Origin: Salminus brasiliensis
Lineage: Eukaryota; Chordata; Actinopteri; Characiformes; Bryconidae
Length of the DNA stretch: 64,000 bases
NCBI RefSeq assembly: GCF_030463535.1
Contig: NC_132901.1
Coordinates: forward strand, 8,190,959 to 8,254,958
Direction of reading: 5' to 3'
The notes beneath the pieces were generated by a model. The model was not told where the DNA came from. It worked only from the letters and a program-made list of their open reading frames with translations, and did no database searches. Made by a program: the position numbers and the translations under genes. How positions within the stretch are numbered: the stretch's first letter is position 1; every line of letters starts with the position of its first letter. This document shows positions 1-64,000 of this stretch, piece after piece.

Positions 1-189
1 AACAGATTAAGCCCTGTAGATTAAAAATGCGCGGGAAGGCGAACAAAGAGTTGATCATATTTGTTTGTTTCAATAAAGTCAATGATGGTGGTTATGAATC
101 TCCCGGTTACTTTGTTAAGAAGCTCATTTTCAGGAGGAAAAAACATAATTTATATATAACATTTATATATATATATATATATGACATTA

Positions 190-226
190 TATTCTTATAT
201 AATAATGTGATTATTATATAAGAATA
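190..226. repeat. AT-rich perfect hairpin, U1
   Basis: Two 17-base arms (190-206 and 210-226) are exact inverted complements around a 3-base GTG loop. The left arm begins TATTCTTATATAAT. The same hairpin occurs unchanged in the H4-H2B spacer of U2, U3 and U4. Possible explanations are a cruciform-forming element or the remnant of a small inverted-repeat transposon; no target duplication was identified. Confidence 0.85.
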
Positions 227-246
227 CATATTGTTTTCCATTTACC

Positions 247-362
247 CCGTTTGCGTTGATTAAATCAGAATTATACAGAACATCGCCGTCAACGCCGCTT
301 TGGCGAAAAATAATGTGCCGCCTGCACGGTGGGTACAAATGCGCGGGTAGGCGAACAAAGAG
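247..362. repeat. Diverged module copy B in H4-H2B spacer, U1
   Basis: This stretch matches an upstream module (copy A, complete in U2 at 24431-24555, only its last 50 bases here at 1-50). Shared blocks include TTGATTAAATCAGAATTATAC-like sequence, CGCCGTCAACGCCGCT, TGGCGAAAAA and AAATGCGCGGG plus AGGCGAACAAAGAG. The copies are about 200 bp apart. The GGCGAAAA core resembles half of an E2F site, which is inference only. Confidence 0.7.
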
Positions 363-372
363 AATGCTGCTC

Positions 373-457
373 AGGGGAGGGGGAAGGGAGGAGGAGAAAA
401 GGGAGGGGAGAAGAGGGGAGGGCAGGGGATGGGAAAAGGGAGTGTGGGGGGTTGGGA
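373..457 (+). repeat. G-rich polypurine tract upstream of H2B, U1
   Basis: An almost pure purine run with many GGGG/GGGAGG clusters lies about 80-170 bp upstream of the H2B TATA-like element. Four or more G-runs of at least three bases make it a candidate for G-quadruplex or triplex structure; this is inferred from composition. Confidence 0.7.
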
Positions 458-480
458 AGAAGCGAGCGGACAATTGTTGT

Positions 481-977
<497 letters not shown>

Positions 978-1007
978 ATGGTGATAGCGGCATAATCCAA
1001 ACCCAAC

Positions 1008-1023
1008 GGCTCTTTTAAGAGCC
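1008..1023 (+). terminator. Histone mRNA 3' stem-loop, H2B U1
   Basis: GGCTCTTTTAAGAGCC forms a six-pair stem with a four-base loop, followed by ACCCA: the SLBP-binding signal of replication-dependent histone mRNAs. The element at 1038-1048 (CGAAAGAGCAG) fits the histone downstream element that pairs with U7 snRNA. Confidence 0.97.
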
Positions 1024-1518
1024 ACCCACGGTTTCTTCGAAAGAGCAGTTTTATTCAAGAACAAAGTCGCCGATGGTAAGCTATAATACTAATTATTATT
1101 ATTAATATTATTATTATTTTTTTTTTCCCCCATGAGTGCTTCTGCAGCCATTATTGTAAAAGGAATGCCCTTCAGTGTATGTATGTATGTAAATCAACTT
1201 ACTTAGTTGTTTGTCTGCATTTAATTGGTATAGTATACTAAGATTCAGGGGCAGAGCAGCAAACTAAAATACTGTGCCATACTAACTGTATGGCGTGGGG
1301 TTGTAATGCTAAGTGGGATAAATGAAGCTGCACATCACCTGTGAAAGACCAGTCCAGAGGAGATCAGCCTTACAGGTGGGGAATAGTGAGGCAGGAAACC
1401 ATACTAGGGTTGAATTGAAGCCTAGAACTATACACTTGATCTTTGTAATGAAAGCTGTCTAGTATATATAACCAGGCATACGGTTAGGAAAGAGAGGAAA
1501 TAAGTATCTCCACAAGCT
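1024..1518. other. Post-H2B single-copy flank, U1
   Basis: About 500 bp between the H2B 3' end and the satellite. It contains an ATT/TTA-rich run (1085-1120), a GTAT microsatellite (about 1178-1192; longer in U2, intermediate in U3), a TAGTATACTA palindrome near 1231, and otherwise unremarkable sequence. No gene is seen. The equivalent of about 1218 onwards is what U4's spacer joins directly at 62228. Confidence 0.7.
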
Positions 1519-1657
1519 TTTTTTGTTGGGTCACAGAAGGGTGAAGTTATTCAAAGCCTTAGGTTTATGGTGAGATTTGAGTGAGCAAGAATAGGTTCAG
1601 AGCTAGACTTTTGATGTAGAGGGTCGGAGCAAGGCAAAAGGACGAGGGTAGAGTAAG

Positions 1658-2559
1658 AATCAGAATCAGAATCTCTTTATTTCACCAAGTATGTTACCCA
1701 TACAAGGAATTTGTCTTGGTGAGAGCAACACGTATGACAAGTAACAAAGAAACACAGAACACAGTCTTAAACTAAAGGAAGATGACACTAAACAATAAAT
1801 AGGGTAGGGGATAAATTAAAAAAAGTAGAAAGTACTAAAGGTAATAAAAGTAATAAAGAGCTGAAAAATATATTTACAGAAAAGAAAAGAACATCTGTAC
1901 AGGTGTGCAAATAGTCATAGTGCAAAATAGGCAGAGTGCAAATAACTGTTCAGTCCGGTTATGTACAGTTCAGTTGTAAGTTTAGAGGTTTACAGTGGGA
2001 GGTGACCACTGTGATTGAGGAGCGCTACAGCTCTGGGGAAGAAGCTGTTAGCATGACGTGTTGTGCTGGTTTTGATGGACCGCAGTCTTCTACCCGAGGG
2101 GAGTGTCTGGAAGAGGAGGTGTCCAGGATGTGAGGGGTCAGATGTAATCTTGCCAGCCCGCTTCCTCATCCTGCTGGAGTAGATCTGCTGAAGTGATGGC
2201 AGGTTACATCCTATGATCCTCTCTGCTGTCCTGATGATGCGCTGGAGTTTGGTTCTTTCTTGTGAGGTGGAGGAACCAAACCAGATAGTTATGGAGGCTG
2301 TGATAATGGACTCGATGATCGCTGTGTAGAACTGGATCATCAGGGTCTGTGGCAGGTTGAATTTCTTGAGCTGTCTCAAGAAGTACATTCTTTGTTGAGC
2401 TTTCTTGATGATGGAGATGGTGTTTTTCTCCCATTTCAAGTCTCTGGAAATGGTGGTGCCCAGGAACTTGAGTGACTCCACCATTGATACTGCAGTGTTG
2501 TTGATGTGGAGGGGGGGAAGGGTGGGTGGATTGCGTCGGAAGTCCACCACCATCTCTAC
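1658..2559 (-). mobile_element. 5'-truncated L2-type LINE inserted in the satellite
   Basis: A minus-strand non-LTR retrotransposon fragment with reverse-transcriptase C-terminal coding sequence and 3' UTR. Its 3' end at low coordinates has the tail AATAAAGAGATTCTGATTCT, with further GATTCT repeats. The left flank ends GAGTAAG and the right flank resumes GTAAAGTAGTATGG, whereas the uninterrupted satellite reads GAGTAAGTAAAATAGTATGG at this point in U2, U3 and U4; the insertion is therefore unique to U1. Any target duplication is at most about 2 bp. The 5' truncation falls just before the MVVDFRR motif. Confidence 0.9.
1990..2553 (-). pseudogene. L2 reverse-transcriptase C-terminal fragment
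   Basis: An open frame of 187 codons with no internal stop. It carries hallmarks of the RT thumb and C-terminal region of fish L2/CR1-group LINEs: MVVDFRRNP, LKFLGTTISRDLKWEKN, FYTAIIESIITASITIWFG, RTAERIIGCNLPSLQQIY and the terminal block beginning FFPRAVALLN. The endonuclease, the palm with its catalytic Asp residues, and all upstream parts are missing, so it cannot encode a working enzyme. The open frame suggests a fairly young insertion. The Met at the start is internal to the full-length protein, not a true start. Confidence 0.88.
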
Positions 2560-3792
2560 AGTAAAGTAGTATGGAGGTCAAAGGCCTCAGGTTTATGATG
2601 AAGGTGGATTGAGTTAAAGTGACCGTGAGCTTAGGCCTTTGCCTTAGGATACAAAGGAAGGTTCAGTAAAAGTGAATTTCAGCATTAGCCATCAGCCTGA
2701 TGATTTGGATACACATGGCCTCGGCCTACTGAGGAATGCACATCTATGTAGAATGGTCATGACTGCATGGAATGGGTTAAATGAAAGTAAAAGTTTAAAA
2801 ATAATAATTTGGTGTGTTGCTTATTGAGATAGAGGGAGGGATGGGGTTAATTTGTTTTAGGACAAGAATGAGATTGGAGTTGTTTCATGTGAGGGGTTCG
2901 AATGAGGATGGAGTGATTTTGTTTAATGGTTGGAGGAAGGATGGGGTTATTTCATTTTAGGTTTTGTGAGAGAAGGTGGTGGGGTTTGTATTAGAGTATG
3001 AATGGAAATGGGTTATTTTATTTTGGGGTTAGACGGCGGATGGGGTTATTTGGTTTCATGGTTAGAATGATGTTAAGGTTATGTTGTACTAGGTTAAGAG
3101 GGAGGACAGAGTTATTTTGTATTAGGACTACTTGGTTTGGTCACAAAAAGATGAATTTGGTTGAAGCCTTAGGTTAATGGTGAGATTCGAGCGAGCAAGA
3201 ATAGGTTCAGAGCTAGACTTTTGATGTAGAGGGTCGGAGCAAGGCAAAAAGACGAGGGTAGAGTAAGTAAATTTAGGTAGCGTAAGTAAAAAAGTATGGC
3301 GGTGAAAGTGTGTTTAGTGCAGATGTGATCTAGGAAGAGTGAGTAACAGCAGCTTTGTAAACGAGGCCTCAGGTTTATGATGGAGGTGGATTGTGTTAAA
3401 GTGACTGTGAGCTTAGGCCTTTGCCTTAGGAAGGTTCAGAAAAAGTGAATTTCAACATTGGCCATCAGCCTCATGATTTGGATACACATGGCCTCGGCCT
3501 ACTGAGGAATGCACATCTAAGTAGAATGGTCATGACTGCATGGAATGGGTTAAATGAAAGTAAAAGTTTAAAAATAATAATTTGGTGTGTTGCTTATTGA
3601 GATAGAGGGAGGGATGGGGTTAATTTGTTTTAGGACAAGAATGAAATTGGAGTTGTTTCATGTGAGAGGTTCGAATGAGGATGGGGAGTGATTTTGTATA
3701 ATGGTTGGAGGAAGGATGGTGTTATTTCATTTTAGGGTTGGAGAGAGAAGGTCGTGGGGTTTGTATTAGAGTATGAATGAAAATGGGTTATT

Positions 3793-5983
3793 TTATTTTG
3801 GGGTTAGACGGCGGATGGGGTTATTTGGTTTCATGGTTAGAATGATGTTAAGGTTATGTTGTACTAGGTTAAGAGGGAGGACAGAGTTATTTTGTATTAG
3901 GACTATTTGGTTTGGTTCACTAAAAGATGAATTTGGTTGAAGCCTTAGGTTAATGGTGAGATTCGAGCGAGCAAGAATAGGTTCAGAGCTAGACTTTTGA
4001 TGTAGAGGGTCGGAGCAAGGCAAAAGGACGAGGGTAGAGTAAGTAAAATAGTATGGCGGTCAAAGACCTCAGGTTTATGATGAAGGTGGATTGAGTTAAA
4101 GTGACGGTGAGCTTAAGCCTTTGCCTTAGGATACAAAGGAAGGTTCAGTAAAAGTGAGTTTCAACATTAGCCATCAGCCTGATGATTTGGATACACATGG
4201 CCTCGGCCTACTGAGGAATGCACATCTAAGTAGAATGGTCATGACTGCATGGAATGGGTTAAATGAAAGTAAAAGTTTAAAAATAATAATTTGGTGTGTT
4301 GCTTATTGAGATAGAGGGAGGGATGGGGTTAATTTGTTTTAGTACAAGAATGAGATTTGAGTTGTTTCATGTGAGGGGTTCGAATGAGGATGGATTGATT
4401 TTGTATAATGGTTGGAGGAAGGATGGGGTTATTTCATTTTAGGGTTTGTGAGAGAAGGTGGTGGGGTTTGTATTAGAGTATGAATGGAAATGGGTTATTT
4501 TATTTTGGGGTTAGACGGCGGATGGGGTTATTTGTTTTCATGGTTAGAATGATGTTAAGGTTATGTTGTACTAGGTTAAGAGGGAGGACAGAGTTATTTT
4601 GTATTAGGACTATTTGGTTTGGTTCACTAAAAGATGAATTTGGTTGAAGTCTTAGGTTAATGGTGAGATTCGAGCGAGCAAGAATAGGTTCATAGATATT
4701 TTTTTGATGTAGAGGGTCGGAGCAATGCAAAAGGACGAGGGTAGAGTAAGTAAAATAGTATGGCGGTCAAAGGCCTCAGTTTTATGATGAAGGTGGATTG
4801 AGTTAAAGTGACGGTGAGCTTAAGCCTTTGCCTTAGGATACAAAGGAAGGTTCAGTAAAAGTGAGTTTCAACATTAGCCATCAGCCTCATGATTTGGATA
4901 CACATGGCCTCGGCCTACTGAGGAATGCACATCTAAGTAGAATGGTCATGACTGCATGGAATGGGTTAAATGAAAGTAAAAGTTTAAAAATAATAATTTG
5001 GTGTGTTGCTTATTGAGATAGAGGGAGGGATGGGGTTAATTTGTTTTAGTACAAGAATGAAATTGGAGTTGTTTCATGTGAGAGGTTCGAATGAGGATGG
5101 GGAGTGATTTTGTATAATGGTTGGAGGAAGGATGGGGTTATTTCATTTTAGGTTTTGTGAGAGAAGGTGGTGGGGTTTGTATTAGAGTATGAATGGAAAT
5201 GGGTTATTTTATTTTGGGGTTAGACGGCGGATGGGGTTATTTGGTTTCATGGTTAGAATGATGTTAAGGTTATGTTGTACTAGGTTAAGAGGGAGGACAG
5301 AGTTATTTTGTATTAGGACTACTTGGTTTGGTCACAAAAAGATGAATTTGGTTGAAGCCTTAGGTTAATGGTGAGATTCGAGCGAGCAAGAATAGGTTCA
5401 GAGCTAGACTTTTGATGTAGAGGGTCGGAGCAAGGCAAAAAGACGAGGGTAGAGTAAGTAAATTTAGGTAGCGTAAGTAAAAAAGTATGGCGGTGAAAGT
5501 GTGTTTAGTGCAGATGTGATCTAGGAAGAGTCAGTAACAGCAGCTTTGTAAACGAGGCCTCAGGTTTATGATGGAGGTGGATTGTGTTAAAGTGACTGTG
5601 AGCTTAGGCCTTTGCCTTAGGAAGGTTCAGAAAAAGTGAATTTCAACATTGGCCATCAGCCTGATGATTTGGATACACATGGCCTCGGCCTACTGAGGAA
5701 TGCAGATCTAAGTAGAATGGTCATGACTGCATGGAATGGGTTAAATGAAAGTAAAAGTTTAAAAATAATAATTTGGTGTGTTGCTTATTGAGATAGAGGG
5801 AGGGATGGGGTTAATTTGTTTTAGTACAAGAATGAAATTGGAGTTGTTTCATGTGAGAGGTTCGAATGAGGATGGGGAGTGATTTTGTATAATGGTTGGA
5901 GGAAGGATGGTGTTATTTCCTTTTAGGGTTGGAGAGAGAAGGTCGTGGGGTTTGTATTAGAGTATGAATGAAAATGGGTTATT
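3793..5983. repeat. Satellite higher-order repeat, copy 1
   Basis: A 2191-bp block of three monomer types: a (707), b (709) and c (775). Type c has about 76 extra bases containing TTTAGGTAGCGTAAG and CTAGGAAGAGT and lacks a GATACAAA block. It differs from copies 2 and 3 at several shared markers, for example CACATCTAAG near 3512 and GGTTAAGAGG near 4575. Confidence 0.85.
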
Positions 5984-8172
5984 TTATTTTGGGGTTAGAC
6001 GGCGGATGGGGTTATTTGGTTTCATGGTTAGAATGATGTTAAGGTTATGTTGTACTAGGTTAAGAGGGAGGACAGAGTTATTTTGTATTAGGACTATTTG
6101 GTTTGGTTCACTAAAAGATGAATTTGGTTGAAGCCTTAGGTTAATGGTGAGATTCGAGCGAGCAAGAATAGGTTCAGAGCTAGACTTTTGATGTAGAGGG
6201 TCGGAGCAAGGCAAAAGGACGAGGGTAGAGTAAGTAAAATAGTATGGCGGTCAAAGACCTCAGGTTTATGATGAAGGTGGATTGAGTTAAAGTGACGGTG
6301 AGCTTAAGCCTTTGCCTTAGGATACAAAGGAAGGTTCAGTAAAAGTGAGTTTCAACATTAGCCATCAGCCTGATGATTTGGATACACATGGCCTCGGCCT
6401 ACTGAGGAATGCACATCTAAGTAGAATGGTCATGACTGCATGGAATGGGTTAAATGAAAGTAAAAGTTTAAAAATAATAATTTGGTGTGTTGCTTATTGA
6501 GATAGAGGGAGGGATGGGGTTAATTTGTTTTAGTACAAGAATGAGATTTGAGTTGTTTCATGTGAGGGGTTCGAATGAGGATGGAGTGATTTTGTATAAT
6601 GGTTGGAGGAAGGATGGGGTTATTTCATTTTAGGGTTTGTGAGAGAAGGTGGTGGGGTTTGTATTAGAGTATGAATGGAAATGGGTTATTTTATTTTGGG
6701 GTTAGACGGCGGATGGGGTTATTTGTTTTCATGGTTAGAATGATGTTAAGGTTATGTTGTACTAGGATAAGAGGGAGGACAGAGTTATTTTGTATTAGGA
6801 CTATTTGGTTTGGTTCACTAAAAGATGAATTTGGTTGAAGTCTTAGGTTAATGGTGAGATTCGAGCGAGCAAGAATAGGTTCATAGATATTTTTTTGATG
6901 TAGAGGGTCGGAGCAATGCAAAAGGACGAGGGTAGAGTAAGTAAAATAGTATGGCGGTCAAAGGCCTCAGTTTTATGATGAAGGTGGATTGAGTTAAAGT
7001 GACGGTGAGCTTAAGCCTTTGCCTTAGGATACAAAGGAAGGTTCAGTAAAAGTGAGTTTCAACATTAGCCATCAGCCTCATGATTTGGATACACATGGCC
7101 TCGGCCTACTGAGGAATGCACATCTAAGTAGAATGGTCATGACTGCATGGAATGGGTTAAATGAAAGTAAAAGTTTAAAAATAATAATTTGGTGTGTTGC
7201 TTATTGAGATAGAGGGAGGGATGGGGTTAATTTGTTTTAGGACAAGAATGAGATTGGAGTTGTTTCATGTGAGGGGTTCGAATGAGGATGGAGTGATTTT
7301 GTTTAATGGTTGGAGGAAGGATGGGTTTATTTCATTTTAGGTTTTGTGAGAGAAGGTGGTGGGGTTTGTATTAGAGTATGAATGGAAATGGGTTATTTTA
7401 TTTTGGGGTTAGACGGCGGATGGGGTTATTTGGTTTCATGGTTAGAATGATGTTAAGGTTATGTTGTACTAGGTTAAGAGGGAGGACAGAGTTATTTTGT
7501 ATTAGGACTACTTGGTTTGGTCACAAAAAGATGAATTTGGTTGAAGCCTTAGGTTAATGGTGAGATTCGAGCGAGCAAGAATAGGTTCAGAGCTAGACTT
7601 TTGATGTAGAGGGTCGGAGCAAGGCAAAAAGACGAGGGTAGAGTAAGTAAATTTAGGTAGCGTAAGTAAAAAAGTATGGCGGTGAAAGTGTGTTTAGTGC
7701 AGATGTGATCTAGGAAGAGTCAGTAACAGCAGCTTTGTAAACGAGGCCTCAGGTTTATGATGGAGGTGGATTGTGTTAAAGTGACTGTGAGCTTAGGCCT
7801 TTGCCTTAGGAAGGTTCAGAAAAAGTGAATTTCAACATTGGCCATCAGCCTGATGATTTGGATACACATGGCCTCGGCCTACTGAGGAATGCAGATCTAA
7901 GTAGAATGGTCATGACTGCATGGAATGGGTTAAATGAAAGTAAAAGTTTAAAAATAATAATTTGGTGTGTTGCTTATTGAGATAGAGGGAGGGATGGGGT
8001 TAATTTGTTTTAGTACAAGAATGAAATTGGAGTTGTTTCATGTGAGAGGTTCGAATGAGGATGGGGAGTGATTTTGTATAATGGTTGGAGGAAGGATGGT
8101 GTTATTTCCTTTTAGGGTTGGAGAGAGAAGGTCGTGGGGTTTGTATTAGAGTATGAATGAAAATGGGTTATT
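5984..8172. repeat. Satellite higher-order repeat, copy 2
   Basis: A 2189-bp a-b-c block. It shares private variants with copy 3: AGGATAAGAGG in the b monomer, and CAGATCTAAG and TTATTTCCTTTTAG at the c/a boundary. This marks the two as a recent duplication. Confidence 0.87.
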
Positions 8173-10361
8173 TTATTTTGGGGTTAGACGGCGGATGGGG
8201 TTATTTGGTTTCATGGTTAGAATGATGTTAAGGTTATGTTGTACTAGGTTAAGAGGGAGGACAGAGTTATTTTGTATTAGGACTATTTGGTTTGGTTCAC
8301 TAAAAGATGAATTTGGTTGAAGCCTTAGGTTAATGGTGAGATTCGAGCGAGCAAGAATAGGTTCAGAGCTAGACTTTTGATGTAGAGGGTCGGAGCAAGG
8401 CAAAAGGACGAGGGTAGAGTAAGTAAAATAGTATGGCGGTCAAAGACCTCAGGTTTATGATGAAGGTGGATTGAGTTAAAGTGACGGTGAGCTTAAGCCT
8501 TTGCCTTAGGATACAAAGGAAGGTTCAGTAAAAGTGAGTTTCAACATTAGCCATCAGCCTGATGATTTGGATACACATGGCCTCGGCCTACTGAGGAATG
8601 CACATCTAAGTAGAATGGTCATGACTGCATGGAATGGGTTAAATGAAAGTAAAAGTTTAAAAATAATAATTTGGTGTGTTGCTTATTGAGATAGAGGGAG
8701 GGATGGGGTTAATTTGTTTTAGTACAAGAATGAGATTTGAGTTGTTTCATGTGAGGGGTTCGAATGAGGATGGAGTGATTTTGTATAATGGTTGGAGGAA
8801 GGATGGGGTTATTTCATTTTAGGGTTTGTGAGAGAAGGTGGTGGGGTTTGTATTAGAGTATGAATGGAAATGGGTTATTTTATTTTGGGGTTAGACGGCG
8901 GATGGGGTTATTTGTTTTCATGGTTAGAATGATGTTAAGGTTATGTTGTACTAGGATAAGAGGGAGGACAGAGTTATTTTGTATTAGGACTATTTGGTTT
9001 GGTTCACTAAAAGATGAATTTGGTTGAAGTCTTAGGTTAATGGTGAGATTCGAGCGAGCAAGAATAGGTTCATAGATATTTTTTTGATGTAGAGGGTCGG
9101 AGCAATGCAAAAGGACGAGGGTAGAGTAAGTAAAATAGTATGGCGGTCAAAGGCCTCAGTTTTATGATGAAGGTGGATTGAGTTAAAGTGACGGTGAGCT
9201 TAAGCCTTTGCCTTAGGATACAAAGGAAGGTTCAGTAAAAGTGAGTTTCAACATTAGCCATCAGCCTCATGATTTGGATACACATGGCCTCGGCCTACTG
9301 AGGAATGCACATCTAAGTAGAATGGTCATGACTGCATGGAATGGGTTAAATGAAAGTAAAAGTTTAAAAATAATAATTTGGTGTGTTGCTTATTGAGATA
9401 GAGGGAGGGATGGGGTTAATTTGTTTTAGGACAAGAATGAGATTGGAGTTGTTTCATGTGAGGGGTTCGAATGAGGATGGAGTGATTTTGTTTAATGGTT
9501 GGAGGAAGGATGGGGTTATTTCATTTTAGGTTTTGTGAGAGAAGGTGGTGGGGTTTGTATTAGAGTATGAATGGAAATGGGTTATTTTATTTTGGGGTTA
9601 GACGGCGGATGGGGTTATTTGGTTTCATGGTTAGAATGATGTTAAGGTTATGTTGTACTAGGTTAAGAGGGAGGACAGAGTTATTTTGTATTAGGACTAC
9701 TTGGTTTGGTCACAAAAAGATGAATTTGGTTGAAGCCTTAGGTTAATGGTGAGATTCGAGCGAGCAAGAATAGGTTCAGAGCTAGACTTTTGATGTAGAG
9801 GGTCGGAGCAAGGCAAAAAGACGAGGGTAGAGTAAGTAAATTTAGGTAGCGTAAGTAAAAAAGTATGGCGGTGAAAGTGTGTTTAGTGCAGATGTGATCT
9901 AGGAAGAGTCAGTAACAGCAGCTTTGTAAACGAGGCCTCAGGTTTATGATGGAGGTGGATTGTGTTAAAGTGACTGTGAGCTTAGGCCTTTGCCTTAGGA
10001 AGGTTCAGAAAAAGTGAATTTCAACATTGGCCATCAGCCTGATGATTTGGATACACATGGCCTCGGCCTACTGAGGAATGCAGATCTAAGTAGAATGGTC
10101 ATGACTGCATGGAATGGGTTAAATGAAAGTAAAAGTTTAAAAATAATAATTTGGTGTGTTGCTTATTGAGATAGAGGGAGGGATGGGGTTAATTTGTTTT
10201 AGTACAAGAATGAAATTGGAGTTGTTTCATGTGAGAGGTTCGAATGAGGATGGGGAGTGATTTTGTATAATGGTTGGAGGAAGGATGGTGTTATTTCCTT
10301 TTAGGGTTGGAGAGAGAAGGTCGTGGGGTTTGTATTAGAGTATGAATGAAAATGGGTTATT
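8173..10361. repeat. Satellite higher-order repeat, copy 3
   Basis: A 2189-bp a-b-c block, nearly identical to copy 2 (one visible difference: GGGGTTATTT near 9513 against GGGTTTATTT near 7323). After it, the order changes to a, a, b, a, so the higher-order pattern breaks down toward H1. Confidence 0.87.
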
Positions 10362-13300
10362 TTATTTTGGGGTTAGACGGCGGATGGGGTTATTTGGTTT
10401 CATGGTTAGAATGATGTTAAGGTTATGTTGTACTAGGTTAAGAGGGAGGACAGAGTTATTTTGTATTAGGACTATTTGGTTTGGTTCACTAAAAGATGAA
10501 TTTGGTTGAAGCCTTAGGTTAATGGTGAGATTCGAGCGAGCAAGAATAGGTTCAGAGCTAGACTTTTGATGTAGAGGGTCGGAGCAAGGCAAAAGGACGA
10601 GGGTAGAGTAAGTAAAATAGTATGGCGGTCAAAGACCTCAGGTTTATGATGAAGGTGGATTGAGTTAAAGTGACGGTGAGCTTAAGCCTTTGCCTTAGGA
10701 TACAAAGGAAGGTTCAGTAAAAGTGAGTTTCAACATTAGCCATCAGCCTGATGATTTGGATACACATGGCCTCGGCCTACTGAGGAATGCACATCTAAGT
10801 AGAATGGTCATGACTGCATGGAATGGGTTAAATGAAAGTAAAAGTTTAAAAATAATAATTTGGTGTGTTGCTTATTGAGATAGAGGGAGGGATGGGGTTA
10901 ATTTGTTTTAGTACAAGAATGAAATTGGAGTTGTTTCATGTGAGAGGTTCGAATGAGGATGGGGAGTGATTTTGTATAATGGTTGGAGGAAGGATGGTGT
11001 TATTTCCTTTTAGGGTTGGAGAGAGAAGGTCGTGGGGTTTGTATTAGAGTATGAATGAAAATGGGTTATTTTATTTTGGGGTTAGACGGCGGATGGGGTT
11101 ATTTGGTTTCATGGTTAGAATGATGTTAAGGTTATGTTGTACTAGGTTAAGAGGGAGGACAGAGTTATTTTGTATTAGGACTATTTGGTTTGGTTCACTA
11201 AAAGATGAATTTGGTTGAAGCCTTAGGTTAATGGTGAGATTCGAGCGAGCAAGAATAGGTTCAGAGCTAGACTTTTGATGTAGAGGGTCGGAGCAAGGCA
11301 AAAGGACGAGGGTAGAGTAAGTAAAATAGTATGGCGGTCAAAGACCTCAGGTTTATGATGAAGGTGGATTGAGTTAAAGTGACGGTGAGCTTAAGCCTTT
11401 GCCTTAGGATACAAAGGAAGGTTCAGTAAAAGTGAGTTTCAACATTAGCCATCAGCCTGATGATTTGGATACACATGGCCTCGGCCTACTGAGGAATGCA
11501 CATCTAAGTAGAATGGTCATGACTGCATGGAATGGGTTAAATGAAAGTAAAAGTTTAAAAATAATAATTTGGTGTGTTGCTTATTGAGATAGAGGGAGGG
11601 ATGGGGTTAATTTGTTTTAGTACAAGAATGAGATTTGAGTTGTTTCATGTGAGGGGTTCGAATGAGGATGGAGTGATTTTGTATAATGGTTGGAGGAAGG
11701 ATGGGGTTATTTCATTTTAGGGTTTGTGAGAGAAGGTGGTGGGGTTTGTATTAGAGTATGAATGGAAATGGGTTATTTTATTTTGGGGTTAGACGGCGGA
11801 TGGGGTTATTTGTTTTCATGGTTAGAATGATGTTAAGGTTATGTTGTACTAGGTTAAGAGGGAGGACAGAGTTATTTTGTATTAGGACTATTTGGTTTGG
11901 TTCACTAAAAGATGAATTTGGTTGAAGTCTTAGGTTAATGGTGAGATTCGAGCGAGCAAGAATAGGTTCATAGATATTTTTTTGATGTAGAGGGTCGGAG
12001 CAATGCAAAAGGACGAGGGTAGAGTAAGTAAAATAGTATGGCGGTCAAAGGCCTCAGTTTTATGATGAAGGTGGATTGAGTTAAAGTGACGGTGAGCTTA
12101 AGCCTTTGCCTTAGGATACAAAGGAAGGTTCAGTAAAAGTGAGTTTCAACATTAGCCATCAGCCTCATGATTTGGATATACATGGCCTCGGCCTACTGAG
12201 GAATGCACATCTAAGTAGAATGGTCATGACTGCATGGAATGGGTTAAATGAAAGTAAAAGTTTAAAAATAATAATTTGGTGTGTTGCTTATTGAGATAGA
12301 GGGAGGGATGGGGTTAATTTGTTTTAGGACAAGAATGAGATTGGAGTTGTTTCATGTGAGGGGTTCGAATGAGGATGGGGAGTGATTTTGTATAATGGTT
12401 GGAGGAAGGATGGTGTTATTTCATTTTAGGGTTGGAGAGAGAAGGTGGTGGGGTTTGTATTAGAGTATGAATGAAAATGGGTTATTTTATTTTGGGGTTA
12501 GACGGCGGATGGGGTTATTTGGTTTCATGGTTAGAATGATGTTAAGGTTATGTTGTACTAGGTTAAGAGGGAGGACAGAGTTATTTTGTATTAGGACTAT
12601 TTGGTTTGGTTCACTAAAAGATGAATTTGGTTGAAGCCTTAGGTTAATGGTGAGATTCGAGCGAGCAAGAATAGGTTCAGAGCTAGACTTATGATGTAGA
12701 GGGTCGGAGCAAGGCAAAAGGACGAGGGTAGAGTAAGTAAAATAGTATGGCGGTCAAAGGCCTCAGTTTTATGATGAAGGTGGATTGAGTTAAAGTGACG
12801 GTGAGTTTAAGCCTTTGCCTTAGGATACAAAGGAAGGTTCAGTAAAAGTGAGTTTCAACATTAGCCATCAGCCTGATGATTTGGATACACATGGCCTCGG
12901 CCTACTGAGGAATGCACATCTAAGTAGAATGGTCATGACTGCATGGAATGGGTTAAATGAAAGTAAAAGTTTAAAAATAATAATTTGGTGTGTTGCTTAT
13001 TGAGATAGAGGGAGGGATGGGGTTAATTTGTTTTAGTACAAGAATGAGATTTGAGTTGTTTCATGTGAGGGGTTCGAATGAGGATGGAGTGATTTTGTAT
13101 AATGGTTGGAGGAAGGATGGGGTTATTTTATTTAGGGTTGGAGAGAGAAAATGGTTATTTTCTATTAGGGTTAAAATGAAAAATGGGGTTTTAGGGTTTA
13201 AATGAGCTTGGGTTTATTTTGTATTGGGGTTAGAGTGAAGGTGCAGTTATTTTGTATTAGGCTTGAAAAAGGGCATGATTGTTTTATGTTATGTTTAGAA

Positions 13301-13419
13301 TAAGTTTTGTCTTTTTTTTTTTGTTATTTTGTTTTTTGTGTTTTAGGGTTGGGGGGGTGTATGCAGTTATTTTGTGTTAGGGTTAGTATGAGATTTTTGG
13401 CTATGGTATATTGGGTGTG

Positions 13420-13882
13420 TTACGAGTGCGTATTAGGGGACCTATGGAGAGCCGTTCCGAGTGTGGAAGCGCCGGTGACAAAGACGCATCGACGGTGGAA
13501 GTCATACTGCGCACACACGGCAACACTGTGCTTTACACACTCCTCAAGGTCGCCTCGCACGACGAGCAAAACAACGCACCCACGTCTCGGATGCCCAGCA
13601 CGCTCTCGACGAGGCTCTCCTCCAACGCACCGGATAACACTCGCCCAGTTCGTGGCACCTTTTGTCGCCGTTTTCCACCGATTAGCACGCCAAATGCGCC
13701 GCCGCCCGTTCGGCACGCCGGTAGCGTGGCACGCTTCGGTGAGCGCCGTATTAAACGCGGCGTCGTTACGCTGCCCTTCCCGTCTTCTCAACACACGGTG
13801 GAGCCTCTCGGAGACGAAAGAGCATTTCTACGCTCGCCAAGTTGAGCTTTCACCCATATTTCGCTCGACAAACGCCGAGAGA
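13420..13882. other. GC-rich, CpG-rich block upstream of H1, U1
   Basis: Composition changes abruptly from G/T-rich satellite to CpG-rich sequence at about 13420. The block stays open in several frames on both strands (up to about 220 codons on + and 124 on -), as expected when GC-rich DNA has few stops. None of the translations is recognised, and a U1/U3 difference near 13554 (TCG against TTG) is non-synonymous in the 144-codon frame. It is most likely a CpG-rich distal promoter of H1; an eroded gene fragment cannot be excluded. Confidence 0.5.
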
Positions 13883-13967
13883 AAACACAAGTGCGAGACT
13901 GTCGCTGCCACACGGCTGTGCGGCATCGAGCGAGTTGAGTCTACAACGTTCTCATGTGGCTTTTAAG
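13883..13967 (+). promoter_or_regulatory. H1 promoter with AC box, U1
   Basis: AAACACA at 13883-13889 matches the H1-specific AC box known upstream of vertebrate H1 genes. A TATA-like CTTTTAAG lies at 13960-13967, about 90 bases before the H1 start codon, followed by GGCCGGCCCC. Confidence 0.7.
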
Positions 13968-14050
13968 GGCCGGCCCCCTCGCTGCAGCGGGAGGTTCTAC
14001 AGAACGCTTCAGCAGTTTGTGCTCACTCGCGCTCACAGCAAAGCAGAACA

Positions 14051-14674
14051 ATGGCAGAAGTAGCTCCAGCCCCAGCCGCCTCGGCGCCCGCCAAGGCCCC
14101 CAAGAAGAAGGCCGCCGCTCGCCCCAAGAAAGCCGGCCCCAGCGTGGGCGAGCTCATCGTCAAGGCCGTCTCGGCTTCCAAGGAGAGGAGCGGCGTGTCT
14201 CTCGCCGCCCTGAAGAAAGCCCTGGCTGCCGGCGGCTACGACGTCGAGAAGAAAAACTCACGCGTTAAGCTCGCCGTCAAGAGCCTCGTCACCAAGGGCA
14301 CTCTGGTGCAGACCAAAGGCACCGGCGCGTCGGGCTCTTTCAAGCTTAACAAGAAGCAGACCGAGGCAAAGAAGAAGCCGGCCGCCAAGAAACCGGCACC
14401 TAAAGCTAAGAAGCCGGCCGCCAAGAAACCAGCCGCGGCCAAGAAGCCCAAGAAGGTAGCAGCCAAGAAACCCACTGCGGCTAAGAAATCCCCCAAGAAG
14501 GCCAAGAAGCCCGTCGCGGCCGCTAAGAAGGCAGCGAAGAGCCCCAAGAAGGCCAAGAAGCCGGCGGCTCCCAAAAAGGCGACCAAGAGCCCAAAGAAAG
14601 CCAAAACGGTCAAGCCTAAAGCAGCTAAGCCCAAGGCGGCGAAGGCGAAAAAGGCTGCCCCTAAGAAGAAGTAA
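14051..14674 (+). CDS. H1: Linker histone H1, U1
   Basis: Linker histone of 207 codons that binds the nucleosome dyad and linker DNA. A short Ala/Pro/Lys N-terminal tail (1-27) is followed by the winged-helix globular domain (about 28-104: [20 protein letters not shown] through [20 protein letters not shown]), then a Lys/Ala/Pro-rich tail with three SPKK motifs typical of cyclin-dependent-kinase sites. The length equals that of salmonid H1. Residue 68 is Lys (codon AAA, 14252-14254), where U3 and U4 have Asn (AAC) in the normally conserved [10 protein letters not shown] motif; one base change accounts for it. The gene is expected to work, but this copy is the odd one. Confidence 0.98.
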
Positions 14675-14717
14675 ACAGTAACGCCGTTTACCTTCATGTC
14701 TTGTTTCTCTATTCAAC

Positions 14718-14733
14718 GGCTCTTTTAAGAGCC
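14718..14733 (+). terminator. Histone mRNA 3' stem-loop, H1 U1
   Basis: GGCTCTTTTAAGAGCC followed by ACCCA, 44 bases after the H1 stop codon. The downstream A-rich element (CATAAAAAAACAGC, about 14745-14758) is the likely U7 pairing site. Confidence 0.96.
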
Positions 14734-15092
14734 ACCCACAGTTTCATAAAAAAACAGCTTTTTTCCCCCCTTGTTACTGCATAATGAATTGATTGTTAAA
14801 AAAAAAAAAAAACACTCAACACAAAAATAGCTCTCATTAGTTTCCCCACACAATAATTATATATGATCAATATATATATATATTTTTGGTTTGGTCATAC
14901 GTGTTACATTTGAGCGGGAAAGGGAAAGAAAACGCGGGGCACGAGTGGGGGTAAATGTTTCTTTCTTTAACCCGTTTTCTTTCTTCCTTTCTCTCTCTCG
15001 CTCACACAGACACACAGCACGAGAGGAGGAGGGGGTCGGGTAGGAAAGCGAGCAGAGGTGGGAGGACGCTAGAGTCTGACGGCGGAAATGCG
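14734..15092. other. H1-H2A intergenic region, U1
   Basis: Contains an A-run near 14800, a TA run near 14868-14883, pyrimidine-rich stretches around 14960-15000 and a purine-rich stretch near 15020-15065. No gene is seen. Confidence 0.7.
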
Positions 15093-15603
<511 letters not shown>

Positions 15604-15637
15604 ATTGGCGCTCTCCGTTGATTTATCTATACACAAA

Positions 15638-15653
15638 GGCTCTTTTAAGAGCC
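15638..15653 (+). terminator. Histone mRNA 3' stem-loop, H2A U1
   Basis: CAAAGGCTCTTTTAAGAGCC followed by ACCCA. The CAAA-flanked version is closest to the textbook signal. The purine-rich AAGAAAAGTGCTG at 15667-15679 is the likely U7 site. Confidence 0.97.
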
Positions 15654-15864
15654 ACCCATTTTTTCTAAGAAAAGTGCTGCTCCTTTACAAACAACACTAC
15701 ATATTCTTCACGTGATTTCCAACTGCATAAAAAAATAATAGCTTTATGAACCGAGTTATTATATAAACACACTGCCATGCAATACACAATTGCCCTTTTT
15801 CATATATTTCACGTACTGAGATCAACACCCTATGCATATGTGCATGTATACACACATTCTCTCG

Positions 15865-15906
<42 letters not shown>

Positions 15907-16058
15907 GTGTTTAATGTTCGCTGTAATGTACAGTACATTGATTAGTTTGATCATATTATTGTTCTTATTATTATATATTCTTTTAATGCTTTTTTTTTCT
16001 TTGTTGTTTTGTATTACAGGAGCCCGCCGTTTTGCTTTTAGGTTTGAAAAGAAGACGC
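15654..16058. other. H2A-H3 intergenic region with CA microsatellite, U1
   Basis: AT-rich sequence with no gene. A CA repeat at 15873-15904 has 16 copies here, against 12 in U3 and 8 in U4, so it distinguishes units. A T-rich stretch ending TATTACAGG near 16020 resembles a splice acceptor but has no supporting exon. Confidence 0.75.
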
Positions 16059-16628
<570 letters not shown>

Positions 16629-16663
16629 ACAGAGCGCTTCGACGTTTACCTGAAATACCCAAC

Positions 16664-16679
16664 GGCTCTTTTAAGAGCC
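16664..16679 (+). terminator. Histone mRNA 3' stem-loop, H3 U1
   Basis: CAACGGCTCTTTTAAGAGCC followed by ACCTA, 35 bases after the H3 stop codon. GCCGAAACAGCAAATG just downstream (about 16695-16710) is a weaker candidate U7 site than at H2B. Confidence 0.95.
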
Positions 16680-17314
16680 ACCTACCCGTGTCCGCGCCGA
16701 AACAGCAAATGTCCGCCTCACCTCGGTGTTGCGTTTATATAATGTAAGGCTATTATGACGCGCGCGCGCTTCTAAGTTCCATAGGGCTGCGCGAGCAAAA
16801 CCAGCCGTAAGACAGTGGTTGTAAAGTTTAGCAAAAAAAACAACAACTAATATATATGTATATATATATTATAACGTTTTGTACAACATTTCACATCAAA
16901 ATCGCCATATTTAACATGTGTTTTAATACATATTAATACGTTTCTTTAAATACCTATCAATATGATTATACATATTTAATAGTTTGGAAACAGTTCATTC
17001 ACCCCAGCAAAAAGTTGAAGCCACTGCTACTTCAGTAGAACACTACACTTTACCCTATGTAGTGTTTAGGCCGGTTTTGGCCTATTACAAACGGCATTTG
17101 ACATGGATGGAGCGTGGATCCCACCGCGTGGTGAAACTATACAACTGCAAGCACAGTTTCAGAGAGCAATGTATGTGTATATTTATATAATGAGAGCTTG
17201 ATTTTGGGTACCTACGTTTCATACATATGCAAAATGAGTTTGATTCCATAGAGAGTAAGCGAGACCAGCTGTGGGGCCGCAGTAAAGGAGTTAAGTGTAT
17301 ATTCCGGAGAGGAC

Positions 17315-18410
17315 CACCGTTGTTGTGGGAACGCAGACATATGTCATGGATGGAGCGTGGATGCCATCGTGTGGTCAAACTAGGCAAATGCAAACGTTAA
17401 CTACGTAGATTTATTCGTGTATGTGTGTGAATGTAACAGCTTTTTTCATTTGATAGATGGTTGTGAACTCCAGTACGTCTACTAAATCATTTGTATTGCG
17501 GTGTTATTTTGGTTAGTGTTTTTTAAAGTACATTTTAAAAAATGTTTCTATTGAAGCATACTTCAGTTCAGGGCATTTTAGTAGCCAGCATGGTTACCAG
17601 TTCTCATGCTGCCAGGCAATGAAATGGAAACTTAATTTAGGGTAATTTTATACACATTAAATATGATTGTTAACTGCACCAACAAATCTAAAAAGTAATT
17701 ACGTGTCTTACGTGATGATTTTCGTTTGGGCTTGGGTTTCATTTCAACAATATGCTAACGATAACATACTCCAGACTGTATAATCTCCTTCCACAACTAG
17801 ATAAAATGTCTTGTTTTGAAGAACGCTTGATAGAAGTCTTTAATAAAGGCACTTTATTAGCCATCATGACAACCAAACAGCATGCAGTTATGTAAAAAGC
17901 CACCAATTTACTCACTGCTAGAAGCCATTGAGACAAACTATAGAGTAGTGCACTTCTATGTAGGACCTTTATTTCCTTTTCTTTAGAGCCCTTAAACTCT
18001 GTGTATTAGCTTATATTGAGGTTACCATAATAATCATAAATCAGTAAAAAACACCGCTCATCTGCTATCAAGACCTGACCGAGGAGCTGGAGGCCAGTGG
18101 AGCAAAGCTAAAATATGGAAAAGCATACGCACCCTCAAATTGGTGCAAAAAAAAATAAATAATAATTTTAATCATTCAAGGCATAGGTAAGTAACAAATG
18201 AATACAAAAGTGCTAACAAAAGTGAATGAAAAGCCAGCCGTACTCACTTGTGAATTCGCTTTTTTGATTTTGCTTCTTTAAACGTCTCTGTGGACCAAAA
18301 AAAAAAAGATTAATTGTTTTACATTTTAACCACACGATGGCATCCACGCTCCATTTACGTACTATGACCACAGACTTAAAGCTTAGCCCTGAAACTCCAT
18401 CAGATGCCTA
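17315..18410. repeat. 1.1 kb spacer duplication, copy 1, U1
   Basis: Aligns along its length with 18489-19604. It has inverted ends: 17350-17375 (starting ATGGAGCGTGGATGCCATCG) is the exact inverted complement of 18329-18354 over 26 bases. Shared internal landmarks include GATGGTTGTGAACTCCAGTA, CCAGGCAATGAAA, GATTGTTAACTGCACCAA and GAGGCCAGTGGAGCAAAGCT. The inverted ends suggest a foldback or terminal-inverted-repeat element, but no transposase is present. Confidence 0.8.
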
Positions 18411-19125
18411 AAAGACTTGACTAGAGAAGTGCACTTCTGTGTAGTGTATACAGTGTAAGGGATTTAGGAAGTGCCCTATTGCAAACGTCACCGTTGTTTT
18501 GGTATCGTGGATATATGTCATGGATGGAGCGTGGATGCCATCGTGTGGTCAAACTCGCAAATGCAAACGCTAAAAACATAGATGTATACGTGTATGTGTG
18601 TGAATGTTACAGCTTTTACATATGACAGATGGTTGTGAACTCCAGTAAGTCTACTAAGATCTACCAAGGAACATTTGGGCATTTTAGTAGCCAGCATGAT
18701 AACCAGTTGTCATGCTACCAGGCAATGAAAACTTAATTTAGGGCACTGCAATTTTTATACACATTAAATATGATTGTTAACTGCACCAATACATCTAAAA
18801 AGTCATTACATGTCTTGCGGGATGATTTTTGTTTGGGTTTTAACAATATGCTAATGATAAAGTAGGACAGAATTTTTTTTTACTCCAGACTGTATTACCT
18901 CCTTCCACAACTCGATCAAATGGCTTTAGATAAAGAATCCTTGATAGAAGCATTCTTTATTTAAGGCACTTTTTTATCAGTTAGGTAAAAAGCCAACAAT
19001 TCGCTCACTACTATAAGCCATTGAGACAAACTGTAGAGTAGTGCAATTCTATGAATGACGTTTTTCCCCTCCCCCTTTAGAGCCCTTAAATTCTATGCTG
19101 TATGGTTATGTGTATGTATGTATGC

Positions 19126-19271
19126 ATCAGCTTATATTGAGGTTAACATAATAATCATAAATCAATAAAGAACACCGCTCATCTGCTATCAAGACCTGAC
19201 TAAGGAGCTAGAGGCCAGTGGAGCAAAGCTACAATTACGAAAAGCATACGCACCATCGGTGCAAAAAAATC
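19126..19271. repeat. 146-bp inverted repeat, left arm, U1
   Basis: Exact inverted complement of 20000-20145 by direct reading (starts ATCAGCTTATATTGAGGTTA, ends GCACCATCGGTGCAAAAAAA plus TC). The arms are separated by 728 bases. A diverged direct relative occurs inside duplication copy 1 (about 18007-18152). Confidence 0.88.
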
Positions 19272-19522
19272 ATTTTAACCTGCCAGGTTTAGGTCAGAGA
19301 CTTTCTTCAAGGCATAGGTAAGTAACAAATGAATACAAAAGTGCTAACAAAAGTGTATCAAAAGCCAGCCGTACTCACTTGTGAATTAGCTTTTTTGTGC
19401 TTCTCAAATTGAACTCTTTCTCTTCTTTCTGATTTTGCTTCTTTAAATGTCTCTGTGGACCAAGAAAAAAAAAACTAAAAAAAAAGATGAATTGTTTTAT
19501 ATTTTGCAGATTTACATTTTGA

Positions 19523-19536
19523 CCACCAGATGGCAT
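19523..19536 (+). promoter_or_regulatory. CTCF-like motif, U1 site 1
   Basis: CCACCAGATGGCAT matches 13 of 14 positions of the vertebrate CTCF core written CCASYAGRKGGCRS. It sits in the right inverted end of duplication copy 2. Binding is inferred from the motif only. Confidence 0.4.
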
Positions 19537-19971
19537 CCACGCTCCATTCACGTACTACGACAACAGACTTAAAGCTTAGCCCTGAAACTCCATCAGAAGC
19601 CTAAGGGGTAGGTCTAGCCAAACTGCTTCCCCTCACCCTGACTTCATCATGAGCTCTACACTTACTTTGCTTACCACAATGTCTTTCCATATTTCTTTAT
19701 CATCCACTAACTGCAACATATGATAAAAGCAACATTACTTAAAGCAACATTAACTCCCTCTGTGTTTATCTAATCTAGCATGACTTTTATTAGAAGATGT
19801 AAAGCGAGCCTGAGAAATCCAAGGGGTAAACATGTAGTTTTAGTTGGCCTCATTAGGAGCTTTTCCCTTGTATGCAATAATATACCATTTATTCGATTTG
19901 TGTTTGTTCTTTCTTTCTTTAAATGTCTCTGTGGACACTATATCTTTAACTTGTAGTGTATTAGATTAACG

Positions 19972-19990
19972 ACTACAATTCCCATGATGC
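19972..19990 (+). promoter_or_regulatory. ZNF143-like motif, U1 site 1
   Basis: ACTACAATTCCCATGATGC matches the vertebrate promoter motif bound by ZNF143 (Staf), of general form ACTACAATTCCC followed by a GC-containing tail. It lies 9 bases before the right arm of the inverted repeat. No associated gene is evident. Confidence 0.5.
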
Positions 19991-19999
19991 CTAACTAAA

Positions 20000-20145
20000 G
20001 ATTTTTTTGCACCGATGGTGCGTATGCTTTTCGTAATTGTAGCTTTGCTCCACTGGCCTCTAGCTCCTTAGTCAGGTCTTGATAGCAGATGAGCGGTGTT
20101 CTTTATTGATTTATGATTATTATGTTAACCTCAATATAAGCTGAT
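20000..20145. repeat. 146-bp inverted repeat, right arm, U1
   Basis: Partner of 19126-19271; see that entry. Conserved in U2 and, with one base change, in U3. Confidence 0.88.
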
Positions 20146-20737
20146 AAAACCTTGCCAAATAAAATTATTTTTGCACAGATTTAATTGTGTGGGTATGAGA
20201 CATGTTAGTATTATTCCTACATTCACTTCTCATTGGTGAAGATCTTCTCTAATGGCCAATGTCAGTGTTAACACTTTACTGTACATCCTATACATTTGCA
20301 CTCCTGGACACTACTAACACTTTATTATTATTACTTAATAATACAGTGTTATTATTAAATTTTTATGTATCGTCATCTGTCCACTTCATTTCTTATTTTT
20401 CATAACTGCACTGTCCTTCATCTGCAGTTAGTTTCAAATGCATTTTCACATGTATTCTATTTATCTGTCTATCTATCTATCTTGCAGTGTGGGTTCTAAC
20501 TAGACAAAGGACTCCAAAAGTCATGTTTGTGTTTTTAAACCACAGTATTGACTTTGTCCTCATGTAACTCATGTATAGTGTAACTGGGTATCTCAGTATC
20601 TTCACCTGGATTTATTGATCCAAAACTGTAGTTTAGTGATGTCAAGGTTCAAATGTTTAAAGTCATGTCATGTTGAATGTTGTGAGGGAATACGTCTGAA
20701 AATATATGGAACCTGGCCTGGCAGATACATATTCTGA

Positions 20738-20751
20738 CCACCAGATGGCAT
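20738..20751 (+). promoter_or_regulatory. CTCF-like motif, U1 site 2
   Basis: Second copy of CCACCAGATGGCAT, in the partial third duplicate of the spacer. Same orientation as site 1 and 1215 bases away. Confidence 0.4.
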
Positions 20752-21059
20752 CACTACTCCATTCACGTTCTGCAACTACATAGTCTTAGGGCCTAGCCCT
20801 GAAACTCCATCAGAAGCCTAAGAGGTAGGTCCAGCCGAACTGCTACCACTCATCCTGACTTCATCATGAGCTTTACACTTACTTTGCTCACCACAATTTA
20901 TTTCCTTCCTTTCTCTTCCACTAACTGCTAACCAATATGACTTTAGAAGAAGATTTATTAGAAGATGTATAGTGAAAACCTGAGGAATCCAAATGGTGTG
21001 GGTTTAGTTTAAGTTGGCCTTGTTTTATTTTATGTGCAGAAATATGTCAGTGGTGGTGG

Positions 21060-21162
<103 letters not shown>

Positions 21163-21352
21163 ATGCATACTTATTCAATCTGACAGAAAATACAAACCCT
21201 GTACTGGTTTGTGTTTGAGCAATATGTGTTGACAAAGAAAAAAAGAACAAATTACTGGTTGAATCTATAAAACACTATGCTTCCTTTAAGTGTGTCTATG
21301 TCAATGTGTCAATGACACAATGTGTCTTTATCCTGTAGTGTCAAGATCAAGG

Positions 21353-21371
21353 ACTACAATTCCCATGATGC
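21353..21371 (+). promoter_or_regulatory. ZNF143-like motif, U1 site 2
   Basis: Second identical copy of ACTACAATTCCCATGATGC, again followed by CTAACTA. It lies about 630 bases before a CpG-containing ATG with a splice-donor-like end (21983-22024). Confidence 0.5.
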
Positions 21372-21982
21372 CTAACTACAAGTTCAGCCTATTGACACAC
21401 GTGCCATGTATTAGGACTAATCACGTGTTGTTTTAGAACGTTTTCGAAAAGTATAGATGACGTACAGTGTTTTATTGATTCAACCATTCATGTGATCCGG
21501 CTCTTTAATTCTTGAATTTGATTTATTGTTGTACTGGGTTGTTGGCGTTGTATTTTCTAAACGTTGCAAACCCTTTGTATGTGGATTTACTTGTTCAATA
21601 TGTTGTCATGGAGCCTGTCTCTCTCTCTCTATCTCTGTCTATCTCTCTATGTATACATATCTATCTACCTACCTACCTTCCTACCTACCACCCTCCCTCT
21701 CTTCATCTAATGATGAAATCCGATAACTGCACGTCCAGTCACAGTAAAAAGTAAACCGTGTGCCATGGTGTACAGTAGTGGGCTGATCTCAGTGTGTGCT
21801 TGTTTTATGCTTGCAAGGTCGTAACCCTAGTACTAAATAGCCATTTATGTCATTTATTCAGGCATTCAGGTGCATTGAGGGAGGACACGTACTCTTGTCG
21901 TGTGTGTGTGTGAAATAATCGCTACGCACGTTAGAATGGCGTGATGTAGTGTGACTTTGTTGTATACGAGACCGAGGCGCAC

Positions 21983-22024
21983 ATGGCGACAGCCATCAGA
22001 GGGGAGTGGACGGCTGACCGAGGT
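21983..22024 (+). other. Possible orphan first-exon remnant, U1
   Basis: An ATG in CpG-rich context opens 13 codons (MATAIRGEWTADR) and runs into CCGAG/GTATTT, which resembles a 5' splice site. The layout recalls the first coding exon of a vertebrate gene, and a ZNF143-type promoter motif lies upstream. No second exon was found and the protein is not recognised, so this is a weak suggestion. Confidence 0.2.
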
Positions 22025-23101
22025 ATTTGTCGTGTTAAGACCTATGTTAACTACTTTTAATGTTCATACATGTGAAACGTCGTCTTTACATGACGACATG
22101 TGAGTCATTACACTTTGCGTTGCTTTGTGGAATAGGCGTGAGCTGGAGACTGGACCTGGTCAGCTCCGTTATGTCGCTGTTGGCACGATAACGTTTGCTA
22201 ACTTGCCAAAAATGAAGTGGATACTGAAATCCGATAAGTCGATTTTGCGGAGAGCCTAAAGTTGTACACCCAGTCACAGCAAATCGACGTAGAACTGCCG
22301 TTGCTGGATCTATGTGTGGAGTTGTACATAGCTTGGAGCCAGCTTAACGATTAGCAGCGTGGCTAACTCGGCCAGCATAAACAGTAAAGCACAAATATGA
22401 GCCTAATTATGAGGGGTCATTATTTATTGACCACAGTGCAGTGCCACATGCGGAGTTGTAGCATAAAAGTACGCAATACAGCCGTGATTTGTGGCTGTTG
22501 AGTGATTTGAGTTAACTTGCTTTTTCAGGTCCACACATGAGCTAACATAGCGATTAGCATGCTAGCTAACTCGGATGGTACAAACAATAGCATTACGCCA
22601 GCGAGTGTAAATACCTGTCAGATAAATACACACTCGCTCGAGTCAGTCAGGTTTTATTATGAAACCGTGTATATAGCTAGCAACATTTTATACGTTTACT
22701 GCCGTGGTTGAAATCGAGAAGCCACCTCGGAGAGTAGCATGATGGCTAGGTGTCTAAAAATTAATCACAAAAATAACGATATTACGGACACGTGCGTAGT
22801 TCTCTATATTGTTATTTGGAGCAAGTGAGGGAGAAACAGTCGTGCTTAAACCCGGCTACCAGCAGCGTATCTTCTGGTTTTCAGAGCTGGGCGGCCTGTG
22901 TAGCTTGCTAGCTAGTGTTTTGTTTACAAAAGATTATTTTCGTTATTAGCTAGTTGCCGAAACGGCATCGGTCAACCGAAAAAACGAACAAACAAAAAAA
23001 CAATGCAATTTCGCTCGTTGGCCAATAGTTAAACAGTAAAAAAGCTCAGAAAAAGCTATGACATTAGAACCGGAGTTGCACTGTCCAATTCCCAAGCAGC
23101 T

Positions 23102-23160
23102 CACTACTCCCTATGGAGTGCACGGTGTCACGAAAAAACGCTGTGCACTAGGGAGTAGTG
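23102..23160. mobile_element. Small hairpin (MITE-like) element upstream of H4, U1
   Basis: CACTACTCCCTATGGAGTGC at 23102-23121 pairs with GTGCACTAGGGAGTAGTG at 23143-23160, with a four-base bulge and a 19-base loop. Fish genomes hold many small inverted-repeat elements with CACTA-TCCCTA type ends. It is present at the same site in U2 and U3. The assignment as a transposon is inference. Confidence 0.45.
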
Positions 23161-23247
23161 GAGTGCGGTTTAGGATCGCCCCAGGTGTACGAAGGAAGAC
23201 TTCATGCATGGAGCATGGGGTGTCATCCTGTGGTAAAACACGGAAAG

Positions 23248-23249
<2 letters not shown>

Positions 23250-23297
<48 letters not shown>
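23250..23297. repeat. TA microsatellite upstream of H4, U1/U2 boundary
   Basis: About 24 TA units; U2 has slightly more and U3 fewer. It lies about 550 bp upstream of the H4 promoter. Confidence 0.95.
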
Positions 23298-23300
<3 letters not shown>

Positions 23301-23801
23301 TTGGCGTTATTATTGTAGTAATTGATTTTTAGAAAACAGTGCATAAATGTTTATTTACAAAGGCCACATGGCCCCTATCCACTTCTTACAGTGACTCAAA
23401 GTAGGCTCATACACAGCCTCACTAAACAGTTCATCTTATGCCTAGGTCACTGAATTGTATGAATTTATTCAGTTATTTATTTATTTAAGATTTCGCCATA
23501 AGACCAATCTATTTCAGAAATGATTTTAGCTCTTAATTGCAGTTTAGGTTACTTCGTCATTATATGGTCAAGCAGGTCTGGAGCTAGGCTGTAGGTTTCA
23601 AAGCTAAATCATGTTGAGTTAAAGTATTCACAGTGAAGGTTATGCATGATCCAAAGTGTGCTGCGTTATTTTGAACATGAGTACATCCAGAGAGAACGGA
23701 ATTCTGGTTGACTGTATTTTGTATGGCTACCCACTCAGTGGCTATACAGCAAAACAAGCGTTCTGCACACGTACAGAGTATGAGGCGGAGCTGATGTACT
23801 G
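23298..23801. other. H4 distal upstream region, U2
   Basis: Unremarkable sequence between the TA microsatellite and the H4 promoter. It includes TTATTTATTTATTTAAG near 23472. Two overlapping short open frames on opposite strands lack any recognisable feature. No gene is supported. Confidence 0.6.
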
Positions 23802-24232
<431 letters not shown>

Positions 24233-24262
24233 ACGCTCGGCCTGAACAGCTCTAAACCCAAC

Positions 24263-24278
24263 GGCTCTTTTAAGAGCC
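24263..24278 (+). terminator. Histone mRNA 3' stem-loop, H4 U2
   Basis: CAACGGCTCTTTTAAGAGCC followed by ACCCA, 30 bases after the H4 stop codon. CAGCAAAAGAGCCTG about 12 bases downstream contains AAAAGAGC, a good U7-pairing core. Confidence 0.97.
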
Positions 24279-24430
24279 ACCCACAAATCCAGCAAAAGAG
24301 CCTGTTTCTAATCTTAGCTTGTTTGTTTCAAATAAGGCAGTCTCCCGGATACTCTGTATTAAGAATGTAATATACGGGAAGAGTACATATATGTTACTTT
24401 GTATATATGTATTGTTTTACACCCCCCCCC

Positions 24431-24555
24431 CGTATGCGTTGGTAAAATCAGAACTATACGTCTTAATAAATCCTGATAGTCGCCGTCAACGCCGCTGTGG
24501 CGAAAAACAGATTAAGCCCTGTAGATTAAAAATGCGCGGGAAGGCGAACAAAGAG
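24431..24555. repeat. Module copy A in H4-H2B spacer, U2
   Basis: First of two diverged direct copies (the second at 24753-24868). Both hold CGCCGTCAACGCCGCT followed by a TGGCGAAAA core and end ATGCGCGGG-AGGCGAACAAAGAG. Copy A has an extra TAATAAATCCTGATAGT block. Confidence 0.7.
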
Positions 24556-24695
24556 TTGATCATATTTGTTTGTTTCAATAAAGTCAATGATGGTGGTTAT
24601 GAATCTCGGTTACTCCGGTTACTTTGTTAAGAAGCTCATTTTCAGGAGGAAAAAACATAATTTATATATAATATTTATATATATATATGACATTA

Positions 24696-24732
24696 TATTC
24701 TTATATAATAATGTGATTATTATATAAGAATA
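24696..24732. repeat. AT-rich perfect hairpin, U2
   Basis: Arms 24696-24712 and 24716-24732 around GTG; identical to the U1 hairpin. Confidence 0.85.
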
Positions 24733-24752
24733 CATATTGTTTTCCATTTACC

Positions 24753-24868
24753 CCGTTTGCGTTGATTAAATCAGAATTATACAGAACATCGCCGTCAACG
24801 CCGCTTTGGCGAAAAATAATGTGCCGCCTGCACGGTGGGTACAAATGCGCGGGTAGGCGAACAAAGAG
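24753..24868. repeat. Module copy B in H4-H2B spacer, U2
   Basis: Second diverged copy of 24431-24555, lying directly before the polypurine tract. Confidence 0.7.
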
Positions 24869-24878
24869 AATGCTGCTC

Positions 24879-24963
24879 AGGGGAGGGGGAAGGGAGGAGG
24901 AGAAATGGGAGGGGAGAAGAGGGGAGGGCAGGGGATGGGAAAAGGGAGTGTGGGGGGTTGGGA
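24879..24963 (+). repeat. G-rich polypurine tract upstream of H2B, U2
   Basis: Same length as U1, with one interruption differing (GAAATGGGAG in place of GAAAAGGGAG). Confidence 0.7.
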
Positions 24964-24986
24964 AGAAGCGAGCGGACAATTGTTGT

Positions 24987-25483
<497 letters not shown>

Positions 25484-25513
25484 ATGGTGATAGCGGCGTA
25501 ATCCAAACCCAAC

Positions 25514-25529
25514 GGCTCTTTTAAGAGCC
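25514..25529 (+). terminator. Histone mRNA 3' stem-loop, H2B U2
   Basis: GGCTCTTTTAAGAGCC with ACCCA and the AAAGAGCAG downstream element, as in U1. Confidence 0.97.
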
Positions 25530-26031
25530 ACCCACGGTTTCTTCGAAAGAGCAGTTTTATTCAAGAACAAAGTCGCCGATGGTAAGCTATAATACTAATT
25601 ATTATTATTAATATTATTATTATTTTTTTTTTCCCCCATGAGTGCTTCTGCAGCCATTATTGTAAAAGGAATGCCCTTCAGTGTATGTATGTATGTATGT
25701 ATGTAAATCAACTTACTTAGTTGTTTGTCTGCATTTAATTGGTATAGTATACTAAGATTCAGGGGCAGAGCAGCAAACTAAAATACTGTGCCATACTAAC
25801 TGTATGGCGTGGGGTTGTAATGCTAAGTGGGATAAATGAAGCTGCACATCACCTGTGAAAGACCAGTCCAGAGGAGATCAGCCTTACAGGTGGGGAATAG
25901 TAAGGCAGGAAACCATACTAGGGTTGACTTGAAGCCTAGAACTATACACTTGATCTTTGTAATGAAAGCTGTCTAGTATATATAATCAGGCATACGGTTA
26001 GGAAAGAGAGGAAATGAGTATCTCCACAAGC
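25530..26031. other. Post-H2B single-copy flank, U2
   Basis: As in U1 but with a longer GTAT microsatellite (about 25683-25704) and scattered single-base differences. No gene is seen. Confidence 0.65.
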
Positions 26032-29000
26032 TTTTTTTGTTGGGTCACAGAAGGGTGAAGTTATTCAAAGCCTTAGGTTTATGGTGAGATTTGAGTGAGC
26101 AAGAATAGGTTCAGAGCTAGACTTTTGATGTAGAGGGTCGGAGCAAGGCAAAAGGACGAGGGTAGAGTAAGTAAAATAGTATGGCGGTCAAAGGCCTCAG
26201 GTTTATGATGAAGGTGGATTGAGTTAAAGTGACCGTGAGCTTAGGCCGTTGCCTTAGGATACAAAGGAAGGTTCAGTAAAAGTGAGTTTCAACATTAGCC
26301 ATCAGCCTCATGATTTGGATACACATGGCCTCGGCCTACTGAGGAATGCACATCTAAGTAGAATGGTCATGACTGCATGGAATGGGTTAAATGAAAGTAA
26401 AAGTTTTAAAATAATAATTTGGTGTGTTGCTTATTGGGATAGAGGGAGGGATGGGGTTAATTTGTTTTAGTACAAGAATGAGATTGGAGTTGTTTCATGT
26501 GAGGGGTTTGAATGAGGATGGGGAGTGATTTTGTATAATGGTTGGAGGAAGGATGGGGTTATTTGGTTTCATGGTTAGAATGATGTTAAGGTTATGTTGT
26601 ACTAGGTTAAGAGGGAGGACAGAGTTATTTTGTATTAGGACTACTTGGTTTGGTCACAAAAAGATGAATTTGGTTGAAGCCTTAGGTTAATGGTGAGATT
26701 CGAGCGAGCAAGAATAGGTTCAGAGCTAGACTTTTGATGTAGAGGGTCGGAGCAAGGCAAAAAGACGAGGGTAGAGTAAGTAAATTTAGGTAGCGTAAGT
26801 AAAAAAAGTATGGCGGTGAAAGTGTGTTTAGTGCAGATGTGATCTAGGAAGAGTGAGTAACAGCAGCTTTGTAAACGAGGCCTCAGGTTTATGATGGAGG
26901 TGGATTGTGTTAAAGTGACTGTGAGCTTAGGCCTTTGCCTTAGGAAGCTTCAGAAAAAGTGAATTTCAACATTGGCCATCAGCCTGATGATTTGGATACA
27001 CATGGCCTCGGCCTACTGAGGAATGCACATCTAAGTAGAATGGTCATGACTGCATGGAATGGGTTAAATGAAAGTAAAAGTTTAAAAATAATAATTTGGT
27101 GTGTTGCTTATTGAGATAGAGGGAGGGATGGGGTTAATTTGTTTTAGTACAAGAATGAAATTGGAGTTGTTTCATGTGAGAGGTTCGAATGAGGATGGGG
27201 AGTGATTTTGTATAATGGTTGGAGGAAGGATGGTGTTATTTCATTTTAGGGTTGGAGAGAGAAGGTCGTGGGGTTTGTATTAGAGTATGAATGAAAATGG
27301 GTTATTTTATTTTGGGGTTAGACGGCGGATGGGGTTATTTGGTTTCATGGTTAGAATGATGTTAAGGTTATGTTGTACTAGGTTAAGAGGGAGGACAGAG
27401 TTATTTTGTATTAGGACTATTTGGTTTGGTTCACTAAAAGATGAATTTGGTTGAAGCCTTAGGTTAATGGTGAGATTCGAGCGAGCAAGAATAGGTTCAG
27501 AGCTAGACTTTTGATGTAGAGGGTCGGAGCAAGGCAAAAGGACGAGGGTAGAGTAAGTAAAATAGTATGGCGGTCAAAGACCTCAGGTTTATGATGAAGG
27601 TGGATTGAGTTAAAGTGACGGTGAGCTTAAGCCTTTGCCTTAGGATACAAAGGAAGGTTCAGTAAAAGTGAGTTTCAACATTAGCCATCAGCCTGATGAT
27701 TTGGATACACATGGCCTCGGCCTACTGAGGAATGCACATCTAAGTAGAATGGTCATGACTGCATGGAATGGGTTAAATGAAAGTAAAAGTTTAAAAATAA
27801 TAATTTGGTGTGTTGCTTATTGAGATAGAGGGAGGGATGGGGTTAATTTGTTTTAGTACAAGAATGAGATTTGAGTTGTTTCATGTGAGGGGTTCGAATG
27901 AGGATGGAGTGATTTTGTATAATGGTTGGAGGAAGGATGGGGTTATTTCATTTTAGGGTTTGTGAGAGAAGGTGGTGGGGTTTGTATTAGAGTATGAATG
28001 GAAATGGGTTATTTTATTTTGGGGTTAGACGGCGGATGGGGTTATTTGTTTTCATGGTTAGAATGATGTTAAGGTTATGTTGTACTAGGTTAAGAGGGAG
28101 GACAGAGTTATTTTGTATTAGGACTATTTGGTTTGGTTCACTAAAAGATGAATTTGGTTGAAGTCTTAGGTTAATGGTGAGATTCGAGCGAGCAAGAATA
28201 GGTTCATAGATATTTTTTTGATGTAGAGGGTCGGAGCAATGCAAAAGGACGAGGGTAGAGTAAGTAAAATAGTATGGCGGTCAAAGGCCTCAGTTTTATG
28301 ATGAAGGTGGATTGAGTTAAAGTGACGGTGAGCTTAAGCCTTTGCCTTAGGATACAAAGGAAGGTTCAGTAAAAGTGAGTTTCAACATTAGCCATCAGCC
28401 TCATGATTTGGATACACATGGCCTCGGCCTACTGAGGAATGCACATCTAAGTAGAATGGTCATGACTGCATGGAATGGGTTAAATGAAAGTAAAAGTTTA
28501 AAAATAATAATTTGGTGTGTTGCTTATTGAGATAGAGGGAGGGATGGGGTTAATTTGTTTTAGTACAAGAATGAAATTGGAGTTGTTTCATGTGAGAGGT
28601 TCGAATGAGGATGGGGAGTGATTTTGTATAATGGTTGGAGGAAGGATGGTGTTATTTCATTTTAGGGTTGGAGAGAGAAGGTCGTGGGGTTTGTATTAGA
28701 GTATGAATGAAAATGGGTTATTTTATTTTGGGGTTAGACGGCGGATGGGGTTATTTGGTTTCATGGTTAGAATGATGTTAAGGTTATGTTGTACTAGGTT
28801 AAGAGGGAGGACAGAGTTATTTTGTATTAGGACTATTTGGTTTGGTTCACTAAAAGATGAATTTGGTTGAAGCCTTAGGTTAATGGTGAGATTCGAGCGA
28901 GCAAGAATAGGTTCAGAGCTAGACTTTTGATGTAGAGGGTCGGAGCAAGGCAAAAGGACGAGGGTAGAGTAAGTAAAATAGTATGGCGGTCAAAGACCTC

Positions 29001-30524
29001 AGGTTTATGATGAAGGTGGATTGAGTTAAAGTGACGGTGAGCTTAAGCCTTTGCCTTAGGATACAAAGGAAGGTTCAGTAAAAGTGAGTTTCAACATTAG
29101 CCATCAGCCTGATGATTTGGATACACATGGCCTCGGCCTACTGAGGAATGCACATCTAAGTAGAATGGTCATGACTGCATGGAATGGGTTAAATGAAAGT
29201 AAAAGTTTAAAAATAATAATTTGGTGTGTTGCTTATTGAGATAGAGGGAGGGATGGGGTTAATTTGTTTTAGTACAAGAATGAGATTTGAGTTGTTTCAT
29301 GTGAGGGGTTCGAATGAGGATGGAGTGATTTTGTATAATGGTTGGAGGAAGGATGGGGTTATTTCATTTTAGGGTTTGTGAGAGAAGGTGGTGGGGTTTG
29401 TATTAGAGTATGAATGGAAATGGGTTATTTTATTTTGGGGTTAGACGGCGGATGGGGTTATTTGTTTTCATGGTTAGAATGATGTTAAGGTTATGTTGTA
29501 CTAGGTTAAGAGGGAGGACAGAGTTATTTTGTATTAGGACTATTTGGTTTGGTTCACTAAAAGATGAATTTGGTTGAAGTCTTAGGTTAATGGTGAGATT
29601 CGAGCGAGCAAGAATAGGTTCATAGATATTTTTTTGATGTAGAGGGTCGGAGCAATGCAAAAGGACGAGGGTAGAGTAAGTAAAATAGTATGGCGGTCAA
29701 AGGCCTCAGTTTTATGATGAAGGTGGATTGAGTTAAAGTGACGGTGAGCTTAAGCCTTTGCCTTAGGATACAAAGGAAGGTTCAGTAAAAGTGAGTTTCA
29801 ACATTAGCCATCAGCCTGATGATTTGGATACACATGGCATCGGCCTACTGAGGAATGCACATCTAAGTAGAATGGTCATGACTGCATGGAATGGGTTAAA
29901 TGAAAGTAAAAGTTTAAAAATAATAATTTGGTGTGTTGCTTATTGAGATAGAGGGAGGGATGGGGTTAATTTGTTTTAGGACAAGAATGAGATTGGAGTT
30001 GTTTCATGTGAGGGGTTTGAATGAGGATGGGGAGTGATTTTGTATAATGGTTGGAGGAAGGATGGTGTTATTTCATTTTAGGGTTGGAGAGAGAAGGTCG
30101 TGGGGTTTGTATTAGAGTATGAATGAAAATGGGTTATTTTATTTTGGGGTTAGACGGCGGATGGGGTTATTTGGTTTCATGGTTAGAATGATGTTAAGGT
30201 TATGTTGTACTAGGTTAAGAGGGAGGACAGAGTTATTTTGTATTAGGACTATTTGGTTTGGTTCACTAAAAGATGAATTTGGTTGAAGCCTTAGGTTAAT
30301 GGTGAGATTCGAGCGAGCAAGAATAGGTTCAGAGCTAGACTTATGATGTAGAGGGTCGGAGCAAGGCAAAAGGACGAGGGTAGAGTAAGTAAAATAGTAT
30401 GGCGGTCAAAGGCCTCAGTTTTATGATGAAGGTGGATTGAGTTAAAGTGACGGTGAGTTTAAGCCTTTGCCTTAGGATACAAAGGAAGGTTCAGTAAAAG
30501 TGAGTTTCAACATTAGCCATCAGC
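26032..30524. repeat. Satellite array, U2
   Basis: About 4.5 kb. The first full monomer has lost 99 bp, exactly three 33-bp units, between two GGATGGGGTTATTT blocks (near 26550). Further landmarks lie at 27307 (a), 28014 (b), 28723 (a), 29430 (b) and 30139 (a, the terminal variant). The array stops inside the last monomer at the sequence CATTAGCCATCAGC, where the deletion junction begins. No higher-order a-b-c pattern is kept; the order is a-b-a-b-a. Confidence 0.92.
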
Positions 30525-30531
30525 AATCAGT
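30521..30531. other. Deletion junction removing H1-H2A-H3 from U2
   Basis: Satellite ending GCCATCAGC (through 30524) joins a 3-base filler AAT and then CAGTAAAGGAGTTAAG, which in U1 begins at 17280. Compared with U1, positions 12873-17279 (about 4.4 kb with H1, H2A and H3 and their promoters) are absent. The short filler and lack of homology look like end joining. Confidence 0.85.
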
Positions 30532-30562
30532 AAAGGAGTTAAGTGTATATTCCGGAGAGGAC

Positions 30563-31658
30563 CACCGTTGTTGTGGGAACGCAGACATATGTCATGGATG
30601 GAGCGTGGCTGCCATCGTGTGGTCAAACTAGGCAAATGCAAACGTTAACTACGTAGATTTATTCGTGTATGTGTGTGAATGTAACAGCTTTTTTCATTTG
30701 ATAGATGGTTGTGAACTCCAGTACGTCTACTAAATCATTTGTATTGCGGTGTTATTTTGGTTAGTGTTTTTTAAAGTACATTTTAAAAAATGTTTCTATT
30801 GAAGCATACTTCAGTTCAGGGCATTTTAGTAGCCAGCATGGTTACCAGTTCTCATGCTGCCAGGCAATGAAATGGAAACTTAATTTAGGGTAATTTTATA
30901 CACATTAAATATGATTGTTAACTGCACCAACAAATCTAAAAAGTAATTACGTGTCTTACGTGATGATTTTCGTTTGGGCTTGGGTTTCATTTCAACAATA
31001 TGCTAACGATAACATACTCCAGACTGTATAATCTCCTTCCACAACTAGATAAAATGTCTTGTTTTGAAGAACGCTTGATAGAAGTCTTTAATAAAGGCAC
31101 TTTATTAGCCATCATGACAACCAAACAGCATGCAGTTATGTAAAAAGCCACCAATTTACTCACTGCTAGAAGCCATTGAGACAAACTATAGAGTAGTGCA
31201 CTTCTATGTAGGACCTTTATTTCCTTTTCTTTAGAGCCCTTAAACTCTGTGTATTAGCTTATATTGAGGTTACCATAATAATCATAAATCAGTAAAAAAC
31301 ACCGCTCATCTGCTATCAAGACCTGACCGAGGAGCTGGAGGCCAGTGGAGCAAAGCTAAAATATGGAAAAGCATACGCACCCTCAAATTGGTGCAAAAAA
31401 AAATAAATAATAATTTTAATCATTCAAGGCATAGGTAAGTAACAAATGAATACAAAAGTGCTAACAAAAGTGAATGAAAAGCCAGCCGTACTCACTTGTG
31501 AATTCGCTTTTTTGATTTTGCTTCTTTAAACGTCTCTGTGGACCAAAAAAAAAAAGATTAATTGTTTTACATTTTAACCACACGATGGCATCCACGCTCC
31601 ATTTACGTACTATGACCACAGACTTAAAGCTTAGCCCTGAAACTCCATCAGAAGCCTA
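30563..31658. repeat. 1.1 kb spacer duplication, copy 1, U2
   Basis: Counterpart of 17315-18410. Its left inverted end carries one private change (GCGTGGCTGCC near 30607), so its ends no longer match perfectly. Confidence 0.78.
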
Positions 31659-31736
31659 AAAGACTTGACTAGAGAAGTGCACTTCTGTGTAGTGTATACA
31701 GTGTAAGGGATTTAGGAAGTGCCCTATTGCAAACGT

Positions 31737-32852
31737 CACCGTTGTTTTGGTATCGTGGATATATGTCATGGATGGAGCGTGGATGCCATCGTGTGGTCAA
31801 ACTCGCAAATGCAAACGCTAAAAACATAGATGTATACGTGTATGTGTGTGAATGTTACAGCTTTTACATATGACAGATGGTTGTGAACTCCAGTAAGTCT
31901 ACTAAGATCTACCAAGGAACATTTGGGCATTTTAGTAGCCAGCATGATAACCAGTTGTCATGCTACCAGGCAATGAAAACTTAATTTAGGGCACTGCAAT
32001 TTTTATACACATTAAATATGATTGTTAACTGCACCAATACATCTAAAAAGTCATTACATGTCTTGCGGGATGATTTTTGTTTGGGTTTTAACAATATGCT
32101 AATGATAAAGTAGGACAGAATTTTTTTTTACTCCAGACTGTATTACCTCCTTCCACAACTCGATCAAATGGCTTTAGATAAAGAATCCTTGATAGAAGCA
32201 TTCTTTATTTAAGGCACTTTTTTATCAGTTAGGTAAAAAGCCAACAATTCGCTCACTACTATAAGCCATTGAGACAAACTGTAGAGTAGTGCAATTCTAT
32301 GAATGACGTTTTTCCCCTCCCCCTTTAGAGCCCTTAAATTCTATGCTGTATGGTTATGTGTATGTATGTATGCATCAGCTTATATTGAGGTTAACATAAT
32401 AATCATAAATCAATAAAGAACACCGCTCATCTGCTATCAAGACCTGACTAAGGAGCTAGAGGCCAGTGGAGCAAAGCTACAATTACGAAAAGCATACGCA
32501 CCATCGGTGCAAAAAAATCATTTTAACCTGCCAGGTTTAGGTCAGAGACTTTCTTCAAGGCATAGGTAAGTAACAAATGAATACAAAAGTGCTAACAAAA
32601 GTGTATCAAAAGCCAGCCGTACTCACTTGTGAATTAGCTTTTTTGTGCTTCTCAAATTGAACTCTTTCTCTTCTTTCTGATTTTGCTTCTTTAAATGTCT
32701 CTGTGGACCAAGAAAAAAAAAACTAAAAAAAAAGATGAATTGTTTTATATTTTGCAGATTTACATTTTGACCACCAGATGGCATCCACGCTCCATTCACG
32801 TACTACGACAACAGACTTAAAGCTTAGCCCTGAAACTCCATCAGAAGCCTAA
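31737..32852. repeat. 1.1 kb spacer duplication, copy 2, U2
   Basis: Counterpart of 18489-19604; includes the CTCF-like CCACCAGATGGCAT at 32771-32784. Confidence 0.78.
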
Positions 32853-33393
32853 GGGGTAGGTCTAGCCAAACTGCTTCCCCTCACCCTGACTTCATCATGA
32901 GCTCTACACTTACTTTGCTTACCACAATGTCTTTCCATATTTCTTTATCATCCACTAACTGCAACATATGATAAAAGCAACATTACTTAAAGCAACATTA
33001 ACTCCCTCTGTGTTTATCTAATCTAGCATGACTTTTATTAGAAGATGTAAAGCGAGCCTGAGAAATCCAAGGGGTAAACATGTAGTTTTAGTTGGCCTCA
33101 TTAGGAGCTTTTCCCTTGTATGCAATAATATACCATTTATTCGATTTGTGTTTGTTCTTTCTTTCTTTAAATGTCTCTGTGGACACTATATCTTTAACTT
33201 GTAGTGTATTAGATTAACGACTACAATTCCCATGATGCCTAACTAAAGATTTTTTTGCACCGATGGTGCGTATGCTTTTCGTAATTGTAGCTTTGCTCCA
33301 CTGGCCTCTAGCTCCTTAGTCAGGTCTTGATAGCAGATGAGCGGTGTTCTTTATTGATTTATGATTATTATGTTAACCTCAATATAAGCTGAT
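32374..33393. repeat. 146-bp inverted repeat pair, U2
   Basis: Arms 32374-32519 and 33248-33393, complementary along their length, with the ZNF143-like motif at 33220-33238 between them. Confidence 0.85.
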
Positions 33394-33985
33394 AAAACCT
33401 TGCCAAATAAAATTATTTTTGCACAGATTTAATTGTGTGGGTATGAGACATGTTAGTATTATTCCTACATTCACTTCTCATTGGTGAAGATCTTCTCTAA
33501 TGGCCAATGTCAGTGTTAACACTTTACTGTACATCCTATACATTTGCACTCCTGGACACTACTAACACTTTATTATTATTACTTAATAATACAGTGTTAT
33601 TATTAAATTTTTATGTATCGTCATCTGTCCACTTCATTTCTTATTTTTCATAACTGCACTGTCCTTCATCTGCAGTTAGTTTCAAATGCATTTTCACATG
33701 TATTCTATTTATCTGTCTATCTATCTATCTTGCAGTGTGGGTTCTAACTAGACAAAGGACTCCAAAAGTCATGTTTGTGTTTTTAAACCACAGTATTGAC
33801 TTTGTCCTCATGTAACTCATGTATAGTGTAACTGGGTATCTCAGTATCTTCACCTGGATTTATTGATCCAAAACTGTAGTTTAGTGATGTCAAGGTTCAA
33901 ATGTTTAAAGTCATGTCATGTTGAATGTTGTGAGGGAATACGTCTGAAAATATATGGAACCTGGCCTGGCAGATACATATTCTGA

Positions 33986-33999
33986 CCACCAGATGGCAT
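33986..33999 (+). promoter_or_regulatory. CTCF-like motif, U2 site 2
   Basis: CCACCAGATGGCAT in the partial third duplicate, as in U1. Confidence 0.4.
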
Positions 34000-34307
34000 C
34001 ACTACTCCATTCACGTTCTGCAACTACATAGTCTTAGGGCCTAGCCCTGAAACTCCATCAGAAGCCTAAGAGGTAGGTCCAGCCGAACTGCTACCACTCA
34101 TCCTGACTTCATCATGAGCTTTACACTTACTTTGCTCACCACAATTTATTTCCTTCCTTTCTCTTCCACTAACTGCTAACCAATATGACTTTAGAAGAAG
34201 ATTTATTAGAAGATGTATAGTGAAAACCTGAGGAATCCAAATGGTGTGGGTTTAGTTTAAGTTGGCCTTGTTTTATTTTATGTGCAGAAATATGTCAGTG
34301 GTGGTGG

Positions 34308-34448
<141 letters not shown>

Positions 34449-34638
34449 ATGCATACTTATTCAATCTGACAGAAAATACAAACCCTGTACTGGTTTGTGT
34501 TTGAGCAATATGTGTTGACAAAGAAAAAAAGAACAAATTACTGGTTGAATCTATAAAACACTATGCTTCCTTTAAGTGTGTCTATGTCAATGTGTCAATG
34601 ACACAATGTGTCTTTATCCTGTAGTGTCAAGATCAAGG

Positions 34639-34657
34639 ACTACAATTCCCATGATGC
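34639..34657 (+). promoter_or_regulatory. ZNF143-like motif, U2 site 2
   Basis: ACTACAATTCCCATGATGC, the same position relative to the CpG-containing ATG as in U1. Confidence 0.5.
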
Positions 34658-36387
34658 CTAACTACAAGTTCAGCCTATTGACACACGTGCCATGTATTAG
34701 GACTAATCACGTGTTGTTTTAGAACGTTTTCGAAAAGTATAGATGACGTACAGTGTTTTATTGATTCCACCATTCATGTGATCCGGCTCTTTAATTCTTG
34801 AATTTGATTTATTGTTGTACTGGGTTGTTGGCGTTGTATTTTCTAAACGTTGCAAACCCTTTGTATGTGGATTTACTTGTTCAATATGTTGTCATGGAGC
34901 CTGTCTCTCTCTCTCTATCTTTGTCTATCTCTCTATGTATACATATCTATCTACCTACCTACCTTCCTACCTACCACCCTCCCTCTCTTCATCTAATGAT
35001 GAAATCCGATAACTGCACGTCCAGTCACAGTAAAAAGTAAACCGTGTGCCATGGTGTACAGTAGTGGGCTGATCTCAGTGTGTGCTTGTTTTATGCTTGC
35101 AAGGTCGTAACCCTAGTACTAAATAGCCATTTATGTCATTTATTCAGGCATTCAGGTGCATTGAGGGAGGACACGTACTCTTGTCGTGTGTGTGTGTGAA
35201 ATAATCGCTACGCACGTTAGAATGGCGTGATGTAGTGTGACTTTGTTGTATACGAGACCGAGGCGCACATGGCGACAGCCATCAGAGGGGAGTGGACGGC
35301 TGACCGAGGTATTTGTCGTGTTAAGACCTATGTTAACTACTTTTAATGTTCATACATGTGAAACGTCGTCTTTACATGACGACATGTGAGTCATTACACT
35401 TTGCGTTGCTTTGTGGAATAGGCGTGAGCTGGAGACTGGACCTGGTCAGCTCCGTTGTGTCGCTGTTGGCACGATAACGTTTGCTAACTTGCCAAAAATG
35501 AAGTGGATACTGAAATCCGATAAGTCGATTTTGCGGAGAGCCTAAAGTTGTACACCCAGTCACAGCAAATCGACGTAGAACTGCCGTTGCTGGATCTATG
35601 TGTGGAGTTGTACATAGCTTGGAGCCAGCTTAGCGATTAGCAGCGTGGCTAACTCGGCCAGCATAAACAGTAAAGCACAAATATGAGCCTAATTATGAGG
35701 GGTCATTATTTATTGACCACAGTGCAGTGCCACATGCGGAGTTGTAGCATAAAAGTACGCAATACAGCCGTGATTTGTGGCTGTTGAGTGATTTGAGTTA
35801 ACTTGCTTTTTCAGGTCCACACATGAGCTAACATAGCGATTAGCATGCTAGCTAACTCGGATGGTACAAACAATAGCATTACGCCAGCGAGTGTAAATAC
35901 CTGTCAGATAAATACACACTCGCTCGAGTCAGTCAGGTTTTATTATGAAACCGTGTATATAGCTAGCAACATTTTATACGTTTACTGCCGTGGTTGAAAT
36001 CGAGAAGCCACCTCGGAGAGTAGCATGATGGCTAGGTGTCTAAAAATTAATCACAAAAATAACGATATTACGGACACGTGCGTAGTTCTCTATATTGTTA
36101 TTTGGAGCAAGTGAGGGAGAAACAGTCGTGCTTAAACCCGGCTACCAGCAGCGTATCTTCTGGTTTTCAGAGCTGGGCGGCCTGTGTAGCTTGCTAGCTA
36201 GTGTTTTGTTTACAAAAGATTATTTTCGTTATTAGCTAGTTGCCGAAACGGCATCGGTCAACCGAAAAAACGAACAAACAAAAAAACAATGCAATTTCGC
36301 TCGTTGGCCAATAGTTAAACAGTAAAAAAGCTCAGAAAAAGCTATGACATTAGAACCGGAGTTGCACTGTCCAATTCCCAAGCAGCT

Positions 36388-36446
36388 CACTACTCCCTAT
36401 GGAGTGCACGGTGTCACGAAAAAACGCTGTGCACTAGGGAGTAGTG
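36388..36446. mobile_element. Small hairpin (MITE-like) element upstream of H4, U2
   Basis: Arms 36388-36409 and 36429-36446; same element and site as at 23102, so it predates amplification of the units. Confidence 0.45.
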
Positions 36447-36533
36447 GAGTGCGGTTTAGGATCGCCCCAGGTGTACGAAGGAAGACTTCATGCATGGAGC
36501 ATGGGGTGTCATCCTGTGGTAAAACACGGAAAG

Positions 36534-36534
<1 letters not shown>

Positions 36535-36585
<51 letters not shown>
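36535..36585. repeat. TA microsatellite upstream of H4, U2/U3 boundary
   Basis: About 25 TA units, followed by CACAC. Confidence 0.95.
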
Positions 36586-36590
<5 letters not shown>

Positions 36591-37091
36591 TTGGCGTTAT
36601 TATTGTAGTAATTGATTTTTAGAAAACAGTGCATAAATGTTTATTTACAAAGGCCACATGGCCCCTATCCACTTCTTACAGTGACTCAAAGTAGGCTCAT
36701 ACACAGCCTCACTAAACAGTTCATCTTATGCCTAGGTCACTGAATTGTATGAATTTATTCAGTTATTTATTTATTTAAGATTTCGCCATAAGACCAATCT
36801 ATTTCAGAAATGATTTTAGCTCTTAATTGCAGTTTAGGTTACTTCGTCATTATATGGTCAAGCAGGTCTGGAGCTAGGCTGTAGGTTTCAAAGCTAAATC
36901 ATGTTGAGTTAAAGTATTCACAGTGAAGGTTATGCATGATCCAAAGTGTGCTGCGTTATTTTGAACATGAGTACATCCAGAGAGAACGGAATTCTGGTTG
37001 ACTGTATTTTGTATGGCTACCCACTCAGTGGCTATACAGCAAAACAAGCGTTCTGCACACGTACAGAGTATGAGGCGGAGCTGATGTACTG

Positions 37092-37522
<431 letters not shown>

Positions 37523-37552
37523 ACGCTCGGCCTGAACAGCTCTAAACCCAAC

Positions 37553-37568
37553 GGCTCTTTTAAGAGCC
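37553..37568 (+). terminator. Histone mRNA 3' stem-loop, H4 U3
   Basis: GGCTCTTTTAAGAGCC with ACCCA and a downstream AAAAGAGC. Confidence 0.97.
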
Positions 37569-37984
37569 ACCCACAAATCCAGCAAAAGAGCCTGTTTCTA
37601 ATCTTAGCTTGTTTGTTTCAAATAAGGCAGTCTCCCGGATACTCTGTATTAAGAATGTAATATACGGGAAGAGTACATATATGTTACTTTGTATATATGT
37701 ATTGTTTTACACCCCCCCCCGTATGCGTTGGTAAAATCAGAACTATACGTCTTAATAAATCCTGATAGTCGCCGTCAACGCCGCTGTGGCGAAAAACAGA
37801 TTAAGCCCTGTAGATTAAAAATGCGCGGGAAGGCGAACAAAGAGTTGATCATATTTGTTTGTTTCAATAAAGTCAATGATGGTGGTTATGAATCTCGGTT
37901 ACTCCGGTTACTTTGTTAAGAAGCTCATTTTCAGGAGGAAAAAACATAATTTATATATAATATTTATATATATATATGACATTA

Positions 37985-38021
37985 TATTCTTATATAATAA
38001 TGTGATTATTATATAAGAATA
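37985..38021. repeat. AT-rich perfect hairpin, U3
   Basis: Arms 37985-38001 and 38005-38021 around GTG. Confidence 0.85.
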
Positions 38022-38167
38022 CATATTGTTTTCCATTTACCCCGTTTGCGTTGATTAAATCAGAATTATACAGAACATCGCCGTCAACGCCGCTTTGGCG
38101 AAAAATAATGTGCCGCCTGCACGGTGGGTACAAATGCGCGGGTAGGCGAACAAAGAGAATGCTGCTC

Positions 38168-38264
38168 AGGGGAGGGGGAAGGGAGGAGGAGAAATGGGAG
38201 GGGAGGGGAGGGGAAAAGGGAGGGGAGGGGAGGGGAGGGGAAAAGGGAGTGTGGGGGGTTGGGA
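38168..38264 (+). repeat. Expanded G-rich polypurine tract upstream of H2B, U3
   Basis: 12 bases longer than in the other units, and rearranged into regular GGGGA repeats (GGGGAGGGGAGGGGAAAAGG and onward). This is the strongest quadruplex candidate of the four copies. Confidence 0.75.
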
Positions 38265-38287
38265 AGAAGCGAGCGGACAATTGTTGT

Positions 38288-38784
<497 letters not shown>

Positions 38785-38814
38785 ATGGTGATAGCGGCGT
38801 AATCCAAACCCAAC

Positions 38815-38830
38815 GGCTCTTTTAAGAGCC
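38815..38830 (+). terminator. Histone mRNA 3' stem-loop, H2B U3
   Basis: GGCTCTTTTAAGAGCC with ACCCA and AAAGAGCAG downstream. Confidence 0.97.
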
Positions 38831-39328
38831 ACCCACGGTTTCTTCGAAAGAGCAGTTTTATTCAAGAACAAAGTCGCCGATGGTAAGCTATAATACTAAT
38901 TATTATTATTAATATTATTATTTTTTTTTTTTTCCCCCATGAGTGCTTCTGCAGCCATTATTGTAAAAGGAATGCCCTTCAGTGTATGTATGTATGTATG
39001 TAAATCAACTTACTTAGTTGTTTGTCTGCATTTAATTGGTATAGTATACTAAGATTCAGGGGCAGAGCAGCAAACTAAAATACTGTGCCATACTAACTGT
39101 ATGGCGTGGGGTTGTAATGCTAAGTGGGATAAATGAAGCTGCACATCACCTGTGAAAGACCAGTCCAGAGGAGATCAGCCTTACAGGTGGGGAATAGTGA
39201 GGCAGGAAACCATACTAGGGTTGACTTGAAGCCTAGAACTATACACTTGATCTTTGTAATGAAAGCTGTCTAGTATATATAACCAGGCATACGGTTAGGA
39301 AAGAGAGGAAATAAGTATCTCCACAAGC
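38831..39328. other. Post-H2B single-copy flank, U3
   Basis: As in U1, with a longer T-run near 38923 and an intermediate GTAT microsatellite. No gene is seen. Confidence 0.65.
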
Positions 39329-42315
39329 TTTTTTTGTTGGGTCACAGAAGGGTGAAGTTATTCAAAGCCTTAGGTTTATGGTGAGATTTGAGTGAGCAAG
39401 AATAGGTTCAGAGCTAGACTTTTGATGTAGAGGGTCGGAGCAAGGCAAAAGGACGAGGGTAGAGTAAGTAAAATAGTATGGCGGTCAAAGGCCTCAGGTT
39501 TATGATGAAGGTGGATTGAGTTAAAGTGACCGTGAGCTTAGGCCTTTGCCTTAGGATACAAAGGAAGGTTCAGTAAAAGTGAATTTCAGCATTAGCCATC
39601 AGCCTGATGATTTGGATACACATGGCCTCGGCCTACTGAGGAATGCACATCTAAGTAGAATGGTCATGACTGCATGGAATGGGTTAAATGAAAGTAAAAG
39701 TTTAAAAATAATAATTTGGTGTGTTGCTTATTGAGATAGAGGGAGGGATGGGGTTAATTTGTTTTAGGACAAGAATGAGATTGGAGTTGTTTCATGTGAG
39801 GGGTTCGAATGAGGATGGAGTGATTTTGTTTAATGGTTGGCGGAAGGATGGGGTTATTTCATTTTAGGTTTTGTGAGAGAAGGTGGTGGGGTTTGTATTA
39901 GAGTATGAATGGAAATGGGTTATTTTATTTTGGGGTTAGACGGCGGATGGGGTTATTTGGTTTCATGGTTAGAATGATGTTAAGGTTATGTTGTACTAGG
40001 TTAAGAGGGAGGACAGAGTTATTTTGTATTAGGACTACTTGGTTTGGTCACAAAAAGATGAATTTGGTTGAAGCCTTAGGTTAATGGTGAGATTCGAGCG
40101 AGCAAGAATAGGTTCAGAGCTAGACTTTTGATGTAGAGGGTCGGAGCAAGGCAAAAAGACGAGGGTAGAGTAAGTAAATTTAGGTAGCGTAAGTAAAAAA
40201 GTATGGCGGTGAAAGTGTGTTTAGTGCAGATGTGATCTAGGAAGAGTGAGTAACAGCAGCTTTGTAAACGAGGCCTCAGGTTTATGATGGAGGTGGATTG
40301 TGTTAAAGTGACTGTGAGCTTAGGCCTTTGCCTTAGGAAGGTTCAGAAAAAGTGAATTTCAACATTGGCCATCAGCCTGATGATTTGGATACACATGGCC
40401 TCGGCCTACTGAGGAATGCAGATCTAAGTAGAATGGTCATGACTGCATGGAATGGGTTAAATGAAAGTAAAAGTTTAAAAATAATAATTTGGTGTGTTGC
40501 TTATTGAGATAGAGGGAGGGATGGGGTTAATTTGTTTTAGTACAAGAATGAAATTGGAGTTGTTTCATGTGAGAGGTTCGAATGAGGATGGGGAGTGATT
40601 TTGTATAATGGTTGGAGGAAGGATGGGGTTATTTCATTTTAGGGTTGGAGAGAGAAGGTCGTGGGGTTTGTATTAGAGTATGAATGAAAATGGGTTATTT
40701 TATTTTGGGGTTAGACGGCGGATGGGGTTATTTGGTTTCATGGTTAGAATGATGTTAAGGTTATGTTGTACTAGGTTAAGAAGGAGGACAGAGTTATTTT
40801 GTATTAGGACTATTTGGTTTGGTTCACTAAAAGATGAATTTGGTTGAAGCCTTAGGTTAATGGTGAGATTCGAGCGAGCAAGAATAGGTTCAGAGCTAGA
40901 CTTTTGATGTAGAGGGTCGGAGCAAGGCAAAAGGACGAGGGTAGAGTAAGTAAAATAGTATTGCGGTCAAAGACCTCAGGTTTATGATGAAGGTGGATTG
41001 AGTTAAAGTGACGGTGAGCTTAAGCCTTTGCCTTAGGATACAAAGGAAGGTTCAGTAAAAGTGAGTTTCAACATTAGCCATCAGCCTGATGATTTGGATA
41101 CACATGGCCTCGGCCTACTGAGGAATGCACATCTAAATAGAATGGTCATGACTGCATGGAATGGGTTAAATGAAAGTAAAAGTTTAAAAATAATAATTTG
41201 GTGTGTTGCTTATTGAGATAGAGGGAGGGATGGGGTTAATTTGTTTTAGTACAAGAATGAGATTTGAGTTGTTTCATGTGAGGGGTTCGAATGAGGATGG
41301 AGTGATTTTGTATAATGGTTGGAGGAAGGATGGGGTTATTTCATTTTAGGGTTTGTGAGAGAAGGTGGTGGGGTTTGTATTAGAGTATGAATGGAAATGG
41401 GTTATTTTATTTTGGGGTTAGACGGCGGATGGGGTTATTTGGTTTCATGGTTAGAATGATGTTAAGGTTATGTTGTACTAGGTTAAGAGGGAGGACAGAG
41501 TTATTTTGTATTAGGACTATTTGGTTTGGTTCACTAAAAGATGAATTTGGTTGAAGTCTTAGGTTAATGGTGAGATTCGAGCGAGCAAGAATAGGTTCAT
41601 AGATATTTTTTTGATGTAGAGGGTCGGAGCAATGCAAAAGGACGAGGGTAGAGTAAGTAAAATAGTATGGCGGTCAAAGGCCTCAGTTTTATGATGAAGG
41701 TGGATTGAGTTAAAGTGACGGTGAGTTTAAGCCTTTGCCTTAGGATACAAAGGAAGGTTCAGTAAAAGTGAGTTTCAACATTAGCCATCAGCCTGATGAT
41801 TTGGATACACATGGCCTCGGCCTACTGAGGAATGCACATCTAAGTAGAATGGTCATGACTGCATGGAATGGGTTAAATGAAAGTAAAAGTTTAAAAATAA
41901 TAATTTGGTGTGTTGCTTATTGAGATAGAGGGAGGGATGGGGTTAATTTGTTTTAGTACAAGAATGAGATTTGAGTTGTTTCATGTGAGGGGTTCGAATG
42001 AGGATGGAGTGATTTTGTATAATGGTTGGAGGAAGGATGGGGTTATTTTATTTAGGGTTGGAGAGAGAAAATGGTTATTTTCTATTAGGGTTAAAATGAA
42101 AAATGGGGTTTTAGGGTTTAAATGAGCTTGGGTTTATTTTGTATTGGGGTTAGAGTGAAGGTGCAGTTATTTTGTATTAGGCTTGAAAAAGGGCATGTTA
42201 GTTTTATGTTATGTTTAGAATAAGTTTTGTCTTTTTTTTTTTGTTATTTTGTTTTTTGTGTTTTAGGGTTGGGGGGGTGTATGCAGTTATTTTGTGTTAG
42301 GGTTAGTATGAGATT
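39329..42315. repeat. Satellite array, U3
   Basis: About 3 kb: one c-type monomer (landmark about 39925), an a-type (40700) and a b-type (41407), then the decaying 33-bp tail. The b monomer is a hybrid: it keeps b markers (TTCATAGATATTTTTTTGAT) but has an a-type TTTGGTTTCATGG segment. The terminal a variant seen in U1, U2 and U4 is missing. Confidence 0.9.
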
Positions 42316-42339
42316 TTTGGCTATGGTATATTGGGTGTG

Positions 42340-42802
42340 TTACGAGTGCGTATTAGGGGACCTATGGAGAGCCGTTCCGAGTGTGGAAGCGCCGGTGACA
42401 AAGACGCATCGACGGTGGAAGTCATACTGCGCACACACGGCAACACTGTGCTTTACACACTCCTCAAGGTCGCCTTGCACGACGAGCAAAACAACGCACC
42501 CACGTCTCGGATGCCCAGCACGCTCTCGACGAGGCTCTCCTCCAACGCACCGGATAACACTCGCCCAGTTCGTGGCACCTTTTGTCGCCGTTTTCCACCG
42601 ATTAGCACGCCAAATGCGCCGCCGCCCGTTCGGCACGCCGGTAGCGTGGCACGCTTCGGTGAGCGCCGTATTAAACGCGGCGTCGTTACGCTGCCCTTCC
42701 CGTCTTCTCAACACACGGTGGAGCCTCTCGGAGACGAAAGAGCATTTCTACGCTCGCCAAGTTGAGCTTTCACCCATATTTCGCTCGACAAACGCCGAGA
42801 GA
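42340..42802. other. GC-rich block upstream of H1, U3
   Basis: Counterpart of 13420-13882. It differs from U1 at 42475 or so (CCTTGCAC against CCTCGCAC) and keeps the same open frames. No protein is recognised. Confidence 0.5.
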
Positions 42803-42887
42803 AAACACAAGTGCGAGACTGTCGCTGCCACACGGCTGTGCGGCATCGAGCGAGTTGAGTCTACAACGTTCTCATGTGGCTTTTAAG
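42803..42887 (+). promoter_or_regulatory. H1 promoter with AC box, U3
   Basis: AAACACA at 42803-42809 and CTTTTAAG at 42880-42887, as in U1. Confidence 0.7.
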
Positions 42888-42970
42888 GGCCGGCCCCCTC
42901 GCTGCAGCGGGAGGTTCTACAGAACGCTTCAGCAGTTTGTGCTCACTCGCGCTCACAGCAAAGCAGAACA

Positions 42971-43594
42971 ATGGCAGAAGTCGCTCCAGCCCCAGCCGCC
43001 TCGGCGCCCGCCAAGGCCCCCAAGAAGAAGGCCGCCGCCCGCCCCAAGAAAGCCGGCCCCAGCGTGGGCGAGCTCATCGTCAAGGCCGTCTCGGCTTCCA
43101 AGGAGAGGAGCGGCGTGTCTCTCGCCGCCCTGAAGAAAGCCCTGGCTGCCGGCGGCTACGACGTCGAGAAGAACAACTCACGCGTTAAGCTCGCCGTCAA
43201 GAGCCTCGTCACCAAGGGCACTCTGGTGCAGACCAAAGGCACCGGCGCGTCGGGCTCTTTCAAGCTTAACAAGAAGCAGACCGAGGCAAAGAAGAAGCCG
43301 GCCGCCAAGAAACCGGCACCTAAAGCTAAGAAGCCGGCCGCCAAGAAACCAGCCGCGGCCAAGAAGCCCAAGAAGGTAGCGGCTAAGAAACCCACTGCGG
43401 CTAAGAAATCCCCCAAGAAGGCCAAGAAGCCCGTCGCGGCCGCTAAGAAGGCAGCGAAGAGCCCCAAGAAGGCCAAGAAGCCGGCGGCTCCCAAAAAGGC
43501 GACCAAGAGCCCAAAGAAAGCCAAAACGGTCAAGCCTAAAGCAGCTAAGCCCAAGGCGGCGAAGGCGAAAAAGGCTGCCCCTAAGAAGAAGTAA
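42971..43594 (+). CDS. H1: Linker histone H1, U3
   Basis: 207-codon H1 with the conserved Asn at residue 68 ([10 protein letters not shown]), so it represents the majority form of this cluster. Silent differences from U1 include GTC for GTA at codon 4, CGC context GCCGCCGCCCGC and GCGGCT for GCAGCC in the KKVAAKK stretch of the tail. Length and tail composition are identical to U1, with no repeat-length change in the Lys/Ala/Pro tail. Confidence 0.98.
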
Positions 43595-43637
43595 ACAGTA
43601 ACGCCGTTTACCTTCATGTCTTGTTTCTCTATTCAAC

Positions 43638-43653
43638 GGCTCTTTTAAGAGCC
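43638..43653 (+). terminator. Histone mRNA 3' stem-loop, H1 U3
   Basis: GGCTCTTTTAAGAGCC with ACCCA. Confidence 0.96.
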
Positions 43654-44015
43654 ACCCACAGTTTCATAAAAAAACAGCTTTTTTCCCCCCTTGTTACTGC
43701 ATAATGAATTGATTGTTAAAAAAAAAAAAAAAAACACTCAACACAAAAATAGCTCTCATTAGTTTCCCCACACAATAATTATATATGATCAATATATATA
43801 TATATTTTTGGTTTGGTCATACGTGTTACATTTGAGCGGGAAAGGGAAAGAAAACGCGGGGCACGAGTGGGGGTAAATGTTTCTTTCTTTAACCCGTTTT
43901 CTTTCTTCCTTTCTGTCTCTCGGTCACACAGACACACAGCACGAGAGGAGGGAGGGGGTCGGGTAGGAAAGCGAGCAGAGGTGGGAGGACGCTAGAGTCT
44001 GACGGCGGAAATGCG
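43654..44015. other. H1-H2A intergenic region, U3
   Basis: Same layout as U1, with a slightly longer A-run (near 43719) and GGAGGGAGGG in place of GGAGGAGGG. No gene is seen. Confidence 0.65.
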
Positions 44016-44526
<511 letters not shown>

Positions 44527-44560
44527 ATTGGCGCTCTCCGTTGATTTATCTATACACAAA

Positions 44561-44576
44561 GGCTCTTTTAAGAGCC
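44561..44576 (+). terminator. Histone mRNA 3' stem-loop, H2A U3
   Basis: CAAAGGCTCTTTTAAGAGCC with ACCCA, and AAGAAAAGTGCTG downstream. Confidence 0.97.
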
Positions 44577-44787
44577 ACCCATTTTTTCTAAGAAAAGTGC
44601 TGCTCCTTTACAAACAACACTACATATTCTTTACGTGATTTCCAACTGCATAAAAAAATAATAGCTTTATGAACCGAGTTATTATATAAACACACTGCCA
44701 TGCAATACACAATTGCCCTTTTTCATATATTTCACGTACTGAGATCAACACCCTATGCATATGTGCATGTATACACACATTCTCTCG

Positions 44788-44820
<33 letters not shown>

Positions 44821-44973
44821 TGTGTTTAATGTTCGCTGTAATGTACAGTACATTGATTAGTTTGATCATATTATTGTTCTTATTATTATATATTCTTTTA
44901 ATGCTTTTTTTTTCTTTGTTGTTTTGTATTACAGGAGCCCGCCGTTTTGCTTTTAGGTTTGAAAAGAAGACGC
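44577..44973. other. H2A-H3 intergenic region with CA microsatellite, U3
   Basis: AT-rich, no gene. The CA repeat at 44796-44819 has 12 units. Confidence 0.75.
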
Positions 44974-45543
<570 letters not shown>

Positions 45544-45578
45544 ACAGAGCGCTTCGACGTTTACCTGAAATACCCAAC

Positions 45579-45594
45579 GGCTCTTTTAAGAGCC
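45579..45594 (+). terminator. Histone mRNA 3' stem-loop, H3 U3
   Basis: GGCTCTTTTAAGAGCC followed by ACCTA. Confidence 0.95.
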
Positions 45595-46229
45595 ACCTAC
45601 CCGCGTCCGCGCCGAAACAGCAAATGTCCGCCTCACCTCGGTGTTGCGTTTATATAATGTAAGGCTATTATGACGCGCGCGCGCTTCTAAGTTCCATAGG
45701 GCTGCGCGAGCAAAACCAGCCGTAAGACAGTGGTTGTAAAGTTTAGCAAAAAAAACAACAACTAATATATATGTATATATATATTATAACGTTTTGTACA
45801 ACATTTCACATCAAAATCGCCATATTTAACATGTGTTTTAATACATATTAATACGTTTCTTTAAATACCTATCAATATGATTATACATATTTAATAGTTT
45901 GGAAACAGTTCATTCACCCCAGCAAAAAGTTGAAGCCACTGCTACTTCAGTAGAACACTACACTTTACCCTATGTAGTGTTTAGGCCGGTTTTGGCCTAT
46001 TACAAACGGCATTTGACATGGATGGAGCGTGGATCCCACCGCGTGGTGAAACTATACAACTGCAAGCACAGTTTCAGAGAGCAATGTATGTGTATATTTA
46101 TATAATGAGAGCTTGATTTTGGGTACCTACGTTTCATACATATGCAAAATGAGTTTGATTCCATAGAGAGTAAGCGAGACCAGCTGTGGGGCCGCAGTAA
46201 AGGAGTTAAGTGTATATTCCGGAGAGGAC

Positions 46230-47325
46230 CACCGTTGTTGTGGGAACGCAGACATATGTCATGGATGGAGCGTGGATGCCATCGTGTGGTCAAACTAGGC
46301 AAATGCAAACGTTAACTACGTAGATTTATTCGTGTATGTGTGTGAATGTAACAGCTTTTTTCATTTGATAGATGGTTGTGAACTCCAGTACGTCTACTAA
46401 ATCATTTGTATTGCGGTGTTATTTTGGTTAGTGTTTTTTAAAGTACATTTTAAAAAATGTTTCTATTGAAGCATACTTCAGTTCAGGGCATTTTAGTAGC
46501 CAGCATGGTTACCAGTTCTCATGCTGCCAGGCAATGAAATGGAAACTTAATTTAGGGTAATTTTATACACATTAAATATGATTGTTAACTGCACCAACAA
46601 ATCTAAAAAGTAATTACGTGTCTTACGTGATGATTTTCGTTTGGGCTTGGGTTTCATTTCAACAATATGCTAACGATAACATACTCCAGACTGTATAATC
46701 TCCTTCCACAACTAGATAAAATGTCTTGTTTTGAAGAACGCTTGATAGAAGTCTTTAATAAAGGCACTTTATTAGCCATCATGACAACCAAACAGCATGC
46801 AGTTATGTAAAAAGCCACCAATTTACTCACTGCTAGAAGCCATTGAGACAAACTATAGAGTAGTGCACTTCTATGTAGGACCTTTATTTCCTTTTCTTTA
46901 GAGCCCTTAAACTCTGTGTATTAGCTTATATTGAGGTTACCATAATAATCATAAATCAGTAAAAAACACCGCTCATCTGCTATCAAGACCTGACCGAGGA
47001 GCTGGAGGCCAGTGGAGCAAAGCTAAAATATGGAAAAGCATACGCACCCTCAAATTGGTGCAAAAAAAAATAAATAATAATTTTAATCATTCAAGGCATA
47101 GGTAAGTAACAAATGAATACAAAAGTGCTAACAAAAGTGAATGAAAAGCCAGCCGTACTCACTTGTGAATTCGCTTTTTTGATTTTGCTTCTTTAAACGT
47201 CTCTGTGGACCAAAAAAAAAAAGATTAATTGTTTTACATTTTAACCACACGATGGCATCCACGCTCCATTTACGTACTATGACCACAGACTTAAAGCTTA
47301 GCCCTGAAACTCCATCAGAAGCCTA
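46230..47325. repeat. 1.1 kb spacer duplication, copy 1, U3
   Basis: Counterpart of 17315-18410, with perfect 26-base inverted ends retained. Confidence 0.78.
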
Positions 47326-47403
47326 AAAGACTTGACTAGAGAAGTGCACTTCTGTGTAGTGTATACAGTGTAAGGGATTTAGGAAGTGCCCTATTGCAAA
47401 CGT

Positions 47404-48519
47404 CACCGTTGTTTTGGTATCGTGGATATATGTCATGGATGGAGCGTGGATGCCATCGTGTGGTCAAACTCGCAAATGCAAACGCTAAAAACATAGATGT
47501 ATACGTGTATGTGTGTGAATGTTACAGCTTTTACATATGACAGATGGTTGTGAACTCCAGTAAGTCTACTAAGATCTACCAAGGAACATTTGGGCATTTT
47601 AGTAGCCAGCATGATAACCAGTTGTCATGCTACCAGGCAATGAAAACTTAATTTAGGGCACTGCAATTTTTATACACATTAAATATGATTGTTAACTGCA
47701 CCAATACATCTAAAAAGTCATTACATGTCTTGCGGGATGATTTTTGTTTGGGTTTTAACAATATGCTAATGATAAAGTAGGACAGAATTTTTTTTTACTC
47801 CAGACTGTATTACCTCCTTCCACAACTCGATCAAATGGCTTTAGATAAAGAATCCTTGATAGAAGCATTCTTTATTTAAGGCACTTTTTTATCAGTTAGG
47901 TAAAAAGCCAACAATTCGCTCACTACTATAAGCCATTGAGACAAACTGTAGAGTAGTGCAATTCTATGAATGACGTTTTTCCCCTCCCCCTTTAGAGCCC
48001 TTAAATTCTATGCTGTATGGTTATGTGTATGTATGTATGCATCAGCTTATATTGAGGTTAACATAATAATCATAAATCAATAAAGAACACCGCTCATCTG
48101 CTATCAAGACCTGACTAAGGAGCTAGAGGCCAGTGGAGCAAAGCTACAATTACGAAAAGCATACGCACCATCGGTGCAAAAAAATCATTTTAACCTGCCA
48201 GGTTTAGGTCAGAGACTTTCTTCAAGGCATAGGTAAGTAACAAATGAATACAAAAGTGCTAACAAAAGTGTATCAAAAGCCAGCCGTACTCACTTGTGAA
48301 TTAGCTTTTTTGTGCTTCTCAAATTGAACTCTTTCTCTTCTTTCTGATTTTGCTTCTTTAAATGTCTCTGTGGACCAAGAAAAAAAAAACTAAAAAAAAA
48401 GATGAATTGTTTTATATTTTGCAGATTTACATTTTGACCACCAGATGGCATCCACGCTCCATTCACGTACTACGACAACAGACTTAAAGCTTAGCCCTGA
48501 AACTCCATCAGAAGCCTAA
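47404..48519. repeat. 1.1 kb spacer duplication, copy 2, U3
   Basis: Counterpart of 18489-19604. Confidence 0.78.
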
Positions 48520-49060
48520 GGGGTAGGTCTAGCCAAACTGCTTCCCCTCACCCTGACTTCATCATGAGCTCTACACTTACTTTGCTTACCACAATGTCTT
48601 TCCATATTTCTTTATCATCCACTAACTGCAACATATGATAAAAGCAACATTACTTAAAGCAACATTAACTCCCTCTGTGTTTATCTAATCTAGCATGACT
48701 TTTATTAGAAGATGTAAAGCGAGCCTGAGAAATCCAAGGGGTAAACATGTAGTTTTAGTTGGCCTCATTAGGAGCTTTTCCCTTGTATGCAATAATATAC
48801 CATTTATTCGATTTGTGTTTGTTCTTTCTTTCTTTAAATGTCTCTGTGGACACTATATCTTTAACTTGTAGTGTATTAGATTAACGACTACAATTCCCAT
48901 GATGCCTAACTAAAGATTTTTTTGCACCGATGGTGCGTATGCTTTTCGTAATTGTAGCTTTGCTCCACAGGCCTCTAGCTCCTTAGTCAGGTCTTGATAG
49001 CAGATGAGCGGTGTTCTTTATTGATTTATGATTATTATGTTAACCTCAATATAAGCTGAT
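48041..49060. repeat. 146-bp inverted repeat pair, U3
   Basis: Arms 48041-48186 and 48915-49060. The right arm has one private change (CCACAGGCC near 48965 against CCACTGGCC), giving one mismatch. Confidence 0.85.
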
Positions 49061-49974
49061 AAAACCTTGCCAAATAAAATTATTTTTGCACAGATTTAAT
49101 TGTGTGGGTATGAGACATGTTAGTATTATTCCTACATTCACTTCTCATTGGTGAAGATCTTCTCTAATGGCCAATGTCAGTGTTAACACTTTACTGTACA
49201 TCCTATACATTTGCACTCCTGGACTCTACTAACACTTTATTATTATTACTTAATAATACAGTGTTATTATTAAATTTTTATGTATCGTCATCTGTCCACT
49301 TCATTTCTTATTTTTCATAACTGCACTGTCCTTCATCTGCAGTTAGTTTCAAATGCATTTTCACATGTATTCTCTTTATCTGTCTATCTATCTATCTTGC
49401 AGTGTGGGTTCTAACTAGACAAAGGACTCCAAAAGTCATGTTTGTGTTTTTAAACCACAGTATTGACTTTGTCCTCATGTAACTCATGTATAGTGTAACT
49501 GGGTATCTCAGTATCTTCACCTGGATTTATTGATCCAAAACTGTAGTTTAGTGATGTCAAGGTTCAAATGTTTAAAGTCATGTCATGTTGAATGTTGTGA
49601 GGGAATACGTCTGAAAATATATGGAACCTGGCCTGGCAGATACATATTCTGACCACCAGATGGCATCACTACTCCATTCACGTTCTGCAACTACATAGTC
49701 TTAGGGCCTAGCCCTGAAACTCCATCAGAAGCCTAAGAGGTAGGTCCAGCCGAACTGCTACCACTCATCCTGACTTCATCATGAGCTTTACACTTACTTT
49801 GCTCACCACAATTTATTTCCTTCCTTTCTCTTCCACTAACTGCTAACCAATATGACTTTAGAAGAAGATTTATTAGAAGATGTATAGTGAAAACCTGAGG
49901 AATCCAAATGGTGTGGGTTTAGTTTAAGTTGGCCTTGTTTTATTTTATGTGCAGAAATATGTCAGTGGTGGTGG

Positions 49975-50109
<135 letters not shown>

Positions 50110-52048
50110 ATGCATACTTATTCAATCTGACAGAAAATACAAACCCTGTACTGGTTTGTGTTTGAGCAATATGTGTTGACAAAGAAAAAAAGAACAAATT
50201 ACTGGTTGAATCTATAAAACACTATGCTTCCTTTAAGTGTGTCTATGTCAATGTGTCAATGACACAATGTGTCTTTATCCTGTAGTGTCAAGATCAAGGA
50301 CTACAATTCCCATGATGCCTAACTACAAGTTCAGCCTATTGACACACGTGCCATGTATTAGGACTAATCACGTGTTGTTTTAGAACGTTTTCGAAAAGTA
50401 TAGATGACGTACAGTGTTTTATTGATTCAACCATTCATGTGATCCGGCTCTTTAATTCTTGAATTTGATTTATTGTTGTACTGGGTTGTTGGCGTTGTAT
50501 TTTCTAAACGTTGCAAACCCTTTGTATGTGGATTTACTTGTTCAATATGTTGTCATGGAGCCTGTCTCTCTCTCTCTATCTCTGTCTATCTCTCTATGTA
50601 TACATATCTATCTACCTACCTACCTTCCTACCTACCACCCTCCCTCTCTTCATCTAATGATGAAATCCGATAACTGCACGTCCAGTCACAGTAAAAAGTA
50701 AACCGTGTGCCATGGTGTACAGTAGTGGGCTGATCTCAGTGTGTGCTTGTTTTATGCTTGCAAGGTCGTAACCCTAGTACTAAATAGCCATTTATGTCAT
50801 TTATTCAGGCATTCAGGTGCATTGAGGGAGGACACGTACTCTTGTCGTGTGTGTGTGTGAAATAATCGCTACGCACGTTAGAATGGCGTGATGTAGTGTG
50901 ACTTTGTTGTATACGAGACCGAGGCGCACATGGCGACAGCCATCAGAGGGGAGTGGACGGCTGACCGAGGTATTTGTCGTGTTAAGACCTATGTTAACTA
51001 CTTTTAATGTTCATACATGTGAAACGTCGTCTTTACATGACGACATGTGAGTCATTACACTTTGCGTTGCTTTGTGGAATAGGCGTGAGCTGGAGACTGG
51101 ACCTGGTCAGCTCCGTTGTGTCGCTGTTGGCACGATAACGTTTGCTAACTTGCCAAAAATGAAGTGGATACTGAAATCCGATAAGTCGATTTTGCGGAGA
51201 GCCTAAAGTTGTACACCCAGTCACAGCAAATCGACGTAGAACTGCCGTTGCTGGATCTATGTGTGGAGTTGTACATAGCTTGGAGCCAGCTTAACGATTA
51301 GCAGCGTGGCTAACTCGGCCAGCATAAACAGTAAAGCACAAATATGAGCCTAATTATGAGGGGTCATTATTTATTGACCACAGTGCAGTGCCACATGCGG
51401 AGTTGTAGCATAAAAGTACGCAATACAGCCGTGATTTGTGGCTGTTGAGTGATTTGAGTTAACTTGCTTTTTCAGGTCCACACGTGAGCTAACATAGCGA
51501 TTAGCATGCTAGCTAACTCGGATGGTACAAACAATAGCATTACGCCAGCGAGTGTAAATACCTGTCAGATAAATACACACTCGCTCGAGTCAGTCAGGTT
51601 TTATTATGAAACCGTGTATATAGCTAGCAACATTTTATACGTTTACTGCCGTGGTTGAAATCGAGAAGCCACCTCGGAGAGTAGCATGATGGCTAGGTGT
51701 CTAAAAATTAATCACAAAAATAACGATATTACGGACACGTGCGTAGTTCTCTATATTGTTATTTGGAGCAAGTGAGGGAGAAACAGTCGTGCTTAAACCC
51801 GGCTACCAGCAGCGTATCTTCTGGTTTTCAGAGCTGGGCGGCCTGTGTAGCTTGCTAGCTAGTGTTTTGTTTACAAAAGATTATTTTCGTTATTAGCTAG
51901 TTGCCGAAACGGCATCGGTCAACCGAAAAAACGAACAAACAAAAAAACAATGCAATTTCGCTCGTTGGCCAATAGTTAAACAGTAAAAAAGCTCAGAAAA
52001 AGCTATGACATTAGAACCGGAGTTGCACTGTCCAATTCCCAAGCAGCT

Positions 52049-52107
52049 CACTACTCCCTATGGAGTGCACGGTGTCACGAAAAAACGCTGTGCACTAGGG
52101 AGTAGTG
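52049..52107. mobile_element. Small hairpin (MITE-like) element upstream of H4, U3
   Basis: Arms 52049-52070 and 52090-52107. Confidence 0.45.
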
Positions 52108-52194
52108 GAGTGCGGTTTAGGATCGCCCCAGGTGTACGAAGGAAGACTTCATGCATGGAGCATGGGGTGTCATCCTGTGGTAAAACACGGAAAG

Positions 52195-52196
<2 letters not shown>

Positions 52197-52234
<38 letters not shown>
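52197..52234. repeat. TA microsatellite upstream of H4, U3/U4 boundary
   Basis: About 19 TA units, the shortest copy, followed by CACACA. Confidence 0.95.
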
Positions 52235-52241
<7 letters not shown>

Positions 52242-52742
52242 TTGGCGTTATTATTGTAGTAATTGATTTTTAGAAAACAGTGCATAAATGTTTATTTACA
52301 AAGGCCACATGGCCCCTATCCACTTCTTACAGTGACTCAAAGTAGGCTCATACACAGCCTCACTAAACAGTTCATCTTATGCCTAGGTCACTGAATTGTA
52401 TGAATTTATTCAGTTATTTATTTATTTAAGATTTCGCCATAAGACCAATCTATTTCAGAAATGATTTTAGCTCTTAATTGCAGTTTAGGTTACTTCGTCA
52501 TTATATGGTCAAGCAGGTCTGGAGCTAGGCTGTAGGTTTCAAAGCTAAATCATGTTGAGTTAAAGTATTCACAGTGAAGGTTATGCATGATCCAAAGTGT
52601 GCTGCGTTATTTTGAACATGAGTACATCCAGAGAGAACGGAATTCTGGTTGACTGTATTTTGTATGGCTACCCACTCAGTGGCTATACAGCAAAACAAGC
52701 GTTCTGCACACGTACAGAGTATGAGGCGGAGCTGATGTACTG

Positions 52743-53173
<431 letters not shown>

Positions 53174-53203
53174 ACGCTCGGCCTGAACAGCTCTAAACCC
53201 AAC

Positions 53204-53219
53204 GGCTCTTTTAAGAGCC
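53204..53219 (+). terminator. Histone mRNA 3' stem-loop, H4 U4
   Basis: GGCTCTTTTAAGAGCC with ACCCA. Confidence 0.97.
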
Positions 53220-53633
53220 ACCCACAAATCCAGCAAAAGAGCCTGTTTCTAATCTTAGCTTGTTTGTTTCAAATAAGGCAGTCTCCCGGATACTCTGTAT
53301 TAAGAATGTAATATACGGGAAGAGTACATATATGTTACTTTGTATATATGTATTGTTTTACACCCCCCCCGTATGCGTTGGTAAAATCAGAACTATACGT
53401 CTTAATAAATCCTGATAGTCGCCGTCAACGCCGCTGTGGCGAAAAACAGATTAAGCCCTGTAGATTAAAAATGCGCGGGAAGGCGAACAAAGAGTTGATC
53501 ATATTTGTTTGTTTCAATAAAGTCAATGATGGTGGTTATGAATCTCCCGGTTACTTTGTTAAGAAGCTCATTTTCAGGAGGAAAAAACATAATTTATATA
53601 TAACATTTATATATATATATATATATGACATTA

Positions 53634-53670
53634 TATTCTTATATAATAATGTGATTATTATATAAGAATA
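53634..53670. repeat. AT-rich perfect hairpin, U4
   Basis: Arms 53634-53650 and 53654-53670 around GTG. Confidence 0.85.
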
Positions 53671-53816
53671 CATATTGTTTTCCATTTACCCCGTTTGCGT
53701 TGATTAAATCAGAATTATACAGAACATCGCCGTCAACGCCGCTTTGGCGAAAAATAATGTGCCGCCTGCACGGTGGGTACAAATGCGCGGGTAGGCGAAC
53801 AAAGAGAATGCTGCTC

Positions 53817-53901
53817 AGGGGAGGGGGAAGGGAGGAGGAGAAAAGGGAGGGGAGAAGAGGGGAGGGCAGGGGATGGGAAAAGGGAGTGTGGGGGGTTGGG
53901 A
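53817..53901 (+). repeat. G-rich polypurine tract upstream of H2B, U4
   Basis: Same form and length as in U1. Confidence 0.7.
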
Positions 53902-53924
53902 AGAAGCGAGCGGACAATTGTTGT

Positions 53925-54421
<497 letters not shown>

Positions 54422-54451
54422 ATGGTGATAGCGGCGTAATCCAAAACCAAC

Positions 54452-54467
54452 GGCTCTTTTAAGAGCC
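54452..54467 (+). terminator. Histone mRNA 3' stem-loop, H2B U4
   Basis: GGCTCTTTTAAGAGCC with ACCCA and AAAGAGCAG downstream. Confidence 0.97.
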
Positions 54468-54961
54468 ACCCACGGTTTCTTCGAAAGAGCAGTTTTATTC
54501 AAGAACAAAGTCGCCGATGGTAAGCTATAATACTAATTATTATTATTAATATTATTATTATTTTTTTTTTCCCCCATGAGTGCTTCTGCAGCCATTATTG
54601 TAAAAGGAATGCCCTTCAGTGTATGTATGTATGTAAATCAACTTACTTAGTAGTTTGTCTGCATTTAATTGGTATAGTATACTAAGATTCAGGGACAGAG
54701 CAGCAAACTAAAATACTGTGCCATACTAACTGTATGGCGTGGGGTTGTAATGCTAAGTGGGATAAATGAAGCTGCACATCACCTGTGAAAGACCAGTCCA
54801 GAGGAGATCAGCCTTACAGGTGGGGAATAGTGAGGCAGGAAACCATACTAGGGTTGACTTGAAGCCTAGAACTATACACTTGATCTTTGTAATGAAAGCT
54901 GTCTAGTATATATAACCAGGCATACGGTTAGGAAAGAGAGGAAATAAGTATCTCCACAAGC
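54468..54961. other. Post-H2B single-copy flank, U4
   Basis: As in U1, but with CAGGGACAGAG near 54689, where U1-U3 have CAGGGGCAGAG. The same variant appears in U5 at 62257, linking the two. No gene is seen. Confidence 0.7.
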
Positions 54962-57245
54962 TTTTTTTGTTGGGTCACAGAAGGGTGAAGTTATTCAAAG
55001 CCTTAGGTTTATGGTGAGATTTGAGTGAGCAAGAATAGGTTCAGAGCTAGACTTTTGATGTAGAGGGTCGGAGCAAGGCAAAAGGACGAGGGTAGAGTAA
55101 GTAAAATAGTATGGCGGTCAAAGGCCTCAGGTTTATGATGAAGGTGGATTGAGTTAAAGTGACCGTGAGCTTAGGCCTTTGCCTTAGGATACAAAGGAAG
55201 GTTCAGTAAAAGTGAATTTCAGCATTAGCCATCAGCCTGATGATTTGGATACACATGGCCTCGGCCTACTGAGGAATGCACATCTAAGTAGAATGGTCAT
55301 GACTGCATGGAATGGGTTAAATGAAAGTAAAAGTTTAAAAATAATAATTTGGTGTGTTGCTTATTGAGATAGAGGGAGGGATGGGGTTAATTTGTTTTAG
55401 TACAAGAATGAAATTGGAGTTGTTTCATGTGAGAGGTTCGAATGAGGATGGGGAGTGATTTTGTATAATGGTTGGAGGAAGGATGGTGTTATTTCATTTT
55501 AGGGTTGGAGAGAGAAGGTCGTGGGGTTTGTATTAGAGTATGAATGAAAATGGGTTATTTTATTTTGGGATTAGACGGCGGATGGGGTTATTTGGTTTCA
55601 TGGTTAGAATGATGTTAAGGTTATGTTGTACTAGGTTAAGAGGGAGGACAGAGTTATTTTGTATTAGGACTACTTGGTTTGGTCACAAAAAGATGAATTT
55701 GGTTGAAGCCTTAGGTTAATGGTGAGATTCGAGCGAGCAAGAATAGGTTCAGAGCTAGACTTTTGATGTAGAGGGTCGGAGCAAGGCAAAAAGACGAGGG
55801 TAGAGTAAGTAAATTTAGGTAGCGTAAGTAAAAAAGTATGGCGGTGAAAGTGTGTTTAGTGCAGATGTGATCTAGGAAGAGTGAGTAACAGCAGCTTTGT
55901 AAACGAGGCCTCAGGTTTATGATGGAGGTGGATTGTGTTAAAGTGACTGTGAGCTTAGGCCTTTGCCTTAGGAAGGTTCAGAAAAAGTGAATTTCAACAT
56001 TGGCCATCAGCCTGATGATTTGGATACACATGGCCTCGGCCTACTGAGGAATGCAGATCTAAGTAGAATGGTCATGACTGCATGGAATGGGTTAAATGAA
56101 AGTAAAAGTTTAAAAATAATAATTTGGTGTGTTGCTTATTGAGATAGAGGGAGGGATGGGGTTAATTTGTTTTAGTACAAGAATGAAATTGGAGTTGTTT
56201 CATGTGAGAGGTTCGAATGAGGATGGGGAGTGATTTTGTATAATGGTTGGAGGAAGGATGGTGTTATTTCATTTTAGGGTTGGAGAGAGAAGGTCGTGGG
56301 GTTTGTATTAGAGTATGAATGAAAATGGGTTATTTTATTTTGGGATTAGACGGCGGATGGGGTTATTTGGTTTCATGGTTAGAATGATGTTAAGGTTATG
56401 TTGTACTAGGTTAAGAGGGAGGACAGAGTTATTTTGTATTAGGACTATTTGGTTTGGTTCACTAACAGATGAATTTGGTTGAAGCCTTAGGTTAATGGTG
56501 AGATTCGAGCGAGCAAGAATAGGTTCAGAGCTAGACTTATGATGTAGAGGGTCGGAGCAAGGCAAAAGGACGAGGGTAGAGTAAGTAAAATAGTATGGCG
56601 GTCAAAGGCCTCAGTTTTATGATGAAGGTGGATTGAGTTAAAGTGACGGTGAGTTTAAGCCTTTGCTTTAGGATACAAAGGAAGGTTCAGTAAAAGTAAG
56701 TTTCAACATTAGCCATCAGCCTGATGATTTGGATACACATGGCCTCGGCATACTGAGGAATGCACATCTAAGTAGAATGGTCATGACTGCATGGAATGGG
56801 TTAAATGAAAGTAAAAGTTTAAAAATAATAATTTGGTGTGTTGCTTATTGAGATAGAGGGAGGGATGGGGTTAATTTGTTTTAGTACAAGAATGAGATTT
56901 GAGTTGTTTCATGTGAGGGGTTCGAATGAGGATGGAGTGATTTTGTATAATGGTTGGAGGAAGGATGGGGTTATTTTATTTAGGGTTGGAGAGAGAAAAT
57001 GGTTATTTTCTATTAGGGTTAAAATGAAAAATGGGGTTTTAGGGTTTAAATGAGCTTGGGTTTATTTTGTATTGGGGTTAGAGTGAAGGTGCAGTTATTT
57101 TGTATTAGGCTTGAAAAAGGGCATGATTGTTTTATGTTATGTTTAGAATAAGTTTTGTCTTTTTTTTTTTTGTTATTTTGTTTTTTGTGTTTTAGGGTTG
57201 GGGGGGTGTATGCAGTTATTTTGTGTTAGGGTTAGTATGAGATTT
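54962..57245. repeat. Satellite array, U4
   Basis: About 2.3 kb, the shortest complete array. The first monomer (55380-55690) is a hybrid: a-type left half (GAAATTGGAG, GAGAAGGTCG) with a c-type right half (CTACTTGGTTTGGTCAC). The second (landmark 56335) is the terminal a variant. Both carry GGGATTAGACGG where the other arrays have GGGGTTAGACGG. Confidence 0.9.
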
Positions 57246-57268
57246 TTGGCTATGGTATATTGGGTGTG

Positions 57269-57731
57269 TTACGAGTGCGTATTAGGGGACCTATGGAGAG
57301 CCGTTCCGAGTGTGGAAGCGCCGGTGACAAAGACGCATCGACGGTGGAAGTCATACTGCGCACACACGGCAACACTGTGCTTTACACACTCCTCAAGGTC
57401 GCCTTGCACGACGAGCAAAACAACGCACCCACGTCTCGGATGCCCAGCACGCTCTCGACGAGGCTCTCCTCCAACGCACCGGATAACACTCGCCCAGTTC
57501 GTGGCACCTTTTGTCGCCGTTTTCCACCGATTAGCACGCCAAATGCGCCACCGCCCGTTCGGCACGCCGGTAGCGTGGCACGCTTCGGTGAGCGCCGTAT
57601 TAAACGCGGCGTCGTTACGCTGCCCTTCCCGTCTTCTCAACACACGGTGGAGCCTCTCGGAGACGAAAGAGCATTTCTACGCTCGCCAAGTTGAGCTTTC
57701 ACCCATATTTCGCTCGACAAACGCCGAGAGA
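57269..57731. other. GC-rich block upstream of H1, U4
   Basis: Counterpart of 13420-13882. It has a private GCGCCACCGCC near 57546. No protein is recognised. Confidence 0.5.
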
Positions 57732-57816
57732 AAACACAAGTGCGAGACTGTCGCTGCCACACGGCTGTGCGGCATCGAGCGAGTTGAGTCTACAACGTTC
57801 TCATGTGGCTTTTAAG
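57732..57816 (+). promoter_or_regulatory. H1 promoter with AC box, U4
   Basis: AAACACA at 57732-57738 and CTTTTAAG at 57809-57816. Confidence 0.7.
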
Positions 57817-57899
57817 GGCCGGCCCCCTCGCTGCAGCGGGAGGTTCTACAGAACGCTGCAGCAGTTTGTGCTCACTCGCGCTCACAGCAAAGCAGAACA

Positions 57900-58523
57900 A
57901 TGGCAGAAGTCGCTCCAGCCCCAGCCGCCTCGGCGCCCGCCAAGGCCCCCAAGAAGAAGGCCGCCGCCCGCCCCAAGAAAGCCGGCCCCAGCGTGGGCGA
58001 GCTCATCGTCAAGGCCGTCTCGGCTTCCAAGGAGAGGAGCGGCGTGTCTCTCGCCGCCCTGAAGAAAGCCCTGGCTGCCGGCGGCTACGACGTCGAGAAG
58101 AACAACTCACGCGTTAAGCTCGCCGTCAAGAGCCTCGTCACCAAGGGCACTCTGGTGCAGACCAAAGGCACCGGCGCGTCGGGCTCTTTCAAGCTTAACA
58201 AGAAGCAGACCGAGGCAAAGAAGAAGCCGGCCGCCAAGAAACCGGCACCTAAAGCTAAGAAGCCGGCCGCCAAGAAACCAGCCGCGGCCAAGAAGCCCAA
58301 GAAGGTAGCAGCCAAGAAACCCACTGCGGCTAAGAAATCCCCCAAGAAGGCCAAGAAGCCCGTCGCGGCCGCTAAGAAGGCAGCGAAGAGCCCCAAGAAG
58401 GCCAAGAAGCCGGCGGCTCCCAAAAAGGCGACCAAGAGCCCAAAGAAAGCCAAAACGGTCAAGCCTAAAGCAGCTAAGCCCAAGGCGGCGAAGGCGAAAA
58501 AGGCTGCCCCTAAGAAGAAGTAA
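57900..58523 (+). CDS. H1: Linker histone H1, U4
   Basis: 207-codon H1, same protein as U3 (Asn at residue 68). In the tail it has GTAGCAGCC like U1, while near the start it has GTCGCTCCA like U3. This mosaic of silent sites indicates exchange between copies. The leader has ACGCTGCAGC near 57857, where U1 and U3 have ACGCTTCAGC. Confidence 0.98.
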
Positions 58524-58566
58524 ACAGTAACGCCGTTTACCTTCATGTCTTGTTTCTCTATTCAAC

Positions 58567-58582
58567 GGCTCTTTTAAGAGCC
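58567..58582 (+). terminator. Histone mRNA 3' stem-loop, H1 U4
   Basis: GGCTCTTTTAAGAGCC with ACCCA. Confidence 0.96.
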
Positions 58583-58947
58583 ACCCACAGTTTCATAAAA
58601 AAACAGCTTTTTTCCCCCCTTGTTACTGCATAATGAATTGATTGTTAAAAAAAAAAAAAAAAAACACTCAACACAAAAATAGCTCTCATTAGTTTCCCCA
58701 CACAATAATTATATATGATCAATATATATATATATATTTTTGGTTTGGTCATACGTGTTACATTTGAGCGGGAAAGGGAAAGAAAACGCGGGGCACGAGT
58801 GGGGGTAAATGTTTCTTTCTTTAACCCGTTTTCTTTCTTCCTTTCTGTCTCTCGGTCACACAGACACACAGCACGAGAGGAGGGAGGGGGTCGGGTAGGA
58901 AAGCGAGCAGAGGTGGGAGGACGCTAGAGTCTGACGGCGGAAATGCG
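58583..58947. other. H1-H2A intergenic region, U4
   Basis: Same as U3, with the longest A-run (near 58647) and TA run of the three. No gene is seen. Confidence 0.65.
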
Positions 58948-59458
<511 letters not shown>

Positions 59459-59492
59459 ATTGGCGCTCTCCGTTGATTTATCTATACACAAA

Positions 59493-59508
59493 GGCTCTTT
59501 TAAGAGCC
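59493..59508 (+). terminator. Histone mRNA 3' stem-loop, H2A U4
   Basis: CAAAGGCTCTTTTAAGAGCC with ACCCA. Confidence 0.97.
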
Positions 59509-59897
59509 ACCCATTTTTTCTAAGAAAAGTGCTGCTCCTTTACAAACAACACTACATATTCTTCACGTGATTTCCAACTGCATAAAAAAATAATAGCTTT
59601 ATGAACCGAGTTATTATATAAACACACTGCCATGCAATACACAATTGCCCTTTTTCATATATTTCACGTACTGAGATCAACACCCTATGCATATGTGCAT
59701 GTATACACACATTCTCTCGCTCTCTCTCACACACACACACACAGTGTGTTTAATGTTCGCTGTAATGTACAGTACATTGATTAGTTTGATCATATTATTG
59801 TTCTTATTATTATATATTCTTTTAATGCTTTTTTTTTCTTTGTTGTTTTGTATTACAGGAGCCCGCCGTTTTGCTTTTAGGTTTGAAAAGAAGACGC
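59509..59897. other. H2A-H3 intergenic region with CA microsatellite, U4
   Basis: AT-rich, no gene. The CA repeat at 59728-59743 has 8 units, the shortest of the three. Confidence 0.75.
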
Positions 59898-60467
<570 letters not shown>

Positions 60468-60502
60468 ACAGAGCGCTTCGACGTTTACCTGAAATACCCA
60501 AC

Positions 60503-60518
60503 GGCTCTTTTAAGAGCC
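60503..60518 (+). terminator. Histone mRNA 3' stem-loop, H3 U4
   Basis: GGCTCTTTTAAGAGCC followed by ACCTA. Confidence 0.95.
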
Positions 60519-62226
60519 ACCTACCCGTGTCCGCGCCGAAACAGCAAATGTCCGCCTCACCTCGGTGTTGCGTTTATATAATGTAAGGCTATTATGACGC
60601 GCGCGCGCTTCTAAGTTCCATAGGGCTGCGCGAGCAAAACCAGCCGTAAGACAGTGGTTGTAAAGTTTAGCAAAAAAAACAACAACTAATATATATGTAT
60701 ATATATATTATAACGTTTTGTACAACATTTCACATCAAAATCGCCATATTTAACATGTGTTTTAATACATATTAATACGTTTCTTTAAATACCTATCAAT
60801 ATGATTATACATATTTAATAGTTTGGAAACAGTTCATTCACCCCAGCAAAAAGTTGAAGCCACTGCTACTTCAGTAGAACACTACACTTTACCCTATGTA
60901 GTGTTTAGGCCGGTTTTGGCCTATTACAAACGGCATTTGACATGGATGGAGCGTGGATCCCACCGCGTGGTGAAACTATACAACTGCAAGCACAGTTTCA
61001 GAGAGCAATGTATGTGTATATTTATATAATGAGAGCTTGATTTTGGGTACCTACGTTTCATACATATGCAAAATGAGTTTGATTCCATAGAGAGTAAGCG
61101 AGACCAGCTGTGGGGCCGCAGTAAAGGAGTTAAGTGTATATTCCGGAGAGGACCACCGTTGTTGTGGGAACGCAGACATATGTCATGGATGGAGCGTGGA
61201 TGCCATCGTGTGGTCAAACTAGGCAAATGCAAACGTTAACTACGTAGATTTATTCGTGTATGTGTGTGAATGTAACAGCTTTTTTCATTTGATAGATGGT
61301 TGTGAACTCCAGTACGTCTACTAAATCATTTGTATTGCGGTGTTATTTTGGTTAGTGTTTTTTAAAGTACATTTTAAAAAATGTTTCTATTGAAGCATAC
61401 TTCAGTTCAGGGCATTTTAGTAGCCAGCATGGTTACCAGTTCTCATGCTGCCAGGCAATGAAATGGAAACTTAATTTAGGGTAATTTTATACACATTAAA
61501 TATGATTGTTAACTGCACCAACAAATCTAAAAAGTAATTACGTGTCTTACGTGATGATTTTCGTTTGGGCTTGGGTTTCATTTCAACAATATGCTAACGA
61601 TAACATACTCCAGACTGTATAATCTCCTTCCACAACTAGATAAAATGTCTTGTTTTGAAGAACGCTTGATAGAAGTCTTTAATAAAGGCACTTTATTAGC
61701 CATCATGACAACCAAACAGCATGCAGTTATGTAAAAAGCCACCAATTTACTCACTGCTAGAAGCCATTGAGACAAACTATAGAGTAGTGCACTTCTATGT
61801 AGGACCTTTATTTCCTTTTCTTTAGAGCCCTTAAACTCTGTGTATTAGCTTATATTGAGGTTACCATAATAATCATAAATCAGTAAAAAACACCGCTCAT
61901 CTGCTATCAAGACCTGACCGAGGAGCTGGAGGCCAGTGGAGCAAAGCTAAAATATGGAAAAGCATACGCACCCTCAAATTGGTGCAAAAAAAAATAAATA
62001 ATAATTTTAATCATTCAAGGCATAGGTAAGTAACAAATGAATACAAAAGTGCTAACAAAAGTGAATGAAAAGCCAGCCGTACTCACTTGTGAATTCGCTT
62101 TTTTGATTTTGCTTCTTTAAACGTCTCTGTGGACCAAAAAAAAAAGATTAATTGTTTTACATTTTAACCACACGATGGCATCCACGCTCCATTTACGTAC
62201 TATGACCACAGACTTAAAGCTTAGCC
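60519..62226. other. Truncated H3-H4 spacer, U4
   Basis: Only the first 1.7 kb of the 7.1 kb spacer: the AT-rich start and duplication copy 1 (from 61154) up to TTAGCCCTG. Missing are copy 2, the 146-bp inverted repeat, the TG/AG microsatellite and everything up to H4. No gene is seen. Confidence 0.85.
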
Positions 62227-62235
62227 CTGCATTTA
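62222..62235. other. Deletion junction removing H4-H2B before U5
   Basis: Spacer sequence AGCTTAGCCCTG (equivalent to U1 18391) continues directly as CTGCATTTAATTGG, which normally lies about 240 bases past the H2B stop codon. The shared CTG at 62227-62229 is a 3-base microhomology. Against the U1-U2 order, about 7.3 kb (18392-25731) with H4 and H2B is absent. Confidence 0.85.
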
Positions 62236-62528
62236 ATTGGTATAGTATACTAAGATTCAGGGACAGAGCAGCAAACTAAAATACTGTGCCATACTAACTG
62301 TATGGCGTGGGGTTGTAATGCTAAGTGGGATAAATGAAGCTGCACATCACCTGTGAAAGACCAGTCCAGAGGAGATCAGCCTTACAGGTGGGGAATAGTG
62401 AGGCAGGAAACCATACTAGGGTTGACTTGAAGCCTAGAACTATACACTTGATCTTTGTAATGAAAGCTGTCTAGTATATATAACCAGGCATACGGTTAGG
62501 AAAGAGAGGAAATAAGTATCTCCACAAG
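62230..62528. other. Partial post-H2B flank, U5
   Basis: Right part of the flank that normally follows H2B, with the U4-type CAGGGACAGAG variant, but with no H2B gene before it. Confidence 0.8.
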
Positions 62529-64000
62529 CTTTTTTTGTTGGGTCACAGAAGGGTGAAGTTATTCAAAGCCTTAGGTTTATGGTGAGATTTGAGTGAGCAA
62601 GAATAGGTTCAGAGCTAGACTTTTGATGTAGAGGGTCGGAGCAAGGCAAAAGGACGAGGGTAGAGTAAGTAAAATAGTATGGCGGTCAAAGGCCTCAGGT
62701 TTATGATGAAGGTGGATTGAGTTAAAGTGACCGTGAGCTTAGGCCTTTGCCTTAGGATACAAAGGAAGGTTCAGTAAAAGTGAATTTCAGCATTAGCCAT
62801 CAGCCTGATGATTTGGATACACATGGCCTCGGCCTACTGAGGAATGCACATCTAAGTAGAATGGTCATGACTGCATGGAATGGGTTAAATGAAAGTAAAA
62901 GTTTAAAAATAATAATTTGGTGTGTTGCTTATTGAGATAGAGGGAGGGATGGGGTTAATTTGTTTTAGTACAAGAATGAAATTGGAGTTGTTTCATGTGA
63001 GAGGTTCGAATGAGGATGGGGAGTGATTTTGTATAATGGTTGGAGGAAGGATGGTGTTATTTCATTTTAGGGTTGGAGAGAGAAGGTCGTGGGGTTTGTA
63101 TTAGAGTATGAATGAAAATGGGTTATTTTATTTTGGGATTAGACGGCGGATGGGGTTATTTGGTTTCATGGTTAGAATGATGTTAAGGTTATGTTGTACT
63201 AGGTTAAGAGGGAGGACAGAGTTATTTTGTATTAGGACTACTTGGTTTGGTCACAAAAAGATGAATTTGGTTGAAGCCTTAGGTTAATGGTGAGATTCGA
63301 GCGAGCAAGAATAGGTTCAGAGCTAGACTTTTGATGTAGAGGGTCGGAGCAAGGCAAAAAGACGAGGGTAGAGTAAGTAAATTTAGGTAGCGTAAGTAAA
63401 AAAGTATGGCGGTGAAAGTGTGTTTAGTGCAGATGTGATCTAGGAAGAGTGAGTAACAGCAGCTTTGTAAACGAGGCCTCAGGTTTATGATGGAGGTGGA
63501 TTGTGTTAAAGTGACTGTGAGCTTAGGCCTTTGCCTTAGGAAGGTTCAGAAAAAGTGAATTTCAACATTGGCCATCAGCCTGATGATTTGGATACACATG
63601 GCCTCGGCCTACTGAGGAATGCACATCTAAGTAGAATGGTCATGACTGCATGGAATGGGTTAAATGAAAGTAAAAGTTTAAAAATAATAATTTGGTGTGT
63701 TGCTTATTGAGATAGAGGGAGGGATGGGGTTAATTTGTTTTAGTACAAGAATGAAATTGGAGTTGTTTCATGTGAGAGGTTCGAATGAGGATGGGGAGTG
63801 ATTTTGTATAATGGTTGGAGGAAGGATGGTGTTATTTCATTTTAGGGTTGGAGAGAGAAGGTCGTGGGGTTTGTATTAGAGTATGAATGAAAATGGGTTA
63901 TTTTATTTTGGGATTAGACGGCGGATGGGGTTATTTGGTTTCATGGTTAGAATGATGTTAAGGTTATGTTGTACTAGGTTAAGAGGGAGGACAGAGTTAT
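62529..64000. repeat. Satellite array, U5 (runs off window)
   Basis: At least 1.47 kb. The first monomer is the same a/c hybrid as in U4, and both monomers carry the U4-type GGGATTAGACGG, so the array is a close duplicate of U4's. Confidence 0.9.

Follow-up and report, generated by a model that had tools for sequence, protein, structure and literature searches.

Background

The histone genes of Drosophila melanogaster form a tandem array of a five-gene unit, the quintet, in near-identical copies, and the part of the published account accessible to us attributes both their changes in copy number and their spread to intrachromosomal exchange (PMC12400953). Other arrays have as their regular unit core-histone quartets that lack H1, as described in the accessible part of PMC8382920. 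The array analysed here resembles the quintets in its tandem five-gene unit, its near-identical copies and their probable spread by exchange, but its units are ~14-25 kb long, long satellite tracts included, and many of them lack whole gene blocks through what appear to be end-joined breaks; we found no account of half-units in the accessible part of PMC12400953. Like the H1-less quartets (PMC8382920), certain repeats here miss part of the five-gene set; unlike them, these H4-H2B pairs are minority variants among full units, and the scars of the breaks are visible. The joins resemble the scars of polymerase theta and other end joining, as covered in the accessible parts of PMC4490562 and PMC12426944, in being deletions whose ends share 0-3 bases or enclose a short filler, but the scar that we call J1 appears to have been multiplied by homologous exchange, and end joining as its pathway is inferred.

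Concerted evolution is expected either to purge a broken unit or to spread it. End joining and homologous exchange are both familiar, and arrays of this kind can be expected to contain partial units; the mechanisms that we propose are ordinary, and the J1 example is unusually readable. It appears to preserve both steps in one assembly, namely the birth of a half-unit through end joining, which left a unique 3-base tag, and its subsequent multiplication by homologous exchange. In salmonids the histone repeat has the order H4-H2B-H1-H2A-H3 on one strand, and the circular gene order and strand are the same here. A literature search covering mostly papers outside subscription found no description of this array or of half-units.

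Layout of the array

The window, by which we mean the whole stretch of 64,000 bp analysed (C28:8190959-8254958), carries a tandem histone array with every gene on the + strand, in which the unit runs H1, H2A, H3, a 6.6-kb spacer, H4, H2B and then satellite made of ~0.7-kb monomers. All five histone genes, the set of the replication-dependent repeat, are present in units U1 and U3. The H1 sequences suggest that the array probably comes from a fish. For comparison we used a wider region of 250 kb and searched the genome of 1.066 Gb; contig C28 holds two histone arrays, at 7.61-8.33 Mb and 11.31-12.07 Mb, with array ends among the marker positions at 7608645 and 11311883.

A half-unit without H1, H2A and H3

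The first-pass annotation had proposed that the unit U2 retains only H4 and H2B, about 4.4 kb having been lost where the last satellite monomer meets the post-H3 spacer across the bases AAT. Self-comparison of the window bore out this description in its coordinates, its extent and its gene content. The features concerned are:

26040..30524, + strand: satellite array preceding the U2 half-unit, ~0.7-kb monomers, the last of them cut short by the J1 break (C28 8216998-8221482)
30525..30527, + strand: J1 filler AAT, the identical 3 bases in 6/6 genomic copies
30528..37210, + strand: post-H3 spacer of U2, beginning at the equivalent of U1 17280 and extending to H4
37211..37522, + strand: H4 of U2, intact, 103 aa, with a histone 3' stem-loop at 37548-37593
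38410..38784, + strand: H2B of U2, intact, 124 aa, with a histone 3' stem-loop at 38810-38855
39337..42181, + strand: satellite array after U2, continuing into the next H1 (C28 8230295-8233139)
12873..17279, + strand: U1 block of 4,407 bp without U2 counterpart, comprising the satellite end, H1 (14051-14674), H2A (15217-15603), H3 (16218-16628) and 651 bp of post-H3 sequence

The U2 satellite matches that of U1 without a difference up to 30524 (U1 12872), and from 30528 onward U2 is 99.95% identical to U1 from 17280 over 3,835 bp. The block equivalent to U1 12873-17279 measures 4,402 bp in U3 and 4,398 bp in U4. Both remaining genes of U2 have open frames, and each is followed by the stem-loop of Rfam family RF00032. 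In U1, where alone it was tested, the 3' stem-loop of H3 (window 16659-16705) scores 28.9 against the Rfam gathering score of 34; its hairpin proper is perfect and its downstream part deviates.

The terminal-monomer markers are retained at the break, as had been claimed. The marker GAGTTTAAG has four matches in the window (12803, 30455, 41723 and 56651) and ACTTATGATGTAG has three (12687, 30339 and 56535), those at 30455 and 30339 placing the break in the last monomer. In the wider 250 kb, where four of the six J1 copies entered the comparison, GAGTTTAAG occurs at 10 of 11 full-unit satellite ends and all four J1 flanks tested, and ACTTATGATGTAG at 8 of 11 and three of four, respectively.

A 301-bp probe spanning the U1 breakpoint found 31 matches in the window: 21 are of full length (its own place included), nine begin late yet cross the break to the end of the probe, and one, in U2, ends exactly at 30524. 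As all 30 other satellite matches cross the break point, the J1 join is the derived state. The opposite polarity, with ancestral H4-H2B units, some of which later received the H1-H2A-H3 block by insertion, could draw on the existence of four different H4-H2B-only junctions; however, such a block would have to restore the satellite monomer exactly in phase, as in the 30 matches, and the four half-unit junctions all differ from one another, as losses would, making this reading extremely improbable.

The sequence spanning J1 is CAGCAATCAGT. It joins two parents sharply, with the 3-base filler and zero bases common to both at the join, and the parents differ on either side, as in deletions made by end joining. 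At J1 we found neither long homology of both parents, as a product of unequal crossing over would have, nor near-identical adjacent copies starting at the join, as a tandem duplication would have, and no excess identity. Together, the filler and the lack of homology suggest that end joining made J1. We also considered a templated filler of the polymerase-theta type, for which the local repeats are uninformative: the longest is 5 bases, and ~25% of 5,000 simulated joins reach at least 5, so that it does not go beyond chance.

Six copies of one join

Searched genome-wide with up to 3 mismatches allowed, a 44-mer across J1 gave six matches, every one exact and all in one C28 array (7909674, 7921495, 8138527, 8151224, 8163912 and, in the window, 8221466); a 21-mer across the join recovered the same six C28 places. 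By their 1.5-kb flanks the copies fall into three lineages, namely the pair at 7909/7921 kb (0 differences), the run at 8138/8151/8163 kb (0-2 differences) and the window copy; per 1.5 kb, different lineages are 3-10 differences apart in their left flanks and 3-6 in their right flanks. They stand in tandem runs of two and three: the pair shows 0 mismatches over the 1,517 + 1,501 positions compared, and the first and second whole units of the run of three differ by 4 mismatches in 12,683. The third unit of that run (C28:8165044-8177166) has ~5 kb more spacer before H4, and its H4 match starts from base 14.

Because the identical join, filler included, lies at six places in three lineages, U2 would have inherited J1, and the first-pass view of the deletion as an event of U2 has to be given up. 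Its preference for end joining over unequal crossing over survives for the birth of the join, where the filler and the missing homology speak for it, but not for the six copies, which need homologous exchange. We consider it probable, judging from these sequence comparisons, that J1 is the scar of one old double-strand-break repair and that the half-unit was then multiplied by homologous exchange.

That J1 is a mis-join of the assembly is very improbable. Arrays of this kind are hard to assemble, and the fly histone array required targeted reassembly, which removed misassembly and collapse (accessible part of PMC12400953); yet the six copies share three extra bases while carrying different flanking variants, and a mis-join would favour long identical stretches, whereas J1 has no homology.

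Over ~1,400 bp, the left flanks of four J1 representatives show 0-10 differences among themselves and 3-9 from U1; to the ten remaining full units in the 250 kb the distance is 24-272. Four of these ten have short satellites, which the 1,400 bp overruns, and their figures are inflated for that reason. One of the four, F8112, equals U1 in its closeness to the J1 left flanks over the last 600 columns. The right side of the join lends no support to a single origin: the spacer-to-H2B block of the window copy is nearest to its neighbour U1 (13 mismatches), whereas 35-39 mismatches separate it from the other three J1 copies in the comparison, and just two columns, located in repeat-like sequence, show a state fixed among J1 copies that none of 11 full units has. 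We read this flank as having probably undergone later exchange with neighbours. The U2 spacer as a mosaic or recent copy of U1 was considered as well and is uninformative, identity there being high in all units.

A recent duplication at J2

A second rearranged junction, which the first-pass annotation did not report, lies near the end of the window:

62227..62229, + strand: J2, post-H3 spacer (= U3 47306) joined to post-H2B flank (= U3 54659) with 3 shared bases CTG; single copy in the genome
54659..62229, + strand: first copy of a 7,568-bp tandem duplication, the second copy running from 62227 beyond the window to C28:8260754

C28 8253185-8260754 is a near-copy of 8245617-8253187: the alignment of the two, 7,571 columns long, contains 2 mismatches and 1 indel. 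Beyond the window the second copy is followed by spacer, H4 and H2B. As judged from this alignment, J2 marks a recent tandem duplication that copied satellite-H1-H2A-H3 and is found nowhere else in the genome. The mirror-image deletion, with U4 lacking H4 and H2B, is ruled out by the copy 7,568 bp on and by the near-identical U3-U4 satellite (1 mismatch in 1,333, versus 9-18 for other pairs in the alignment). At 99.96% identity, the J2 duplication is the part most open to assembly error.

The post-H3 spacer at 17107-18553 contains direct as well as inverted copies of a 30-base element; copies lie 70 bp and 37 bp from the spacer breakpoints 17280 and 18391, and the 1,112 bp between the two breakpoints start with CAG and finish with CTG. 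Transposon ends at these breakpoints were rejected and the proximity taken as coincidence, since inspection by eye showed neither terminal inverted repeats at the exact ends nor a target duplication.

The birth of J1

In a tandem array, a deletion in one unit and a partial tandem duplication, whereby a copy of spacer-H4-H2B-satellite is end-joined behind itself and nothing is lost, leave an identical junction; that duplications of this type take place here is shown by J2 of this window. Applied to J1, however, a duplication predicts that the satellite to its left equals that before the next downstream H1, and a mismatch was found instead: the window copy has 38 mismatches to the satellite before the next H1 (8233929) versus 3-5 to U1, and the run of three likewise has 38 (next H1 at 8180640) versus 3-5. 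Moreover, over 9.3 kb U1 and U2 differ at 27 positions, akin to U1-U3 (30) and U2-U3 (28). Later exchange could have erased the signal of a duplication, which we nonetheless regard as an unlikely origin. The birth of J1 is best fitted by a single deletion in a U1-like unit.

Under such a deletion, breaks in the terminal satellite monomer and 651 bp past H3 would have been end-joined with three added bases, presumably by one of the end-joining pathways. The ~4.4 kb thereby removed would have carried H1, H2A and H3, while the H4-H2B half-unit that stayed behind has intact genes. Homologous exchange between repeats, perhaps unequal exchange or long-tract conversion, would then have multiplied the half-unit and moved copies along the array to give six copies in three lineages.

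Other broken units

Comparable events appear to have recurred in both arrays of the chromosome. The second array lacks J1 and has five H4-H2B-only units with three junctions, each unlike J1: K1, in three copies (99.92% and 99.75% to the reference), shares TGT in T-rich sequence; at K2 the filler is 21 bases long; and K3 is blunt. H4-H2B half-units thus total eleven (6+3+1+1) from four independent junctions. The converse loss of H4 and H2B is seen in full in two units, one copy each, at 7939763, where 9 bases of the join are unaligned, and at 7797822, where the two sides overlap by 2 bases; in the unit at 7684566 H4 is cut and H2B was not found. We considered whether one kind of block loss arises more often than the other and dropped the idea, four versus two junctions being too few for a claim.

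Smaller deletions in the first array removed H2A and H3 (3 shared bases, TCA) and the end of H1 with most of H2A (3 shared bases, AAG). Each resolved join, a set without M3, has 0-3 shared bases or a 3-21-base filler. Markers are absent from further units: H2A and H3 at 7865398, where the spacer start is intact, H2A at 7831516 and 7996370, and H2B at 7740684, 7987188 and 11410045. At C28:8112168-8135607 two adjoining units have spacer-to-H2B blocks 1 mismatch apart, and one of them lacks H2A and H3 (the TCA join); the pair is apparently a very young duplication with loss in one copy.

Gene numbers

Gene numbers inside one array can differ: counts of 31-mer markers on C28 are 69 for H1, 70 for H2A and 72 for H3 versus 81 for H2B and 82 for H4, with up to 2 mismatches allowed for the H1, H2A, H3 and H4 markers and up to 3 for H2B. 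These are counts of 31-mers rather than genes, in which altered genes are missed and damaged ones included (H1 and H2A of the D4 unit, and H4 in the last unit of the run of three). The coding H1 marker also has 20 exact matches on the reverse strand of contig C12 (C12:8996293-9384196), whereas the other four, from less conserved stretches, have no match to the C12 cluster. The H1 matches indicate that a third histone cluster exists; the C28 imbalance is therefore not that of the genome.

That half-units are kept and amplified through an advantage of extra H4/H2B dosage, or of a shorter and more readily recombining unit, strikes us as quite doubtful; if true, the array would be evolving as two separable modules and not as one five-gene unit. 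The 3-base filler tag makes the half-unit a traceable marker for copy number, spread and loss in populations.

At window 2560-13187 the satellite shows higher-order repetition every ~2.19 kb, which corresponds to three monomers, and its + strand is strongly skewed, G over C. The first satellite monomer of U0 holds a 902-bp retroelement fragment (window 1658-2559, minus strand); a search of the 250 kb found no other. Its 187-aa open frame matches Pfam ALKBH8_N (1.9e-18) and by eye resembles the end of a reverse transcriptase.
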